Assembly: GCF_008107625.1 (NCBI RefSeq)
Contig: NZ_SDKK01000013.1
Coordinates: 1 to 64,000 of the forward strand
Reading direction: 5' to 3'
Length of the DNA stretch: 64,000 bases
From: Zoogloea oleivorans
Lineage (GTDB): Bacteria; Pseudomonadota; Gammaproteobacteria; Burkholderiales; Rhodocyclaceae
The notes beneath the pieces were generated by a model. It was not told where the DNA came from. It saw only the letters and a program-made list of their open reading frames with translations, and made no database searches. A program made the position numbers and the translations under genes. Shown here piece after piece: positions 1-64,000 of the stretch; position 1 is the stretch's first letter, and each line of letters opens with the position of its first letter.

Positions 1-280
1 TTCAGTCTAGAGCGCGCCAACCTCAACTTTCAGCTACTGGACACCTGAGGCTTCCCGGTCTTCTACGCAGAGGCAGGCCCTTTGGCGCCCGGGGACCTCC
101 GGCGTAGCTGGCGAGGGTGTCGTTCAGCAGAATTTGCCACTGAGGGGTAGTTAACCGAAGTATTGCAGACGGAAATAGCCTGCAGGCCGAACGGCAGCAA
201 AGGCCGATCACCAGTCCGTCACCGCTCCAAACCTTAGCTGGATCAGATGGCAAGCACACCAAGGAGAAATTTCCTGAACG
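1..280. other. Left edge, no supportable gene
   Basis: I see no credible gene here. A 79-codon minus-strand open frame (23-262) has no recognisable motif or clear ribosome site and reads like low-complexity Arg/Pro/Leu sequence. The stretch may be the 3' flank of the endonuclease gene that ends at 281 or a mobile-element remnant. Confidence 0.4.
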
Positions 281-1105
281 TCAGCCACAGGCCGCCTTGA
301 GCTTGGCCGCCTCCGTCACCCATGGATTGCCCCTGCCCTGCCAACGGACGATGCGCGTGTTGCGCTCCCGCTCCCAATCATCCACCGGGTAGGTCTTGGC
401 CCAGGCACACATCAGCTTCTTGTCCTGGCTGCTCAAGTTCAGCTTGTAGGTTTCGTACATATAGAGCGTGATCCGAGCCGCCCGCCCACGGACTTCTGTC
501 CGAGGCTGCGCACGGCGTCCCTTGAAGTCGACAATGGTCTGACACGCCCCGTACATAGGCTCCGGGTGCGAGGTCCAGGCGGAGTAAGGAAAGTTGCTCC
601 GGTCACCATTCACCTCGCCCACGGCTGGCACTAGGTTGATCAAATCCCCCTCGGCCATCTGAAATACCGGGTCCGTCGCCGTGCAGTTCGCTCGCCCGCC
701 GCTCTGCCAACACTTGCGTTGCTGGCCCAACACCCAGGCCGGCACAACATGCTCCCACTCAATGCGGCTGGCCCGCTCGAAGCTCTTCCTCGGCCGGTAG
801 CCGCAGCCATCTAAATCGACAGCGTTGCCGCTGTAGCGGCAGCCGCAGTAGAAATCCTCTTCCATCCCCGCGAACACACTCGGCAGCACCTTCTTCGCGC
901 CAGCGAAGTCTCGATGTCCGACGGCCTTCTTGCCATAAACGAGCGCAGAAAGACTGGAAGATGCCGTGCTGACTGACGGGGGCATCTTGATCGGCCTGGC
1001 CTGATCGGCGACAGGCCTTTCGGAAGGGATACGAACTGGCGGGAGGTATGGTGCAGACGTACAAGCGGCCAACAGGGTGGCGAACAGCAGCAAGGCATAG
1101 GGCAT
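281..1105 (-). CDS. Endonuclease I-family nuclease, predicted lipoprotein
   Basis: Predicted secreted or periplasmic DNA/RNA endonuclease of the EndA/NucM (endonuclease I) family, about 274 residues. The core carries the family signature: an EWEHVVPA block with the catalytic His, then a Cys-rich patch, then NGDRSN, which supplies metal and phosphate ligands. The N-terminus from ATG at 1105 is a hydrophobic leader ending in LLAAC, a lipobox, so the mature protein is probably a lipoprotein. The frame stays open to 1174, but the extra residues would sit before the signal peptide, so 1105 is preferred. It is last in a minus-strand group with two small Cys-rich proteins (1190-1590). Family knowledge suggests breakdown of extracellular nucleic acid or a barrier to incoming DNA; which applies here is not visible. 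Confidence 0.8.
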   Translation of the reverse strand: MPYALLLFATLLAACTSAPYLPPVRIPSERPVADQARPIKMPPSVSTASSSLSALVYGKKAVGHRDFAGAKKVLPSVFAGMEEDFYCGCRYSGNAVDLDGCGYRPRKSFERASRIEWEHVVPAWVLGQQRKCWQSGGRANCTATDPVFQMAEGDLINLVPAVGEVNGDRSNFPYSAWTSHPEPMYGACQTIVDFKGRRAQPRTEVRGRAARITLYMYETYKLNLSSQDKKLMCAWAKTYPVDDWERERNTRIVRWQGRGNPWVTEAAKLKAACG

Positions 1106-1189
1106 CGGCGGCAGTCTACGCAGAGGCAGCGCACCGGGCAACCTTAGCCTGGGACTCTCCCGGTCTGGTGACACCCGACTTTCAGCACG

Positions 1190-1375
1190 TCAAACCTCGC
1201 GCGATTGCGGAGACTCACTGCGCCGCTTGGCGGCCGTAGCCATTGAGGAATAGACAACGCCGCAGCGGGGGCACGCCTCAGTGGCGCCGAAGTCTCGGCT
1301 GGAGCGGATGTAGTGGCAACGGGGACACTGAACGACTTCCCCCGCGGCCAGCTGGTATTGGCTGGCGGCAGTCAT
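1190..1375 (-). CDS. Small zinc-ribbon protein
   Basis: A protein of about 61 residues with two CPRC knuckles (CPRCHYIR and CPRCGVVY) spaced as in a rubredoxin-like zinc ribbon, probably binding one Zn. The ATG at 1375 overlaps the stop of the upstream gene (1372-1374) in an ATGA arrangement, suggesting translational coupling; an in-frame start at 1411 would lengthen it by 12 residues inside that gene. The basic Ser/Arg-rich tail has no recognised domain. It sits between a small exported protein and the endonuclease I-like gene. Function unknown. Confidence 0.6.
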   Translation of the reverse strand: MTAASQYQLAAGEVVQCPRCHYIRSSRDFGATEACPRCGVVYSSMATAAKRRSESPQSREV

Positions 1376-1590
1376 CCTCGCGTGACCTCCGTAGCGCGGC
1401 GCGGGGCACATTTGCCGTTCGGAAGTCGATAGCCACCACCGCCCCGGCAGCCGCAGCCACTACAGGCCCTCATCAGCTCGCCGTGAAGCAGCCCGGCAAA
1501 AATCGAAATGCGCTGATCCACCCGCGACTCCCCTGCCTGGGCTGAGCCGCACAATCCGGTAACCAGCATTGCCACAAGAAACGCCTTCAC
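1372..1590 (-). CDS. Small exported Cys/Gly-rich protein
   Basis: A 72-residue protein with a clear Sec signal peptide (MKAFLVAMLVTGLCGSAQA, cleavage after AQA). The mature part ends in a compact Cys/Gly motif (CSGCGCRGGGGYRLPNGKCA), likely disulfide-bonded or metal-binding. It is first in the group ending with the endonuclease I-like gene and overlaps the next gene by 4 bases. I recall small proteins of this style next to exported nucleases in betaproteobacteria but cannot name a family. A periplasmic location is the only functional inference. Confidence 0.55.
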   Translation of the reverse strand: MKAFLVAMLVTGLCGSAQAGESRVDQRISIFAGLLHGELMRACSGCGCRGGGGYRLPNGKCAPRRATEVTRG

Positions 1591-1780
1591 GAGTTCATCC
1601 TCCTATCGACAGATCAAGGCATGACGCTATCAATACTGAATGCCATCGTCAAATAAATATTACATATCCATTTTCCGGCACCTGGGGAGTCCTTGGGGCT
1701 GTTGATGGGGGAATCTCAACAGAAACGGTGCGTGGCAGGATCGCATCAGCCTAAAACCTAGAGCCCGGCGCCCCGATGAA

Positions 1781-2086
1781 GTGACGCATGTCACTCATTT
1801 TGAGCTGAGCACTGCCATGACCCTGCTCGACGCGACAGGTATATTGGGAGCGGTCCCGCTCGCCAAACGCCGAATCGTGTATCGCCCAAAGACAGAAGAG
1901 TCGGATGACGCCATGCGTCAGCGCATCGTGCGCATTGCTCAGCGAAGCGGCATCGAGCTTGCTGTGAAATCCAGGATTCTGGATCCGCTGGGGATTGCGA
2001 ATCTGCAGGTCGCGTCGCGGGAGGCGCTGTTTGCCATAGAGCAGATGCTTCACGTTCTGACCCTCTACGAAGCGCAGGGAGCCTGA
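1781..2086 (+). CDS. Hypothetical protein, 101 aa
   Basis: A short protein starting at GTG 1781 (an internal ATG lies 12 codons in). No signal peptide or membrane segment. The sequence is charged and probably mostly helical, with no motif I recognise. Codon use and amino-acid balance look like a real gene, and a rho-independent terminator follows at 2198. It is a single-gene unit diverging from the exported-protein group on its left. Function unknown. Confidence 0.5.
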   Translation: MTHVTHFELSTAMTLLDATGILGAVPLAKRRIVYRPKTEESDDAMRQRIVRIAQRSGIELAVKSRILDPLGIANLQVASREALFAIEQMLHVLTLYEAQGA

Positions 2087-2197
2087 GCATCATTTGCGCC
2101 GCAATTTTGTATGCGACTGTACATCCTGATTCGAGGTGCCCATAAGAGCGCCACGACGGCCAGCCTCTGCAGGGGTCAGGCCACAAACCAACACTCT

Positions 2198-2220
2198 TCC
2201 CGCTTAGGCGGGATTTTTTT
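2198..2220 (+). terminator. Rho-independent terminator
   Basis: A perfect 6-bp stem (TCCCGC/GCGGGA) with a TTAG loop is followed directly by seven T. It lies about 110 bases after the stop of the 101-residue gene and reads in the same direction. It also separates that gene from the convergent SRAP gene. Confidence 0.8.
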
Positions 2221-2286
2221 CATTCGAAAGCTGGCCAAGGCCGTGAGCCTATCTTGGCCCTGTGATCGCGCATCGGATGTCGCCCG

Positions 2287-2934
2287 TCAGAACAGGGAGT
2301 CTGTCGCACGCGCAACCGACAGCGGATCGGGCTGCACCCGCAGAATATCCGCTTCGGTTGGCCTGAGCATCGCCCGCGCCGCCGCCTCCGATCTCGCGCG
2401 CAACCAGTCGCCCCAAGCATCCTCCGGCAGGATCACTACCGAGCGTTTTTCGTCCGCCGGCTTATGGAAACGCTGCATGACGGGGTGACCATCGGCATTG
2501 ATGGTGAGCATCGACATCGACCAGGACGGAAGCCCACTCTCCTTGATGCCCCGCTCCCAGATGCCGGCAATCCCCATGGGCTTGCCGTCCGCGCGTTCGA
2601 TCCGCCAACGGATTGCTTTCCCGGATTCGTAGCAGGGCTCGTAGATCGCGCTCGCCGGAATAATGCAGAGCTGGCCCCGGCGCCAGGCATCGCGGAAGGA
2701 TGGCTTCTCTCCAACGGTTTCCGTGCGGGCGTTGTAGGTGGATCGCGTGATCTTCGCGTCCTTCGCCCAACTGGGAATCAGCCCGAAGCTCGCCGGTACC
2801 CACATTCGTGGCGCGAAGTTGGTGACGATGGGCACGATCGAGCCCGGGTAGGCCTCGCCATAGTCAAAGTCGGGCGGTGGCAGCGGGAGAGCCATGAGTT
2901 CTTCCCGCGCGGAAGGTCGGTAGTTCGCGCACAT
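2287..2934 (-). CDS. yedK: SRAP domain protein (YedK/HMCES family)
   Basis: SOS response-associated peptidase-like protein, 215 residues, full length for the family. Family members cross-link covalently to abasic sites in single-stranded DNA through Cys2 and shield them from cleavage. The known active-site residues are all visible: Cys2 straight after Met, Asn68 (STYNART), Glu99 (SAIYEPC) and His157 (QRFHKP). It lies next to the remnant of umuC (2960-3442), the usual partner of yedK-like genes in mobile SOS cassettes, so an SOS-type mutagenesis module has lost its polymerase here. No LexA box was identified by eye. Confidence 0.9.
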   Translation of the reverse strand: MCANYRPSAREELMALPLPPPDFDYGEAYPGSIVPIVTNFAPRMWVPASFGLIPSWAKDAKITRSTYNARTETVGEKPSFRDAWRRGQLCIIPASAIYEPCYESGKAIRWRIERADGKPMGIAGIWERGIKESGLPSWSMSMLTINADGHPVMQRFHKPADEKRSVVILPEDAWGDWLRARSEAAARAMLRPTEADILRVQPDPLSVARATDSLF

Positions 2935-2959
2935 GGGCGAAGCGTACGCCCGACGCCCG

Positions 2960-3442
2960 CTACCGGGCCAGCACCACCGGCAGTTCGTTCCAGTTCGTCG
3001 TCCAGGCCGGTGACAAGCGCTCCCGGCGCATTCGCCAGTCTTGCTGCAGCCCCGTTGCGAGCGGCTTCAAGGTGCCCCGTCCCCAGCGGGCGTTGATCCG
3101 ATCCATGGTGTGCATCAGCGCCGCCGATCTTGCCTCGGTGGCGTCGTCAGCCAGCAGACTGCCTTGCTGCCGCCGACGAGGCTCCAGCCCGGACAACAAC
3201 ACGCCGGCCTTTTGGTAAGCGAATCCGGGTCGGTAGATACGCTTGAGCCCTTCCAGGGCGGCGCCGATCAGTGCCCGGGTGTCGCTCGACGGTTCGGCCA
3301 GCGGCATCGTGATGCTCCGCTGGTACTGAGGATCCTGCGGCTTGAAGGGGTTGCTGCGAATCGACACGGTGATGGCCGCCGCCGTGCAGGCTTGTGCCCG
3401 GAGCTTTTCGGCGGCCCGGGTCGTGTGGCTGGCCACCGATTC
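2960..3442 (-). pseudogene. umuC: umuC 3' remnant (Pol V, DUF4113 end)
   Basis: Only about the last 160 codons of a DNA polymerase V catalytic subunit remain. The surviving part matches the little-finger and C-terminal DUF4113 region: RAAEKLRAQ, then IRSNPFKP, ITMPLAEPSSDTRALI, LKRIYRPGFAYQKAGVLL and the WTTNWNELP ending. The palm and catalytic residues are absent. At about 3443 the coding sense flips to a plus-strand IS5-type transposase 3' end, so the gene was broken by insertion and loss. The frame stays open by chance into the reverse of the transposase, which explains the odd first residues of the 188-codon frame. It cannot encode a polymerase. Confidence 0.85.
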
Positions 3443-3716
3443 AGCCAGCCAGCGGAAACGAAAGCGTGTTGAGGAGGTCTTCGGCTGGCTCAAGACTGTG
3501 GGCGGAATGAGAAAGAAGCGCTTCATCGGAAAAGCCCGAACCCAGATTGCCGCCTACCTGTCGGCGGCAGTGTACAACATGCTGCGGATTGCGAAATTGC
3601 GCCGCCGGGAGTGCGGCATGATGCGGCTCCCTGAATCGAGTGAGAGCCCATTTACTGGGCCATTCGATGGACATCTAATCGGGATTGAGAATCCAATTTC
3701 GGAAATGAGGTCATGA
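3443..3716 (+). mobile_element. IS5-family transposase 3' remnant
   Basis: C-terminal piece of an IS5-family DDE transposase. The block RKRVEEVFGWLKTVGGMRK followed by RFIGKARTQ and AAYLSAAVYNMLRIAKL is the region around the catalytic Glu in the IS1182/IS5-like group. The first two thirds of the transposase and the left terminal repeat are missing, and the left edge abuts the truncated umuC. I could not pick out a terminal inverted repeat to the right. Immobile relic. Confidence 0.75.
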
Positions 3717-4208
3717 GAAGTCGAATGGTGGGGGCCACTGCTAGCGCCGTTTCTCAAGTTTGTGCACCGGCCTGCTAGCTTGCCCAGGCCGCCCGCGATG
3801 CGGACAAGCCCTTGCCTGGCAAGGATTGTCTTCCCCCTTCAATGCCCTGTTAAAACCGGTTGCCTCGCCACTATTTAACGCTAATTCTGTGAATTAGTAC
3901 CAGTCACCTACTCTCAAGCAAAAGGGATGCGGTGTCGATACTTTTCCTGAGCTTACAGTGAATAACCCAAAGGCCAGCATCCTCCACAAACTAGGACTCC
4001 GACCGTGGTGGTGGTCATCTCCGTAACCATCCTTAATGCTATCTGCCCTCTATCTATCGTGAGGTTAAACAATACCAACTGGCTACTATTTGCAGCCAAT
4101 TTCGCAGACTGTCCGACTGGTCAACCGACTCGCATGCGAATTCAAGGACCGGTGGAAGCGCATCATCTGTCCTGTCCATGACATCGCGCTCAATGAGAGG
4201 CCCCGATC
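3717..4208. other. Gene-free AT-richer stretch
   Basis: About 490 bases without a credible gene. It marks the switch from GC-rich remnants to the lower-GC TerB/YkgJ unit. The one clear element is a 7-bp palindrome at 3881-3897, listed separately. The promoter of the unit starting at 4209 probably lies here, but no convincing -35/-10 pair stands out. Confidence 0.5.
3881..3897. promoter_or_regulatory. 7-bp inverted repeat, possible operator
   Basis: CTAATTC, a 3-base spacer (TGT), then GAATTAG: a perfect dyad with no T-run after it, so not a terminator. It sits about 310 bases upstream of the first gene of the 4.2-6.8 kb unit. An operator role is only an inference. Confidence 0.3.
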
Positions 4209-4409
4209 ATGCCCATCAAACCCTCCGCGCAAACTTACCGCTGTCCAGCCTGCAACTGGTCTAAGACCGTTGTCCCCAACGGCGACGCCCTCATACCCGG
4301 TGACATTTCCAGCGCATGCCCAAAATGCGGACACAAACAACTTGAATCTAAAAAAGCCTCAGCAATCTTAGAAGCCTTTACGTCGTTAATAGACGTAATA
4401 AGGCATTGA
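4209..4409 (+). CDS. Small zinc-ribbon protein
   Basis: A 66-residue protein with CPAC near residue 12 and CPKCG near residue 37, a typical two-knuckle zinc ribbon, followed by a short helical tail. Spacing to the TerB-like gene is 84 bases and the strand and lower GC agree, so it is probably the first gene of the 4.2-6.8 kb unit. Family knowledge gives no specific role; nucleic-acid or protein contact is usual for such ribbons. Confidence 0.55.
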   Translation: MPIKPSAQTYRCPACNWSKTVVPNGDALIPGDISSACPKCGHKQLESKKASAILEAFTSLIDVIRH

Positions 4410-4493
4410 GCGTACCTCTGCAGAACCTGTGGTCCACTAGCCACTAAACTTCGCGCAATCAAATATATACACCCTCAATCATAAGGAAATTCC

Positions 4494-4883
4494 ATGTACC
4501 TTAACATGCTCAAGCAAGAAGAAAAGTCGGCTTTCTACTCTTTGGCACACGCCTTGGCTGTTTCACACGAAGGCATATCCGAGGCAGAGCACAACGTTCT
4601 CAACAGTACCCTGCAGGAAATGGGAATTTCCAAGCCAGCTCAATTGCTAGACGTCAAGGAAGCCTGCACAGTTTTCGTATCAAATGCATCTAAAAGAATC
4701 GCGCTATTGGAGTTATTGCTGATTGCATTGGTGGACGATGACTTCGCCGACGACGAAGAAACCATGGTCAGCAAAATAGTTGATTACTTCGGTTTCGATA
4801 CAAGCAATATCGACCGCGCAGCAAGCTGGGCGGAAAGCATCCTCGCCGGTCACAGGAGTGGCCTGCGCTTTATCCAAGGCTAG
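4494..4883 (+). CDS. TerB-like domain protein
   Basis: A 129-residue all-helical acidic protein. The stretch LLLIALVDDDFADDEETMVSKI followed by a second helix is the hallmark of the TerB/DjlA-type fold, where acidic residues in paired helices bind metal. The N-terminal helix pair (FYSLAHALAVSHEGISEAEHNVL) repeats the same pattern. TerB proteins occur in tellurite/stress and phage-response complexes at the membrane. A ribosome site (AAGGAAAT) precedes ATG 4494, and the next gene begins 2 bases after the stop, so they are translationally linked. Function in this unit is unknown. Confidence 0.65.
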   Translation: MYLNMLKQEEKSAFYSLAHALAVSHEGISEAEHNVLNSTLQEMGISKPAQLLDVKEACTVFVSNASKRIALLELLLIALVDDDFADDEETMVSKIVDYFGFDTSNIDRAASWAESILAGHRSGLRFIQG

Positions 4884-4885
4884 CA

Positions 4886-5179
4886 GTGGCATTTCCTTGC
4901 TCTGGATGTGGGCTCTGCTGTCATCACGTGGATAGAAGCGAAGTTACCCTTCCACTGGACCGCGGCGATGGTATTTGTCGTTACCTTGATTGTGTCAGCA
5001 ATCGTTGCAGGATCTATACCAACCGCCCATTATTCTGCCGAATAGACGACTCCTTTCCTCTTTTCGCAGAAAAGATGACTCTTTCGGAGTTCTACCGCGT
5101 CAATGCTGACGTATGCAACTGGCTCCAGAACGAGCACTCGGCACCCACGTCAATGCGAATCAAACTTTCGGAGAAATAA
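4886..5179 (+). CDS. YkgJ-family cysteine-cluster protein
   Basis: A 97-residue protein from GTG 4886. It opens with CSGCGLCCHHV and continues with CRYLDC, CRIY and FCRID, the Cys spacing of the YkgJ/Fe-S-or-zinc cluster family (CxxCxxCC). The family is thought to bind a metal cluster and is often found beside redox or modification enzymes. The start sits 2 bases behind the TerB-like gene and the stop just before the ribosome site of the next gene, so it is embedded in the operon. It is short for the family and may be just the cluster core. Confidence 0.7.
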   Translation: MAFPCSGCGLCCHHVDRSEVTLPLDRGDGICRYLDCVSNRCRIYTNRPLFCRIDDSFPLFAEKMTLSEFYRVNADVCNWLQNEHSAPTSMRIKLSEK

Positions 5180-5181
5180 TC

Positions 5182-6306
5182 ATGCCTATCCCGTTCATTA
5201 TCGGTGGCGCCGCTCTTGCGGCGGGTCTCTTTGGCGCAAAAAAAGGCATGGATGCCAAGAAGAACTATGCAAAGGCCAAGAACCTAGTCGAAGACGCACT
5301 GGAAGACATGGAGGCATCCCAAAAGCGTCTGGAGAAACAAAGAGAGAGAACATCAAAGGGCCTGAAGAAACTTGGCGAGATTCGTCTAAATGCCGAAGCC
5401 GGACTGATGCGCAGGTTTGTCGATACGATCAAGCAGGTCAACAAAGTCACCTACAAACCTATCACTTTAGGTGGTGTTCAGGTCCACATTAGCCCTCCCG
5501 ACTTGCAGGCGATGGAAGTTAGCTCCTATACAGCAGCCGATCTGCTCAAAGATGGCATTAGTGCCCTTTCTTCAGGGGTACTTACTGGCATTGGGGCTGG
5601 GGGGCTTGCATCCTCCATAGGAGTCGCTTCTACGGGTACGGCGATAGGAACTCTGTCGGGTGTCGCCGCAACAAACGCGACCTTAGCCTGGCTGGGTGGT
5701 GGCTCCCTGGCCGCCGGAGGAATGGGTATGGCGGGGGGAACAGCGGTACTCGGCGGAGCGATCGCCGGCCCTGTCATTGCTGTCATTGGCTACTCTGCTG
5801 CCAAGAAATCGGAGCGCGCCCTAAGCGACGCTTTCGAGAAAGAAGCTGAGATCCGGGAAGGAACGGAGCAGATCGAGAACGGCATTCAGGTTCTTTCCAG
5901 TATCAAAGAACGTTGTGACGAAATGTCCGAAGTCATTCTCGGCGTAGCTCAGCGCTTCAAACTCATTCTTGAAAAAGCGGAGTCGATGATGCAAGACAAG
6001 CACCAGCAGTTTGCCTTGCTGGAAGAAGAGGTTCAACGACGCAAAGAGGAAGATGACAGAAAGGGAGTGATTACCAAGGTTCTCAGCCGACTTCGCGGCA
6101 ATAAATCTGGCTACAGCTACCCTGATCCCTTTGACTTCAACAACTTCTCGGAACAGGAGAAACAACTATATTCCATGCTGACCGCCTTCGGATACGCTCT
6201 CTACTCGTTGCTCAAAGTCAAGGTACTTGACGACGATGGCGCAGTCACAGAAGAAAGCACTGCTGCAGTGGAAGAAGCTCGCGACATCATTAGGAGTGCA
6301 GAATGA
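5182..6306 (+). CDS. Gly-rich membrane/coiled-coil protein, unknown
   Basis: About 374 residues from ATG 5182, which has a good ribosome site (CGGAGAAAT); an upstream in-frame ATG lies inside the preceding gene and is unlikely. Layout: short hydrophobic Gly/Ala N-terminus (IPFIIGGAALAAGLFGA), coiled coil of roughly 60 residues rich in Lys/Glu, a long Gly/Ala/Ser hydrophobic block around residues 110-200 with glycine-zipper spacing, a second long coiled coil, then an acidic tail. This resembles a pore- or membrane-inserting protein with helical arms. It overlaps the next gene by 4 bases. I do not recognise the family. Secondary structure and context fit a membrane effector or stress complex, but that is inference. 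Confidence 0.6.
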   Translation: MPIPFIIGGAALAAGLFGAKKGMDAKKNYAKAKNLVEDALEDMEASQKRLEKQRERTSKGLKKLGEIRLNAEAGLMRRFVDTIKQVNKVTYKPITLGGVQVHISPPDLQAMEVSSYTAADLLKDGISALSSGVLTGIGAGGLASSIGVASTGTAIGTLSGVAATNATLAWLGGGSLAAGGMGMAGGTAVLGGAIAGPVIAVIGYSAAKKSERALSDAFEKEAEIREGTEQIENGIQVLSSIKERCDEMSEVILGVAQRFKLILEKAESMMQDKHQQFALLEEEVQRRKEEDDRKGVITKVLSRLRGNKSGYSYPDPFDFNNFSEQEKQLYSMLTAFGYALYSLLKVKVLDDDGAVTEESTAAVEEARDIIRSAE

Positions 6307-6833
6307 AAAATTCGTTGGGAAATTTGGTTGCCGGTTTCAATAAGATTGCTGGAGACCGAACTGGAACAAAATCTACCAAGGACAACACCGGTCCGAACTC
6401 GGGTAGCCCTTACAATGAGCATGCCACCCGCACAAGTTCGACATCCTTGATCAGCAGTCTCGGCGGCCTTCCTTCTCATGTGGCCACGGGGGTAACCGAC
6501 GTCGTCAATAACGTCACTGACTACCTCAAAGTTGCCGAACAGGAGAAAACCAAGCGCACTGATATCAAGGCGCGCAGAGATGTTGCCTTGGCTTCAATCA
6601 AAGCGCAGCGCAAGGTCTTCTCGGAGCTAATGCAGTACACGTTTCAAGAACGTGCGGCAGTACTGCAAAAGCAGTTTGAAACGCTCGATAAAGCGCTCGA
6701 AAGCGGCAACGTCGAAGTGGCAGCTCTGTCATTGAACTCGATGGTCTCCGTCATTCAGTCCTCGCCTTTCAAGACCATTCAGGAAATGCAGCAAGCACTG
6801 GGAAACAAAGACTTCGTCGTTCGTCTGGAATAG
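6303..6833 (+). CDS. Helical protein of unknown function
   Basis: A 176-residue protein whose ATG overlaps the stop of the preceding gene (ATGA), so the two are almost certainly co-translated. The first 60 residues are Ser/Thr/Gly-rich and probably disordered; the remainder is charged helix (VAEQEKTKRTDIKARRD and QKQFETLDKALESG). No signal peptide or catalytic motif. It is the last gene of the unit; the sequence becomes GC-rich and degenerate straight after it. Probably a partner of the Gly-rich coiled-coil protein. Confidence 0.55.
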   Translation: MKNSLGNLVAGFNKIAGDRTGTKSTKDNTGPNSGSPYNEHATRTSSTSLISSLGGLPSHVATGVTDVVNNVTDYLKVAEQEKTKRTDIKARRDVALASIKAQRKVFSELMQYTFQERAAVLQKQFETLDKALESGNVEVAALSLNSMVSVIQSSPFKTIQEMQQALGNKDFVVRLE

Positions 6834-6838
6834 CAGCT

Positions 6839-7150
6839 CGCGGTGCCCGTGGGGTGACGAAGGTCTTCACCAGCACCGGGGCGCCTAATCAGCTTGATGT
6901 TGTCGAAGTAGCAGACGTTGTACAACCTGCCGCTGAGGGCGCCGGAGCAAGGGTGGAATGGAAGTCGAACTGAAGGTGTTCGAGCAGGGTCGAGCGCGGC
7001 GACATCTCGATTTGCGTCGAGATCTGGTCTTCCGACTGCAACTGGTCCTTGGTCTCGGTGCCGACGATGATCAGTTGCTGGCGGAGCGCAGAGCGGCGGG
7101 GATGAGCTTGTCGGCGTTCATGTCGCCCTTGTTATGGATCGGGACCGTTT
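6839..7150. other. Degenerate coding remnant, unidentified
   Basis: GC-rich sequence in which the minus strand gives protein-like pieces in more than one frame, for example EMSPRSTLLEHLQFDFHST and, after a frame change, YFDNIKLIRRPGAG. It looks like a broken gene, but I could not name the family. The plus-strand 64-codon frame at 6958 has no supporting signal. Confidence 0.3.
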
Positions 7151-7206
7151 AGGAAACCCGGGGCGATTCATTCCTTCCAGGAGAGTGCCAAGAAGGACGG
7201 GGCGGC

Positions 7207-8020
7207 ATGAACAAGAAGGCATTTATCACCGGCGCTAGCCGGGGCATTGGGCAAGGCAACGGCGCTAGCCTTCGCGTGAGCTAGTTACAATCTGGTCATC
7301 AGCGCCCGCACGCTGGAGACGGTGAGCGGCACTGCCATGCCCTGCATCGTTCTAACGGAACTGCCCTACCCGGCCGCCTAGCGGCGACCGCGACCGAGAT
7401 ACGTGATTTGCGCCGGTGAGTTCGGAAAATCCGCCTGGATCTGCTCAATGACATCGCGGTGCTGTCTGCTATCGAGGTGGCCCTGCGGGCATTCGGCCGG
7501 ATCGTTTTGCTGGCGAACAATGCGGTCAACCAGGGAGTGACTTCAACCTGCCCTTCCTTTGACTGGAGCCCACGACCTTTAAGCGGGTGTGCCAAGGTTA
7601 TGTGATGGTCCCCTTACTTGTTCACTCGGGCCATCGTCGCCGGGATGCTGGAAATCGGTGGCGGCAACATCATCAACGTGACCTACGGAGCGGGAGAGAG
7701 CGATCCCCCGGTTCCAGCCACGGGGGCTATGCCTACGGTGCCGGCGAGGCCCCGTGTCGCGCCTGTCGAGGGTGCTGGTCACCGAACTCGGCGGACAGGG
7801 CATCCGCGCCTTCATGCCAAACTCAAGGGAGTCGAAACGGAAGCTCTGCAGGCCACCATGGGGTGCAAGGCGTCCAAGCCCTCGGCGGCCGGGTCGCTCC
7901 GCCCCAGTTTCCCGCTGACGTCATGGTCTGGCTGGCCAGTTCAACAGAGGCCGATACCCTCCAGAAACGCACTCTGAACGCCCAGAGCCTGGCCCGGGAG
8001 CATGGTCTTTGGGGATGCGA
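7207..8020 (+). pseudogene. Frameshifted short-chain dehydrogenase
   Basis: The start has a good ribosome site and the SDR nucleotide-binding signature (KAFITGASRGIG). Within 30 codons the frame breaks. Later pieces in different frames match SDR landmarks: a NN-like segment, a region resembling VLVTELGGQGIRAFMP (the 'vtkalA.el...gIrvn.v.PG' part) and a C-terminal piece PADVMVWLASSTEA followed by TLNAQ. Several indels and stops separate them. A dead gene, probably of the fabG/3-oxoacyl reductase type. Confidence 0.7.
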
Positions 8021-8178
8021 AAGCGGAGCCGAGGATTGAGCCGCATGCCCTCGGTTTGTTGGTCGTCCCCTGATGTCGCAGTACTTGCTCAGTTTGCGAC
8101 TTGTTTCCTCTGGCTCGCTATCCCGACTGCATCTGGGTGTCCCGCTCGTCTATGATTTCGGCTTGAAAACGGGATGAG

Positions 8179-9195
8179 ATGATGACAGGTTCCAACACCA
8201 GCATTTTGATTTACCAAGCAGACGATGGCTCGGCCATGACCGAGGTCCGGCTGTCCGGCGAATCGGTGTGGTTGCGTCAGGAACAGATGGCACAGCTTTT
8301 TGGGCGGGAACGTTCCGTGGTGAGCAAGCACCTGCGCAACGTGTTTGCGGAGGGAGAACTGGATGAAGAAAGCAATGTGCAAAATTTGCACATTGCTAGT
8401 TCTGACAAACCGGTGAAGTTCTACAACCTGGACGTAATCATCTCCGTTGGCTATCGGGTGAAATCCCAGCAAGGTACTCGCTTCCGCCAGTGGGCCACCC
8501 GAACTCTGCGCGAGCACCTCAACCAAGGCTACACCCTCAACCGCCAGCGCTTTGAAGCCAATGCACGGGAACTCGAAGCTGCCCTGCAACTGGTGAAGAA
8601 GGCTTCCAAGAGCCCGGAGTTGCTGGCCGATACTGGGCGGGGGTTGGTAGATATTGTCACCCGCTATGCGCAAACCTTTTTACTGCTGCAACGCTACGAC
8701 GAGGGGCTGCTGGCCGAGCCCCGTGAGCAACCGGGAGGTGTGCTGCCGACGCTTGACGACGCGTATGCAGCCCTGGCTCGATTGAAGGCCGACCTGGTGG
8801 CTCGGGGTGAGGCCACCGATCTTTTCGCCCGCGAACGAGAGGACGCCTTTGCCGCGCTGTTCGGCAACCTGGATCAGACCGTGTTCGGAGAGCCTGCCTA
8901 TCCCAGCGTCGAAGCCAAAGCAGCCCACCTGCTCTACTTCGTGATCAAGAACCATCCATTTGCGGATGGCAACAAGCGCAGCGGCGCCTTCTTGTTTGTA
9001 GATTTCCTTAACCGCAACGGTCGCCTGCTTGATCCGACCGGTGCTCCTGTGATCAACGACATAGGGCTGGCAGCTCTGGCACTGCTGGTCGCTGAATCCA
9101 ATCCAAACAACAAGGAAACAATGATCCGCCTGATCATGAACATGCTGGCAGGAGGATACGACGCGCCGTCATCCAACAGAGGATCATGCACATGA
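8179..9195 (+). CDS. RhuM-Fic/DOC fusion protein
   Basis: 338 residues with two parts. Residues about 10-130 match the RhuM virulence-protein domain (VWLRQEQMAQLFGRERSVVSKHL and FYNLDVIISVGYRVKS), a winged-helix-like DNA-binding module. Residues about 200-310 are a Fic/DOC domain with motif HPFADGNKRSGAFLF, which has the catalytic His and a DGNKR phosphate loop between Fic and Doc types. Family members transfer AMP or phosphate to target proteins. No separate antitoxin gene (Phd-like or inhibitory-helix protein) is adjacent, so the RhuM part may act as autoregulator. It stands alone between pseudogenes and gene-free DNA. Confidence 0.85.
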   Translation: MMTGSNTSILIYQADDGSAMTEVRLSGESVWLRQEQMAQLFGRERSVVSKHLRNVFAEGELDEESNVQNLHIASSDKPVKFYNLDVIISVGYRVKSQQGTRFRQWATRTLREHLNQGYTLNRQRFEANARELEAALQLVKKASKSPELLADTGRGLVDIVTRYAQTFLLLQRYDEGLLAEPREQPGGVLPTLDDAYAALARLKADLVARGEATDLFAREREDAFAALFGNLDQTVFGEPAYPSVEAKAAHLLYFVIKNHPFADGNKRSGAFLFVDFLNRNGRLLDPTGAPVINDIGLAALALLVAESNPNNKETMIRLIMNMLAGGYDAPSSNRGSCT

Positions 9196-9622
9196 CCATC
9201 AGCAGCTTGAGCAGCACGGCCCCCTCGATGCACTGGTCTGACTCAACGCGCAAGGGCGTCCTTCAGGGCTGGTACAGAGAACTGATCTGGGGAGAGCGGG
9301 TGTGCCGGAGACAACGACCACGCTCTCATCTATGACCTTGGCAGCACGCTGAAAAACGGGACGCTCCAAAGGCCTGCAGACGGTCCTAGATAAAGCCAGG
9401 AAAGCCCACAATTTTGGCGGACAGTAAATACTGTGTGTCAGACTAAAAATGCAATGACGTTGTTCGTCCACTTTGGCCGAACTGCAGTAAGCCTGCTTCC
9501 CTGAACGGTTGTTCACCCAACCTGAGCAGTAGCCTCTGGTGGCCATTGAGGGAAACAGCAAACCCCCAGATTTCAGCGGCGACGCTGTCACGACCAGCAA
9601 ACCACCAACCAACGGCCTCTGC
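9196..9622. other. Gene-free stretch between Fic and exonuclease
   Basis: About 430 bases between two convergent genes. Open frames here lack ribosome sites and motifs. I see no clear terminator hairpin with a T-run. No feature called. Confidence 0.4.
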
Positions 9623-10555
9623 CTAAGGGACAGCAACCGGCATTTTGTCCCGTGTGAGGTATCGCTCGGTATAGCGCTCTCGGCCGCTGATTGTATCGAC
9701 GGTGACCTGTGCCGGCCGGTCATAGACCTCCGCACCGAGCATAGCCAGTTCAGCCGCCAGATCGACCACCCCGGCCTTGTACCAGGCCTTGATGGGTCTC
9801 TCGGCGCTGCTGCCATCACTCCAGCGGTAGCCCTTCTCCTTCTTCAGCACATCCTTCTTGTCGAAAGGCGCGTTCTCCGCCCAGACACAGAACGTCCTGC
9901 GCGCGCTGCTCTCGAGGACGTGGGAGAGAATGGTGCGGGCACTGGGTCCCGTCTTGGTCAGGATAAACAGAAGGACCTCTGCATCCACCAGCGCCCGGTG
10001 CGCCCTGTAGAACACCCCGCCTAACTGGTAGGCCAGCCATTCGAGCTTGGCCGAGCCTGTCATCATTTCCTGCCAGGGTGCCTCCTTTTGAGAGCACGCC
10101 CACCACTTGCTCACGAACGAGGGAAAGCGACGTTCCAGAAAGCCGCGATCAAATGCAGCGTTATGGGCGATCACCACGCTAGCGCGCGCAATGGCCGCTT
10201 CGACCCGGGCCTCATCCAGAACCTGCCCCGCAACGTCGGCATCCTGAATCCCGGTCAGTTGGGTGATGCTCGCCGGAATCGGCATGCCCGGATCCTCGAA
10301 GCCGCTGTAGCGCTCCACGATGCGATGTACCTGACCAGTCTTTGCATTGAACTCGGCCAGCACAAATCCGAGGTCAATGATCTTGTCTGTCTCCTTGTTG
10401 AGGCCGGTAGTCTCGGTGTCGATGATCATCGCGATACGCAGTTGCTGCCGATCCACGCCATCGAGAGACGCATAGTGATCCGGCGCTATGAAGCGCCGGA
10501 TCACTTTGTAATCGCCGGTCGCCTCCAACTGCTGGACGAGGATTTCATTGTCCAT
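9623..10555 (-). CDS. DEDDh 3'-5' exonuclease (DnaQ-like)
   Basis: About 310 residues from ATG 10555. Exonuclease motifs of the DnaQ/epsilon superfamily are complete: ExoI DTETT (Asp46, Glu48), ExoII HNAAFDRGF (Asp136) and ExoIII HRALVDAE (His186, Asp191). A C-terminal extension of about 100 residues contains RTFCVWAENAPFDKKDVLKK followed by GYRWSDG, a module seen at the end of stand-alone DnaQ-like exonucleases on mobile elements. An in-frame start 17 codons upstream has no better ribosome site. The IHF-like gene lies 100 bases upstream on the same strand. Likely DNA repair or processing; it is not the replicative subunit. Confidence 0.85.
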   Translation of the reverse strand: MDNEILVQQLEATGDYKVIRRFIAPDHYASLDGVDRQQLRIAMIIDTETTGLNKETDKIIDLGFVLAEFNAKTGQVHRIVERYSGFEDPGMPIPASITQLTGIQDADVAGQVLDEARVEAAIARASVVIAHNAAFDRGFLERRFPSFVSKWWACSQKEAPWQEMMTGSAKLEWLAYQLGGVFYRAHRALVDAEVLLFILTKTGPSARTILSHVLESSARRTFCVWAENAPFDKKDVLKKEKGYRWSDGSSAERPIKAWYKAGVVDLAAELAMLGAEVYDRPAQVTVDTISGRERYTERYLTRDKMPVAVP

Positions 10556-10656
10556 CGTGGATCGATCCTTCAGGCTGGGGCAGGCATGGGATGGAGGACG
10601 GAGCAATCAATGGACGAAGTAACAGGCACATGGCGAAGCGAGAGATGGGCACCGCG

Positions 10657-10944
10657 CTACCCCTGCGCACAGGCAACCCGTTCGCGGAGCGCCTTCCCCG
10701 GCTTGAAGTGGGGCCGATGCTTGGCGGGCACGAAGACTTGCTGCCCGGTTTTCGGGTTGCGCCCCATCCGTGGCGCAAGGGGGTTCACACCGAAACTCCC
10801 GAAATCCCGAATTTCAATCCTGCCACCACTGGCGAGGGCGGTCTGCATGGCCTCCAGAATGAGACTGACGGCCAAGACGGTAGATTTCTCCTGGAGTTCA
10901 GGGAAGCGTTTAGCAAGCCGCGCGTTCAGATCAGATTTAAGCAT
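10657..10944 (-). CDS. IHF/HU-family DNA-bending protein
   Basis: 95 residues, the usual length for IHF/HU. The beta-arm region ([31 protein letters not shown] and [13 protein letters not shown]) is closest to the IHF beta subunit, including the conserved Pro-Lys tip. The N-terminal helices ([15 protein letters not shown]) also fit. In an island it is more likely an accessory paralogue than the housekeeping ihfB, which normally follows rpsA. Probably transcribed with the exonuclease downstream. Role: DNA bending for recombination or nucleoid structure. Confidence 0.85.
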
Positions 10945-11333
10945 GACCGGATTTTACCCAAAACCTGCTGGGGCTCAGAAGCGCCGCACTTATCGCCTGC
11001 AGACCTGCCTGTCACTCATAAGACGATGACTGTCGCTGCCGGTCAGCGCAGCGGCATCTCGTCCTGCTGACAATACCTAAACTAGGCGCCAACCGCGCTG
11101 GCGCCTTCCAAGACTACCTGTCCAGTCCAACCCAAAGACCTCGGCACGATCCTAGTTTGAGTGCGCACTCTACGCTCGCTACGCGACACCCTATATCGCA
11201 ACCTCGACCCACACTCTCCTCTCTGATCCGCATCGCCGAAGAGCGAGTCGGATGCGCTCCAGCACCTCTAAAGGTGGCACCTCTTGCGTCTGATGACCAG
11301 TTCCGGCAGCCCACAAACCCCGAAGGAAGCAAC
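10945..11333. other. Intergenic region before the FtsZ-like pair
   Basis: About 390 bases between the diverging IHF-like and FtsZ-like genes. It should hold both promoters. An open frame continues upstream of 11334 to 11157 but lacks protein-like character. No strong palindrome or consensus promoter was found by eye. Confidence 0.35.
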
Positions 11334-12350
11334 ATGAAAACGCAGATCAGGATCATCGGTATCGGCCGCAACGGTTGCCGGCTGCTCGACGGCATGATGG
11401 CATGCGGCCTGCGCGAGGAACTTGCCACCGATGCGTTCCCAGCCATTGCAGAAATCCGTTACATCGCCGTCGAAACCAATATCGACACGCTGGGTTGCTC
11501 CAGCGCCGATGTGGGATTTTATGTAGGGGGCGGCTTCAGCAAGGACAGCGGACCAGAAGTCCTTGAAAGAATGGCGGCGCAGACCAGGGCAATCGTCGAG
11601 CATGTCATTCATGGCGCACATCTGATCCTGCTGCTGACTGGGCTGGACGACCCGCTGGAATGCGTTGCCGCCGCCGCGCTGGCTGAACTGGGGCGAGCCA
11701 AGAACATCTTGACGCTATCCCTGGTGAGCCTGACCCCCGTCGATGTGTCGAGGTCAAATCCTGCCGCGGCAGACCTCGCCCGTATCGAGGCAAGCTCCGA
11801 TGCTTTGTACGTGTTTCCGGCCGACGACTGCGCCCCCCTCGGCAGCGCCGGCTTCAGCCCCGAAGAGGCGATCCCGACGCCCGCAGGCGACCTGATCAAC
11901 TGCGCCAATGTCCTTGCCAAGTTTCTCTGCCAGCCTCACGGGAGGCGCGTCGGCTTCGACTTTCAGGACCTTCGCACGGCGCTCATCGGGTGGGACGAGG
12001 CCTTCCGCGCCTATCCGGAACAAGCCATTCAATCCAAGCATCGTTACCTGCGCTGGGTCGCATCGCTGGATACGCCGCCTGCGGAACTCGCTGCCGCAGC
12101 TATTGCAAGCCTGCCGCTGAAAAGCGCGGCCACGGTGTTGATGTACATCGAAGGAGCCCCGAGATTCTCGATGCCCCATATCCGTAACCTCGTGGCACCG
12201 ATCGTTGCAGAGGCGCCGAACAACGCCTTCATCAAGTATTTCGTCGAAGTCGATCCGGGTATGCCGGAAGATGCCTTAGCGATCAGCCTCTACGTACGGA
12301 CCGACCAGCCAATTCCCGTCTTGGCATCCCACGCCCCTTTCGCCCCATAA
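11334..12350 (+). CDS. Divergent FtsZ/tubulin-fold protein
   Basis: 338 residues from ATG 11334 (ribosome site GAAGGAAG). It aligns along its whole length with FtsZ: first strand and T1 loop (IRIIGIGRNG), second strand (IRYIAVETN in place of FFAVNTD), helix H3, the strand before T4 (AHLILLLTG), then NILTLSLVSLTP, the T7 loop (GFDFQDLRTAL) and the C-terminal domain (LMYIEGAPRFSMPHI then AISLYVRT). The tubulin signature GGGTGTG of loop T4 is replaced by GLDDPLEC (103-110), so GTP binding is doubtful. The T7 catalytic aspartates Asp209 and Asp212 are kept. No C-terminal FtsA/ZipA tail. It is followed after 27 bases by a second FtsZ-fold gene. Clearly not the division protein; polymer or scaffold role inferred. 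Confidence 0.75.
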   Translation: MKTQIRIIGIGRNGCRLLDGMMACGLREELATDAFPAIAEIRYIAVETNIDTLGCSSADVGFYVGGGFSKDSGPEVLERMAAQTRAIVEHVIHGAHLILLLTGLDDPLECVAAAALAELGRAKNILTLSLVSLTPVDVSRSNPAAADLARIEASSDALYVFPADDCAPLGSAGFSPEEAIPTPAGDLINCANVLAKFLCQPHGRRVGFDFQDLRTALIGWDEAFRAYPEQAIQSKHRYLRWVASLDTPPAELAAAAIASLPLKSAATVLMYIEGAPRFSMPHIRNLVAPIVAEAPNNAFIKYFVEVDPGMPEDALAISLYVRTDQPIPVLASHAPFAP

Positions 12351-12377
12351 GGAATAGTTCGATGAAATAGGCCCTGA

Positions 12378-13682
12378 ATGCCGGACCCAGGCTATCGCCG
12401 ATTCGTCCACGCGACACACCCTGTCGTTTCTGACCGGACAATGTCCGCCATGAGAACGAAACCAGGCATGCGACTACTTTTCGACGACAGGATGTCGGGC
12501 GACTGTGATGTGCTTGCATGCACGTGGGACGCCGCGCAGGCATTGCTGCTGACTAGGGATTGGGACGCCCTGCACCTCGGCGTTGGACGGGGCCAGCCTA
12601 CCCGGCAGGACGGATTGGCCCTAGTGGAGTGGGCCTTGGTCCACAACCGGCTTCCTGTCCGGGTCTTGCTGCTATCGAAGTCCGTCCAGGAACGACATCG
12701 CATCGGCACCGTGCTGAGGCGAAGCGGCTGGGCCTCGGCAGATGGACGCCGCTTTCTCAGGCTGCCTGCCGCCGACGAATCCGCACCCTATTTCCCGAGA
12801 ATCCGGATCATCGGTGTGAACGGACCGGGCGGGGGTGTCACAGAACGGATGATCGCTGCACGGATCGGCGGCACCCGGATTCTCGTCGTTCAGCAGGAAT
12901 TGCCGGTCGTCGAGCAAACGTACAGCCCGGTCGCTTCGGAGGACGCAGGAACACAAGCTGGCCGGGAGATGGCTGTGGGGGATGCGTACCATCCCCGTTT
13001 GCAGGAATGGCTCGGGGATGCGGATCTGGTGCTCATCGTGCCGGGACGTCTGGATGCCGCAAGCCTGGATCTCTCCGCCACGATCGCCGCCTTCGCGCGC
13101 GAGCAGGGAATTCTGACCCTGGCCATCGTCGATCCCCGCTCGGAGAATCCGGATGCTGCGAACCCAGGCTCGGTCAGGTGCTCAGGCTTGGCGTCCCAAT
13201 GCGACGCGGTGCTCGAAATCCCGGACCACATCGCCGGAGTCACCACAAAGCGGGCCAGGACCCCTTCCCTCTTCGAAATCACGGCATACCTCGCAAGCTG
13301 CCTGGTGGACACCATGACGTTTCCGTCTTGGGTGAATCTCGATTTCATTGCATTTTGCTACGCCTTCCGGGGCACGAGCCGCATCCACACCGGTATTGGC
13401 TCGGCTGACGTTGACGATCGAGCGGTCGTGGCATCACTGGCTGCCATGCAGTCCCTTGCGCTGAACGCACCGAACCTGCGCCGGATGGATCGACTGGTTG
13501 TCGTGATTGATGCGCCGCGGGGTGGATTCGCGATGGACGAAGTTCAGGAGGTGGTGAGTACCATCGAAGCTTGCGCGTCACCTGAAGCATTCGTTACCTG
13601 TGGCAGCGTGCGAATTCATGGTGATGCGAGCCTGCACGTCATCGTAATGGCCGCGGAATTTGCCCCGCAGCCCTCCACGTGA
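12378..13682 (+). CDS. Receiver-like domain fused to FtsZ-fold protein
   Basis: 434 residues; ATG 12378 and an in-frame ATG at 12441 are both possible starts. Residues about 30-125 resemble the cyclic-phosphate-type receiver domain: MRLLFDDRMSGD, then TWDAAQALLLTRDWDAL, GVGRGQPTRQDGLALVEWAL and PVRVLLLSKS. Residues 140-430 are FtsZ-like: IRIIGVNGPGGGVTERM (T1 loop kept), DADLVLIVPG followed by a lost T4 loop (RLDAASLD), ILTLAIVDP, T7 loop VNLDFIAF (first Asp kept, second replaced by Ala), and an FtsZ-like C-terminal domain (DRLVVVIDAPRGGFAMDEV then LHVIVMAAEF). It pairs with the preceding FtsZ-fold gene. A partial decayed copy of this gene and its neighbour lies at 39222-39852. Domain assignments are by eye; the receiver call is the less certain half. 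Confidence 0.7.
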   Translation: MPDPGYRRFVHATHPVVSDRTMSAMRTKPGMRLLFDDRMSGDCDVLACTWDAAQALLLTRDWDALHLGVGRGQPTRQDGLALVEWALVHNRLPVRVLLLSKSVQERHRIGTVLRRSGWASADGRRFLRLPAADESAPYFPRIRIIGVNGPGGGVTERMIAARIGGTRILVVQQELPVVEQTYSPVASEDAGTQAGREMAVGDAYHPRLQEWLGDADLVLIVPGRLDAASLDLSATIAAFAREQGILTLAIVDPRSENPDAANPGSVRCSGLASQCDAVLEIPDHIAGVTTKRARTPSLFEITAYLASCLVDTMTFPSWVNLDFIAFCYAFRGTSRIHTGIGSADVDDRAVVASLAAMQSLALNAPNLRRMDRLVVVIDAPRGGFAMDEVQEVVSTIEACASPEAFVTCGSVRIHGDASLHVIVMAAEFAPQPST

Positions 13683-13869
13683 CGGTTTTAACAAGGACCG
13701 CAGCGGTGAACAATGATCGTGGACTCGCAATGCAGAAAGCCAGAGGGCATGGAAGGCATTCCGGATAGCGCACGAAGAGGTGCGCTACAGAAATGTACTG
13801 GCGGCCGACCACGAGCGCCTGCTGGCCTTCAACGTGCAACTCAAAAGATTGGAAGTGAGATTAAACCCC

Positions 13870-14694
13870 ATGAGTGTTCTGATGAAGCATATCGACCGCG
13901 CAGTGGCTGCCATTCAGGCGGCCGACGGCCTGCTAATAACGGCCGGAGCCGGCATGGGTGTCGATTCCGGCCTGCCGGACTTCCGCGGCAACGAGGGCTT
14001 CTGGGCCGCCTATCCAGCCCTCGGCAAGAGCCGAACGAATTTCCGCACAATCGCGAGCCCTGCAGCCTTCCTCACGGATCCCCATCTCGCCTGGGGTTTC
14101 TACGGCCACCGCCTGAAGCTTTATCGCGACACCCAACCCCATGCCGGTTTCGCGATACTGCAGCGAATCGCCTCACAGATGCCGCATGGCGCCTTCGTGT
14201 TCACCAGCAACGTGGATGGGCAGTTCCAGAAGGCCGGGTTTTCCGAGATGCAGGTTTGCGAGTGCCACGGCTCCATCCACCACCTGCAATGCCTATCGCC
14301 GCGGTGTGAGTCAAGCATCTGGCCGGCCGGGGGATTTCTCCCGCGCGTCGATGTCGACGCCTGTCGGCTTGAATCTCCGCTTCCGCGGTGTAGCGCCTGT
14401 GGCAGCATCGCGCGGCCCAACATCCTGATGTTCAACGATGGGGACTGGCTCGAACAGCGAACCGACAGACAGACCACCCGACTGCGCGACTGGCTGGCCA
14501 AGGTGGAGAAGCTCGTCGTGTTAGAACTGGGTGCCGGCACCGCGATTCCGACTGTGCGCCATTTCGGCGAGCGCGCCGGTGGCACGCTGATCCGCATCAA
14601 CCCGACTGAGGCGCAGATCGGCAAGCCGACGGCCGTGAGCCTGCCGCTGGGCGCACTTGCCGGCCTGGAATTGCTGGCAGGGAGGCTGGCATGA
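13870..14694 (+). CDS. Sir2-family NAD-dependent protein
   Basis: 274 residues from ATG 13870; the frame is open to GTG 13780. Sirtuin motifs are complete: GAGMGVDSGLPDFRG (about 26-40), TSNVDGQF (112-119), catalytic His133 in CHGSIHHL, zinc ligands Cys141, Cys146, Cys174 and Cys177, then RPNILMFND and LGAGTAIPT. So an active NAD-dependent deacylase or NADase is expected. It is cytosolic with no extra domain. It follows the FtsZ-like pair by about 190 bases; the gap holds protein-like sequence (HEEVRYRNVLAADHERLL) in frame with it, perhaps a decayed short gene. Sir2 proteins are common effectors in antiphage systems, but a housekeeping-type deacetylase is equally possible. Confidence 0.85.
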   Translation: MSVLMKHIDRAVAAIQAADGLLITAGAGMGVDSGLPDFRGNEGFWAAYPALGKSRTNFRTIASPAAFLTDPHLAWGFYGHRLKLYRDTQPHAGFAILQRIASQMPHGAFVFTSNVDGQFQKAGFSEMQVCECHGSIHHLQCLSPRCESSIWPAGGFLPRVDVDACRLESPLPRCSACGSIARPNILMFNDGDWLEQRTDRQTTRLRDWLAKVEKLVVLELGAGTAIPTVRHFGERAGGTLIRINPTEAQIGKPTAVSLPLGALAGLELLAGRLA

Positions 14695-14728
14695 GAAAAG
14701 TCGCCGCCATTGCGGGGGGGATCTACGC

Positions 14729-15088
14729 ATGAGAAAGGAACTGGACGACCTTCTGTGCGCACGCTATCCGGCGATTTTTCGGGACCGCCACGGATCGCGC
14801 CAGGAAACGGGCATTGGTTGGGGCTTCGAATGTGGCGACGGATGGTTCGCGATCATCGACGAGTTATGCGCCTTCATCGCCCGCCGTGCCGAAGAAACCG
14901 GCATCGACTTCAGGGTCAGCCAAGTCAAGGAGAAGACCGGGAGCCTGCGCTTCCGTTGTCTGGGCCATCACGACGAGCTCGTGTATGACAGGATCGAAGC
15001 GGCCCGGGAGCGGTCGATGGCGATCTGTGAAACCTGCGGGGAGTCGACTCTTCCGGCACATTCACATCCGCCCGTTCGGCCGCACTGA
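14729..15088 (+). CDS. Small conserved protein with C-terminal Cys pair
   Basis: About 119 residues from ATG 14729, 32 bases after the Sir2 stop. The pattern LDDLLCARYPAIFRDRHG, GWGFECGDGWFAIIDELC and VSQVKEKTGSLRFR is one I recall from small proteins on plasmids, phages and islands, without a known function. A CETCG motif at the C-terminus may bind zinc with nearby His. Probably co-transcribed with the Sir2 gene. Confidence 0.6.
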   Translation: MRKELDDLLCARYPAIFRDRHGSRQETGIGWGFECGDGWFAIIDELCAFIARRAEETGIDFRVSQVKEKTGSLRFRCLGHHDELVYDRIEAARERSMAICETCGESTLPAHSHPPVRPH

Positions 15089-15210
15089 TCATGAGGCGTC
15101 GGCGACGAGGTGCCATCGCCACGTCGAAAATCCAGTCGTAGCGAGGAGATCGCGTAGCATTCCGCATATCGAACCGACGGCAGACATCCATGACGGCGCA
15201 TCTCCCCACT

Positions 15211-15873
15211 GCGTGGCCCATTTGCGCGACGACGCCGGACTGGTCCGAGATTTGGACGTTCTGGAGTGCCAGCGGCAATCCCTTCCGGATACGTTCGAGA
15301 TCTTTCATAGCGTCGCCTGGCACTCGCTCGATCATGGCGTGGATCGCCACGGCAAAATCGATATCGTGGTGCTGAGCCCGAGCGGCAACATCCTGCTGCC
15401 GGAGGTGAAGGCAGACGATGTGATGCTGCGCGACAGGGAAGGGCTGAAGCTGTATGGCGGGCGCGAACACGACGTCGGCCGTCAACTGCGGGTGCAGTTC
15501 GCGGCGATGGTCCATCGCCTGAAGCAGGCGCAACTCAATGCCAGCGTCGGCAACTGCCTGGTCCTCCCTAACTACCGGGTCGGGGACCCTCGTCTGCAAG
15601 GACAACTTCCGCTGTCCGCGCGTGATATGCAGAATCAGTAATTCGCTAGCCCTGTCTACTTACCCAGTCGATGCCCGCGGCCCCTACGAAGGCGAACTGC
15701 TCGTCGAGTCGGTCTATCGCGTCAAGGGGCAGAGCGCGGCGGGAATCGCGCTGAGCGAAGTGGTTTTTTCTGAACTGGGGGCATGGCGCAGCACGAGCTT
15801 TTTGTCGGCCTGGCGCGTGCGCATCAGCCGTCGAAGTGGTGCTGTCGCGTCAGGCCGAGGTCTGCCTCCCTGA
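15211..15873 (+). pseudogene. Collapsed NERD-UvrD helicase gene
   Basis: The first part (about 15211-15600) encodes a NERD nuclease-related domain: VDRHGKIDIVVLSPSGNILL, PEVKADDVMLRDREG and KLYGGREHDVGRQLRVQF, followed by LVLPNYRVGDP. At about 15640 the frame changes to the far C-terminus of a UvrD-like helicase (LLVESVYRVKGQSAAGIALSEV, then in another frame ELFVGLARAH). The whole ATPase core is missing, so an internal deletion has joined the two ends. Intact relatives are NERD-fused DNA helicases of about 550-650 residues. Not functional. Confidence 0.75.
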
Positions 15874-15967
15874 GACTCTGGTGTGCTGATTCGGGAAAAT
15901 CTCCTTCATCCTGGCGCCACTGGGCTACCGTGCCTCGTTCAGGAATTTGACGCCATGATGCCCGACA

Positions 15968-16990
15968 CTATTCACTCGCCGGGCTCAAGCTACTTGCTGT
16001 CCCCTCGTAAAGGGCGGCGGCCTTCGTCGTCTGGCTCGTCAGCACATCGCGCAGCTTCGTCGGCCCCAGCACTTCCACATTGTCTCCGCAGCCAAGCACC
16101 CAGCGCAGCAATTGCCCAGTGTCCGGAACGGTGGCCCGCACGCGGGCGCCGAAGGCGCTGCCATCGGGCTCATCCTCGATGCGCTGATCTTCCGACAGGG
16201 GGCAGTCGCGGAGCAGTTCGGCGACATAACCGCGCACTCGCAGGTCGAGCTCGATCTGGCGGTCCCCGGCAAAATCTCCCTGCCCTTTGCGAATGGCCTC
16301 CTTCAGATTGAAGCTCTCCGCGATACGAGCCGCGCCATCGCCCAGCTTGGCACGGATGAAACGGTGCAGCGCATACATGCGCACCGGTTCGCTCTCCTCA
16401 TTCTTCAGGGCGAAAAGGTAAATTCGGGGCCCCCGCTGCAGCAGCGCCTGCGGGTGCAGCGTGGGATAGCTGAGCTTGCCGTCCCGATCCCGGTAGGCGG
16501 CCTGCAGGCTTCGCGACCGGGACAGGGCTTCGAGTGCAGCCGCCAAGGCCTCCTCGCGGATGTCGGCCGGCAGCAGGCGCTGGCTATCGCTGAGGATGCA
16601 CAGTTTGTCCTCGCCTAGGCCGTACTCGTCGCAGTCCTCCCGCAACTTGGTCCAGATCCGCTCGAACCGGCGCTCCGGCAGGGCATCCCGGATCAGGGAG
16701 CCCATCAGCCGGCGGGCGTAGTCCCACATGCGCGGGTCGACCGCCTCGGCATCGACGAGGCGGCGATAACGCAGCGGCTTGCCGCCGGGATTGACCGCCT
16801 CGATGCGACGCTCCTTCACCAGCGCTTCCAGATCACGCTGGATCGCCCGTCGGCTCGCTTTCAGTTCGTACTCCCCGGCCATGCTGGTGAGAAGCCGTCC
16901 GGAGTCCGGACAGTCTTCCTTCTTCAGATGGACCGGAATCAGGCTCTCCAGCTGTTTTAGGCGATCGATACGGATCTGGTATTCGGCCAT
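15968..16990 (-). CDS. WYL-domain transcriptional regulator
   Basis: About 340 residues from ATG 16990, preceded by a strong ribosome site (AGGAGGGTTGAGC). An N-terminal winged helix-turn-helix (about 5-65: RLLTSMAGEYELKASRRAIQRDLEAL) is followed by a WYL domain around residues 130-220 (LQAAYRDRDGKLSYPTLHPQAL, then RIYLFALKNEES and YALHRF) and a C-terminal WCX domain. WYL proteins are ligand-responsive regulators, and the BrxR/CapW/PafBC type control defence or DNA-damage genes. A palindrome (17020-17039) lies just upstream, between this gene and the divergent 181-residue gene. The frame is open well beyond 16990, but that part is antisense to neighbours. Confidence 0.85.
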   Translation of the reverse strand: MAEYQIRIDRLKQLESLIPVHLKKEDCPDSGRLLTSMAGEYELKASRRAIQRDLEALVKERRIEAVNPGGKPLRYRRLVDAEAVDPRMWDYARRLMGSLIRDALPERRFERIWTKLREDCDEYGLGEDKLCILSDSQRLLPADIREEALAAALEALSRSRSLQAAYRDRDGKLSYPTLHPQALLQRGPRIYLFALKNEESEPVRMYALHRFIRAKLGDGAARIAESFNLKEAIRKGQGDFAGDRQIELDLRVRGYVAELLRDCPLSEDQRIEDEPDGSAFGARVRATVPDTGQLLRWVLGCGDNVEVLGPTKLRDVLTSQTTKAAALYEGTASSLSPASE

Positions 16991-17019
16991 GCTCAACCCT
17001 CCTAGAAAGGCGTTCATCG

Positions 17020-17039
17020 TACGACAGATGATGTCGCAT
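17020..17039. promoter_or_regulatory. Palindrome, likely WYL-regulator operator
   Basis: TACGAC, a 7-base spacer, then GTCGCA(T). It is 30 bases upstream of the WYL gene and about 90 upstream of the divergent gene. An almost identical dyad with the same 7-base spacer stands before the AAA+ gene at 34823-34843, which itself is followed by a WYL remnant. Binding by the WYL regulator is inferred from position and recurrence. Confidence 0.5.
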
Positions 17040-17125
17040 AGCCATGCTCCAATAGACTCGTCATACAGGGCATATACAGGAAGCACTCCCCGGAGCCGGC
17101 GAGCAGCCGCCACACACAGGAAGGA

Positions 17126-17671
17126 ATGATGTTTTCGATTTTCAGACGCCAAGACGCAACGCCGCCGGAAGGCCGCATCGACATCCAAGAACTCTCTCTC
17201 GATCTGGATTTCGACGTGGAGCGGGAACTGTCCATCGAATCCGACTTCGAGCAAAGACACGATTTTCCGACAGCGCAGCCTCCTGCCTTGGTCGAAGCCG
17301 CAAAGCCTGCGCCGCGCCCCCCCGGCGTGATTCAGGGATCGCTGCACAGGCAGGCCGAAGACGAGATCCGCCGCGACGAGATTCTCCGGGGACAGCGCTG
17401 GAGCGACGAAGACCGGGCCCTGCTCGTCCAGCAGCGGCTGCGAGAACTCGAAGAGTTCGATAGCCTCATGGACGCGGAAATCGAACTCGACCGGCTCAGG
17501 CTGGAGGTGGAGTCCAGCAGGGAGGAACGCGCAGAGCGCAGACACGCGGAAATGCTGGAAGCCATCGAGCAGGGCCAGCCGTCGGAAAGACTCGTCAACT
17601 TCGTGCGCGCCCATCCGATTCTCGCGGGTTTCATTACCACCGGTTTTCTGGGAGGCAGGAAGAAGCCTTGA
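17126..17671 (+). CDS. Charged coiled-coil protein, unknown
   Basis: 181 residues, ATG 17126 preceded by AGGAAGGA. The acidic N-terminal half is followed by a long Glu/Arg-rich coiled coil (about 80-150) and a short hydrophobic C-terminal segment (ILAGFITTGFLGG) that could be a weak membrane anchor. No known domain. It is divergent from the WYL regulator and shares its operator region, so it is the likely regulated gene. Function unknown. Confidence 0.55.
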   Translation: MMFSIFRRQDATPPEGRIDIQELSLDLDFDVERELSIESDFEQRHDFPTAQPPALVEAAKPAPRPPGVIQGSLHRQAEDEIRRDEILRGQRWSDEDRALLVQQRLRELEEFDSLMDAEIELDRLRLEVESSREERAERRHAEMLEAIEQGQPSERLVNFVRAHPILAGFITTGFLGGRKKP

Positions 17672-17847
17672 ACGGCCAAGAAAGAGCATCGGCCTGAAGG
17701 CCGTAAATGATGGAATGTGTGATCCACCAGTCAAGAGATTGGCGGTGTTGGCCTGTTCTGAGTGCTGACCTACATACCGTATGATCCATATCGCAACCGG
17801 CCGCGAACCCACGGGATGCAGGCCATATCAAAAATGGAGCTTACTTT

Positions 17848-19161
17848 GTGATCAAGAGATCTTATCTGGAGCAGTCGGACGTGGACGATTTCATCAAGTG
17901 GTTCGCCACCAATGTTCACACCATTCCCGTCAGCCTCAACATCAAGGCTTCGCGATTCGTACCGACGGCGATCAACGTCAAGGTAAAGGGATTCCAGGCG
18001 GTGCATTCTCATTACTGCTGGAAATCGGTCGGAACGGGAAGTGGAAGCTGGGCATCCACCCTACCTTACCTGGCGACCCTGTCGAAGGCCCTGCAGAGCG
18101 CCGTTTCAAGTGCCAACGACGCTGCAGCCCTGGCAGCCTGCCGTGACATTCTGATCTGGGGAGGAAGCCGCTCGTGGAAAACAGGCGCCTGGCCCTTCCT
18201 GAACACCCTTCCCGGTCATCCCTCCGCCTCTGTGTGCGATTACATTCTGACAGCAGGCACAAGCTTGGCCCTTACGGGCGCCGACACCACGAAACTCGCA
18301 CCTCCCGTCCTTCGCCTGAACGCCATGCTCAGCAAGGTTCATGCGCTGTACGCGGCAGACGGCTTGCCCATCTACGACTCCCGCGTTGCCGCCGCCATCT
18401 CCTCGCTGGTTGAATACTGGCGCGTCACTCAAGGCATAAGCAGCGCTGCACTACCCCCTGAACTAGACTTCCCTGCCACGCTTCCAACCCGGATGGTTTC
18501 AAGGCTTTTTCCAAAGACCCCCTACCGCCCCAGCCTCATCAATTACATCAGCCCCAACGCTGCCGGCGAATGGGCCAGCGCAAGCGTCAGGCTCGGCTGG
18601 ATCATGGAAGAGATTCTGGCACGCAATGCCAAGCTTTTCGACGGCACGATGGCGGAAAGAATGCATGCTTTCGAAGCATCGCTCTTCATGATCGGCTATG
18701 ACGTCCGCTGCATCGCCTGCGCTCTCCCAACCGTATCGACCACTGGCAACGCCCGAAATACCAAGCGGATACTGAAGGCATTGGTGCCGAAAACGCTGAA
18801 TTTTGGACACACGATCTCCACCCTGAACGCTGACAAGGGAAACATTCTCTATGCGGTAGATGCAGACGGGAATATCAACGTCATCTGGGGAGATTTCCCA
18901 TTTCAGATCGCCACGGAAACAATCAACGAATTCCTCGATTATTTCGCAAGCAGGAAAAACGTGCCCCTCGGCGCAAGTCAAACGGGCCCTCGCCCATCCG
19001 ACTCCCTCGGCCAATGGCTCCTGGACAATGGCTGGCCTTCCGCCAGATACGCTTCCGCCATTGCCGCCATCTTAGTGCATCTTGGTCTGGTCAGCCGGTC
19101 CACCAAGCCTGGCAAGGGGATCCGGCTGGACTTTCCCGAGGTTGAGCAGGCGTCGGACTGA
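17848..19161 (+). CDS. Hypothetical protein, possible HhH/OGG-like
   Basis: 437 residues from GTG 17848 (ribosome site GGAGC). No signal peptide or membrane segment. The phrase LSKVHALYAADGLPIYDSRVAAAI resembles the helix-hairpin-helix region of bacterial OGG-fold proteins, where a Tyr/Asp-Ser-Arg-Val motif is common; that is the only handle. The C-terminal 80 residues look like a winged helix (LGQWLLDNGWPSARYASAIAAIL). The segment at about 300-340 (GHTISTLNADKGNILY) is not recognised. It sits in the island between the WYL locus and decayed genes. A DNA-related role is plausible but unproven. Confidence 0.5.
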   Translation: MIKRSYLEQSDVDDFIKWFATNVHTIPVSLNIKASRFVPTAINVKVKGFQAVHSHYCWKSVGTGSGSWASTLPYLATLSKALQSAVSSANDAAALAACRDILIWGGSRSWKTGAWPFLNTLPGHPSASVCDYILTAGTSLALTGADTTKLAPPVLRLNAMLSKVHALYAADGLPIYDSRVAAAISSLVEYWRVTQGISSAALPPELDFPATLPTRMVSRLFPKTPYRPSLINYISPNAAGEWASASVRLGWIMEEILARNAKLFDGTMAERMHAFEASLFMIGYDVRCIACALPTVSTTGNARNTKRILKALVPKTLNFGHTISTLNADKGNILYAVDADGNINVIWGDFPFQIATETINEFLDYFASRKNVPLGASQTGPRPSDSLGQWLLDNGWPSARYASAIAAILVHLGLVSRSTKPGKGIRLDFPEVEQASD

Positions 19162-19188
19162 ACGCTCATGCGCTCAGGCAAGCCCTGA

Positions 19189-19500
19189 GTGGGCTGCACA
19201 CTGCAATTTCCCCCTGTCGTCCTGCGACCTCTCGCGAATATCGGCATCGACGAAGACGCACCGAAGAGCCTACTCTTCGACGAAGACCGGCTCGATTCGC
19301 CGCTCGCGGAACTGGCCACCGCGCTCAGGGAGCGTTTTCACAGCCTCAACGCCCGTCAGCGCTTCCAGCCCGGCGACGTGGTCGGCTGAAAGGCCGGGCT
19401 GAATAACCGCCACTGGCCCACCTACGGCAAACCAGCGATCGTCGTCGAAGTGCGCGACCCACTGCTCCTCGACACCGAGAAGGACTCGGGCGACGCCTAC
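19189..19500 (+). pseudogene. Small protein gene with in-frame stop
   Basis: A reading frame gives LFDEDRLDSPLAELATALR, then QRFQPGDVVG, a TGA at 19387-19389 and, in the same frame, KAGLNNRHWPTYGKPAIVVEV followed by DSGDAYSI. The conserved wording around such stops in related plasmid and phage proteins (GDLVRWKPGL...PAIVVEVL) indicates that TGA replaced a Trp codon. The frame then runs out without the expected C-terminal domain. Non-functional unless the stop is read through. Confidence 0.55.
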
Positions 19501-19599
19501 TCCATCACTCACAATCGACGCGAGCATAGAAGGACATAGGCGATGTCGTGGCCTACCAGCGCACCGGCACTCGCCAATAGAAAGGTCAATTGAATACCC

Positions 19600-19758
19600 A
19601 TGGAGGCAATAACACCAATCGGCGCGGCACTTGGGATTGTTGAAGCATTGACATCGGCTTCCGTTGCAGCATGGGTGTCATTGCGACGAAATCACCTAGA
19701 TCATGAGATTGAGCGTGCAAAGCTAGCCTCACAGGGAGCCATCTTACAACTCGACTAG
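19600..19758 (+). CDS. Possible 52-aa small membrane protein
   Basis: ATG 19600 to TAG 19758. The encoded peptide has one hydrophobic, Ala-rich segment (PIGAALGIVEALTSASVAAW) followed by a basic/amphipathic tail. The ribosome site is weak (AAAGGT, 16 bases upstream). It lies at the lower-GC edge, convergent with the recombinase trio. Size and shape fit small toxins or membrane adaptor peptides, but support is limited. Confidence 0.3.
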   Translation: MEAITPIGAALGIVEALTSASVAAWVSLRRNHLDHEIERAKLASQGAILQLD

Positions 19759-19786
19759 CATTTGCTATCAGCAAATATCAGTAGCT

Positions 19787-20662
19787 TTATTGCCGCGATA
19801 CGATCGCCTGCGCCATAACTATTAGTTCATCTTTATTTCCAATTTGAATGAGCTCCAGATGACTCGGCGAAAGCTCAGAGAGCAGCAGCGCCATACGAAC
19901 CTCGGCCTCGACCACAACATCCCTAAACTCTGCCGCATAAAGCAGGAACCATCCGTCACCTTGATCGCAATCAGCCCCGAGGGGCCGAAGTAGCTCGATT
20001 CGCTTAGGAAAAGGAACCAACTTGGATGGGTTGTCAGTCGCTTTCGTCAATTCCTCCACAATGATTAACTCCGCGCGCCTCCTGTTTACCGCCTTCACTT
20101 TAAATCTAATCTTGCGGAAACGCTCCTCCGCTACATGCAAAGGAAAAAGAGGCGTGCTGATATCAATAACTCCGGACGGGAATGTAATAGAAATGGATCT
20201 ACGTCTTCGGATAAAGAACAGCCTCCATAGTTCCCGATCCTGCTCCGACAATGCATCAAGAGCGCCGACTCGCTCTTGGTCCGACATGGTGACAAGTCTC
20301 AATGCCACGCCAGCGAGCGTCCCAACTCGAATAACGTTGAACTCCGCTTCATCCTTAAGGCGTGCCAATTCAGCACATAGGTTACCCAAAATCGACTTTT
20401 CTTTGTAACGAGGCTGCGTAGCCTCACCAAAAGGCAAAGTAATTTGGGGGGTTTCGACGAGGTCGAAAGAAAGCCAAAAAAAGCCCTCCCCGCCGGCGAG
20501 TCGCTCCTGAAGTACGCCACTCCGAAGCAATGTCGCCGCAGAGGGCATGGTGGCACGAATAACTCGGTAGACCCCCTCCTTGCGCCTCTGCATTTGCGTA
20601 TCGGACAGCCCAGGCTTTTCTGGCCCGAGCGGCAACGAAAAGGCCTCAATTTTTTCAGACAT
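19787..20662 (-). CDS. Third gene of recombinase trio, unknown
   Basis: 291 residues, ATG 20662 preceded by AGGAGCG. No recognised domain; mixed alpha/beta, soluble, with a basic patch (FFIRRRRSISITF and KVKAVNRRRAELIIVEEL). It follows the 913-residue recombinase-like gene by only 10 bases and ends the operon. A small dedicated partner of two large recombinase-like proteins recalls three-gene recombinase modules, but I cannot assign a family. Confidence 0.55.
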   Translation of the reverse strand: MSEKIEAFSLPLGPEKPGLSDTQMQRRKEGVYRVIRATMPSAATLLRSGVLQERLAGGEGFFWLSFDLVETPQITLPFGEATQPRYKEKSILGNLCAELARLKDEAEFNVIRVGTLAGVALRLVTMSDQERVGALDALSEQDRELWRLFFIRRRRSISITFPSGVIDISTPLFPLHVAEERFRKIRFKVKAVNRRRAELIIVEELTKATDNPSKLVPFPKRIELLRPLGADCDQGDGWFLLYAAEFRDVVVEAEVRMALLLSELSPSHLELIQIGNKDELIVMAQAIVSRQ

Positions 20663-20672
20663 TGCACGCTCC

Positions 20673-23414
20673 TTATTTATCTGAGGCCAAGACTGATTGG
20701 CACTTCAATAATCTTTGACAGATTGCAGCGCCAAACATCAATACATGTACGCCAGCCATACCCAACGCTGCGCTGGGACCGAGTTGCTCATTGTTCTGGC
20801 GTCCCTGCGGTGACGAAGCGAGCGAAAGATAAATTTTAGGCCTGCCTTGTCGAGACTGGACTATTTCTCCATATGGCATGACACCGCCTCCACCGGCGAA
20901 AAGTGCTTCGACTCCAGTCTCGACTCTTATGTCCAGATTTTCAGTCCCGCGTATTACCAGAAACGATCTAGGGCACTCTGCCGCGTCAAACAATGCCACT
21001 ATCCCGGCCGCAAGAGCAGGATATTCAAGCGACAAATAGCCGTGGCTATAACAGCGCGCCCACGACTCCACCCCTTTTACAGCCACTTCTCTTTGGATTC
21101 CGCACTCCAAATAGTTGTACAGAAAGGCGACTTTGTCTTGACCTGCACGGCAACACCGGATTCGATCGCCAGTCGGCCCGTTCAGCAACTCTCCGAGCAG
21201 AGCGATCGTATTCCCTTCGCAAAGACCTCGGATATGTCTCCCCAGCTCCCCTATATCCAATAGAACTCCGAGAGCAGCATCCGCAATTGAAGCAACCTCT
21301 TCCAAGTCCCGCCCGCTGCGCAGCGCAATCACTTCTGATGAGTGGCCAAACCAAATATCACTTAAAACATCCAGCACATCTCCCAGTTGAATTGGTCGAC
21401 CATTGCCGCAAAAAAGTGGGTTAATGGCTTTAGCCATCTCTTGACTGCCTTGTGCTGAGCACGCAAGGAGAGACGGTGCAGCTTTCCGGATAACTTGCAA
21501 GGCAACCTCGCCCTTAGATATGTCGCTATTGCACCTACGCCGCCGTGAGCACTCCTGACGGTATGCATCATGCGATATACCCACATGGCCTCGTACTGCC
21601 GGCCACCGAGCCAGATACTTAACCATCGCCTTGTCCAACTCGCGGCGCAGCCATTCCTCGGCGAAATGGAAGTAGTTTGTAAAACCGGTACAGGGGGATT
21701 CGTGCCCTGCAGCCGCCGCGCCGATCTCAAAGGGATTAATGTCCACCTCATTTTTTATTGCCTTAGTGGCCGCGAGCCAAGAAAACGATATGTGAGTGTG
21801 CGATAAAACGTGTGTTGCCATAGTAGGGTCGCCACTTACCGACTTGAGCAGCCTATTAAGCGCCAAATACAATTTACCTATGCAATACCGCTGTTCTGGA
21901 CGATACGGATCACCAAAAAGATAATCACCAGGCAATGCGCCTTCCCGAGTACGACGAGCCAGCCATTCCCGCAGCAAGCAGATGGCTGGCTCACTCTTTA
22001 AATCCTGCACACGTTTCCCGGCGACCGTCTTTACCCCGCCGTCACTTTCACGTGTAGCGATTTCTATCGTGGCCCCACCACCTTTTAGGTCCAGATTGCA
22101 GACTCTCAAGTTCAGGAGCTCGGTCGCTCGAATCCGGATATTTGCAAGAAGCTCGAAGGCGACAACGATCTGAGCGTGCAGACGTGAATCCATACAAGAT
22201 CCTTCTGCGAGCCAAAAGCGTATCAGCCTCACCTCATGAGGCCAGATGACATTTGCCTTTGGCATCGGCTGCGGAACCCGCTTGTACAGGGACACCCGCA
22301 AGTTGACTACATCCAACCAACATGTAGCAAAAAAATGCCAACTGGCCAGCGCAGATGCTAGGGTGCGCGCCCGACTCGACGATAGCCCCTCCAGCATTCC
22401 GAGATATATCTTTGCAAATTCAGACGCAGTCAGGTCTTCCAGGGCTCTTTTGCGAAACGCTGTCAGCAGCTTATGTGCCGCTGCAGCAACATAACTCGCC
22501 GCAGTGACGGCTTTAAGGACGGACTTTGAGCGCGTCCCCGACTCAAGGAGGTCAATGACCCAGGCGACGATCAACGCGGCGGTAGGGCCAGCCTGCTGCG
22601 CTCTGGACGCGAGAGCCACGCAGGCTCTCAGCATCCTTTGTCTATCATCGGTATTGGAAAGAGACCTGTTGCGCCTACATACCTCAATCAATTCGGCGAT
22701 AAGCCAAGATCCATGATCCGAACCCATTGGATCAAGATAAGCCCCAAGTGCCAGCGCAAAGCCATCGCCAACACCTCCCACTCGATGTCCGGTTTCAGAA
22801 CCACCGAGGGCAAGCCCGCACTCCTCCCGTGCCAGCACGGCGCGTGGTAGGGATGCGATTGGTGCAGTTCGAGTACAGTGCCCATAAAGAGGGTCGGACA
22901 GATTCTCCCTAAGCCATGCTCGTGCATCAGCAAACAATAGTTCAAACGTATAACGTGGATCAATCGATTCTTGTAGCACCCGACATAGATCATCCCTTAC
23001 GCCAGCTACATCCACCTTACCCAAGCGGGGCAATGCCAAAGCGGCCTGCGTAAAGACACTCACATGGCGACGGTTTCCACAGGCGGAAGCGTCAAGCCAG
23101 TCAAGGCAATACTGCCCGTGCCAGGAATAGATACCATCGAGGTTATCAATCGCGCGATCAAGATCCTCGCTCGTCGCGATACCATCGTACAAAACCAAGC
23201 TGATGGCAATGCGCACAGCAGCGTTGGGAAAATGCAACTCACCATGCAGCATGCATTCCATAACGTGCGCAAAGCGCGCGGCGGCGTGCGATTCAAGAGG
23301 CACCGATCGATAGTGGGTACGCCCCACGTTATCCTTTCCAATTTTATTAGAAAGGTTTTTCGTATCGAACGAGGCTTTCGGAAAATTCATCTTCTTCATA
23401 GCTATCCTCTTCAC
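20673..23414 (-). CDS. Large tyrosine recombinase-like protein
   Basis: 913 residues, about twice the length of a phage integrase. The central part (about 380-600) has the tyrosine-recombinase catalytic fold: Arg I in NIRIRATELLNLRVCNLDL, then an HxxR-equivalent block THVLSHTHISFSWLA in which the second Arg is replaced by Ser, then GHESPCTGFTNYFH with the conserved His and the nucleophilic Tyr. The N-terminal 370 residues are helical and may be a core-binding extension; about 300 residues follow the Tyr with no recognised domain. It overlaps the upstream 704-residue gene by 4 bases. Probably a DNA strand-exchange protein acting with its neighbours; the missing Arg may be supplied in trans or activity may be altered. 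Confidence 0.7.
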   Translation of the reverse strand: MKRIAMKKMNFPKASFDTKNLSNKIGKDNVGRTHYRSVPLESHAAARFAHVMECMLHGELHFPNAAVRIAISLVLYDGIATSEDLDRAIDNLDGIYSWHGQYCLDWLDASACGNRRHVSVFTQAALALPRLGKVDVAGVRDDLCRVLQESIDPRYTFELLFADARAWLRENLSDPLYGHCTRTAPIASLPRAVLAREECGLALGGSETGHRVGGVGDGFALALGAYLDPMGSDHGSWLIAELIEVCRRNRSLSNTDDRQRMLRACVALASRAQQAGPTAALIVAWVIDLLESGTRSKSVLKAVTAASYVAAAAHKLLTAFRKRALEDLTASEFAKIYLGMLEGLSSSRARTLASALASWHFFATCWLDVVNLRVSLYKRVPQPMPKANVIWPHEVRLIRFWLAEGSCMDSRLHAQIVVAFELLANIRIRATELLNLRVCNLDLKGGGATIEIATRESDGGVKTVAGKRVQDLKSEPAICLLREWLARRTREGALPGDYLFGDPYRPEQRYCIGKLYLALNRLLKSVSGDPTMATHVLSHTHISFSWLAATKAIKNEVDINPFEIGAAAAGHESPCTGFTNYFHFAEEWLRRELDKAMVKYLARWPAVRGHVGISHDAYRQECSRRRRCNSDISKGEVALQVIRKAAPSLLACSAQGSQEMAKAINPLFCGNGRPIQLGDVLDVLSDIWFGHSSEVIALRSGRDLEEVASIADAALGVLLDIGELGRHIRGLCEGNTIALLGELLNGPTGDRIRCCRAGQDKVAFLYNYLECGIQREVAVKGVESWARCYSHGYLSLEYPALAAGIVALFDAAECPRSFLVIRGTENLDIRVETGVEALFAGGGGVMPYGEIVQSRQGRPKIYLSLASSPQGRQNNEQLGPSAALGMAGVHVLMFGAAICQRLLKCQSVLASDK

Positions 23415-25522
23415 GCTTTCGCAACGATCCCAGGGACCGACTTAATACCCAGCGACTCGAAGAGCCTTTCCTGCCAGAAGGTTATTTCCTCCGCGACATC
23501 AGCTAGCTTGTCCTCATTGGTTGAGCAATGCGCCTCAACCCCAAGCGTGATATGGCGCATGAGGACATCAATGCGCGAGCTACGAACCCCCACATCTCGA
23601 AGCTCGCACTCCCATAGATGACGGCCGAGATCTCCCGAGAAACGGTATTCCGATGGCCACCAGTTCCTCAGCGCGGCGCTGCCTAGCGGCACCGTCAGAT
23701 AGACCTCAGGGTCGATCTCAAAAAATAGTGGATACAGCTCGCCGCCCAGAAAATTATTCAACATCCTCGTCAGCTCGTCCGTCGCGGGATCCTGTAAGTT
23801 CTTAAGCCGACGCTCGAGTGCTTCGCAATGCGCCCTCCACAACCTGAGTTGGTCACGGAGCACTTTATTGATGGGGACTTTCATTTCGCCCGGATAAATT
23901 CCCACCTGTTTGTCAAACAAGCTGGCAAAGGCCGCCTCAAGACAAAGGTTGTGGTTGGTGAACCTGAGCTTGTGCACTTCCCGCGTCGCTAGGCACAACA
24001 CAGCGAGAGACGCGCACAGGCGAGCAAAGCTGTTGTGATGATCGATAAGGCGCGCTGAAAGACAATGACGCCCTGGAACGCGTGACGCGACATCAGCAAC
24101 CATCCAGCAATACCAGGCCTCCAGTGCCGCCCTTGTCGGTACAATCCTCGACCCCACGGGTAAGCCCGCGACAATCGGCACGGTGGTCCCCCAGCCCAAG
24201 CAATCGAACAACACGATGCTTGCAGCCCATATTTCCTCTCGCCGGACATGGCAGTAATACATCTTTGAGCCGGGCACGACCGAAAAGTCGTTAGCCACCA
24301 AGGCAGCAGACAGGCGATCAACACCCAACATGACCGCCAATGGCGCGGCAGCGGTTAGAAATCGCTTGGTTGTAGGGGCCAGTGCTGACGCCCCTGCCGC
24401 GAGCGTCAGTTGACGACCCGAAATCGATGCACCTGGGAGCAATTCAGCGAGCACTTTGGCTTCGGGATGCATGGCATGCAGCGCCTTAAGGCACGACGAC
24501 AGGAAAGTCGGCAATGGTTTGACCGCCATCCGGTTCGCAGCCCGAAAGCAAGTTGCCCCCGCCGCCGGGATTGCAGCCTGCGGAAACAGGGGATCCAAAT
24601 TGGTAATGATGACTCCCGCATCGATGTCCAGCCTCATCAGCCAGCTGTCGTCTCCCCGACAACTGGTGATTGGTAGGCTTTGAGTTAAACGCAGGCTCAA
24701 GCCCGTACAGAATGCAACCATCGTAAGAAGCGCCGTATGATCGTGCTGCTCACCCTGCTCCATCAATATCGCTGCCGATGCCTTCAGCTGCCCAATAGTC
24801 TGATGGCGACGGTCAAGAATGGCTTGGCGCTGCCGAGGCGGGGAGTAACGGGCTTTACGCGCCAACTCGTAGCCGGCAGCAATGTCAAACAGCCGAACGG
24901 GATTACCGCCCAGGGGATCAGGTGATTCATCTGCCTCAAATAATCGGGCAGCCTTGGCGCGCGTTTTCACGTAGGTCGCGCTCCAATTGGTATCCGCCCC
25001 CACTTTCGGTGCGAGGCCGAAGAGTTCCGGGGTCAGTGTGCGACGGATGTCCTTAGCAAAGCCCGCCCTGAAACGTTGAGCCGTTGCCAGGCATGATGCA
25101 ATTTCAACACCTGCGGCAGCACGAGCATTGACGATGTCCTTGTCTTTCAGTGCCGCTAGCGTCAGGCAAAGTGCATAGGGTGCATGCGCAGCCAGGCGCC
25201 GCAGAAGAGGTTGCTCCAAGTCACGTCCGTAAGACACGCCGGGGAATTTAGTTCGAATGTCATCTTTCAGCGCTTCAAGACTGCGCTGGACTAGGTGAAA
25301 CGTGGGTGACGGCTTCGCAAGCGTGAAGCCATAGCTCGCAACGACTTCACAGACGGACTCAACCACAGCCTTAATGCACGGGATATCCGCCGGTGCATTA
25401 AGCACATGCAGCAACTGGAGCAAGGTACATGCGCGCTCAGCCTCAAGTTGAGATTCCAATTGATGAAGTGAAATTGTGGCGCCTTCAACATGGAAGGCAG
25501 CAGCGCGTTTCAAAATGCTCAT
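23411..25522 (-). CDS. Degenerate recombinase-like partner protein
   Basis: 704 residues from ATG 25522 (GGAG ribosome site); the frame is open 23 codons further but without a start signal. The N-terminus is helical. The C-terminal third keeps the outline of a tyrosine-recombinase domain: CLATREVHKLRFTNHNL (Arg I region), GEMKVPINKVLRDQLRLW, and GRHLWECELRDVGVRSSRID followed by VLMRHITLGVEAH. The position expected for the nucleophilic Tyr is not Tyr, so it is probably a non-catalytic or structural partner. It is the first gene of the trio and is coupled to the next by a 4-base overlap. Family unknown to me. Confidence 0.6.
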   Translation of the reverse strand: MSILKRAAAFHVEGATISLHQLESQLEAERACTLLQLLHVLNAPADIPCIKAVVESVCEVVASYGFTLAKPSPTFHLVQRSLEALKDDIRTKFPGVSYGRDLEQPLLRRLAAHAPYALCLTLAALKDKDIVNARAAAGVEIASCLATAQRFRAGFAKDIRRTLTPELFGLAPKVGADTNWSATYVKTRAKAARLFEADESPDPLGGNPVRLFDIAAGYELARKARYSPPRQRQAILDRRHQTIGQLKASAAILMEQGEQHDHTALLTMVAFCTGLSLRLTQSLPITSCRGDDSWLMRLDIDAGVIITNLDPLFPQAAIPAAGATCFRAANRMAVKPLPTFLSSCLKALHAMHPEAKVLAELLPGASISGRQLTLAAGASALAPTTKRFLTAAAPLAVMLGVDRLSAALVANDFSVVPGSKMYYCHVRREEIWAASIVLFDCLGWGTTVPIVAGLPVGSRIVPTRAALEAWYCWMVADVASRVPGRHCLSARLIDHHNSFARLCASLAVLCLATREVHKLRFTNHNLCLEAAFASLFDKQVGIYPGEMKVPINKVLRDQLRLWRAHCEALERRLKNLQDPATDELTRMLNNFLGGELYPLFFEIDPEVYLTVPLGSAALRNWWPSEYRFSGDLGRHLWECELRDVGVRSSRIDVLMRHITLGVEAHCSTNEDKLADVAEEITFWQERLFESLGIKSVPGIVAKA

Positions 25523-26166
25523 ACGAATCTCCAGTTGAAAAATATAAAGGGCCCCGCCGCCGGGAGGTGGACGTAATAACGCCTCGTCCAAGATAACGAA
25601 ATTATGACAAACTCTTTGAAAAGTCAGCTGTGCGGCCAGCGGACCTCAACGAACGTAAAAAAACCGACCATCCAAAAATTCAGTCGGCTTTTTGAGCAGG
25701 CTTGGCGAACGACGCCCGCAATATGTTCGACGGTGTAATCCCTTTGCCGAATGCAATGGAATATGAAATTTCGAGTAGCGACTTGCTTAGCGAGGCCGAG
25801 GAATGACCACTGCCGCTCAGAGCAAAATGGTCAAGAGGCGAACGCCCAAGCCTCTAACAACGTCAGTACTGCATCGCGTGCAGCCTCGGTGAAAGAGGAC
25901 GAGCCTGTCCCTAGAGGGTGATGCTTTTTTTGAGAACCGCCATGCGGCTTTATGGTCGCAGAACCCACGAGCGCTGCGTTTCAGGAAAACTTTTGAGGGG
26001 CACATTAAGTGCGATTCGTTGCTTCTCCCTGTAAAAAGGATTTTAAGCAACTAGTGAGAAGGTGCCAAGAAACCTTTGGAACCTTCTCACTTTTTATCCT
26101 GCCATGAATTTTTGATCTTTGCAAGGGCTAATGATTACACAGCTTGGCACCTCAGTCTCTATCAAT
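25523..26166. other. Gene-free region with hairpin
   Basis: About 640 bases between two minus-strand operons. No credible gene; the 77-codon minus frame at 25817-26050 lacks a ribosome site and motifs. It holds the strong hairpin at 26054-26090. The promoter of the recombinase trio must lie near its left end (AT-rich at 25590-25680). Confidence 0.5.
26054..26095 (+). terminator. Long hairpin with T-run (terminator-like)
   Basis: GTGAGAAGGT (26054-26063) pairs perfectly with ACCTTCTCAC (26081-26090), with an inner CCAAG/CTTTGG pairing, and five T follow. The T-run orients it for plus-strand transcription, yet both flanking operons run on the minus strand. It may stop antisense transcription into the helicase operon, or be a structured transposon end. 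Confidence 0.55.
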
Positions 26167-28821
26167 CTACGTTTCTTTCGGATCGTAAGGAAATGGATCA
26201 CTGATAGCCAAAGCCAATTTATCGTCGGTAGGCTTGCGCAGGTAACTAGTCCAGTGATCGGTTGAGTTACAAAGATCGATCTCGGCGCTGGTCAGTGACT
26301 GGCGGCACGCGTCCATACGTTCCTCAACTATGTATTTCTCGCGAATGAACGACGCCAACTGCTCCTCGTCGAATGATTGAGCGAGGTAGGGGTAGTGGAT
26401 TGCTAACTCAGCTCTCCCACCACGCTCCAGTTGCGCATTCACCTTTCCGAAGAGCCGGTCCACCCGTCCAACGCGCTGCTCATTATCACCCGGCGTCCAT
26501 GCGATGCCGTAATGATGCACTTTGCGGCACTGCATATGCAGGTTCACGCCTTCCTGCAGCACCGAGGTGGTGGCCAGCACATTCGGATAAAACGGGGTAT
26601 TGAAGCCTAGGATTAGCCGCTGGCGATCCTTGACTGCACCACTGGCATAGAATGCAGGACTGTTCAGCCCTGTCAGCACGTGCCAGTGGCTCTTCCAGTG
26701 ATCCTCCCAGTTCTCGCATAGTGCCTCGAAGGTTTCTAGGGCCGCACAAAAATAGGCCAGCGCCAAGGAGTCGCTCAACTTGACCTCGATGAAGCTCAGA
26801 AAGGCTAGGTAGCGCTGCTGTACGTCGCCCGTCTTTCCGCATCTGCGGAATTCCGCATACCAGCAATACAGTTCGACGATCACCGGGCTGGCAAAGAGAT
26901 AACCATTCTTCAGATAGTGGCCGAAGCTCTCAATCAGGGCTGGGTTCCGCGCCAACAGCTCAATCTTCTGGCGAGAAGCGGGCTCCAGCTTGCAATACAT
27001 CAGCCCCCACAGAGTGGGCATCGGATTCTCAAATTCCACGCTCGAGTCTGCGACTACGCCACCGCCCCGCTTCTCAACATCGCCGCGAGCTTCGAGCGCC
27101 GCCGAGGCATACTCGTCTCGCAGCCTGTCACTTGAGCGTTTGCGGTAATAGTAGAGGTAAGTCCCCTTCTGGTAGTCGCTAGCCGGTTCGAGCAACAGCG
27201 AAAACAAGCTCTCCGGCTTACGGAGGCGCAGGCTAAAGTTTGAGCAGTCGGTGCTGCGATGAGCCCCAGTCTTTTTTACGACGAAGAGATTGGCAACCTT
27301 CGAATAAACAGCGTCGTCCGCGTCGGAATGCTCGTCGGGCGCCGGATCGTTACCGTCTAACAGGATGGCATCGCCAACTTCCTCTTCACTCTCAAAGAGA
27401 CGATTGAACTCCACACGCGACCAATGGCGGGTTTCCCACTTCTTTAGAGTCCTCTCGTGGTCCTCAGGTGCAAGTGCTTCAACGATCCTCCTGCCCATCT
27501 GCTTGTCGTAGGCCGTGTTGATGCGATTGGCAATCTCACGTACCGAAGGAATCCTCCGCACGAACACCAAGTGCTTATGTTCGTGGACATCAATTGCTCC
27601 ATTGAAAACATCTTTGGGCACGCAGCTGCTGACCAATGCGTCGTACTTGGGGTGCGCCGGTAAGTTGCCCAAGCTTTCGTGCATGCGTGCCAGCCGCCTC
27701 AGGATCTCCGTGTCGGGAGCGCCCTGAAAGTCCCGCTTTGCCACGTCTTCCTCCGAGTCTTGATCTTCTTCACAAGCCTGCACCTTGAAGGACTCAAAGC
27801 CCTCGAGATAGCCGTAGAGAAAGCGCCGGCCGTCTTTGACCTGCTGCTCTACCAAAAGCTTTTGGTAGAGCGCGAAAAACAGTTCCGCTGCAGGATCGTC
27901 AAACTTAGCTCTCACCTCCAGTTCGTTGCGGTAACTGTATTTGTCGTAAGTACCGTTCAGCCCTTTCATACGACGCAGTCGGCGCAATGCGTATTTCTTC
28001 AAGAGTTCCTCGGGCTTGGTGTGACCAACGTCAGCCACGTAGCCCAGAATCGCCGTAATGTCGTCCATCGACTTATGGCTGGGTGTAGCTGTCATTAACA
28101 GTGCGCGCGCTCCCAACCGATCATCAGCGGTGCCGAAGAACTCACGTGCTGCCTTGGCCCGCTGGGACTTTCCATCATTGTTGCGGAAGTAGTGGGCCTC
28201 ATCCACGATAAGCAGGTCAAAACCCTGCCCATCGGGCGATGCCTTCTTAAGCCTGCCGTGGATATCCTTCGCTTCCTGGGCTGCGCCCTTCAGCTTGTCA
28301 AAGTCCGCACCATGCTCGCCGCGAACCAGACCGCTCAGCGAGTAGATCGTGGTGATGAAGAGTTGGTGGGGCTGGGTGATGGACTCCTCTACGGCTTCGG
28401 CCAGCGCGTTCAAGGACCATACCAGCCTAGCCTCGTGCATTGGTTCGCCATCACACGAACGACGCACCAAGCCGTCGGACTCGCGGTAATGCGTACGGAT
28501 GAACTTGGCGTACTCCCGTTGCCAATGCCGGCAGATGTCCCGGTTGGGCGCCATGATCAGCACCCGCGCGTCGGGCTTTATCCTCCACAGCTGTGCCATA
28601 ACGCCCAAGGCCTGGAGCGTTTTTCCCGTGCCAACCTCGTCGGCGAGCAGCGCCGCACGGTACTGGTTTAGCTTGTTCCACAACCCCGCCACGCCTTCGG
28701 CTTGACGCGCGGGCATTGAAGTGTCGCCCGCCAGGTACGTCCAATCCGCACGGTCGCGATCAAAGGTAATACAGTCTGACACCTGCTTCGGCGTCAGCGT
28801 ACCCCAGCGTTCAGCACCCAT
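26167..28821 (-). CDS. SNF2-family helicase of PLD operon
   Basis: 884 residues. Superfamily 2 SNF2-type ATPase: Walker A LADEVGTGKT (59-68), motif Ia VLIMAPNRDICRHWQREY, DEAH box IVDEAHYFRNN (207-210), motif III LLMTATPSHKS; helicase C-terminal part with VLATTSVLQEGVNLHMQCRKV, then WTPGDNEQRVGRVDRLFGK (motif VI). A long insert between the lobes carries acidic segments. It overlaps the PLD gene by 11 bases and forms with it, and with the gene upstream, one operon. Translocase-nuclease pairs of this kind occur in antiphage systems such as DISARM and Dpd; this operon has neither methyltransferase nor deazaguanine genes, so it would be a different system. Confidence 0.85.
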   Translation of the reverse strand: MGAERWGTLTPKQVSDCITFDRDRADWTYLAGDTSMPARQAEGVAGLWNKLNQYRAALLADEVGTGKTLQALGVMAQLWRIKPDARVLIMAPNRDICRHWQREYAKFIRTHYRESDGLVRRSCDGEPMHEARLVWSLNALAEAVEESITQPHQLFITTIYSLSGLVRGEHGADFDKLKGAAQEAKDIHGRLKKASPDGQGFDLLIVDEAHYFRNNDGKSQRAKAAREFFGTADDRLGARALLMTATPSHKSMDDITAILGYVADVGHTKPEELLKKYALRRLRRMKGLNGTYDKYSYRNELEVRAKFDDPAAELFFALYQKLLVEQQVKDGRRFLYGYLEGFESFKVQACEEDQDSEEDVAKRDFQGAPDTEILRRLARMHESLGNLPAHPKYDALVSSCVPKDVFNGAIDVHEHKHLVFVRRIPSVREIANRINTAYDKQMGRRIVEALAPEDHERTLKKWETRHWSRVEFNRLFESEEEVGDAILLDGNDPAPDEHSDADDAVYSKVANLFVVKKTGAHRSTDCSNFSLRLRKPESLFSLLLEPASDYQKGTYLYYYRKRSSDRLRDEYASAALEARGDVEKRGGGVVADSSVEFENPMPTLWGLMYCKLEPASRQKIELLARNPALIESFGHYLKNGYLFASPVIVELYCWYAEFRRCGKTGDVQQRYLAFLSFIEVKLSDSLALAYFCAALETFEALCENWEDHWKSHWHVLTGLNSPAFYASGAVKDRQRLILGFNTPFYPNVLATTSVLQEGVNLHMQCRKVHHYGIAWTPGDNEQRVGRVDRLFGKVNAQLERGGRAELAIHYPYLAQSFDEEQLASFIREKYIVEERMDACRQSLTSAEIDLCNSTDHWTSYLRKPTDDKLALAISDPFPYDPKET

Positions 28822-30742
28822 AACCGCATGCCTCCCGGAGCCGCTTCATGTATTGCGCGTTGCCATGGATCTCTGGTGGCAAGTACACGGCCTGCTTCGG
28901 CTTCAGCTTCAGGCTCGCCCACTTAACGTTCTTAGGCGTTGACGTCCGCGCGTACTTCGCCCGGTGCTTGGCATAGGCCTCCAGCGCCACTACGTGCAGC
29001 GAATCCACCTCCCGCAGCATAAACCACTTGAATACGGTGTTATCTCGGGAATCGGCGACCTGCTCGTTCACCTTGCTCACCAGCTCCTGCATGCTTCCGG
29101 GACACACGAACAACAACCTCTCCAGCTCGTCCATTGAGCCGATCTCGCGCAGCCGCTTGCGGAACTGCTCGAAGGCGTGAAACAGGCGGAAGTAGCTCAG
29201 TCCGCCGCTTGCACCAACAGGTAGCGCCACTGGTTCGTCGTCGGGCACGTCGTCATGCCGTAGCACCTTGCGCAGGCGGTGGGTACCGCTGGCCCCGGGT
29301 TTAGCCTCTTTGACCAGATCGTTCAACAAGTCCTTCAATGAATCGTAGCCCTGAGCCCGCCGATAGTCCGGCTCGGCTTCCAGCACTAGACCACGGTACT
29401 CAAGGTTGCCGTCGCGCCAGACTTCGTAGCTGTGATCCGCCAGCAGTGCTTCGTTGTCGGCCAACGGTAGTCGGATAGACTCCAGCGGCCAGAATCCTTC
29501 ACTCTGCCGCCCCTTCCAGCACAGTGGAACCTGCTTCTTCACCCCCGGCAGGCGCAGGCGGTAACTCGCACCCTGAATCGCCTCAAACAACCGCCCCTGC
29601 ACCTCATAGCGACCCTGCTTCCAGTCGAAGCAAACTTGCAGCTCGAAGGGCAAGGGATATAGCGGTGGATCCAACTCATCGTCCTCCAGCATTTCTTCGG
29701 TCCCGAATTCCTTCTCGCCGATCTTCAGCGGCTGACCTGCGATCTGAGTCTTCAGTGCCACGTTCAGCAAGATCCCGGCTTCGACGTTACGCAGCTCGAA
29801 GCTGGCTGCTCCGGGCTCCGTGCAGTTCCATGAGCCCACAGCGAGGCGCGCCTGGCGGCCAGAAGCCAGCCAAAGCTTGGCGTGGGTCATCTCGATTTCA
29901 TCCGCACGCGGCGAGGGTCGATCATGGAATGTGAGAACCTTCGAGCAGAGCAACTCCGCGATCGCATCCGTCCACGCCGTGCGCACGTAACGGTTTCCAA
30001 CACGATCTGGCACTATGGAAAATTTCAGAGCCTGACCAGCCAACTCCTGCACCCGCCCTAGCAGGCTCGCTAGATCACGCGAGAAATAAGGTGACCACAC
30101 CGTCAGACGATCCGCCTGCGTGTCTGCCAGCAATTGCTGCAAAAAGCTTTGGCGCTCGAAGCTGTGCGCGAAACACCAATCTTCATCGCAGCCCTCGAAG
30201 CGTCGACGCACGCCCAAAGCCTTTGCCTCGTCCACGCCTGCCGCCGTCAAGAGTGGGTCGAAAAAGCGCTTGACCTGCTGGTACTGCCTATTGTTACTGA
30301 TCGATCGGAATACAAACACCTCCTGGTTTCGCCCCCATCCGCTAATGCTTAGGTTTGCACTGCCAGCACCCAGCACCATGCGGCCGTTCTTGTCTTCCAA
30401 AAAGATCACCTTAGGGTGGAACAGTGATTCCTTTCCAAACCATTTCTCTCTCACACCCAGCCGCCCCGGCAGCACGCCATGCACCGCAACCGCCGTCCGC
30501 TTGAGCTGGTCAGCTTCCAGCATTCGCAGGTCACAAAACACGCGCACGTCGACACCACTCTCGGCCAGCTGCTGCTGCATGCTCTCATAGTCCATGCGGT
30601 TGGCTGGTGGGTCAGCGTCAAGCAGGATGGGCAGCACGTGGGTCTCAAAGAAGGGTATGCCCAGGTTGAAGGTGGTGAACCAAGCCCGCCTCAGCTCGCC
30701 CAACCCCCGCACTTGCTGGCGAAACTCGTCTAGGAGCTTCAT
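28811..30742 (-). CDS. PLD-superfamily nuclease of helicase operon
   Basis: 643 residues from ATG 30742, which overlaps the upstream stop (ATGA). Two HKD half-sites are visible: His109-x-Lys111 with GSAN (127-130), and His287-x-Lys289 with GSWN (303-306). This is the phospholipase D-like nuclease arrangement in one chain. After about residue 340 comes a 300-residue region without recognised domain. It likely cuts DNA or RNA under control of the SNF2 partner encoded next. Cytosolic; no signal peptide. Confidence 0.85.
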   Translation of the reverse strand: MKLLDEFRQQVRGLGELRRAWFTTFNLGIPFFETHVLPILLDADPPANRMDYESMQQQLAESGVDVRVFCDLRMLEADQLKRTAVAVHGVLPGRLGVREKWFGKESLFHPKVIFLEDKNGRMVLGAGSANLSISGWGRNQEVFVFRSISNNRQYQQVKRFFDPLLTAAGVDEAKALGVRRRFEGCDEDWCFAHSFERQSFLQQLLADTQADRLTVWSPYFSRDLASLLGRVQELAGQALKFSIVPDRVGNRYVRTAWTDAIAELLCSKVLTFHDRPSPRADEIEMTHAKLWLASGRQARLAVGSWNCTEPGAASFELRNVEAGILLNVALKTQIAGQPLKIGEKEFGTEEMLEDDELDPPLYPLPFELQVCFDWKQGRYEVQGRLFEAIQGASYRLRLPGVKKQVPLCWKGRQSEGFWPLESIRLPLADNEALLADHSYEVWRDGNLEYRGLVLEAEPDYRRAQGYDSLKDLLNDLVKEAKPGASGTHRLRKVLRHDDVPDDEPVALPVGASGGLSYFRLFHAFEQFRKRLREIGSMDELERLLFVCPGSMQELVSKVNEQVADSRDNTVFKWFMLREVDSLHVVALEAYAKHRAKYARTSTPKNVKWASLKLKPKQAVYLPPEIHGNAQYMKRLREACGYGC

Positions 30743-31632
30743 ACAGCCCCCCGCAACCCGGACAAGAGGTGGCGAAACTGAGGAATATAGTACTGATTTA
30801 CCCAAGTGCCCAAGGGCCGTTCCATCATCTTGGGCAGCGGACGAGTGCGTACGTCGATCTTGAGTTGTCTGCCCCCCAACAGCCTCAGCCAGGGCGACTG
30901 GCCACGTGCTTCCATCACCTTGTTGTGGTAATTAATCAGCCGCTTCACTTGCTGGCGCACGTCTGCTCCTTGAGCCAGCTTGAGCAGTTCGTCCAGCCGC
31001 TCCCTGGCGGTACCCGAAATTTCCGCACGCATTGATGCATTGGTCTCGATATGTGTCGCCTGATTGGTCAGCGTGTGCTCGTCACGGCCCAGCGCCTTCC
31101 AAATTGCAGTAACGTCGTCCAGAGAATGTGACTTTGCAGAGAGCAGCACATCCAACAGCAGATCCAACTCGCCGAGTAAGGGCTCGAGGACACGCACGTT
31201 CTCGAGCTTGTCCTTGTCTGCCTGCGCAAGGTTCGGGCATTGTGCTGCTAGTGCAAATACCTCTGCAGTGGGCCGACGGCAATCATCGCGCATCCATTCC
31301 TGGTTAAGCACCTCATACAACGCGCCTGGCGCGCCTTTGTTCAGCTCGGTGACCTCAAGCCAGAAGTCGCGTGCATATGTACCCACACCCGTAGGGGAAC
31401 TGAATGCATTTACAAACTCCTGCCTCAGCTTCTTGGGGACACAGCTGAATTGGTGCTCTGGAACGCGGCGGCCATCGGCTAGCACCGTGGTCAAATACGC
31501 AAGCAGCAATTTTTTCAGTCCGACCAGTGGACCTGAATCCGCCAATAGCTGTTTCTGAACCTTGTGCCACAGTGGCCGCGATTTTGGCAGCGCATAGTCA
31601 TAGTTGCTATCAAAAAACTCCATCTGCACTAG

Positions 31633-32538
31633 GGCCTGTTCTCAATTGCTGAATCATCGGCATGCCAAATGGAAGCCGTGTCAAAAAAGTTGTTTACGGT
31701 CAATGACATAGCAAGGGGGCTGTTCACAGCGGTCTGAATCTGCTTATATCCTGATTTTTCGGCTGAGCTCAGGATGGATCGGAAGATGCTGCGCGACGAC
31801 CAGTGGGCGCGCATTGAACAACTCTTGCCCGGCAAGGCGACCGACCGTGGTGTTACGGCCAAGGACAATCGGCGCTTCGTCGAAGCGGTGCTGTGGATCA
31901 TGCGCACGGGCAGTCCGTGGCGCGATCTCCCGGAGGAACTGGGGCATTGGCACCGGACCTTCGTTCGCTTCTCGCGCTGGCGCGAGAAAGGGGTGTGGGA
32001 GCGGGTTGCCACAGCGCTGCGTAGCGAGGCCGACATGGAATATCTGTTCCTCGACTCGACGATCGTGCGCGCCCACCAACACGCTGCCGGCGCCCAAAAA
32101 AAGCGGGCGACCCGCAAATCGGCCGCTCGCGGGGTGGATTGACCACCAAGTTGCATGTGGCGGTGGATTCCCTGGGCAATCCAGTGCGAGTCATTCTCAC
32201 GGCAGGTCAGATCTCCGATATCGGACAAGCGGGCGCACTCATCAAAGATCAGCCCGCCGAGTTCATTGTGGCCGACAAGGGCTACGACTCGGATGCCTTT
32301 ATCGAAACCATCACGGCGCAAGGCAGCCAGGCGGTCATTCCACCTCGCGCCAACCGACTCAACCCGCGTACCTTCGATCGCCATATCTACAAGGACCGCA
32401 ATCTGATCGAGCGCTTCTTCTGTCGGATCAAGCAATTCAGACGTATCGCTACGCGCTACGACAAACTCGCACAGTCATTCCTGTCCTTCGTTCATCTCGC
32501 TTGTGCTTTCGTCTGGTTGGCGTAATTGAGAACAGGCC
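31633..32538 (+). mobile_element. Complete IS5-family element with CTAG duplication
   Basis: 906 bp bounded by perfect 15-bp inverted repeats GGCCTGTTCTCAATT and AATTGAGAACAGGCC. CTAG is directly repeated on both sides (31629-31632 and 32539-32542), as expected of a 4-bp target duplication. The element carries one transposase read by a -1 frameshift. Fully intact ends and reading frames mean a recent insertion. The organisation fits the IS427 group of IS5. Confidence 0.9.
31774..32525 (+). CDS. IS5-family transposase, -1 frameshift product
   Basis: Two overlapping frames: orfA 31774-32142 (DUF4096-like N-terminus with WIMRTGSPWRDLPEELGHW and the first catalytic Asp in LFLDSTIVRAHQHAAG) and orfB up to 32525 (second Asp in VADKGYDSD, Glu in NLIERFFCRIKQFRRIATRYDK). 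The A AAA AAG slippery heptamer at 32097-32103 lies in the right phase for a -1 slip, giving a full DDE transposase of about 250 residues. The frame change is therefore regulation, not decay. Confidence 0.85.
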
Positions 32539-33219
32539 CTAGCGGCGTCTTGTAACGGCCACTGACGCCGAGCGAGTTCTGCCGCACCAGCATGTGGGCC
32601 CGGGCCTCTTGGCTGAACAGCAGCAGAGGGTTACACGCTGACTCGTCCCACCGACGGCGCGCCTTGGAAATACCGAGTACGCCGGCGGTTTCTACGCCTT
32701 TCTGTGCCTGAAATTCGACCATGGCGTAGGCGAACACATTCTCTAGGTAAATCAAGCAGGCCTGCTTGAAGGCGGTGGAGTCCTTGCCCCGGCTCGCATA
32801 GGCCTTGTCGTTGATTAACCCTTTGCCCAGCAACACATGGTCGTCCTCGACCAGCGCCTTGGTCACCGCGTGGTTGAAGAGGTTAAGCGTGTAGTTACGG
32901 ACGTCATTGGAAATGGAACTGATGCGGTTGCGGAAAATGATCTGGCCGTAGGCTGACCAAATTACCTGCAGCCCTAGGGGGTCTAGGTTCAGCTCATTAG
33001 AAGCACTTGCATCAAACTCGGTAAGTATGTAGTCCAATATCGGGGCTGAGGTCATATAAGTCGCCTTCAAGAGAACAAGAGAATCAGTATCATTCGGCAA
33101 CTCTCCAGCCGCCAAGGTAGTAAATTAATCGGGATCCGCTATTGGCCAGTGACGGCTGTCAGTTCCGAGTGTTTTCAACCGCATTGTCTTTTTACTTGCG
33201 TCATTTATACCCTGCGCGG

Positions 33220-34710
33220 TTACGTGCACTGCGAAAAGAATTGCCACAGTCGAACCAGTGCAAGGGTGTCCAGGCCGCAGTAGTCAAGCAACTGCGTCCG
33301 GAGCTGCTCCTTGCGGGTCGAGCTCGTGCCCGTATTGATGGCTTCCAGGTAGGCCTCCATCGCCATGCCTCCCCCCTGCACGCCGTCGAGCGCGTCGTAG
33401 CGCAGCTCGGGTGCAATCGCCGGCAAAACGCTCTTGATGCTCCAGCTACCCTCTTGGCTTGGGTGGTAATAGCGTTCCCGGGCAATCGGCAGCAGGTCGA
33501 CGACCCGTTCGTTAATCGCCAGCAATGCCCGCTTTTCCCGCGGAAAGCGCTCGGCCAGTTCCCGGATGCGGGCGGTCTCGAATCCGGCGTTGTAAACGAA
33601 CACCGGCCCGCGCTCACCGCAGGCGGCGACTAGCGCCTGGGTAAAGGCTTTGGATGGATCCTTGCCTGATAGATCGAGAAAGGATTGGTGCTCCAGCTTT
33701 CCGGTCCGGGACAGGCGGTGCAGGCTGAACTGGAAGGGAATCTGCTGATAGGGCCGAGTTCCCTTCCAGATCGGAACGGGAAACATGATGGTCTCGAAGT
33801 CCAGGAAATACCCGGGCAGCTTATGGGGACCGAGGTCTGCCGCTGCTCCGTGTAAATCGAAATAAGTCGTGCCGGAGAGGCTGTGTTGCTTGACCCGCAG
33901 TTGTTGTGCGCTGAGGAGCGCGTCGGGTACTTCCCGCATGTCTACGACACGCTGCTCCTCGATGTGTGCTTTCAATGTCCGGGACTGGATCCGGGGAAGC
34001 CAGCTCACCGGGTACGTCGCTTGCGGTTCGTGTTTCCGGCAATGAGCCTGAAAACCACACTCGTAGGGGATGCCACACTGGCTACCGGTCGGAATTCCGG
34101 GCTCCTTACGCTTGCGGGCGATCGTCTGTGCGTCGGTAACCCAGGACTGTGCCTCGGCTGCCCGGCCAAGGGCCTCGGCGCTCAGATCTTCCTCGACCAG
34201 GAGCCCGGTGTAGTCACCACCACCCGGATAGGTCCAGCTGTTATCGATGTGCGCCACGGCAATCGACACCAGGGGAACGCCTGCCGATGTGGCGATCCAG
34301 GCCTGAACGGCTACATCGTCCCGGTGGTACTCCTTGACGCTTGTCGATGACTTCACCTCCACCATCCGCCAGACTCGTGATCGCCCCTTGCGAAGCGGGA
34401 GCATCACGTCGGCGAAGGCCAAAGCGCCATTGGCAGAGAACCCAGCCTCGAAGATTGGAGTGTTCTTGCCCAGAAGTGCTTGCGTCCGTGCGAAGGCACC
34501 GTCGTAGCCTTCACTCCCGACATCGATGAGATTGCCTTTGCCGTCCGGATCGTAAATCTGCCGCGCCACTTCGCCGACGCTGTGTCCTGCCTGAAAGCTG
34601 GCCAGCGTTCCAGCGGCATCCTCTCGCAATTCGGGGCGATGAATCTCGAGCCAGAGGCGTCTCGGGCATTGGCGATACGCGAGGATTTTTGATTTCGACA
34701 GCAGACACAT
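33220..34710 (-). CDS. Cas4-like nuclease fused to DUF2779 (DEDD) domain
   Basis: 496 residues. The N-terminal half resembles RecB/Cas4-type PD-(D/E)XK nucleases: LSKSKILAYRQCPRRLW, Asp101 (FADV), Glu118-x-Lys120 (VEVKSST), and four cysteines (15, 212, 218, 224) placed to hold a 4Fe-4S cluster. The C-terminal half is DUF2779, an RNase H-fold exonuclease-like domain with FLDFETI (Asp304, Glu306), YNAGFETARI and YCGLDTLALVRL. So it has two nuclease-like modules in one chain. It lies upstream of the helicase-PLD operon on the same strand with a 165-base gap to ATG 33055, and diverges from the AAA+ gene. Such proteins are frequent in islands; the precise substrate is unknown. Confidence 0.75.
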   Translation of the reverse strand: MCLLSKSKILAYRQCPRRLWLEIHRPELREDAAGTLASFQAGHSVGEVARQIYDPDGKGNLIDVGSEGYDGAFARTQALLGKNTPIFEAGFSANGALAFADVMLPLRKGRSRVWRMVEVKSSTSVKEYHRDDVAVQAWIATSAGVPLVSIAVAHIDNSWTYPGGGDYTGLLVEEDLSAEALGRAAEAQSWVTDAQTIARKRKEPGIPTGSQCGIPYECGFQAHCRKHEPQATYPVSWLPRIQSRTLKAHIEEQRVVDMREVPDALLSAQQLRVKQHSLSGTTYFDLHGAAADLGPHKLPGYFLDFETIMFPVPIWKGTRPYQQIPFQFSLHRLSRTGKLEHQSFLDLSGKDPSKAFTQALVAACGERGPVFVYNAGFETARIRELAERFPREKRALLAINERVVDLLPIARERYYHPSQEGSWSIKSVLPAIAPELRYDALDGVQGGGMAMEAYLEAINTGTSSTRKEQLRTQLLDYCGLDTLALVRLWQFFSQCT

Positions 34711-34822
34711 TTATTTTTACCGGTTATTTATATGGCCTACGTCAGCCGCGCGGTTTTCTTGAGAGGCTCGTGATGAACTACTTGCCGGAGGGTCGTCGAT
34801 CCGGATCCAATTCTACGAATTG

Positions 34823-34843
34823 ATGCGACGCATTGTGTCGCAT
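34823..34843. promoter_or_regulatory. Perfect palindrome before AAA+ gene
   Basis: ATGCGAC, a 7-base spacer, then GTCGCAT: a perfect dyad about 50 bases upstream of the AAA+ start. It nearly matches the dyad at the WYL locus (17020-17039), with the same spacer length. Likely an operator for a WYL-type repressor, acting in trans now that the nearby WYL gene is a remnant. Confidence 0.55.
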
Positions 34844-34892
34844 ACCCCGCGCACACTGACCCTATTCCATCGCATCACTGAAGGGGACCACC

Positions 34893-37016
34893 ATGCGCCG
34901 TCGTCGCCGCTTGAACCTGCATCCGACCACCCAGACAGACGAGTCCAGTGCCTTTCGCAAGCTCAGCAGGCTGTTTTTCCTTCGTCTAATGGTGAGCGTC
35001 CGCTGGGAGCCCGAGCGGCTCGAGAGCATTGTTGAAGATAGCGATTGCCTCCCATTGCTGGGTATCCCCGGGGCAGAACTGGATGCTTGCCCTTCACGCA
35101 GTGCAGCCCATCTGAAACGCATTTTGCGCAGCCAGCTCACCACCCTGAATGAGCAAGCTCCCGGGTTGGAGGGCACTCCACTTGGCAGAAACGTCACTTG
35201 GCTCGGCGAACGCCTCAGGCTGTCGGCGGTTGATTGCCGGATACTCGAATTGGTCGTTCTGATCAATGCCTACCGCCCGCTGCATGATGCCGTAGCGACA
35301 CTGCGCCTTAATGGAACCCGGCAAGGGATCTTGAAGCTCGTCGCCATCCTGTGTGGCCAGCCGCTTCGGTCTGTGACCAAGGCGTTCGTTTCGGGCGGAG
35401 CACTGACGGAGAGCGGGCTGCTCAAGCTCGAGAGTGGTTTTTCCGACTTCGAGGACCGTTTCAAGTTGCCTGATGGACTTGAGGATGCGCTACTGGCGCC
35501 TTATGCCAAGCCAGAGGCGCTCCTTGAACGTTTTTTCCGTACGGCATCTCCTGCGAAGCTTCAGGCCGAGGACTTCAGCCATCTGAGGAGCGATTTCAAT
35601 CTTCTCCAGCCCTTGCTGAAGCAGGCCGCCGCGAAGCAGGTGAAGGGTCTGAACATCCTTTTGTACGGTGAGCCCGGGGTAGGCAAGTCCGAGTTTGCGC
35701 GGCTGATCGCCGAAGCCGCCGGGCTTGAGGTATTTGAAGTCAGCAATGCCAACGACGAAGGCGAGGCCCTGAGCGGACGGGGGCGCTTCGCCTCCTACAG
35801 GCTGTGCCAGCGGGTGCTGGCCCAAAGCAAGGGCAACGTGGTGCTGTTTGACGAGATCGAGGACGTGTTTCCGTCGAGCGGTGGTGGGCTGATGGAGTTG
35901 TTTGGCCTCGACGAGAGCCCGAGCAAGGGGACAGGCAAGGCTTGGGTCAATAGGGCGCTCGAAACGAATCCCGTTCCGGCAATCTGGATTTCCAACCGGG
36001 TGCATCATATCGACCCTGCCTACCTGCGCCGTTTCGACTTCGCCGTGGAAGTGCCCAAGCCCCCGAAAGCCGTGCGTGAGCGGGTGGCCAGGAAGTATTT
36101 CGACGGCACCCGCAGCAGTCCGGAGTGGATCGATCAGCTCGCCGACTGGAGTGAGGTCACCCCTGCCCAGCTGGAAAAGGCCGCCCGGGTTGCCCGCCTC
36201 GTGAACCCCCGTTCCGGTGGCGAAGTTGAGGCTGTCGCCGAGCGCACCCTGCGCTCCTCGGCCCATCTCCTGCGACAAGAGGTGCCCAGAAAGCTGCGGC
36301 ACACCACCGGCTACCGCCTCGACTGTCTCAACACGAATATTGAGGTGGCTCCGTTGATTGCCGGCCTGCAGGCCAGGCCCCGCGGCACCTTTTGCTTTTA
36401 CGGCCCCCCGGGCACCGGCAAGACGGCATTGGCCCAGCACATCGCCAGCGCCATCGACCGTCCGCTGCTGGTGAAGCGGGCATCCGACCTGCTCTCGAAA
36501 TGGGTCGGCGAGGCCGAACAGAACATCGCGGCCATGTTTCGGGAAGCCCGGGCCGAGGGAGCGGTGCTGGTGCTCGACGAGGCGGACAGCTTTCTTTCCG
36601 ACCGTCGTGGGGCCAGTCAAAGCTGGGAGGTCAGCCAGGTGAATGAGATGCTGACCCACATGGAGGACTTTGACGGCATCTTCGTGTGTACGACGAACTT
36701 GTTCGAGCGCCTCGATGCGGCAGCCTTACGTCGTTTTGCCTTCAAGCTGCGCTTTGGCTTCCTGAAGCCAGAGCCGCGAATCACCCTGTTCGAGGAGACC
36801 TGGGCCCGCCTCAACGCGAAGGCGGGCAGGGTTCCGCTCGAGGTCCAGCAGCGGCTGAAACGCCTGGATAAGCTCACGCCCGGGGACTTTGCCGCCGTGG
36901 CACGCCAGCACGTGCTGCTGGGCGACCGGCCGGAGGCGGGCGTGCTGATTGCCGCGCTGGAGGAGGAGTGCCGGGTCAAGGATGGCGCCGCCCAAGGCAT
37001 GGGCTTTGTGATCTGA
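34893..37016 (+). CDS. Double AAA+ ATPase
   Basis: 707 residues with two AAA+ modules. Module 1: Walker A GEPGVGKS near residue 258, Walker B VVLFDEIED near 316, Arg-finger region AYLRRFDF. Module 2: Walker A GPPGTGKT near 503, Walker B VLVLDEAD near 559, AALRRFAFKLRF. The N-terminal 200 residues are helical with no known domain. The arrangement resembles Cdc48/spastin-like bacterial ATPases that remodel proteins. It is single, divergent from the Cas4-like gene, preceded by the palindrome at 34823 and followed by a convergent WYL-regulator remnant. In-frame starts downstream (35 codons) are also possible. Role probably protein unfolding or complex assembly; target unknown. Confidence 0.8.
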   Translation: MRRRRRLNLHPTTQTDESSAFRKLSRLFFLRLMVSVRWEPERLESIVEDSDCLPLLGIPGAELDACPSRSAAHLKRILRSQLTTLNEQAPGLEGTPLGRNVTWLGERLRLSAVDCRILELVVLINAYRPLHDAVATLRLNGTRQGILKLVAILCGQPLRSVTKAFVSGGALTESGLLKLESGFSDFEDRFKLPDGLEDALLAPYAKPEALLERFFRTASPAKLQAEDFSHLRSDFNLLQPLLKQAAAKQVKGLNILLYGEPGVGKSEFARLIAEAAGLEVFEVSNANDEGEALSGRGRFASYRLCQRVLAQSKGNVVLFDEIEDVFPSSGGGLMELFGLDESPSKGTGKAWVNRALETNPVPAIWISNRVHHIDPAYLRRFDFAVEVPKPPKAVRERVARKYFDGTRSSPEWIDQLADWSEVTPAQLEKAARVARLVNPRSGGEVEAVAERTLRSSAHLLRQEVPRKLRHTTGYRLDCLNTNIEVAPLIAGLQARPRGTFCFYGPPGTGKTALAQHIASAIDRPLLVKRASDLLSKWVGEAEQNIAAMFREARAEGAVLVLDEADSFLSDRRGASQSWEVSQVNEMLTHMEDFDGIFVCTTNLFERLDAAALRRFAFKLRFGFLKPEPRITLFEETWARLNAKAGRVPLEVQQRLKRLDKLTPGDFAAVARQHVLLGDRPEAGVLIAALEEECRVKDGAAQGMGFVI

Positions 37017-37025
37017 ATACCGAAG

Positions 37026-37320
37026 TCAGGCTGGTGGCGTGGCTTCGGTTGCCCCGTCGGTCTGCCCCAGTCTGTTGGCGATGGTACGAAACTCGTCGCG
37101 CAGGAACGGGGGGGGAGATGACCTCGACCTTATCGCCGTAACCGAGCAGCCACCAGCGCAATTCGGCGGTGTCCTGAACCGTCGCACTCACCCGCGTTCG
37201 TGACTCTCCGGTGTCGGTGAGGGTCTGGTCTGCCGAGAGAGGGCATTCGGCCAGATGGACGGCCGCTTTCCGGGAGAACTCGGCGACAAGGAACAGGGGC
37301 GTGACGCCGAGACGGTAACC
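37026..37320 (-). pseudogene. WYL-regulator C-terminal remnant
   Basis: Minus-strand pieces match the last 90 residues of the WYL regulator at 15968: VRATV-like VSATVQDTAELRWWLLGYGDKVEVI, then, after a slip in a run of C, PPFLRDEFRTIANRLG up to a stop at 37026-37028. The HTH and WYL domains are gone; the left part abuts an IstB remnant. It shows that the AAA+ gene once had its own WYL regulator downstream. Confidence 0.7.
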
Positions 37321-37652
37321 GCCAGGCTATCGACGCCAAGCTCGCCTACACCGAATTCCTCGCCCTCCTGATCCAGGACGAGGCGGCCCGGCGCGAACAG
37401 AAGAGGTTCTCGACCCGCCTGCACCGGGCGGCCTTCCGGGCCACCCAGCCCCTAGAGGGCTTCGAGTTCGAGCGGCTCCCGAGTACCAACCGGGCGCTGG
37501 CCCATGATCTGGCCACCGGCCACTACATCCACGAGGAGGCCGTCGGGCCCTGCGGCACCGGCAAGAGCCACCTGGCCCAGACTCTGGTCTCCTGCGCGGT
37601 GCGCCAGGGGCAGAACGGAACTTTCGCGACGGCGGCCAATAAATCTTATTAA
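37320..37652 (+). mobile_element. istB: IS21-family istB remnant
   Basis: An open plus-strand frame encodes AIDAKLAYTEFLALLIQDE, REQKRFSTRLHRAAF, FERLPSTNRALAHDLATG, and PCGTGKSHLAQTLVSCAVRQG, the N-terminal half of an IS21 IstB helper ATPase including Walker A. A deletion removes part of the segment just before the P-loop (VGPCGTGKS follows AEEG-like sequence too early), and the frame ends at 37652 well before Walker B. The cointegrase gene istA is absent. Confidence 0.75.
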
Positions 37653-37988
37653 TACACACTCAAGGATGCCGATTGCGTGTCGTAACACTGATCAAAGTGG
37701 CGGTAGGGGCGCACGGTGAAATAAAAACAGCGAGAGTATTTTTGTTGCCTTAGCACGAAGACTGCGAAGTGGCGCTAACAACCAGATGTAGAGAGGGCTG
37801 ACTCGATGAAAGCCTGGAAAGCTGCTAACAGGCATCTTATCTGGGAACTGCCGCGAGGCACGAAAGAGAATTAAGCTCGACCGATAGAGAACCTCTAGCA
37901 AGCATTGCTGCCAGCATTTTATAGTGCAATCTTGAGAAACTCTCAAGAATAAATAAAAGCTATTAAATATTTAATTGGATGAGCCGTC
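37653..37988. other. AT-rich gene-free stretch
   Basis: Low-GC sequence between the istB remnant and the 217-residue gene, with a run of A/T just before 37989. No gene is seen. It probably contains the promoter of the next gene, but no consensus could be fixed. Confidence 0.4.
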
Positions 37989-38642
37989 ATGGATAAGATG
38001 CATTTTTCACTGAAATTCTTCGAAAGCACAGGACTCGTCGCTGATGTAACACCAAAACCGTCCACCTACCCAGATAACTTTCCTTCTGAATATAGCGAGA
38101 AGACACTTAAAGGATTTGCAGACAGTCTGTTCCCCGGGGAATGCGTGAACATCGACCTTTATGAGTTCGCAAAGGTCGATGTTCATAGAGGAACAAGGCT
38201 CTCGACTATTATGAACCGATCGGTACTCCCGAAGGAGTTGCTTGAGCTCTTGAAGAAATCCACTAGGGATTATCGGCTCCTTGAACGCTCTGGAGAAAAC
38301 AGACTGTCGATTCAGCGGAAAATTGCAGACATTTCGCGCGAAATAAATGAGTCCAAGAAGACTATCGCAGATTTGCGCATACGGGAGACTGGAGGCAAAC
38401 AAAGACCAGCTCAAGTAAATAAGGACAAGCCATTCGATCTACTGACAGCTATTGTGGAGTCACGAGAGGAACATTCATCGGCCCGCGAAAAAATGTATTT
38501 GAAGGCGGTTCTTGGAGAAATCAGTCCAATATCTAACGTCGAGTCTGTCTTAAACTCATTGGTAGCTGCACTCATAAATGCAACCAACGCATTCGAACAA
38601 GAACACGCGAGGGTCGCGCGTCTTGAAATGCAGATCAAATAG
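37989..38642 (+). CDS. Coiled-coil hypothetical protein, low GC
   Basis: 217 residues in distinctly AT-richer sequence than its neighbours, suggesting separate acquisition. A mixed N-terminal domain of about 90 residues is followed by a coiled coil (SIQRKIADISREINESKKTIADL) and a helical C-terminus. No known motif, signal peptide or membrane segment. It is a single-gene unit between mobile-element remnants. Function unknown. Confidence 0.5.
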   Translation: MDKMHFSLKFFESTGLVADVTPKPSTYPDNFPSEYSEKTLKGFADSLFPGECVNIDLYEFAKVDVHRGTRLSTIMNRSVLPKELLELLKKSTRDYRLLERSGENRLSIQRKIADISREINESKKTIADLRIRETGGKQRPAQVNKDKPFDLLTAIVESREEHSSAREKMYLKAVLGEISPISNVESVLNSLVAALINATNAFEQEHARVARLEMQIK

Positions 38643-39221
38643 CTTTCTCACATGACTATATTTACTTTTTCACCAAATTAGCACATTACTCGTATGCTCA
38701 GAACTTGGTCGTGAGCCCCATGAAGAATGAGGAAGACAAGTTTCGAAACCTACCTCAGCCACCCTATGCGCCACCTTGGAACATGCTGACCGTCGCTTTC
38801 CGAGCAGACTCGGGGCTTGTGTGATCTGCCAATTGTGGAGCGGGAAGGTCGGGGGCATTGGCAGCGGAAGAAATTGTTGATTGAACCTCAATCGTTACTT
38901 TAAGTGAGCAGTTCTTCGACGTCATGGAAGCTCAAGCTGAAGTGGAATACAGCTACACCGCATGGCTAATAGCTCCGCTGGGACACGGTGGCGGGCGTCG
39001 TGGACAAACTCAGCATTCATGCCAAATTTTGCCGGCTAAGTCGGAGATTGAGCTGGTGAACCACTGGCCAGCCACTAAGTTGTCGGAGCCTCCCAATGGA
39101 CAGTTCGTCGGATGCGACTTCCAGGCTATCCGCACCTCGCTCTGTTACCCCTGCGCCATGGGCTCGACGGCTCCGAACAATCGCCCCAGTAAGAGCTCAT
39201 ACCTCCGCATAGTGGCACCCT
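38643..39221. other. Gene-free stretch
   Basis: About 580 bases with short, unsupported frames only. Its right end leads into the decayed copy of the FtsZ-like genes, so part of it may be further, unrecognisable remnant of the same copy. Confidence 0.4.
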
Positions 39222-39852
39222 GCATACGCCGCCTGCGGAACTTGCAGCAGAGGCTTTAGAAAACCTACCCCTGAGAGATCCGGCAACGGTGCTGACATGC
39301 GTGTATCGAATCCGCACCGAAGATTTCGATGCCCACTATCGGCAACCTCGTTAGGCCATTCAATGCCGAGATACTGGGATGCGCCTTCATTACTTAATGC
39401 CTCGGAGTCGATCCCGGCAGGCAGGAGGATGCCCTGGCGGCAAACCTATACATGCGGACCGATTATCCTGATCAGGCTGGGCGACTAGCCCCACGCATCT
39501 TTCACCTAGCAGGGACTGATACGCTGAAAAATCGCTGGATGCCGAACCCGGGCTACCGCTCATTCGCCCACGCGACACATCCTGTCGTCTCGGCCCAGAC
39601 AATGTCTGCCATGAGAACGAAACCAGGCATGCGACTACTTTTCGACGACCGGATGCCGGGCGACTGTGATGTGCTTGCGCGCACGTGGGACGCAGCACAG
39701 ACCTTGCTGCAGAGCAGGGATTTGGATGCCCTGCACTTTGGCGTTGGACGGGGCCAGCCCACCCGGCAGGACGGATTGGCCCTTGTGGAGTGGGGCTTGG
39801 TCCACAATCTGCTTCCTGTCCGGGTCTGGCTGCTGTCGAAGTCCGGTACCTG
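39222..39852 (+). pseudogene. Decayed second copy of FtsZ-like gene pair
   Basis: This stretch mirrors 12060-12690. First comes a frameshifted piece of the first FtsZ-like gene (TPPAELAAEALENLPL, then ATVLTCVYRI, then EDALAANLYMRTDYP). Next, from ATG 39539, comes the first 105 codons of the receiver-FtsZ gene, nearly identical at DNA level (PGMRLLFDDRMPGDCDV, GVGRGQPTRQDGLALVEW and PVRVWLLSKS). The match stops abruptly at about 39852, where sequence resembling an IS66 transposase end begins. The copy cannot encode the full protein. Confidence 0.85.
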
Positions 39853-39985
39853 AAGGATTTACTCAATCGGCTGCCGACCCGGCCTCAGGGTCGGATTGGG
39901 GAATTGCTGTCACATCGGTGAACATCGGATTCAGTCTGAAGCTCGGTCACGAGGGGATCGCCGGGCGCTTACGGACTGGCACTCG
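39850..39985 (+). mobile_element. Possible IS66-type transposase tail
   Basis: Directly fused to the FtsZ-copy is a short frame YLKDLLNRLPTRPQGRIGELLSHR ending at TGA 39919, similar in pattern to the C-terminus of IS66 TnpC (DVLxRLPTxPxxxIxELLPHRW). The bases after the stop include GGGATCGCCGGGCGCTTACG, reminiscent of IS66 right-end flanks. The match is short, so the assignment is tentative. Confidence 0.4.
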
Positions 39986-40494
39986 GCCTTTGCGGATCGT
40001 TCGAGAGCGATGAACGGCAGATTATCGGTCTAACGAACAACTACCAGCGCTGACAGGTCTTCGGTGCCCGGACCTAATTGTTGATAGATCACGGTTTTCC
40101 TCGGCTGGAACCCGCACGCACACCGAAGCATGAAGAACGGACGGAGCAATCGGCGATTCGAGCTTGGTATTGGGGCTGTTTTTATGGAACGATCTCGGAA
40201 GCGCAAAGGCCCAAAATCGGATGCGCTTCATTGAGAAATCATTCCCTGTTTTCCTATCGGACGCCTTCCCTCACATACTTCCCATTGCCCAGCGAAGAGC
40301 AAAGGGCATGCTTGCGAGGGTGTTTTTTGAGGATGCGGTGTGACATGTTTCGTTTTTACACGTGCTAAATCAGGCTGAAGCTGTCACACTTTCATCGACA
40401 TGCTTTTTCGTAAGCCTCTGTTTTAATTAAAAATATCCCTAGCAAGACCGTTTACCACTGACAGAAATCGCTGCACATACACAGCTATTTCCGA
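39986..40494. other. Gene-free island edge
   Basis: About 500 bases without a credible gene, turning AT-rich towards 40380-40490. It precedes the tRNA-Arg fragment and is the presumed right end of the integrated island. Confidence 0.4.
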
Positions 40495-40540
40495 GCCCTC
40501 CGAAGGCAGGTCACACGTTCGAATCGTGTCGGGCGCGCCA
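40495..40540 (+). repeat. 3' fragment of tRNA-Arg(CCG), likely att half-site
   Basis: The sequence from GCCCTCCGAAGGCAGG through the T-arm (CACACGTTCGAATCGTGT) to the acceptor end GGGCGCGCCA matches the 3' half of tRNA-Arg with anticodon CCG. The D-arm, 5' acceptor strand and first half of the anticodon stem are missing, so it is no functional tRNA. Such 3' tRNA fragments are typical duplicated attachment sites of tyrosine-integrase elements. Two copies of TACGGAA 11 bases apart follow (40587 and 40598), like integrase arm sites. Confidence 0.7.
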
Positions 40541-40662
40541 GAAATTCAAGGGCTTAGGACATTTTTCAGGTGGCCTTTTAAGTTCATACGGAATTTGTAC
40601 GGAAAAATGACTCCCGGGCTTGCCCAGCCAGGAATCTAGTTTTCGGCAACTCCAGCAGGAAT

Positions 40663-40738
40663 GGGTTGTTAGCTCAGTTGGTAGAGCAGCGGACTCTTAA
40701 TCCGTAGGTCGAGTGTTCGAGCCACTCACAACCCACCA
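40663..40738 (+). tRNA. tRNA-Lys (CTT)
   Basis: A complete 76-base cloverleaf: acceptor GGGTTGT/ACAACCC, D-arm AGCTCAGTTGGTAGAGC, anticodon loop CTCTTAA (anticodon CTT), T-arm GAGTGTTCGAGCCACTC, encoded CCA. It reads AAG codons. It is followed by a terminator at 40747 and begins the normal chromosomal part of the window. Confidence 0.95.
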
Positions 40739-40746
40739 AAATTCAA

Positions 40747-40777
40747 TGGGCTGGATCACGCGATCCAGCCCATTTTT
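40747..40777 (+). terminator. Rho-independent terminator after tRNA-Lys
   Basis: TGGGCTGGATC pairs with GATCCAGCCCA across a short ACGC-type loop, followed by five T. It is 8 bases after the tRNA end and in the same direction. Confidence 0.85.
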
Positions 40778-40913
40778 GTTTTGTGTCACCGCCTGACTGC
40801 TCACTTTCTGGATCGCCTCCGTGGGGCAACTTTTGCGAGGCCATCGGGCGCCTCAATCTCACGACGACTTGCCGTCATTACCCGTTTCCCCGTAACCTCG
40901 CGCCCTTGATCCT

Positions 40914-41106
40914 CCGGGTGCCCGATCCGCTTTCGCGGACGCGCTAAACGGGAAGTCCGGTGACCTCGGCGAGTTGTTTCTCTCCGACCATTCCGGCGCA
41001 GCCCCCGCTGCTGTAAGCCTGACGACTCCATCCATGCATGCCACTGGGCCATTTTTGCCCGGGAAGGCGGATAGGGAAGAACGACGGCGAGCCAGAAGAC
41101 CGGCCC
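40914..41106 (+). promoter_or_regulatory. Cobalamin riboswitch (cobN leader)
   Basis: Class AdoCbl/Cbl aptamer landmarks in order: GGTGCCC start of P2, ACGGGAAGTCCGGTG, the core GCAGCCCCCGCTGCTGTAAG, CCACTGG followed by CCGGGAAGG, and the B12 box GCCAGAAGACCGGCC (about 41092-41106). It precedes the exported CobN-like gene by about 165 bases, so coenzyme B12 should repress that operon. A weak upstream promoter (TTGCCG, 18 bases, TAACCT at 40893) is possible. Open frames through the region are not coding. Confidence 0.85.
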
Positions 41107-41270
41107 GAGGACATGAGTTTGGCTGTGCCCCGGGGTGTGGGCCTGGCGAGCGAAAACGTCCGACTTCTGTCCGCCGTCTTGCTCGGTCTCCTGAGTCCGG
41201 CATGCCCTTTCGTTCTGTCCTCTCCCCCTGCCCGGGCACCACGGCCGATGTTCCCGCATGTGGAGGCAGA

Positions 41271-44200
41271 ATGGCAGGACAGGAATCAAGGAGTCGCAAC
41301 GCAGCCCTTTGCGCAGGGCTGCTGACAGCGGTCGCACTGCTGGGCAGCCTGCCGGCCCACGCGGCGACACTCTTCGGTGTCATTACCGACCGAGCCGCGC
41401 CTGCTGCCGTCGAAGCGGCACGCCAGCATCTGGCCAGCCACCCCCGCGACCGCATCGTCCTGCGTACGCCCAACCAGATCATGGCGGCCAGCGATGTACA
41501 ACTGCGCCAATGGCTGGATGCAGACTCGGTATTCATCGCCTCGGCCTTCGGCGACCCGGCACGCCGGCTGATCAGCGCCCTTCCCGCCAGTCGTGCTGCC
41601 ACGGTACTGGCCCTGAACGGCGAACAGCGCCTCAACCTGCAAAGCCGCAGCCGGCTGGGCCGGCTCGAGGGCTTTCCCGCCGAAACCCTGCGCCAACTGA
41701 CGGCCGAACAGCCCCCGGCCGAGGCCCTTGAAGCCGCCGCGCGGCACCCGGCCGCATCCGCGTGGCTCGCCGCGCGCCGGGTGTGGCAGGCTGACGGCAC
41801 CGACAACGTGACGCGCCTGTTCGGCCACCTGCTCGACGGCAAGCCGCTACCCCCGGCGCAACGGGAGAGCGTCCTGCGTCTGCGGGTCGATGGCACCGAA
41901 CGTCTCGATGAGGCCGCCTGGCATGCCCGTCTGCTGCCCGCTGGCCCGGCCCTGGCTGTGCTCGACCTGTCCAACACGGAATCCGCCACCGCCGCCGCAA
42001 TCTGTAGCGAATCCCGCCGCCAGGGTCTGCCCTGCGCCGAGGTGCTGACCCGCTGGGGCAGCGTCTCGCGGGAAGCCATCGAGCGTCTGCCCGAACTGCT
42101 TGCCCCGGCCAAGCCGGCGGCGCTGGTGGTGATGCAGGATTTCGTCGTCGGCGCTGCCGAAAACCGGGAGGCCGTCACCGAGGCTTTCAAGAAGCTGGAC
42201 ATCCCCATCCTCAAGGCCATCCGCCTGACCGACCGCAGCGCGACCCAATGGCGCCTGTCGCCGGAAGGGCTCCCGGTGGATTCGGTGCAGTACCGGGTCG
42301 CCCTGCCGGAACTCCAGGGCATCGGCCAACCCATCGTCGTGTCGGCCGTCGGCGCCAGTCGCATCGACCCGCTCACCGGCATCGAGCTGCGCCGCACCGA
42401 AGCCATCGGGGTCGAAATCCAGCGCCTCGTGGCCCGCGCCGCCCGCTGGCAGGCCTTGCGGGCCAAAGCCAATGCCGACAAGCGGCTGGCGATCATCTAC
42501 TACAACCACCCGCCGGGCCGGCAGAACATCGGCGCCGACAACCTGGACGTACCCGCGTCCCTGTTCGGCGTGCTGCAGCGCCTCAAGGCGGAAGGCTACG
42601 ACACCGGCGAACTGCCGGCCTCGCCGGAAGCCCTGCTCGACCGGATCATGGCCCGAGGCGTGAACCTGCCGGAAGACAAGACCGCCCTGCATGAGCTGGC
42701 GCGGGAAGTGAACAGCGTCAGCGCCGCCGACTACCGCCGCTGGTTTGCCGCCCTGCCCGAGCGGGTGCAGGGCGAGATGGTGTCCGGCCCCCTGGGCCGG
42801 CTGCACGCCGAAGTGCTGGAAGCCGAGCAGATCGGGGAACGCAGCGTCGGCCGCAAGCGGGTTGAATCGGTCATGAAGGAACTCCACCACCTGGCCGAAG
42901 GTGCCGACCATCCGAAGCGCCAGGAGACCATCACGGGTTTGAAGGAACTGGAGGCCGGCTACCAGGACTGTCTGGCGGATCAGCCCCGGCGTCGCTGCAG
43001 CAGCCTGTCGTCCCTGGCCTGGCGCCTCGCCGGCCACGGCGTCGAGGGCCTGCGGGGCTGGGGACACACCCCGGGCAAGGTCATGGTGGCCGACGGCAAG
43101 CTGCTGGTGCCGGGCCTCGTCTTTGGCAAGATCTTCGTCGGCCCCCAGCCGCCACGGGGCTGGGAGGTGGATGAAGAACTGCTGCACGCCAACACCAGCG
43201 TAGCGCCCCCGCATCAATACCTGGCCTTCTATCACTGGATCCGCGACCGCTTCCGTGCCGATGCCGTGGTCCATCTGGGCCGCCATTCCACCTACGAATT
43301 CCTGCCCGGCAAAGCCGTCGGCCTCACTGCCGACGACTACCCCAGCCTGATTGCCGCCGACCTGCCCGGCGTCTACCCCTACATCGTGGACGGCGTGGGC
43401 GAAGGCATTCAGGCCAAGCGCCGGGGGCTCGCCGTGATCGTCGATCACCTCACCCCGCCGCTGTCGGCCACGCCCCTCTACGACAAGCTGCTGGAATTGC
43501 GTCAAGTGGTGGAAAGCTTCGAAGCGGCCAACAGCGAAAGCCTCAAGGCCCAAGCCGCCAAGACCATGCGCACGCAGGTCATCGCGCTCAACCTGAAGGC
43601 CGAGCTGGAAGCCTCGATGGCCGACGTACTTGAGGTGCGCGGCATCGGCTTCGAAGACGCCGACGACGACCTCCTCGCCCACGAGATCGGCCACTACCTC
43701 ACCAAGCTCCAGGAAAAATTCATGCCCCATGGTCTGCATATCTTCGGGCAGGACTGGAGTGCCGAATCCCTCAAGCTGATGGCCGACTCCATGAGCCAGG
43801 TGGCTGGCGGCTTCGATGCGACCATCGCCGAAAAGCTGGCGATCTCGCCACGCCTCGAAATGGAAGGCCTGCTGGCCGGCCTTGCCGGGCGCTTCGTGGC
43901 ACCGGGCAAAGGCAACGACCCGCTGCGTTCGCCCGAAGCCCTGCCCACCGGGCGCAACTTTCATGCGGTGGATGGCGACCTGCTGCCCACCCGCCTCGGC
44001 TATGCCCTCGGGGCGACACTGGCCGACAAGGCCACGGCCCGCCCGCGCAAGAAAGACGCCGGCGTCGACAGCGACGCGGTGATCCTGTGGGCCTCCGACG
44101 CGGTGCGCGACGAAGGCGCGATGGTCGCCTTCTGCCTCTCGCTGCTGGGCACCGAACCGGTGTGGAACGCCCGCGGCATCGTCACCGACGTGCGCCTGCT

Positions 44201-45656
44201 GGACGGCAAGCCCCGGCGTGACGTGATCGTCACCACCTCGGGCCTGTTCCGCGACCTTTACCCCAACCTGCTCCGGCAGGTGGACCGCGCCGGCCTGCTG
44301 GCCCTCGCCGCCTCCGCCGACCTGCTGCTCGACATCCGCCCGGAACTCAAAGACGCGCTCGCCGCCGCCCTCGCCCCGGCCGGCAAGGGCATTGAGCACG
44401 GCCGTCAGCCCCTCGCCGACAACCTCGTTGCCGCAGCCTGGCTGAAGCGCATCGACATCCTTGCCAAGGCCGGCCTCAGCCTGCCCGAAGCTGGACGCGC
44501 GGCGGCAACGCGCATCTTCGGTGACCCGCCGGGCGCCTACAGCGCCGGCGTCAATCGCCTTGCCGAAAGATCCGGCGCGTGGAAGGAGCGCGACGAACTC
44601 GGCCGCATCTACCTCAAGCGCATGGGCCATGCCTACGGCCTCGACGCCAGCGGCGACGCGGCCCATCAAGCCTTCGAGACAGCCCTGGCCGGCGTCACCC
44701 GCAGCTATCACGGGCGGGCCAGCAACCTCTATGGCCTGCTCGACAACAACGACGCCTTCGACTATCTCGGCGGCATGTCGGTGGGCATCGAAACCCTCAC
44801 CGGCCGGCCGCCGGAAGCACTGATCCTGCAGCACGCCGATGCGGCACACCCGGAAGTCGAACCGCTGGCCACCGCGCTGCTGTCCGAACTCCGCGGCCGC
44901 TACCTCAACCCGGCCTGGCTCAAGCCGCTGATGAAGCACGGCTACGCCGGCGCCCGCACGATGGGCCAGGAGTTCCTCGAAAACCTGTGGGGCTGGCAGG
45001 TCACCCGACCCGACCTGATCAAGCAATGGGCCTGGGACGAGGTCAAGGAAACCTACTTCGACGACAAGCAGAAGCTCGGTCTGCCACGCTTTCTCGAGCA
45101 AGGCCAGAACGCCCACGTGAAGGCCCACATGCTGGCCATCTTCATGGTCGCCGCCGAAAAGGGCTTCTGGAAAGCCGACGACGCCACCATCCGCCAGATG
45201 GGTGGCGAACTGGCCCGGCTGGTGGCCAGGAACGGCTTGCCCGGCAGTGGTCACGCGGCGCCCAATCACCCCATGTGGAACTGGCTCAAACCGCAAATCG
45301 ATGCGGCCGACGCCGAAGCCCTGGGCGTCACCCTTGCCCGCGCCCAAGGGGCAAACCTGGCACCTGCGGCCCCGATGCTCACCTCCCCTTTAATCACGCC
45401 GGCATCGGGCAGCAAGCCGTCGGCCCCCGCCTCAGTGCAGGCCGGTGCCAAAGCCGACACGCCCGCTGAAGCGCCCGCAGCCCCCCCGCCGCCCGCCCCC
45501 GACCGCTACTACGAACTCAAGCCCCGCTTGGCGCCCGCTACGACAGGCATCCCGCCGGCCGCACTGACGCTGGCCCCGCTGATTTTCCTGTGTGGCCTCG
45601 CCTGGAGTGGCCGCCGCTTTTCCTCCACCCGCAACAACCCGGTAAAACCCCGATGA
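41271..45656 (+). CDS. cobN: Exported CobN-like cobaltochelatase homologue
   Basis: About 1461 residues from ATG 41271 (GGAGG ribosome site). The CobN/ChlH magnesium-chelatase-H core is evident: IIYYNHPPGRQNIGADNLDV, PQPPRGWEVDEELLHANTSV, PPHQYLAFYHWIRDRF, VVHLGRHSTYEFLPGK, and YPYIVDGVGEGIQAKRRGLA. Unlike cytosolic CobN it begins with a signal peptide (cleavage near AHAATL) and ends with a Pro/Ala linker, one membrane helix (AALTLAPLIFLCGLAW) and a basic tail, so the large domain should face the periplasm, anchored at the C-terminus. It is preceded by a B12 riboswitch and overlaps a TolQ/ExbB-like gene by 4 bases. Association with energised uptake or corrinoid/metal handling is inferred; CobS/CobT are not nearby. 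Confidence 0.85.
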   Translation: MAGQESRSRNAALCAGLLTAVALLGSLPAHAATLFGVITDRAAPAAVEAARQHLASHPRDRIVLRTPNQIMAASDVQLRQWLDADSVFIASAFGDPARRLISALPASRAATVLALNGEQRLNLQSRSRLGRLEGFPAETLRQLTAEQPPAEALEAAARHPAASAWLAARRVWQADGTDNVTRLFGHLLDGKPLPPAQRESVLRLRVDGTERLDEAAWHARLLPAGPALAVLDLSNTESATAAAICSESRRQGLPCAEVLTRWGSVSREAIERLPELLAPAKPAALVVMQDFVVGAAENREAVTEAFKKLDIPILKAIRLTDRSATQWRLSPEGLPVDSVQYRVALPELQGIGQPIVVSAVGASRIDPLTGIELRRTEAIGVEIQRLVARAARWQALRAKANADKRLAIIYYNHPPGRQNIGADNLDVPASLFGVLQRLKAEGYDTGELPASPEALLDRIMARGVNLPEDKTALHELAREVNSVSAADYRRWFAALPERVQGEMVSGPLGRLHAEVLEAEQIGERSVGRKRVESVMKELHHLAEGADHPKRQETITGLKELEAGYQDCLADQPRRRCSSLSSLAWRLAGHGVEGLRGWGHTPGKVMVADGKLLVPGLVFGKIFVGPQPPRGWEVDEELLHANTSVAPPHQYLAFYHWIRDRFRADAVVHLGRHSTYEFLPGKAVGLTADDYPSLIAADLPGVYPYIVDGVGEGIQAKRRGLAVIVDHLTPPLSATPLYDKLLELRQVVESFEAANSESLKAQAAKTMRTQVIALNLKAELEASMADVLEVRGIGFEDADDDLLAHEIGHYLTKLQEKFMPHGLHIFGQDWSAESLKLMADSMSQVAGGFDATIAEKLAISPRLEMEGLLAGLAGRFVAPGKGNDPLRSPEALPTGRNFHAVDGDLLPTRLGYALGATLADKATARPRKKDAGVDSDAVILWASDAVRDEGAMVAFCLSLLGTEPVWNARGIVTDVRLLDGKPRRDVIVTTSGLFRDLYPNLLRQVDRAGLLALAASADLLLDIRPELKDALAAALAPAGKGIEHGRQPLADNLVAAAWLKRIDILAKAGLSLPEAGRAAATRIFGDPPGAYSAGVNRLAERSGAWKERDELGRIYLKRMGHAYGLDASGDAAHQAFETALAGVTRSYHGRASNLYGLLDNNDAFDYLGGMSVGIETLTGRPPEALILQHADAAHPEVEPLATALLSELRGRYLNPAWLKPLMKHGYAGARTMGQEFLENLWGWQVTRPDLIKQWAWDEVKETYFDDKQKLGLPRFLEQGQNAHVKAHMLAIFMVAAEKGFWKADDATIRQMGGELARLVARNGLPGSGHAAPNHPMWNWLKPQIDAADAEALGVTLARAQGANLAPAAPMLTSPLITPASGSKPSAPASVQAGAKADTPAEAPAAPPPPAPDRYYELKPRLAPATTGIPPAALTLAPLIFLCGLAWSGRRFSSTRNNPVKPR

Positions 45657-46090
45657 ACGACGCGCTCTCCTGGCTGCACCAGGCCGTTACCTGGCTGCTC
45701 ACCCCCGCTCTTTTCGCACTCATCATGGCCTGCGCCATTGCCCTGGCCGAAGCCGGCCTGGCATTCGGCGAGCGCTTCTGGGGCCTCAAGCGTCTTGCCG
45801 CAACGGGCGACCTGCAGCTCATTCAGCGCGTTGCGCGCCATCGTCTTGAGCGTGCCGACCTGCTCGCCCGCATCCCGCCGATGCTTGGCCTGATGGCCAC
45901 CATCATTCCCCTCGGACCGGGCCTTGCCGCCTTGGGACAGGGCAATCCGTCCGAGCTGGCCAGCGCCGTGACGGTCGCCTTCGACGCCACCGTACTGGGC
46001 CTCGTTGCCGGCATCGGTGGCCTCGTGGTCGGCAAGCTGCGGCGCCGCTGGTACGAAGAAATGCTCGAAGCCCTGGAGGGTGACGAATGA
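45653..46090 (+). CDS. MotA/TolQ/ExbB-family proton channel protein
   Basis: 145 residues, start ATG 45653 overlapping the cobN stop. Three membrane helices: about 12-35 (TWLLTPALFALIMACAIALAEAG), and a pair around 78-130 with the conserved channel-family phrase IPPMLGLMATIIPLGPGLAALGQG and VAFDATVLGLVAGIGGLVVG. Short for TolQ/ExbB, as in the CobN-linked subfamily. With the next gene it should form a proton-driven motor in the inner membrane. Operon position ties it to the CobN-like protein. Confidence 0.85.
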   Translation: MNDALSWLHQAVTWLLTPALFALIMACAIALAEAGLAFGERFWGLKRLAATGDLQLIQRVARHRLERADLLARIPPMLGLMATIIPLGPGLAALGQGNPSELASAVTVAFDATVLGLVAGIGGLVVGKLRRRWYEEMLEALEGDE

Positions 46091-46419
46091 AATCCGCCCA
46101 GCCACCGCGCAAGCGCCTGCGCCTGTATTCCCGCCTCGACGCCCGCTTCGACGACCGGGACGAAGACCCCCGCGCCAGCCTCGTCAATCTGGTGGACGTG
46201 ATGCTGGTCTTCGCCTGCGGCCTGCTCGCCGCGCTTGCGGCCAGCACCCAGGGCGCGCTGGCCCCGCCGAAACCCGTGGACAAGGGCCAGTCCATCGAGC
46301 GCCCCGCCGACGGCATGGGTCAGGCCGGCGCCGGCTTCGATCGGGTCGGCGAGGTTTTTCGCGACCCGAAGACCGGCCAGCTGATCCTGGTTGAACCGGG
46401 CAAGGCGCACAAACCGTAA
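46087..46419 (+). CDS. DUF2149 protein, ExbD-like partner
   Basis: 110 residues, 4-base overlap with the channel gene. A basic N-terminus is followed by one membrane helix (ASLVNLVDVMLVFACGLLAALA) containing the Asp seen in ExbD/TolR proton pathways, then a short periplasmic domain with DPKTGQLILVEPGK. DUF2149 proteins accompany CobN and ExbB-like genes in many bacteria. Probably the stator or plug subunit of the motor. Confidence 0.85.
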   Translation: MKSAQPPRKRLRLYSRLDARFDDRDEDPRASLVNLVDVMLVFACGLLAALAASTQGALAPPKPVDKGQSIERPADGMGQAGAGFDRVGEVFRDPKTGQLILVEPGKAHKP

Positions 46420-46480
46420 ACCGCCAAAGCACTACCGGTTGATCAATCGATCAGTAAAAATACTATATAAGGCGTTTGTC

Positions 46481-46510
46481 TTGACACCCAGACAAGCCGG
46501 CCACTACACT
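46481..46510 (+). promoter_or_regulatory. Sigma-70 promoter of receptor transcript
   Basis: TTGACA at 46481-46486 and TACACT at 46505-46510, spacer 18 bases. The predicted start lies just before the B12 aptamer, as expected for a riboswitch leader. Confidence 0.7.
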
Positions 46511-46520
46511 CCTCAGCGTC

Positions 46521-46687
46521 ATTGGTTCCCCGCAAGGGGATGAAAAGGGAAGCTGGTGCGAGGCCAAGGCCTCAAATCCAGCACTGCCCCCGCAACTGTA
46601 ATCGGCGAGTTTCGTGCCCCCACTGCCACTGGATGCGCTCCGGGAAGGCTGGCACGACACCGGGACCCGAGAGTCAGGAGACCTGCC
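46521..46687 (+). promoter_or_regulatory. Cobalamin riboswitch (TonB receptor leader)
   Basis: All conserved parts are readable: GGTTCCCC...GGGGATGAAAAGGGAAGCTGGTG, CCAGCACTGCCCCCGCAACTGTAA, CCACTGG, CCGGGAAGGCTGGC and the B12 box GAGAGTCAGGAGACCTGCC (46669-46687). It is a standard length. It lies 160 bases before the receptor start, with an SD-sequestering hairpin in between (46818-46847). High cobalamin should lower receptor synthesis. Confidence 0.95.
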
Positions 46688-46817
46688 ATGGCCCATTCCT
46701 TCATTGCTTTTGGGGCGGGGTGTCCCTGAAACGAGGTGTCTTTCTGTCGCCACCGTGCGTCAGTCCGGATTGCAGGGTACAAGCCCGGGCATTCGCACTG
46801 CCTCCGGCCCAGATCCT

Positions 46818-46847
46818 CGATTCTCCGCCCCCCATTACGGAGAATCG
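46818..46847 (+). promoter_or_regulatory. Hairpin hiding the receptor Shine-Dalgarno
   Basis: CGATTCTCCG (46818-46827) and CGGAGAATCG (46838-46847) form a perfect 10-bp stem with a 10-base loop. The Shine-Dalgarno GGAG lies inside the stem and the TTG start at 46850 follows 2 bases after it. This is a plausible expression platform for the B12 riboswitch, controlling translation. Confidence 0.65.
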
Positions 46848-46849
46848 CC

Positions 46850-48967
46850 TTGCACGCCACCGTCCTCACTCCTTCCAGCGGCAACGTGTCCGCCCTTGCC
46901 GCCCTGCTGGCCAGTGCGCTCTCGGGCATCGCCCACGCCGCAGGCGTTCCGACACTGCAGGAAGTCACGGTCAGCATCCGCAGCCAGGATCTGATCGGCG
47001 TCGCCGATTCCGCCACCGAAGGCACCGTCACCGCCAAACAGCTGGCCAATCGCCCGCTGTTGCGGCCTGCTGAAGTCATGGAAACCATCCCCGGCATGGT
47101 GGTCACCCAGCACTCGGGCGACGGCAAGGCCAACCAGTATTTCCTGCGCGGTTTCAACCTCGACCACGGCAGCGACTTTTCCACCCACGTCATGGGAATG
47201 CCCGTGAACATGGTCAGCCACGGCCACGGGCAGGGCTACATGGATCTGAATTTCCTGATCCCCGAGCTGGTCGGCAGCGTCAAATACCGCAAGGGCGTCT
47301 ATGCTGCCGAGGACGGGGATTTCGCCACCACCGGCGCCGCGCGTATCGACTATCAACGCCAGCTGGCCAACGCCTTTGTCGATATCAGCCTCGGCCAGAA
47401 CGGCTACCGTCGTGCGCTGGCGGCGGGCAGCCGGGAAGTCGGTGGCGGCCTGCAACTCCTCGGCGCCCTCGAGATCGCCGGCAACGACGGCCCGTGGCAG
47501 CAGCCGGAAAACCTGAAGAAGCACAACGCCGTGCTGCGCCTCTCCGAGGGCACCGCGGCCAAGGGTTTCTCCCTCACCGCCATGGCCTACGAGGCCAGCT
47601 GGACAGCCACCGAACATGTCCCGGAACGCGCCATCAACAGCGGAGAAATCGGCCGCTACGGCGCGCTCTCCCCCAGGGACGGCGGCAAGACCCACCGTTA
47701 CAGCCTGTCGGGTGAATGGGCACGCCCTGACCAGGACGGCGCCAGCAAGGCCGGCTTTTACGTCATCAACTACGGCCTGAACCTGTTCTCGGCCCCCTCG
47801 GGCTTCATCAACGGCCCGCAGGGTGACCAGCACGAACAGGCGGATGCGCGCACCGTCTGGGGCGGCCAGGCCAGTCGCAGCTGGTTTCTCGGCCCGGCTT
47901 TCAGGGATTCGGAACTGACTGCCGGCATCCAGTTGCGCCAGGACCGCATCCGGTCGGTCGGCCTTTACCGCACCGAGGATCGACGACGCACAGACACGGT
48001 GCGGCAGGACAAGATCACCGAGACATCGGCCAGCCTGTTCCTCGAAGCCCGCACCGAATGGCAACCCTGGCTGCGCAGCACGGTCGGCCTGCGGCACGAC
48101 GAAGTGGACGCCAGGGTCACGGCCACCGGCGGCGAATTCAACCTGGGCAACGGCGGCAAGACACGCGCCGGCCAGACCAGCCCCAAGCTCGGCCTCGTGC
48201 TCGGCCCCTTCCAGCTGCTCGGCGCCACCGAGTTTTACGCCAACTGGGGTCACGGCTTCCACAGCAACGATGCGCGCGGTGCAACCAGCGCCGTCAACCC
48301 GGTCGATGGCGGTGCGATCAGCCGGGTTCCGCTGCTGGTCAAGGCCAAGGGGTCGGAAATCGGCATGCGGACCATGCCGCTGCCGGGCTGGAGCAGCAGC
48401 CTGTCCGTGTGGCAGATGGACCTCGCCTCGGAGCTGGTCTTCATCGGCGACGAAGGTGTCACCGAGCCCAAAGGCGCCTCACGCCGCCACGGCCTCGAAT
48501 GGTCGAACTACATCACCGCCGCCCACGGCCTGATCATCGACGCCGATGTTGCCCTTTCCTACGCCCGCTTCAAGCAAGCCAACGCCGACAATGGCGGCAC
48601 CCGTGTGCCCAATGCCATTCCCCTGACGGCCTCTCTTGGCGGCACGCTCGATCCCGGCGGCAACTGGTTTGGCGGCGTGCGCCTGCGCTACCTGGGCGCC
48701 TATCCACTGGAGGAAACCGGCCAGGAAAAATCCACCGCGTTCCTGCTGACCAACCTGAAACTGGGCTACCGCATCGATCCCAGGCTTCAGCTGACGCTGG
48801 ACGTGCTCAACCTGTTCAACCGCAAGGCCAACGACATCGAGTATTGGGGCGGCGCCTGTACCCGCAGCGAAACGCTGTTGGGCAGCTGTGGCGGCGGCAT
48901 CGACGGCCGACTGGTCCACCCGCTGGAACCACGGACCCTGCGCCTGAGCTTGCGAGCCAGTTTTTGA
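46850..48967 (+). CDS. TonB-dependent receptor, B12-regulated
   Basis: About 705 residues from TTG 46850, chosen because a GGAG site lies 8 bases upstream and the protein then starts with a signal peptide (ASALSGIAHA cleavage). A plug domain is visible (RPAEVMETIPGMVVTQHSGDG, NQYFLRGFNLDHGSDF, SVKYRKGVYAAEDGDFATTGA), then a 22-strand-type barrel with aromatic strand ends, finishing LRLSLRASF with the C-terminal Phe of outer-membrane proteins. The riboswitch implies corrinoid or a related ligand (BtuB-like role), and the neighbouring CobN/ExbB/DUF2149 genes support this. Sequence style is that of a general siderophore-type receptor, so the ligand is inferred from regulation only. Confidence 0.85.
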   Translation: MHATVLTPSSGNVSALAALLASALSGIAHAAGVPTLQEVTVSIRSQDLIGVADSATEGTVTAKQLANRPLLRPAEVMETIPGMVVTQHSGDGKANQYFLRGFNLDHGSDFSTHVMGMPVNMVSHGHGQGYMDLNFLIPELVGSVKYRKGVYAAEDGDFATTGAARIDYQRQLANAFVDISLGQNGYRRALAAGSREVGGGLQLLGALEIAGNDGPWQQPENLKKHNAVLRLSEGTAAKGFSLTAMAYEASWTATEHVPERAINSGEIGRYGALSPRDGGKTHRYSLSGEWARPDQDGASKAGFYVINYGLNLFSAPSGFINGPQGDQHEQADARTVWGGQASRSWFLGPAFRDSELTAGIQLRQDRIRSVGLYRTEDRRRTDTVRQDKITETSASLFLEARTEWQPWLRSTVGLRHDEVDARVTATGGEFNLGNGGKTRAGQTSPKLGLVLGPFQLLGATEFYANWGHGFHSNDARGATSAVNPVDGGAISRVPLLVKAKGSEIGMRTMPLPGWSSSLSVWQMDLASELVFIGDEGVTEPKGASRRHGLEWSNYITAAHGLIIDADVALSYARFKQANADNGGTRVPNAIPLTASLGGTLDPGGNWFGGVRLRYLGAYPLEETGQEKSTAFLLTNLKLGYRIDPRLQLTLDVLNLFNRKANDIEYWGGACTRSETLLGSCGGGIDGRLVHPLEPRTLRLSLRASF

Positions 48968-49029
48968 GACTGGGGGGTGGCTTGGTCTGACCTTGCTGCA
49001 CGGGTACAGCAAGAGCCCACAGCAAGGCG

Positions 49030-49290
49030 ACAAAACCCCCTCCACCCCCCAAAAATCAACCTCCCCCACCCAAATATCTCCCCCGGCCCACAAAAAATCC
49101 CGCTCCGCCGCTAATAAATCCCTCTCCCTCATGGAAAGATCCCCGGGCGGCCGGGAAAGATCTATTCCTGTCGGGGAATGAATATCGAAATTCGTCGTTT
49201 ATTCCCCGTCCGCTCATATTAAATCCACGCCGGCCATCGAAAAAACGACCCCGCCGACACAGACATCCCCAATTTCCATCGATTAATCCA
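49030..49290. repeat. Degenerate 21-bp periodic repeat tract
   Basis: A/T-rich cores of the type AAAATC recur in C-rich sequence with exact 21-base spacing: the C of each core falls at 49036, 49057, 49078, 49099, 49120, 49141 and 49162, then, after a slip of register, at 49225, 49246 and 49267. The units are not identical. Translated on the minus strand it gives a loose heptad (for example RGSFHEG/EGFISGG/AGFFVGR). It lies in the 410-base gap after the receptor gene. Two helical turns per unit would give curved DNA. Confidence 0.7.
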
Positions 49291-49377
49291 TCGCGGAGCG
49301 CCGAGCGGGCAACATTGACACACAGCGGGACCAGGCATAGCCTGCCCTCGCCCACCTTTCCGGGAACCAGGGAAAAC

Positions 49378-50004
49378 ATGGTCCGCAAGCCAGATGCTGC
49401 ACCGTCCCACGTCCTGACCCCCTTCGGCACCATCGAGCTGACAACTCAAAGGGACAGTTCCCCAGACCTTGACCTGATCGCGTTTCGCACGCGGGGACGG
49501 CTGCTCCGGCCTGACGGGGACATCGCCGGGGTTTGCCGTTTCGCCAGCTACCGGCGCAAGCGCAGCAAGGCCGCGCTCAATTCTGCCCAGATCTGCTGTG
49601 AGCTGGATGCCGTCAGCCAGGAGGAACTGGACCTGGGCGAAGCGCTGGCAAGCTGGAACCCGCACAACCTGGAGGGCTACATCAACAACGCCGGCCTCCT
49701 GATTGCAGAGCGCGTCGAGGTGTTCGCACCGCTCAAAGGCAGTGGCGCCTGGAAGGCACTCTATTTCGCCACCATGGAGAAGACACTGGCGCAGCACAAG
49801 AAAAGGCCGGAGGAGTTTTTCTTCACGGTTTTTCCGCTGGATTTCACGGGAAAGGTGACCCGCGCGAACCTCAATGAATTCCGGGCCGCGCTGCGCGGCA
49901 TGAAGCTCTTTTACGCGACCCACCTCAATGCCAGGGCGGTAGGCCTGCCCACCAGCAGCGGGAATTTCATGCGGGCGCCGGTGCCCGCTTTCATGCTGCG
50001 CTAA
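49378..50004 (+). CDS. Hypothetical protein, 208 aa
   Basis: From ATG 49378 (ribosome site CAGGGAAAA); the frame is open 21 codons upstream. Soluble, no signal peptide. Alpha/beta composition with no motif I recognise (FRTRGRLLRPDGDIAGVCRF and EVFAPLKGSGAWKALYFATMEK). Good codon bias for the core region. It is a single-gene unit between the repeat tract and the kinase. Function unknown. Confidence 0.6.
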   Translation: MVRKPDAAPSHVLTPFGTIELTTQRDSSPDLDLIAFRTRGRLLRPDGDIAGVCRFASYRRKRSKAALNSAQICCELDAVSQEELDLGEALASWNPHNLEGYINNAGLLIAERVEVFAPLKGSGAWKALYFATMEKTLAQHKKRPEEFFFTVFPLDFTGKVTRANLNEFRAALRGMKLFYATHLNARAVGLPTSSGNFMRAPVPAFMLR

Positions 50005-50211
50005 ACCCCCGCCAGCAGCGTATCGAACTCGCTATGGGCGGGAAATGCCGAACGGGAAGTGTCCGGAAAGAGTGCGTTTTTCGAGCATGGCGATGCGGGG
50101 CTCCTGTTACGCTAGACAGCCTGCACAGCAATATTCAGTCTGACCGATCGATCAGATGCCAAGTGCCATGAAAAAAACTTCCGCCTGCGCTCGCTGCTGC
50201 TCGCCGTTCTT

Positions 50212-53127
50212 GTGGGTTCGAACGCACTGGTTTTTATCGTTTCCGGCGTGTCGCTGCACAACAGTCGGCAGCAGCATGAACGGGAAGCCGAAACGCAAAC
50301 CCAGAACATTGCCAAGGCGATAGATCAGAGCCTCTCCGCCAGCATCGAGAAAATCGATCTCACCTTGCGCGCAGTGGCTGACGAGCTGGAGCGTCAGCTG
50401 GGGGCAGGAGGCATCGACGAGCAGGCCATGAGTGCCTTTCTGCGCCGGCACGAGCAGCGCCTGCCGGAAGTGGAGGCGTTTCGGGTCTCCGATTCGCAAG
50501 GACAGGTCATTCTGGGAAAAGGCCTGACCAAAAAGGGCGGCACAAGCTGGGCCGACCGCGACTATTTCATCTACCACCGCGATCACACGGATCAGACGCT
50601 GCAGGTATCAAAGCCCGTCTTTGGACGCGTGGCGCAAAAGTACATCGTCGGTTTCGGTCAGCGCTACAACTATCCCGACGGGCGTTTCGGCGGGGTCATC
50701 TCGGCGCCCATCCCCCTCAGCCATTTCACTCACCTGCTCGCCCAGTTCACTATCGGGCCCAACGGCACCATCGTGTTGCGGGATGCCGATGCCGGCCTGA
50801 TCACCCGTTCTCCCGAAGTACCCGACAAGCCGGCAGGGCAGCTTGGCAACAATGTGGTATCGCCCGAACTCCAAAAGATCATCCGTTCCGGCGTGCATTC
50901 CAGTACCTATTTCACGCCCGCATCGGCCGACGGATTTGAGCGCATGGTCAGCTTCAGCCGCTTGAGCAAGGCGCCGATGCTTTTTATTGTCGGTGCAGCC
51001 AGCGAAGATTACCTCGCGCCCTGGAAAGAGGAAGTATTCAAGACCTCGATCATGGCTTTCGGCTATTTCCTGCTCTCCCTGCTGTCCGGAGGCTTTATCT
51101 TCCGGCTGCTCAATGATCTGGAACAACGAAAGCAGGCGCTCGCCGAACGCGAAGTGCGCCTGAAAACCATCATCCAGAATGAGCCGGAATGCATCAAGGT
51201 GGTCGATGCCGAAGGACGCCTGATCGAGATGAATCCGGCCGGACTCGCCATCATTCAGGCCGATACGCTGGATCAGGTCGCCATGCAGCCGGTACTGGAC
51301 CTGATTGCGCCGGAGCACCGCCCGCAATTCGCCGAGATGCACCGGCGGGTGATCGCCGGCGCATCGCAGAAAATGGAATTCGAAGTCGTGGGGCTGCAAG
51401 GTCGGCGGCGCTGGCTGGAAACACACGCCGTTCCCATGCAGGACAATGACCAGGTCCTGCACCTGGCCATTACCCGGGACATCACCCAGCGCAAGCAAAG
51501 CGAGGCCGAACTCCTGCAGTACCGGCATCAACTTGAACAAATGGTGGCAGAGCGGACAAGCGCCCTCCTCGAAACGGAGGCACGGGCCAGTCATATCGTT
51601 CAATCCAGTTCCGACGGCCTGTATGGCGTAGACGATCAGGGCATCATCACCTTCATCAATCCGGCCGCCTGCGAGCTGCTCGGTTACAGCGCCGAGCAGG
51701 CAATTGGCCACAACAGCCATACCCTGTTTCACCACATTCGCTCAGACGGAACGCACTACCCCGTGGAGGAATGTCCCAGCCATAGCGCCATGCAACTGGG
51801 CAAGAAGATTCGGGTGGATAACGAGGTTTATCTGCACGCCGACGGCCATGCGGTGCCGGTGATGTATGCCGTCCATCCGATCATGCTGAACGGCAAATCC
51901 ACCGGGGCGGTGATCAGCTTTGTCGACATGAGCGAACAGCGGGCGGCGGCACAGATCCGCGAGCAGGCCTTGATCGCCGCCGAGAACCTGGCGCGGGTGC
52001 GCAGCGAGTTTCTTGCCAACATGAGCCATGAGATTCGCACGCCGCTCAATGGCGTGCTTGGCTTTGCCGAAATCGGCCTGAGAAATCATCACAACAGCGA
52101 CAAGGCCCACGATGCGTTCAGCAAGATCGTGCTTTCCGGCAAGCGCCTGCTTGGCGTCATCAACGACATTCTCGACTTCTCCAAGATCGAGGCGGGCAAG
52201 CTGAGCATTGAAGAGATTGAACTGGACCTTCAGGATGTCATTGGCCATTCCATCGAACTGGTCCGGGATCGTGCCGACGCCAAGGGACTGAACCTGCGCG
52301 TCGTACTCTCTCCCGAATTGCCCAGGCACTGCCTGGGCGACCCGTTGCGAATCGGGCAGGTGCTCCTCAACATACTGACCAATGCCGTCAAATTTACCGA
52401 GAAAGGGGATGTCACCCTCTCGGTTTCCTGCGCGGACCAATTTCTCGTCTTCCGGATTGTCGATACGGGCATCGGCATGACCGAGACCCAGCTGGGAGAC
52501 CTGTTCACGCCGTTCCAGCAGGCCGATGCCTCCGCCACCCGGCGCTTCGGCGGCACCGGTCTTGGGCTGGCCATTAGCAAGCACATCCTGGAACTGATGC
52601 ATGGCGACATCCGGGTGGAAAGCCGGCTCGGCGCCGGCACCCTGGTCGAATTCCGCGTACCCCACATTCCGTCCGGCGAACACGGCGCAGAGCCAGGCCG
52701 GACGGACCACGCCACGTCGATGCCGCTGGTGGCCAGGCCCTTGCAGGGCCTCTCCTTCCTGGTTGCCGAAGATGAGGCCATCAACCAGGAAATCATCAGG
52801 GACAACCTCATTGAGGACGGTGCCCGCGTGGTGATCGTCAGCAATGGCAGGGAAGCCGTGGAACGGATCATCAGCGACGGAAGCGACGCCTACGACATCG
52901 TCCTCATGGATCTGCAGATGCCGGAAATGGACGGCTATGAAGCGACCCGCCGGATACGGGCCCTGGCCCCCGACCTCCCGATCATCGCCCAGACGGCCCA
53001 TGCCTTCAGTGAGGAGCGGGAAAAATGTCTGGCCGCCGGCATGGTGGGACACGTTGCCAAACCGATTGATGTGGACGCCCTTGTTGAACTCGTACGCCGG
53101 CACACCACCGGCCAGACTTGCGACTAA
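50212..53127 (+). CDS. Hybrid sensor histidine kinase (Cache-PAS-PAS-HK-REC)
   Basis: About 971 residues from GTG 50212. Order: membrane helix at the N-terminus, periplasmic Cache domain (about 30-270: WADRDYFIYHRDHTD, FGGVISAPIPLSHF), second helix (about 280-300), two PAS domains (310-430 and 465-590), HisKA with phospho-acceptor His near 606 (FLANMSHEIRTPLNG), HATPase with ILTNAVKF, DTGIGM and GGTGLGLAI, and a receiver with Asp near 900 (DIVLMDLQMPEMDG). Membrane signal transducer; output partner not adjacent. The coding sense continues upstream of 50212 (NFRLRSLLLAVLVGSN), but ATG 50168 is out of frame by one base at a run of seven A, so the true start is probably 50168 with an A8 tract. 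Confidence 0.85.
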   Translation: MGSNALVFIVSGVSLHNSRQQHEREAETQTQNIAKAIDQSLSASIEKIDLTLRAVADELERQLGAGGIDEQAMSAFLRRHEQRLPEVEAFRVSDSQGQVILGKGLTKKGGTSWADRDYFIYHRDHTDQTLQVSKPVFGRVAQKYIVGFGQRYNYPDGRFGGVISAPIPLSHFTHLLAQFTIGPNGTIVLRDADAGLITRSPEVPDKPAGQLGNNVVSPELQKIIRSGVHSSTYFTPASADGFERMVSFSRLSKAPMLFIVGAASEDYLAPWKEEVFKTSIMAFGYFLLSLLSGGFIFRLLNDLEQRKQALAEREVRLKTIIQNEPECIKVVDAEGRLIEMNPAGLAIIQADTLDQVAMQPVLDLIAPEHRPQFAEMHRRVIAGASQKMEFEVVGLQGRRRWLETHAVPMQDNDQVLHLAITRDITQRKQSEAELLQYRHQLEQMVAERTSALLETEARASHIVQSSSDGLYGVDDQGIITFINPAACELLGYSAEQAIGHNSHTLFHHIRSDGTHYPVEECPSHSAMQLGKKIRVDNEVYLHADGHAVPVMYAVHPIMLNGKSTGAVISFVDMSEQRAAAQIREQALIAAENLARVRSEFLANMSHEIRTPLNGVLGFAEIGLRNHHNSDKAHDAFSKIVLSGKRLLGVINDILDFSKIEAGKLSIEEIELDLQDVIGHSIELVRDRADAKGLNLRVVLSPELPRHCLGDPLRIGQVLLNILTNAVKFTEKGDVTLSVSCADQFLVFRIVDTGIGMTETQLGDLFTPFQQADASATRRFGGTGLGLAISKHILELMHGDIRVESRLGAGTLVEFRVPHIPSGEHGAEPGRTDHATSMPLVARPLQGLSFLVAEDEAINQEIIRDNLIEDGARVVIVSNGREAVERIISDGSDAYDIVLMDLQMPEMDGYEATRRIRALAPDLPIIAQTAHAFSEEREKCLAAGMVGHVAKPIDVDALVELVRRHTTGQTCD

Positions 53128-53621
53128 TTGAGTCGGGAGTCGTTGGTTTGCGTCGTGACCCTGGTAATGGCTTCGATATCCAGCCGGCTCTCAACGAAGA
53201 TCAGTTTCAGCAGTGAGTTCTGCAGCGCCTTGGTCAGCACCGTGCGCTTGAATTTCTGGATGCTGGCCGGCATGTCGACATGAATGCTCACGCCCACATT
53301 CACCACGCCCTTGGTGGTCTTGATGGCAATCTCGCGCTGTTCGGAGTGCACCGGATAGCGGTCGTCGAAATCGACGTTGTCATACCCCAGAACCACCCGT
53401 TCGGAATGTGTGTCGGAGGCCAGAACAATGCGTTCCCAGGCGCTTCCCCAGTTCTGCATGGCAGATTCCCGAATACGCTCCAGGGGGAGTGCAGCGCCAT
53501 CCTCCAGTTCCGGCAGCTCGATCCAGAAAGGCCGCAGCGCGTTGTTGACGCGCGTATTCACAACGGAACCATCATCCCGCCTGACTACAAAAACAGCATA
53601 GGCGATAAATTCGCAGGGCAT
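53124..53621 (-). CDS. Hypothetical protein, about 165 aa
   Basis: Start ATG 53621 has a GGTGAG ribosome site; the frame is open to 53672. Mixed alpha/beta sequence (FIAYAVFVVRRDDGSVVNTRVN, LGYDNVDFDDRYPVHSEQREIAI) ending in a helical segment. No known motif, signal peptide or membrane helix. Its stop overlaps the end of the convergent kinase gene by 4 bases. Function unknown. Confidence 0.55.
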   Translation of the reverse strand: MPCEFIAYAVFVVRRDDGSVVNTRVNNALRPFWIELPELEDGAALPLERIRESAMQNWGSAWERIVLASDTHSERVVLGYDNVDFDDRYPVHSEQREIAIKTTKGVVNVGVSIHVDMPASIQKFKRTVLTKALQNSLLKLIFVESRLDIEAITRVTTQTNDSRLN

Positions 53622-53813
53622 TTTTCTCACCATACCCATTTTTATCAAAATTGACGAATTAGTATCGACCAAGCAGGCGCCAAGTATCAGTGGAACACGT
53701 CACAGCCTGATGGGCACTTTTCCCGACCGATACACTTGCCAAAGGCGCCAAAGAACGCGTGCCATACCCGCACAGCTGTTTCGCCATCCCGCCGGACGGG
53801 ATGGGCGCAAGCA

Positions 53814-55418
53814 TCAAGAATTGGCCAGTACGTAGCAGCCGCGCCCGGCGTCCTTGGCCTGATACATGGCCCGGTCGGCGGCCAGCAGCAGCGCTTCGGG
53901 CGTGTCGTCGCCATGGCTCAGGACCACGCCGATCGACACGCCGAGAACACAGCTTTCGCCGTGTACTGGAAACGGGGACATCAGTGCGTTGATGCACTTG
54001 ACGGCCACGGTACACGCAGCGCCTTCGGCCCCCTCGTCCAGGTCGCAGATCAGCAGGACAAATTCGTCACCGCCAATTCGCGCCAGGGTATCGGCCTGAC
54101 GCACGATGCCCCCGAGACGCTGGGCGACCTGGCGCAGGGCTTCATCGCCGGCGTCGTGGCCCAGCGTGTCGTTGATCGGCTTGAAGCCATCCAGGTCGAG
54201 GAACAGCAGGCCGAGCCGCGCCCTCTTGCGCCGTGCCTGGGCCAGGGCCTGGGTGAGCCGATCGGCGAGCAGGACGCGGTTGGGCAGGCCGGTGAGCGAA
54301 TCATGGTGGGCGATGCGGGCCAGTTCGGTCTGGGTGTCGGTCAGCTTGCGCAGCAGGCGGTTGAAGGCCGACGTCAGGTGACCCACCTCGTCATCGCGCA
54401 CGACCGGCAAAGGCTCCAGCGGCGCTTCGCCCAGGGTCATGCGGTCGGCGTGCTCGGCAGCGCGCAACAGGGGGCGAAATACAAAGTAGAGGCCCACGGC
54501 GAGGAGCAGCAGAAAACCTGACACCCCCAGCGCGGCATTCCGGACGAGATAGCGCTGGGTCCGGTCGACGGTGACGAAGGCTTCGGCGGTGGGCAGGCGG
54601 GCCACCACGAACCAGCCGGTGCTGGGCACCGAGACAATCGCCGAAACATCCTCGACGCCCTGCGCATTGAGCGTCACGCCGGTACCCCGAAAACCCGCCA
54701 TGGCCCGGTCATGCAGTGCGTTGGCGCCGGCGGGCGGCGTGGGTTTCAGGATCAGTTCCGGCTGGGTGGCGGCAACGAACAGGCTGTCCCGGGGGGAAAC
54801 CAGCAGAAAACCGCCGGTTTCACCAATCCGGCTGTGCAGCAGCTGATTGAGAAAACCGGGCGCCGCCAGTTCGGTGACACCGACCAGCACGGCGAGCACC
54901 TCGCCGCGGGCATTCTTCACCGGCGCAGACATCGGCAGCACCGGCACTTTGGCCACCTGCCCCAGCACCGGCCGGCCGATGAAGGTGTTACCCGCCAGCG
55001 CCGCCCGAATGTAGTCACGGTCGGAAAAATTGATCTTGGCCCGCTCGGGGCGCTCGGGAAAATCGGCCAGCAAGACACCGTGGGGGTCGGTCACGAACAA
55101 GCCATAGGAGAACAGCGGCTGCAATTCGTGACGCTCGGCCAGCCAGGCATCCAGGTTTTCATGATGGCCGAGCTTTTCGCGTGGCAGGCTTTTCGCCAGC
55201 CGTTCGAGAAGCAAACGGCGCTGGGTCAGCTTGTAGTCCACATCGCTGGCCACATAAGTGGCCAGGGCCAGTTGCTGTGCGGCCACCACGGTACCGAGGT
55301 CTTCGCGCAGGAAGTTCGTCAGGGCGATGTAACGCACGGTGCTGCCGAGCAGGACAATGCCCAGCCCCAGCAAGGTGAGGCGGACGACAATGCTTCGAGG
55401 AAAGCTGCGGAAATTCAT
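53814..55418 (-). CDS. Diguanylate cyclase, Cache-HAMP-GGDEF
   Basis: 534 residues. Membrane helix (about 12-30), periplasmic double Cache domain (about 45-290: INFSDRDYIRAALAGNTFIGRP), second helix (FLLLLAVGLYFVFRP), HAMP-like linker, and GGDEF domain from about 370 with DSLTGLPNRVLL, LDLDGFKPINDTLGHDAGD and an intact RIGGDEF active site near 450. So it should make cyclic di-GMP from GTP in response to a periplasmic ligand. The RxxD inhibitory site five residues before GGDEF reads RQAD, so product inhibition is likely. Monocistronic. Confidence 0.9.
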   Translation of the reverse strand: MNFRSFPRSIVVRLTLLGLGIVLLGSTVRYIALTNFLREDLGTVVAAQQLALATYVASDVDYKLTQRRLLLERLAKSLPREKLGHHENLDAWLAERHELQPLFSYGLFVTDPHGVLLADFPERPERAKINFSDRDYIRAALAGNTFIGRPVLGQVAKVPVLPMSAPVKNARGEVLAVLVGVTELAAPGFLNQLLHSRIGETGGFLLVSPRDSLFVAATQPELILKPTPPAGANALHDRAMAGFRGTGVTLNAQGVEDVSAIVSVPSTGWFVVARLPTAEAFVTVDRTQRYLVRNAALGVSGFLLLLAVGLYFVFRPLLRAAEHADRMTLGEAPLEPLPVVRDDEVGHLTSAFNRLLRKLTDTQTELARIAHHDSLTGLPNRVLLADRLTQALAQARRKRARLGLLFLDLDGFKPINDTLGHDAGDEALRQVAQRLGGIVRQADTLARIGGDEFVLLICDLDEGAEGAACTVAVKCINALMSPFPVHGESCVLGVSIGVVLSHGDDTPEALLLAADRAMYQAKDAGRGCYVLANS

Positions 55419-55484
55419 GGGCGACGGATGTTATCACCCGGCGAGCGGCCCCGCCGTGACATAGCCCCGACTTGCCGGACAATC

Positions 55485-55516
55485 AAAAAACCCGACAGCC
55501 ATGCCGGCCTGTCGGG
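55485..55516 (-). terminator. Rho-independent terminator of catabolic run
   Basis: Read on the minus strand, CCCGACAG pairs with CTGTCGGG around a GC-rich loop, followed by six T (A at 55485-55490 on plus). It is 45 bases after the stop of the Rieske oxygenase gene and ends the 55.6-64 kb transcript. Confidence 0.85.
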
Positions 55517-55560
55517 TTGTCTGATTCACGCCGCGCGGCTCATGCCGCGAACCACTTCGT

Positions 55561-56766
55561 TCAGCAGCTCACCTTGACGCCGGCCCTGGCCAGCGGAGCT
55601 TCCACCGGGGTCTGGCCGATACCGCGCAGGAAGGCCTTGTGCATGTTCTGCAGGGCCGGTTCGTTGCGGCCGAAGGTGCTGTACTGGAGCATGCCGGTCT
55701 TGAGGTTCTTCATGACGTTGGCGCTGACCCAGTAATCCTCCTCGTCCACCACCTTGCAGATGAATTCGAAGTGCGCCTGCGGGTCGTTGCCGTCCCAGCC
55801 CTTGCCGTCCTTCGCACGGGTGTAGCTGCGGAAGATGGTGCGGTGCTGGCCCGGGGTGTCGCCCGGGTAGAGCTTGAAGAATTCGATCGACACCGGCGAT
55901 ACCAGCAGCGAGATGTTCGGGTAGATGAAGTGCACCAGCTGGAAGTCGTTGAAGATGTCCAGGCTCCAGTCGGCTTCGGGAATGTCCTTGAGACGCTTGA
56001 TGCTCTCGTTCGGGAAGGCCAGGCGATGGTTGCGCCCTTCCGGCCCGAAGGTGTCGAAGACCGACATGTTGCCGATGGAGATGCCGCCGAGGGTGTTCTT
56101 GTGCAGCGCCAGGAAATGGTAGCCCTCGCAGAAGGTGTCGAGCGCCAGCTTCCAGTTGGTGTCGAGCTTCCATTCGTGGGTGTTCACGAAGGAGGTGTTG
56201 CCCAGGTCCCACATTTCAAAAACCGGGGCCATGTCGCCGAGGATCTCGTCGATGGAAATTTTGACGTCCGGGTGCATGCCGGCAAAGATCATTCCGTACT
56301 TCTCTTCGACCGGCAGCCGGACCAGGTCGTAGAGAGACTTTTCGATGTTGCCGAAGGTCTTCTCTTCATACACGGCGCGCAGCTTGCCCTTCAGGTCGAA
56401 ACCCCAGGCGTGGTACGGGCAGCTCAGCGAGTTGGTCTTGCCGCAACCTTCCTTGAGCCGCGCCGCGCGGTGGGTACAGGCGTTGAGAAAGGCATTCACC
56501 TTGCCGTCGTTGTCGCGGGTCAGCAGGACCGGCACGCCGAGGTCGTCGTAGGTGAAGAAGCTGCCCTTCTCCGGCAGATCGCTCGAGAAGCAGATCAGCT
56601 GCGGCTCGTCGCGGAAGATGGTGGCCTTCTCCTGCGCGAGCAGGGTCGGGTCGGTGTACACCGAGGTCGGCTGGCGGTAGGCTTCGGGAGCGCTGTCCAC
56701 GGTGCCGTTGTCCACGTGCACCAGCAGGCGCTTGATGATTTCCTTGTAAACCTTGACGTCGTCCAT
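55561..56766 (-). CDS. Rieske aromatic-ring-hydroxylating oxygenase, alpha subunit
   Basis: 401 residues. Rieske [2Fe-2S] ligands CTHR (about 97-100) and CPYHAW (about 116-121); mononuclear iron site FCEGYHFLALHKN with two His, and a later Asp in VDEEDYW. Length and layout are those of the large subunit of ring-hydroxylating dioxygenases/oxygenases. No small subunit, ferredoxin or reductase gene is adjacent. Last gene of the catabolic run; 85 bases separate it from the SDR. Substrate probably a cyclic hydrocarbon, inferred only. Confidence 0.9.
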   Translation of the reverse strand: MDDVKVYKEIIKRLLVHVDNGTVDSAPEAYRQPTSVYTDPTLLAQEKATIFRDEPQLICFSSDLPEKGSFFTYDDLGVPVLLTRDNDGKVNAFLNACTHRAARLKEGCGKTNSLSCPYHAWGFDLKGKLRAVYEEKTFGNIEKSLYDLVRLPVEEKYGMIFAGMHPDVKISIDEILGDMAPVFEMWDLGNTSFVNTHEWKLDTNWKLALDTFCEGYHFLALHKNTLGGISIGNMSVFDTFGPEGRNHRLAFPNESIKRLKDIPEADWSLDIFNDFQLVHFIYPNISLLVSPVSIEFFKLYPGDTPGQHRTIFRSYTRAKDGKGWDGNDPQAHFEFICKVVDEEDYWVSANVMKNLKTGMLQYSTFGRNEPALQNMHKAFLRGIGQTPVEAPLARAGVKVSC

Positions 56767-56850
56767 TTGTCTCGCTCCTTAGATCAAGCTGGTTTGTTTT
56801 TTTGTGGACCGAAGTATCGGCCCAAGTCCGGGGGTTTAACAACTACCGTT

Positions 56851-57639
56851 TCAGGTGGGTTTGCTGGCAGGGGCGCCAGGCAGCCCTTCGAAGTAACGGC
56901 CGGTCAGGTTGCCGCCATCCACCACCATTTCGGCCCCGCACACATACGACGCCTCGTCGCTCAGCAGAAACAAGGCCATGCGGGCGATCTCCTCCGGCGC
57001 GCCGATGCGTTGCACCGGCTGGCCCTGGTAGGCCCGGTTGAGGGCCTCGGTATCGCCGTCGAACATGTTGCCCATGGCGGTGTTCACCCCGCCCGGATGG
57101 ATCGAATTGACGCGCACGCCCCGGTGGCCGAGTTCCATCGCCGCCACCCGCGACAGGCCGCGCACGCCCCACTTGCTGGCGCAATAAGCGCCCATGGCGT
57201 TCCATGCGGTCATGCCGCCGATGGACGAGATGTTGACGATGCCCCCGCCGCCCTGCCCGGCCATCATCGCCCCGGCGTGCTTGATGCCAAGGAAGGGCCC
57301 GACGAGGTTCACGTCGAGCACCCGCCGGAAGTCCGCCAGCGCGGTGTCGGTGAGCGCTTCGGCGAAGTTGGTGCCGGCGTTGTTCACCAGCCCGTCGAGG
57401 CGCCCCCAGCGTTCGACCACCGCTGCCACGGCGTGCTGCCAGCCGGCTTCGTCGGTCACGTCGAGGTGCTGGTAGAGCGCGCCCTCGCCCAGTTCGGCGG
57501 CCAGTGCAGCGCCTTCGGCATCGAGGATGTCGGCCAGCGCCACCCGGGCGCCCTCGGCGTGAAACAGCCGCGCCATCGTCGCCCCCATGCCGCGGGCGCC
57601 GCCGGTAATCAGTACGACCTTGCCGTCGAGGCGCTTCAT
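56851..57639 (-). CDS. SDR-family NAD(P)-dependent dehydrogenase
   Basis: 262 residues, classical SDR: GGARGMG cofactor loop (about 13-19), Asp after strand 2 (ALADI, suggesting NAD), NNAG, catalytic Ser (ISSIGG), YCASK (Tyr/Lys) and PGGVNT. Closest in feel to 3-alpha/20-beta-hydroxysteroid dehydrogenases. Overlaps the upstream flavoprotein gene by 4 bases. Likely oxidises a secondary alcohol on a ring. Confidence 0.9.
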   Translation of the reverse strand: MKRLDGKVVLITGGARGMGATMARLFHAEGARVALADILDAEGAALAAELGEGALYQHLDVTDEAGWQHAVAAVVERWGRLDGLVNNAGTNFAEALTDTALADFRRVLDVNLVGPFLGIKHAGAMMAGQGGGGIVNISSIGGMTAWNAMGAYCASKWGVRGLSRVAAMELGHRGVRVNSIHPGGVNTAMGNMFDGDTEALNRAYQGQPVQRIGAPEEIARMALFLLSDEASYVCGAEMVVDGGNLTGRYFEGLPGAPASKPT

Positions 57640-59069
57640 GCTGCGACGCCTTCATCGGTACGCGCCGCCACGGCCGCCCGGCCCGCCTCGGTGCCGGCCA
57701 GCCGGCCGAAAACCACCGCGTTGCCGATCGACAAGCCGCCGCCACCGTAGCGTTCGCCGTGGAAACAGCCGAGCACTTCGCCCGCCGCGTACAGGCCGGG
57801 AATCGGCTGCTTGTGGGCGTCGAGCACCCGCGCCTGCTTGTCGATGTCGAGGCCGGCGGCGGTCAGGCCGATGATGGCCGAGCGGATTTCCACCGCGTAA
57901 TACGGCGCCTGGCGGATCGGGAAGTAGTCCGGGGCCTTCTTGAAGAACATCGAATCGCAGCCCTGGTCGCAGTCGGCGTTGTAGCCGGCCACGGTCTGCT
58001 CCAGCGCCAGGCCGTCGATACCCACCTGGGCGGCCAGCGCCTGCAGGCTGTCGGCCACTTTCACGCGGCCCTTTTTGACCTGCTCGCGCAGGGTCGGCTC
58101 TTCCCAGGTCGGAATGCTGATGCCGGCGTTGTAGGGGTCGAGGTACTTGGTGTTGGTGCTGGCTTCGACCAGCGCCTTCTCGTCGAAAATGGCCCAGGCG
58201 CGGCGCCCGGTCTGCTCGTTGAGCAGGTAGCCGCACACGCTGTAGGGCGACAGCTCGGACATGAAGCGCGAACCCTCCTGGTTCACCGCGATGATCCACG
58301 GCGGCAGGAAGGCTTCCAGCGACTTGCTGAAGCCGGAGGTCGGCAGCACCAGCCCGGTGTCAAGGCCGACCACGCCGGCGCCGAGTTTTTCGGCCAGCGT
58401 GATGCCGTCGCCCAGCGCGTAGGGCACGTCCTTGTGCACCGCCCAGGTCCACTCGCCGTGGCAGGCCGACGGATACAGGCGCTGGAGCATCTCGGGGTTG
58501 TTGCCGAAACCGCCGGTGGTGATGATCACCGTCGGGGCGTGGATCTCGGCCCCCGCCGCACGAATGCCGACCACCCGGCCGTCCTCGAAGAGCAGCTCTT
58601 CGACGCGGCTGCCGACCGCCGTGTCGATGCCCTTGGCCCCAGCGGCATTGATCAGCGCATCGGCAATGCCCGAACCGGCGCCCTGGCTGGAATGGCCGCG
58701 GGCCACGCTGTCGACGCCCGACTTGACCAGCCACTCCTGCGGAAACTCGGTGCCCAGGCTGATCAGCCATTCGAGCGCCTCGGCGCTGTGCTCGGCGTAG
58801 TAGCGGATCAGGTCCGGGCGCAGCTTCCAGCGGTTGAGGGTCATCAGGTAGTCGTACATGTCCTGGGGCGTGTCGTTGGCAATGCCTGCCGCCCGCTGCA
58901 CGCTCGTTCCGGCGGCGTAGAACACCCCGCCGGACTGGGCGGTGGCCCCGCCCAGCTTGCCGTCGGCCTCGACGATGATGCACGAGGCGCCTTGCTGGTG
59001 GGCCATCAGCGCGGCGGCCAGACCGGCGCCGCCGCCACCCACGATGATCACGTCGTAATCCCATTCCAT
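57636..59069 (-). CDS. FAD-dependent dehydrogenase, KstD/FrdA-like
   Basis: 477 residues from ATG 59069 (GAGGAGA site). N-terminal FAD motif VIIVGGGGAGLAAALMA with EADGKLGGATAQSGG, middle substrate domain, and C-terminal FAD segment (GLYAAGEVLGCFHGERYGGGG, SIGNAVVFGRLAG). This is the fumarate reductase/3-ketosteroid-delta-1-dehydrogenase superfamily. No covalent-flavin or haem motif is visible. Together with SDR and Rieske genes it points to desaturation of a keto-ring. The frame is open upstream but only 59069 has a start signal. Confidence 0.9.
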   Translation of the reverse strand: MEWDYDVIIVGGGGAGLAAALMAHQQGASCIIVEADGKLGGATAQSGGVFYAAGTSVQRAAGIANDTPQDMYDYLMTLNRWKLRPDLIRYYAEHSAEALEWLISLGTEFPQEWLVKSGVDSVARGHSSQGAGSGIADALINAAGAKGIDTAVGSRVEELLFEDGRVVGIRAAGAEIHAPTVIITTGGFGNNPEMLQRLYPSACHGEWTWAVHKDVPYALGDGITLAEKLGAGVVGLDTGLVLPTSGFSKSLEAFLPPWIIAVNQEGSRFMSELSPYSVCGYLLNEQTGRRAWAIFDEKALVEASTNTKYLDPYNAGISIPTWEEPTLREQVKKGRVKVADSLQALAAQVGIDGLALEQTVAGYNADCDQGCDSMFFKKAPDYFPIRQAPYYAVEIRSAIIGLTAAGLDIDKQARVLDAHKQPIPGLYAAGEVLGCFHGERYGGGGLSIGNAVVFGRLAGTEAGRAAVAARTDEGVAA

Positions 59070-59151
59070 GTGCTGTCTCCTCTTTTTTGTGGGTCGGACT
59101 TCAGTCCGACTCGATGCGTTGTTCAGGCTGAGGCGTCGGCGCCCCGCCGTT

Positions 59152-59619
59152 TCAGGGAATCTTGCTGAAAGCCCACGCAAACACCCGCGCGTCGCCGTGG
59201 CGGGCGGTAATGCTCAGCTTGACCTTGCACACCTTCCAGCCGGCGGCGCTGCGCACCAGCTCGCTGGTGTAGTAGCCGTACAGAAAGCAGGCGTAGTCCT
59301 CGCCCTCGTGCTTCAGGAAATGGCCGGCGTGCATGTACGAGATGCACGTGGCCGTATCGCCATCAATGTGGTGGCGGTGATTGGTGCTGAGATGCTGGGT
59401 GGCGTCGAAGCCGGCCAGGCCGCGCACCCGATGAACCCATTCGGCGGCGTCCATTTCCAGATCGAGATCCGGATCGAAGCTGGTGTAGTCGATGGCCACC
59501 CGGTCGGTGAGGATCGAGCGCAGCAGCCCCCAGTCGCGGGTGTCGAGGGCGGTGGCGTAACTGATGATCACGTCGCTGATGGCGAGGCGCTCGGCCACCA
59601 GATTGTGGGTGTCGCTCAT
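59152..59619 (-). CDS. SnoaL-like (NTF2-fold) protein
   Basis: 155 residues, ATG 59619 overlapping the P450 stop by 4 bases. NTF2-like fold: LAISDVIISYATALDTRDWGLL, DPDLDLEMDAAEWVHRV, and STNHRHHIDGDTATCISYMHAGH. The Tyr-Asp-Trp and double-His pattern is typical of SnoaL-4-type scytalone dehydratase-like enzymes. Probably an isomerase or dehydratase in the pathway, such as a ketosteroid-isomerase-like step. Confidence 0.8.
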   Translation of the reverse strand: MSDTHNLVAERLAISDVIISYATALDTRDWGLLRSILTDRVAIDYTSFDPDLDLEMDAAEWVHRVRGLAGFDATQHLSTNHRHHIDGDTATCISYMHAGHFLKHEGEDYACFLYGYYTSELVRSAAGWKVCKVKLSITARHGDARVFAWAFSKIP

Positions 59620-60596
59620 GGTTTGCCTCCCGGCGTGAAGACCAGATCGAGGCGTTCCAGCGTGTGGGCCTGGAAGCTCTCCGACCAGCGCAGCGGCGGC
59701 GCATCCGGATCGAGGGCGAAGTCGGGCAGGCGCAGCACCTCTTCCACGAAACCGGGGATCAGCGCCGGATCGGCACTCAGGCGCTGGCGCAGGTCCGGTG
59801 TTTCGAGCAGCGCCCACACGGCCGAGCCAAGGGTGTTGGTGGTGGTTTCGTTGCCGGCCACCAGCAGCTGGGTAGCAATGTTGATCAGCTCGCTGTCGGT
59901 GAGCAGGCGCCCGTCGATCTGCGCATTGGCCACCGCGCTGAGCAGGCACGGCGCCGGATTGGCCCGGTAGGCAATGGCGTGGCGGTGCAGGTATTGCTGC
60001 ATGCCGATCAAGAGGTCGGTGAGTTCCAGCTCGCGCTCGGGGGCCAGATTGGGGTTGATCTGCTCGATGGCGGCATCCGACCAGGCCTTCATCTGGCGCC
60101 AGTCCTCGCGCGGCAGGCCGAGTTCGCGGGCGATGACGAACATCGGCAGCTTGATGGCAAAGTCGTCGAAGAACGCGATGCGCCCGGCGCCGATGAAGCC
60201 GTCGATCAGCCCGTCGACGATGTCGCGAATGCCCGGCTCCAGCGGAATCACGTTCTTGCGCGCAAAGGCCAGGTCCACCAGCGCCCGGTACTGGCCGTGG
60301 GACGGCGGATCGTTCGAGACCAGCGTGTGCACCGGCAGAAAGCCGTTTTCGGTGTAGCGCCGGGCCACTTCGGCGGCCACCGGCGAGTGGCTGCGGTCGA
60401 AGACCTGGCTGGTCATGTTGGAGAAGATTTCCGGCCGCGCATTGACGTAGGCGATGTCGGCGTAGCGAGTGACCACGTGAAAACCGGTACCGGCGTCGAA
60501 ATACACCGGGCTCTTGGCCTGCAACTGCGCGTAGGCAGCGTGGGGGCAGCGGCGGACTTCCGGGTCGGCAAAGCTGATGGCGGGTGTTGTCGTCAT
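59616..60596 (-). CDS. Cytochrome P450 lacking the haem-ligand region
   Basis: 326 residues against about 400-410 for bacterial P450s. Recognisable: N-terminal half, SNDPPSHGQYRALV (helix C), AGNETTTNTLGSAVW (I-helix O2-activating motif), VEEVLRL (K-helix ExxR). Directly after that it jumps to DPDAPPLRWSESFQAHTLERL, the extreme C-terminus. The meander and the Cys-loop FGxGxHxC are missing, about 80 codons, in frame. Without the Cys ligand it cannot bind haem as a normal P450. It is in-frame within the operon, so either a recent in-frame deletion or an assembly collapse. Confidence 0.85.
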   Translation of the reverse strand: MTTTPAISFADPEVRRCPHAAYAQLQAKSPVYFDAGTGFHVVTRYADIAYVNARPEIFSNMTSQVFDRSHSPVAAEVARRYTENGFLPVHTLVSNDPPSHGQYRALVDLAFARKNVIPLEPGIRDIVDGLIDGFIGAGRIAFFDDFAIKLPMFVIARELGLPREDWRQMKAWSDAAIEQINPNLAPERELELTDLLIGMQQYLHRHAIAYRANPAPCLLSAVANAQIDGRLLTDSELINIATQLLVAGNETTTNTLGSAVWALLETPDLRQRLSADPALIPGFVEEVLRLPDFALDPDAPPLRWSESFQAHTLERLDLVFTPGGKP

Positions 60597-60622
60597 GGAA
60601 CGGATACCCTTTGCAGTGAAGC

Positions 60623-61192
60623 TCAGTGCCGCTCGATATGCCCGAGCACGGAATACGAGAAGTCGGCCGCATCGCGCCGCGGCACGGTGGCCGGCACTTC
60701 CGGGTTGTGCACGTCAATCAGCGGCGTGGCGGCAAAGTCGGCCAGCGTGATGCGCACCGGGTCCACCCGGTTCCAGTCCACCACCGACTGGCGATGGCGA
60801 ATCGCCCACACGCCGTCGATGCACTCGAAGCGGTCGAGGTAACGCCCGCCGGCCACGATGTCGAAGGTCTGTACGCCCTGAGGCGTCTGCAGGACCAGCG
60901 ACCAGCAGGTTTCGGCGCCGGCCGTGGTGCCGTCGGCGTGCAGGTCGATCAGGGTGTTGCTGACCACGTGGCGGGTAACGTTCATGGCCGCATGCACCGG
61001 CCACAACCAGTCGATGAAGCCCGTGGCCGGGCCGGCATACAGCGGCGCGTGGTCGTCGGTGCCGTCCGGGTGCCAGCACGACAGGGCCAGCGCCTTGTCC
61101 ATGCGGTCGAGGCCGCGGCAGTAGCGGTGGATGACTTCGGTGATGGCCCACTTGGCGGCCAGTTCGTCGTGGGTCGGGGCGCGCACGCTCAT
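60623..61192 (-). CDS. SnoaL-like (NTF2-fold) protein, second copy
   Basis: 189 residues. Opens ELAAKWAITEVIHRYCRGLDRMD, then CWHPDGTDDHAPLYAG, TRHVVSNTLIDLHADG and ETCWSLVL: the SnoaL-like domain with conserved Tyr, Asp and His of the dehydratase-like group. Similar in fold, not in sequence, to the protein at 59152. It sits between P450 and Old Yellow Enzyme genes with short gaps (10-26 bases), within one transcript. Confidence 0.8.
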   Translation of the reverse strand: MSVRAPTHDELAAKWAITEVIHRYCRGLDRMDKALALSCWHPDGTDDHAPLYAGPATGFIDWLWPVHAAMNVTRHVVSNTLIDLHADGTTAGAETCWSLVLQTPQGVQTFDIVAGGRYLDRFECIDGVWAIRHRQSVVDWNRVDPVRITLADFAATPLIDVHNPEVPATVPRRDAADFSYSVLGHIERH

Positions 61193-61202
61193 GGCCGCCT
61201 CC

Positions 61203-62351
61203 TTAACCGGTGACGTCGGCAGACACGGGCACCAGCGGCGCGTCCGTCGGCAGGAGGTCGTCGCGGGTGCTGTGGCCGTGGAAGGGGTAGTCGGTGTAGC
61301 CCTCGGCGCCCTGGCTGTAATAGGTGGCGATGTCCGGGCGGTTGATCTCCCAGCCGTTGCGGAAGCGCTCGGCCAGATCGGGGTTGGCGATGAAGGCCTG
61401 ACCGAAGCCGACCAGATCGGTACCGCCGGCGGCGATCATCTCGGCGGCGCTCTGGCGGGTGAAGCTGGCAACCGTCATGAAGGGGCCGTCGAAGAGCGGC
61501 CGCAGGGTGGCGTACACGTCCCAGTCCATGCCGTAGTTGCCCACCTGCAGGTAGGCGATGTGGCGCTTCGAGAGTTCCTTGGTCACGTACGAATAGGTGC
61601 CCACCGCGTCGTCGTCGAAGACGTTGTGGAAGGTCCAGCCCGGCGACAGCTTCACCGCCACGAAGGCCGAGCCCTGGTCGGCGGCGATGGCATCGACGAT
61701 GGCGAGCAGGAAGCGCGCGCGGTTCTCCACGCTGCCGCCGAATTCGTCGCTGCGCAGGTTGGTGTTGGTGGACAGGAACTGCATCGGCAGATAGCCACTG
61801 GCAGCGTGGATCTCGACACCGTCGAAACCGGCCTTTCTGGCCAGTGCGGCGCTGCGCCGGTAGTCCTCGATCACCGCGTACACCTCGGCGGTGGTGAGCG
61901 CGCGGGGCTCCGGGTAGGCGCGCTTGGGGCGCGGGCAGGTTACGGTGTAGTGGCGGGCGGTCGGGTCCGGCTGCACGGCCGACGCGCCGACGGGCTGGGC
62001 GCCGTCCAGCATCAGCGGGTCGGACAGGCGGCCGACGTGCATGATCTGGGCGAAGATGGCACCGCCCTTGTCATGCACGGCGTCGGTCACCTGCTGCCAG
62101 CCGGCGGCGTGGGCGTCGGTGCACAGACCCGGCGAGAACAGATAGCCCTTGCCCATTTCGCTGGGGTAGACGCCCTCGGTGACGATCAGCCCGGCGCTGG
62201 CGCGCTGCTGGTAGTGCAGCACGTTGAGCGCGCTCGGCACGCCGTCGAGATGCGAACGGTTGCGCGTCATCGGCGCCATCACCAGGCGGTTCTTGAGCGT
62301 CACGTTGCCGATACGCAGGGGCTTGAACAGCACGTCGAGGGGAGCGGTCAT
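61203..62351 (-). CDS. Old Yellow Enzyme-family alkene reductase
   Basis: 382 residues, the NemA/OYE length. FMN barrel signatures: LKNRLVMAPMTRNRS, LIVTEGVYPSE, QIMHVGRLS, GFDGVEIHAASGYLPMQFL, DEFGGSVENRARF, and GFGQAFIANPDL. The usual substrate-anion pair His-x-x-Asn/His reads His-Ala-Ala-Ser here. It reduces activated C=C bonds with NADPH. Consistent with removing a ring double bond in the pathway of this operon. Confidence 0.9.
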   Translation of the reverse strand: MTAPLDVLFKPLRIGNVTLKNRLVMAPMTRNRSHLDGVPSALNVLHYQQRASAGLIVTEGVYPSEMGKGYLFSPGLCTDAHAAGWQQVTDAVHDKGGAIFAQIMHVGRLSDPLMLDGAQPVGASAVQPDPTARHYTVTCPRPKRAYPEPRALTTAEVYAVIEDYRRSAALARKAGFDGVEIHAASGYLPMQFLSTNTNLRSDEFGGSVENRARFLLAIVDAIAADQGSAFVAVKLSPGWTFHNVFDDDAVGTYSYVTKELSKRHIAYLQVGNYGMDWDVYATLRPLFDGPFMTVASFTRQSAAEMIAAGGTDLVGFGQAFIANPDLAERFRNGWEINRPDIATYYSQGAEGYTDYPFHGHSTRDDLLPTDAPLVPVSADVTG

Positions 62352-62383
62352 CGTGTGGGGCCTTTCGGTTGGGGGTGCAGGCT

Positions 62384-63385
62384 TTAGAGGATGCGGACCA
62401 GTTGCTTGCCCAGGCTGCGCCCGGCGAGCAGGTCGATGAGGGCACGGGGGGCGGCTTCGAGCCCTTCGGCCACCGTCTCCCGGAAATGGATGCGGCCGGC
62501 GGCCACGTGGCCGCTCAGTTCATCGATGGCCGGCGCCCAGCGTTCCGGGTGATCGCCGACGATGAAACCCTGCACCTTCACCCGATTGACGATCAGCGGG
62601 AGCAGGCGGCGGATGCCGTGGGGGCTGGGGTTGTCCACCTCGGAGATGGCGCCGCACAGGGTGATGCGCGCACCGGGGCGCAGGCGCGGCAGCAGCGCAT
62701 CCAGCACTTCGCCGCCCACGTTGTCGAAGATGCAGTTCACGCCGTCCGGCAGCGCCGCCTTCAGGCTGGCCTTGAAATCGGCCGCCTTGTAATCGATACA
62801 GGCGTCGAAACCCAGATCGTCCACCACGTGACGGCACTTGTCCGCCCCGCCGGCCACGCCCACCACGCGGCAGCCGCGCAGCTTGGCCAGCTGGCCGGCC
62901 ACGCTGCCGACGCCGCCGGAAGCCGCAGTGACGACCACCGTTTCACCGGCCTGCGGGGCGCACAGGTCGATGAGGCCGACGTAGGCCGTCACGCCCGGCA
63001 TGCCGGCCACGCCGAGGCCCGCCGACAGCGGCACCCGCGTCGTATCCACCTTGCGCAGCAAGCTGCCGTCGATGGCGCCGAAGCGCTGCCAGCCCAGGTG
63101 GCCGGCCACGGCATCGCCCACCGCAAAACCCGGGTGACGCGATTCGACGACGATGCCGGCGGTGTCGCCGACCATTACGTCGCCCAGCGCCACCGGCTCG
63201 GCGTAGGTGCGGATGTCCATCATGCGGCCGCGCATGTAGGGGTCGATGGACAGCCACTGGTTGCGCACCAGCACCTGGCCTTCGCCAAGGCTTGGCAGCG
63301 GGCCGTCTTTGATGCGGAAGCTGGATTCCGTGGGCTTGCCCTCGGGGCGGCTGGCCAGCAAAACCTGGCGGTTCGATTCGGTCAT
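62384..63385 (-). CDS. MDR-family NADP-dependent oxidoreductase
   Basis: 333 residues from ATG 63385. Zinc-free medium-chain reductase of the CurA/leukotriene B4 dehydrogenase type: LVRNQWLSIDPYMRGRM, GVTAYVGLIDLC, VVVTAASGGVGSVAGQLAKL (NADP loop), DACIDYKA, NVGGEVLDALLPRL and ITLCGAISEVDN. Acts on enones or 2-alkenals. Gap to the OYE gene is 32 bases. Confidence 0.9.
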   Translation of the reverse strand: MTESNRQVLLASRPEGKPTESSFRIKDGPLPSLGEGQVLVRNQWLSIDPYMRGRMMDIRTYAEPVALGDVMVGDTAGIVVESRHPGFAVGDAVAGHLGWQRFGAIDGSLLRKVDTTRVPLSAGLGVAGMPGVTAYVGLIDLCAPQAGETVVVTAASGGVGSVAGQLAKLRGCRVVGVAGGADKCRHVVDDLGFDACIDYKAADFKASLKAALPDGVNCIFDNVGGEVLDALLPRLRPGARITLCGAISEVDNPSPHGIRRLLPLIVNRVKVQGFIVGDHPERWAPAIDELSGHVAAGRIHFRETVAEGLEAAPRALIDLLAGRSLGKQLVRIL

Positions 63386-63408
63386 GGAGCGACTTTCGGA
63401 AAAGGGGT

Positions 63409-64000
63409 TCAGCACCCGGCGCGATCGGCCAGGATGAGGTCGGCAGCCCGCCAGCCCAGCGCCATGGCCGGGCCGTTGGTGTTGCCGGAAATGGGGGCCG
63501 GCATCACCGAGCAGTCGGCGGCGCGCAGGCCTTCGACGCCGCGCACGCGCAGGCGCTCGTCGACGACCGAGGCGGCGTCGCTGCCCATGCGGCACGAGGC
63601 CACCGCGTGGGTGCCGCACAGGGAGGCCTGGCGGAACACGTCGAGGATCTGGTCATCGGTCTCGCAACCGCCGGGCAGCAGTTCCTCGCCGACAAATTTC
63701 GCCAAAGCCGGCTGACGCATGTAGCGGCGCATGTACTTGACCATGTTCACCGCGGCCTGACAGTCCTCTTCGGTGGAGAGCCAGTTGGGGGTGACTTCCA
63801 GCGCGGCCTGCGGGTCGGACGAGCTGACCATCACCGAGCCTTCGCTGGTCAGGCGCAGGAGCTGGCCGTAGGCGGTGACGCCGGGCTTGTCCTCGACGCC
63901 GTCGGGCACCGGAAAGTTGTCTTCGCTGCGCGGGTAGGTGAAAGCCGACAGATACAGCTGGGCGTCCGGGCGGCTGACCTGCGGCGCGGTGCGGAAGAAG
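63409..64000 (-). CDS. GMC oxidoreductase, C-terminal part (cut by window edge)
   Basis: Only the C-terminal 197 codons are in the window; the 5' end lies beyond 64000. GMC C-domain features: THAVASCRMGSDAASVVDERLRV with the catalytic-region His, and SGNTNGPAMALGWRAADLIL with the second conserved Asn and the FAD-contacting end. It should be an FAD-dependent alcohol or choline-type dehydrogenase/oxidase acting early in the pathway. 23 bases separate it from the MDR gene. Confidence 0.85.
   Translation of the reverse strand, partial: FFRTAPQVSRPDAQLYLSAFTYPRSEDNFPVPDGVEDKPGVTAYGQLLRLTSEGSVMVSSSDPQAALEVTPNWLSTEEDCQAAVNMVKYMRRYMRQPALAKFVGEELLPGGCETDDQILDVFRQASLCGTHAVASCRMGSDAASVVDERLRVRGVEGLRAADCSVMPAPISGNTNGPAMALGWRAADLILADRAGC

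What the first reader, a model, noticed from the sequence alone, without database searches (positions are those of the whole stretch)
11334..13682. Paired FtsZ-fold proteins with broken GTP loops, one with a receiver-like domain
Both proteins follow the FtsZ fold from first strand to C-terminal domain, yet the tubulin signature loop (GGGTGTG) is replaced in each (GLDDPLEC and RLDAASLD). The first keeps both T7 aspartates at FtsZ-equivalent positions; the second keeps the T1 glycine loop and one T7 Asp and adds an N-terminal domain resembling cyclic-phosphate receiver domains. Such a pair could form a co-polymer with split active sites or a nucleotide-independent scaffold triggered by a ligand. 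In an island of defence-type genes, a conflict system is a reasonable hypothesis.
Basis: partly seen in the sequence, partly recalled or inferred. Interest (0 to 1): 0.85.

Follow-up and report, generated by a model that had tools for sequence, protein, structure and literature searches.

The report
FtsZ look-alikes in a defence island
Beside a sirtuin gene in a mobile-looking island of a Zoogloea-type bacterium sit two relatives of the cell-division protein FtsZ that have lost the GTP-binding loop; stray FtsZ genes beside similar partner genes in other bacteria suggest a decoy or brake for cell division used in conflict with viruses, which is still untested.

Summary
A (11334-12350) and B (12378-13682) are FtsZ homologues by sequence (E 2.4e-11 and 1.6e-9); A's predicted fold also matches FtsZ (E 2e-17, Z 18.9). 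The genome has a separate ordinary FtsZ. Both lack GGGTGTG. A keeps the T7 (synergy) loop, FDFQDLRTAL; B keeps one T7 Asp. B's N-terminus is cREC-like only weakly (below cut-off) and its catalytic motif is gone.

The intact pair is seen in two closely related genomes, plus one decayed copy in this window. A without B occurs in two more genomes of the genus. Divergent FtsZ genes lie directly before sirtuins of the same clade in 2 of 43 other loci read (a Thiodictyon plasmid, genome G163); others lie near a JAB-like gene (Marinomonas) or behind WYL genes (three Pseudoalteromonas plasmids).

A split-site co-polymer is not supported: neither chain keeps the phosphate loop. My first choice is a decoy that keeps the FtsZ face attacked by phage inhibitors, with the sirtuin as effector. 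Phage T7 Gp0.4 is predicted to bind that face, and Gp0.4-FtsZ triggers CapRel immunity (PMC13423816). The mechanism is inferred. Ten searches of open-licence PMC found no description of such genes.

The parts
11334..12350 (+). A: FtsZ-like protein, 338 aa, GTP loops lost, T7 loop kept
   Evidence: (B); dN/dS 0.42 to G018, 0.32 to G010
11640..11663 (+). A, T4 position: GLDDPLEC in place of the tubulin signature
   Evidence: sequence, alignment
11949..11978 (+). A, T7 (synergy) loop VGFDFQDLRT
   Evidence: sequence; D209, Q211, D212, R214, T215 invariant in four homologues
12378..13682 (+). B: receiver-like N-terminus fused to an FtsZ-like domain, 434 aa (start may be 12441 or 12468)
   Evidence: dN/dS 0.25 to G018
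12441..12797 (+). B, cREC-like stretch without the cREC catalytic motif
   Evidence: (13.6 bits, E 0.11, below cut-off); against:
13044..13070 (+). B, T4 position: GRLDAASLD
   Evidence: sequence, alignment
13870..14694 (+). Sir2 family protein, 274 aa, 187 bases behind B
   Evidence: SIR2 E 3.3e-19; 96% in G018, 68% in G010
15968..17023 (-). WYL-domain regulator (351 aa of a longer open frame scanned)
   Evidence: WYL E 4e-9, WCX E 1e-13; 61-62% in G010 and G021
34893..37016 (+). Tandem AAA+ protein; in G018 it lies near the sirtuin
   Evidence: AAA E 1.3e-43, two stretches; 96% in G018, 41% in G010
38924..39472 (+). A': decayed second copy of A (C-terminal half, four stops)
   Evidence: (38%)
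39539..39856 (+). B': decayed second copy of B (receiver-like part only, one stop)
   Evidence: (83% over residues 1-106)

Best explanation
A and B are FtsZ mimics without the GTP phosphate loop, so they probably cannot polymerise as FtsZ does. They are one form of an accessory-FtsZ gene carried by islands and plasmids, often near a WYL regulator and in some cases beside a sirtuin, a JAB-like protein or tandem AAA+ ATPases. I think A is most likely a decoy: it keeps the C-terminal face with the synergy loop, to which phage T7 Gp0.4 (predicted) and the cell's own inhibitors SulA and MciZ bind on real FtsZ. A phage FtsZ inhibitor caught by A, or by an A-B complex, would switch on the NAD-using sirtuin. 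Shown: homology, loss of the GTP loops, the kept T7 loop in A, purifying selection, recurrence beside sirtuin, JAB-like and WYL genes. Inferred: that A and B bind each other, that they bind phage proteins, that the sirtuin is the effector, that the outcome is defence.
For: T7 kept while GTP loops are lost: A 5 of 8 against 11 of 41 near-invariant columns (p 0.09), G021 homologue 5 of 8 against 10 of 41 (p 0.047), G163 protein 8 of 8 against 5 of 41 (p 3e-6). A and B under purifying selection. FtsZ-like genes directly before sirtuins of this clade in Thiodictyon (80 bases) and G163 (2 bases), 2 of 43 loci read; p 2e-4 if 2 of 4000 genes were FtsZ-like (assumed), 0.016 for mere nearness. JAB-like anchor led to a further FtsZ-like gene in Marinomonas. 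Island context. Precedent: Gp0.4 predicted on the synergy-loop face, and Gp0.4-FtsZ activates CapRel (PMC13423816 abstract and passages); SulA, MciZ and MinC use that face (PMC11938149 passages); inactive enzymes proposed as decoys in other systems (PMC7159879 passages).
Against: For A alone the T7 signal is marginal, and B has lost most of T7 (2 of 8). In Marinomonas the reverse holds: GTP loops kept (31 of 41), T7 lost (2 of 8), and the Thiodictyon FtsZ is intact, so one decoy logic does not fit all. 41 of 43 sirtuin loci have no FtsZ-like gene; this sirtuin has mixed neighbours. A, B and the sirtuin match no PADLOC model at E 0.001. A's old T1 and T4 loops are partly shared with the 38% homologue (7 of 10, 7 of 12; 94 of 254 outside motifs), which may mean a new ligand instead. 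The G010 copy has a stop.
Confidence: 0.33

Rival explanations
1. Division brake: the mimics join or block the cell's own FtsZ filaments and stop division when the module is switched on, giving growth arrest.
For: A keeps the T7 face; in Marinomonas and Pseudoalteromonas the GTP loops are kept while T7 is altered, a one-faced subunit; the G163, Thiodictyon and Pseudoalteromonas proteins keep the C-terminal DIPxxLR/DIPAFIR peptide (its role as docking peptide is recalled).
Against: A would meet the N-terminal face of FtsZ, which PMC11938149 (passages) argues is a poor place to cap; A, its G021 homologue, B and the Marinomonas protein lack the C-terminal peptide.
Confidence: 0.22
2. Ligand-gated scaffold: A and B assemble with each other in response to a nucleotide or ADP-ribose-type signal tied to sirtuin chemistry, with no GTP.
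For: Replaced T1/T4 loops of A are partly conserved; B has a weakly cREC-like N-terminus, and cREC is tied in the literature to NAD and ADP-ribose systems and sirtuins (PMC9503650 and PMC7824862 passages); a true cREC gene lies about 9 kb behind B in G018.
Against: cREC assignment is below cut-off and fails, catalytic motif absent; A occurs without B in G010 and G021.
Confidence: 0.15
3. Passenger genes: divergent FtsZ copies that decay in islands with no shared function; neighbours reflect island traffic.
For: Decayed copies: G010 stop and A'B'; A found in 4 of 100 relatives and 0 of 398 others; mixed sirtuin neighbours.
Against: dN/dS of A and B below 1 (Fisher p 0.005, 2e-5 to G018; 3e-15 for A to G010); same neighbours found from independent anchors.
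Confidence: 0.15
4. Segregation filament of a mobile element, TubZ-like.
For: Several accessory FtsZ genes lie on plasmids.
Against: A and B lack the GTP loop that such filaments need (the need is recalled).
Confidence: 0.04

Closest known systems
Cell-division FtsZ (TIGR00065, PF00091/PF12327)
   Same: Homology over nearly the whole FtsZ core; fold of A; T7 loop in A
   Different: No GGGTGTG, little of T3, T5 and T6, no C-terminal peptide in A and B; a separate ordinary FtsZ in the genome
CapRel(Ebc) immunity sensing Gp0.4-FtsZ (PMC13423816; abstract and passages seen)
   Same: FtsZ's synergy-loop face as the place where a phage protein and immunity meet (proposed here for A)
   Different: CapRel uses the cell's own FtsZ and a toxin-antitoxin fusion; here a dedicated FtsZ mimic and a sirtuin, untested
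FtsZl1 and FtsZl2 families (PMC2875224; part 1 of 5 read)
   Same: Divergent members of the FtsZ-tubulin superfamily
   Different: Both were found through or keep the GGGTG(S/T)G loop and carry other C-terminal regions; A and B lack both
Tubulin/FtsZ parts of conflict systems (PMC7159879; passages seen)
   Same: Rare FtsZ/tubulin members in conflict systems; inactive enzymes proposed as decoys
   Different: Those sit with MoxR-vWA or TRAFAC GTPase partners; none was listed for the window genes scanned by Pfam
Sirtuin-cREC neighbourhoods of phages (PMC9503650; passages seen)
   Same: Sirtuin near a cREC or cREC-like domain
   Different: Proposed there for RNA repair with 2H, Nudix, ligase genes; no FtsZ mentioned in the passages seen

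Membership tests
Cell-division FtsZ | Score above the TIGR00065 cut-off (295 bits) | tested here: not met
   43.6 and 37.6 bits
Cell-division FtsZ | GGGTGTG phosphate loop (T4) | tested here: not met
   GLDDPLECVAAA and GRLDAASLDLSA
Cell-division FtsZ | T7 loop with both Asp | tested here: inconclusive
   met in A, not met in B
FtsZ-tubulin superfamily | FtsZ fold | tested here: met
   A; B by sequence only: model failed
cREC_REC (PF20274) | Score above the Pfam cut-off | tested here: not met
   13.6 of 27 bits, E 0.11
cREC_REC (PF20274) | Conserved SLDHDLG motif | tested here: not met
   HLGVGRG in B
Sir2 family (PF02146) | Score above the Pfam cut-off | tested here: met
   70 of 24 bits
Anti-phage systems modelled in PADLOC-DB 2.0.0 | Match of A, B or the sirtuin to a model | tested here: not met
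   no family at E 0.001
Anti-phage defence system | Protects cells from phage | not testable with these tools
   needs experiment
FtsZl1 / FtsZl2 | GGGTG(S/T)G loop | tested here: not met
   loop absent in A and B; feature as described in PMC2875224

The most novel reading that the evidence does not exclude
Islands carry dedicated pseudo-FtsZ proteins that gave up GTP and polymerisation but keep the face which phage division inhibitors attack; they act as bait and a sirtuin pulls the trigger. That would be a decoy form of effector-triggered immunity in bacteria.
Probability: 0.27. Interest if true: 0.88.

Novelty: new variant of a known kind. Interest (0 to 1): 0.62.

Why it matters
If true, bacteria keep a sacrificial copy of their division protein as bait for viral proteins, a counterpart to decoys in plant immunity (recalled), and the Gp0.4-FtsZ-CapRel case would be the version that uses the cell's own FtsZ. 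Even without that mechanism, a tubulin-superfamily protein that lost its GTP loop, is still under purifying selection and recurs near sirtuin, JAB-like, WYL and AAA+ genes is an undescribed part of islands as far as my searches reach. It can be tested in laboratory E. coli.

Tried and rejected
Searches without relatives: viral contigs for A and B; plasmids for A and B at E 1e-5; phage records for A. For B, 5 phage records matched at 23-28%; the matches lie mostly in the FtsZ part, the records are unannotated faecal ones, and I did not follow them. The genome-contig scan with the A alignment returned three loci, the same contigs (equal lengths) as G018, G010 and G021; it used two peptide patterns, so its reach is small.

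B's structure prediction failed. A heteromer model was not possible with the tools. A profile from three true cREC proteins scored the G018 B at 6.3 bits, tenth among 9619 open frames, and the window B was not in the 12 rows printed; I therefore do not file B as cREC. The tree joins A with its G021 homologue (support 100) and these with B (70), on long branches; I draw no history from it.

The 491-aa protein in G047 is an ordinary FtsZ with an extension (Tubulin E 3e-48). An extra FtsZ on a Photobacterium damselae plasmid keeps most loops and has no annotated WYL or sirtuin in the stretch read. JAB-like is a weak name: Prok-JAB E 0.02 in G010 and Thiodictyon, below cut-off, and no Pfam family in G163 and Marinomonas. 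Of six plasmid records with this gene, two have an FtsZ-like gene near (Thiodictyon, Marinomonas); in the other four stretches none was found at E 1. A search of 369 class genomes with the gene found none, without a positive control in that set. The split-active-site idea was rejected because both chains lack T4.

Literature: ten searches of open-licence PMC papers; most subscription papers are not held, so absence is limited to these. Papers seen: part 1 of 5 of PMC2875224; abstract, outline and passages of PMC13423816; passages of PMC7824862, PMC9503650, PMC7159879, PMC7641849, PMC12458937, PMC11938149; the rest as search listings.
Full report
What is there. Contigs of three same-genus genomes equal, by length, records titled Zoogloea oleivorans, Zoogloea sp. 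and Proteobacteria bacterium SZAS-78. A (11334-12350) and B (12378-13682) lie on the + strand 27 bases apart; a sirtuin follows at 13870-14694. Both match the FtsZ model TIGR00065 over most of its length (E 2.4e-11 and 1.6e-9). The same model finds an ordinary FtsZ of 372 bits on contig C78, so A and B are accessory. A's structure model (pLDDT 62.6) matches FtsZ in each of the 50 rows shown by Foldseek (best E 2e-17) and by VIA (best Z 18.9, rmsd 8.4, 237 aligned). B's model failed, but a profile of B and its G018 copy hits solved FtsZ chains at E 3e-13.

Loops. The comparison set is 11 FtsZ proteins of related genomes, taken because they carry GGGTGTG. A and B have lost T4 and most of T3, T5 and T6. 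A keeps FDFQDLRTAL at T7, with D209, Q211, D212, R214 and T215 invariant in four homologues. B keeps only the first Asp. Near-invariant columns kept, in GTP loops, T7 and elsewhere: A 11 of 41, 5 of 8, 39 of 148; G021 homologue 10 of 41, 5 of 8, 34 of 148; B 9 of 41, 2 of 8, 42 of 148; G163 protein 5 of 41, 8 of 8, 29 of 148; Marinomonas 31 of 41, 2 of 8, 30 of 148; Thiodictyon 34 of 41, 6 of 8, 93 of 148; Pseudoalteromonas HL-AS2 30 of 41, 4 of 8, 47 of 148; P. damselae 37 of 41, 6 of 8, 69 of 148. T7 against GTP loops: p 0.09, 0.047, 1, 3e-6, 0.01, 0.6, 0.2 and 0.25 in that order. So A and the G163 protein kept T7 and lost the GTP loops (clear in G163, marginal in A), and Marinomonas did the reverse. 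The replaced T1 and T4 of A are partly shared with the G021 homologue (7 of 10 and 7 of 12, against 94 of 254 outside the motifs), so the old pocket may have a new use.

Selection. G000 against G018: dN/dS 0.42 for A, 0.25 for B, 0.12 for the sirtuin, 0.12 for the tandem AAA+ protein; G000 against G010: 0.32 for A, 0.20 for the sirtuin. For A and B, synonymous and other changes differ (Fisher p 0.005, 2e-5 and, for A to G010, 3e-15). The G018 comparison rests on few changes.

N-terminus of B. PF20274 cREC_REC is the only Pfam family listed, over the full profile, but at 13.6 bits, E 0.11, below cut-off. hhalign against three true cREC proteins gives E 1.7e-4, probability 50%. A profile of these three does not separate the G018 B from noise. 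The cREC motif SLDHDLG reads HLGVGRG. I call it cREC-like at most, and not catalytic. A true cREC gene (86 bits) lies on the same contig in G018, about 9 kb behind B.

Distribution. Strong A matches: 4 of 23 genomes of the genus sample (G000; G018 93%; G010 67%; G021 41%), which are 4 of the 100 searched; the other matches in that search are weak (E 3e-15 or worse). With the A profile, 0 of 398 other genomes of the order matched at E 1e-17. B: G000 and G018, 2 of 100. G018 has the same order A, B, sirtuin, with IHF-beta-like and exonuclease genes upstream. G010 has A with a stop, then a JAB-like gene, WYL, tandem AAA+ and the sirtuin at 68%. G021 has A between a dual-specificity-type phosphatase gene and a gene without Pfam match, with WYL about 6 kb upstream. 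The window itself holds a decayed A and B in the same order at 38924-39856.

Recurrence elsewhere. With the sirtuin as anchor I read 43 further loci: the best 6 of 94 matching plasmid records, 32 from the order search, one of them this genome's own second sirtuin, and 5 from the class search. Some are cut short by contig ends. FtsZ-like genes were found in 2 of 43: the Thiodictyon plasmid (annotated ftsZ, 80 bases before the sirtuin, loops kept) and G163 (8330-9280 of L108, 2 bases before the sirtuin, T4 lost, T7 and C-terminal peptide kept). If 2 of 4000 genes were FtsZ-like (assumed), two such immediate neighbours in 43 have p 2e-4; for mere nearness p is 0.016. With the JAB-like gene of G010 as second anchor, 6 plasmid records matched. 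One, Marinomonas algicola, has a protein annotated as hypothetical that matches the FtsZ profile at E 9e-36, 3.7 kb behind that gene. A search with this protein gave 113 plasmid records, largely labelled or recognisable as FtsZ. I read four of them: three Pseudoalteromonas plasmids have an extra FtsZ directly behind a WYL gene, beside reverse-transcriptase, HNH, DUF262, nuclease or integrase genes; P. damselae does not.

WYL genes lie in 9 of the 11 accessory-FtsZ loci read (window, G018, G010, G021, G163 by Pfam; Thiodictyon and three Pseudoalteromonas by annotation), not in Marinomonas or P. damselae. These are not independent, and I have no background rate for WYL genes in islands.

Surroundings. 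PADLOC candidates: PDC-M09A at 5113-6306, PDC-M27C and M27B at 26167-30805. A RhuM-Fic protein lies at 8179-9195. The tandem AAA+ gene that is close to the sirtuin in G018 lies 20 kb away here, as if other genes had come between.

Mechanism. Neither chain can supply the phosphate loop, so the split-site co-polymer fails. What A keeps is the C-terminal synergy-loop face. T7 Gp0.4 is predicted to bind FtsZ there, and the Gp0.4-FtsZ complex, not either protein alone, activates CapRel immunity (PMC13423816, abstract and passages). SulA, MciZ and MinC bind the same face (PMC11938149 passages); the same paper argues that the opposite, N-terminal face is a poor place to stop filaments, which weakens the idea of A as a simple cap. 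Inactive enzymes have been proposed as decoys in other conflict systems (PMC7159879 passages). A decoy with a sirtuin effector is my first choice, at about one in three. A division brake, a ligand-gated scaffold and decaying passengers stay open. The role of B (partner, sensor or second bait) is not resolved.

Novelty. Ten searches of open-licence PMC papers (listed under Tried and rejected) showed no description of FtsZ homologues without the GTP loop beside sirtuin, WYL or JAB-like genes. The superfamily, divergent FtsZ families and the decoy idea are known, so I rate it a new variant of a known kind.

Noticed in passing
window 38924-39856: Decayed second copy of the pair near tRNA-Lys (40663-40738). 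The B' part is 83% identical to B, the A' part only 38% to A, so the two halves have different histories or rates.
   Followed up: partly
window 5113-6306 and 26167-30805: PADLOC defence candidates PDC-M09A and PDC-M27C/B, the latter between the sirtuin and the tandem AAA+ gene.
   Followed up: no
L047 7989-10560 (Sphaerotilus sulfidivorans plasmid): Sirtuin of the same clade followed by a MavL-like macrodomain protein (PF24754 E 4e-121; annotated DUF4804) and a dual-specificity phosphatase, as if the sirtuin made ADP-ribose marks or signals.
   Followed up: no
L117 8872-11453 (Marinomonas algicola plasmid): PcfJ-type gene (E 4e-8) overlapping the start of the FtsZ-like gene by four bases.
   Followed up: no
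window 14726-15088 and L108 6066-6446: Small proteins that share an ECGDGW stretch by eye, one behind the sirtuin here, one beside the WYL gene in G163; no Pfam match for the window one.
   Followed up: no
G000:C40:152256-153023 (L077, L089): A second sirtuin of the same clade (63%) in this genome, without an FtsZ-like gene in the 19.5 kb read.
   Followed up: partly
L128, L129, L130 (Pseudoalteromonas plasmids): WYL-FtsZ gene pairs with GTP loops kept and T7 changed to NVDLxDF; an accessory FtsZ form that may be more widespread than the Zoogloea pair.
   Followed up: partly
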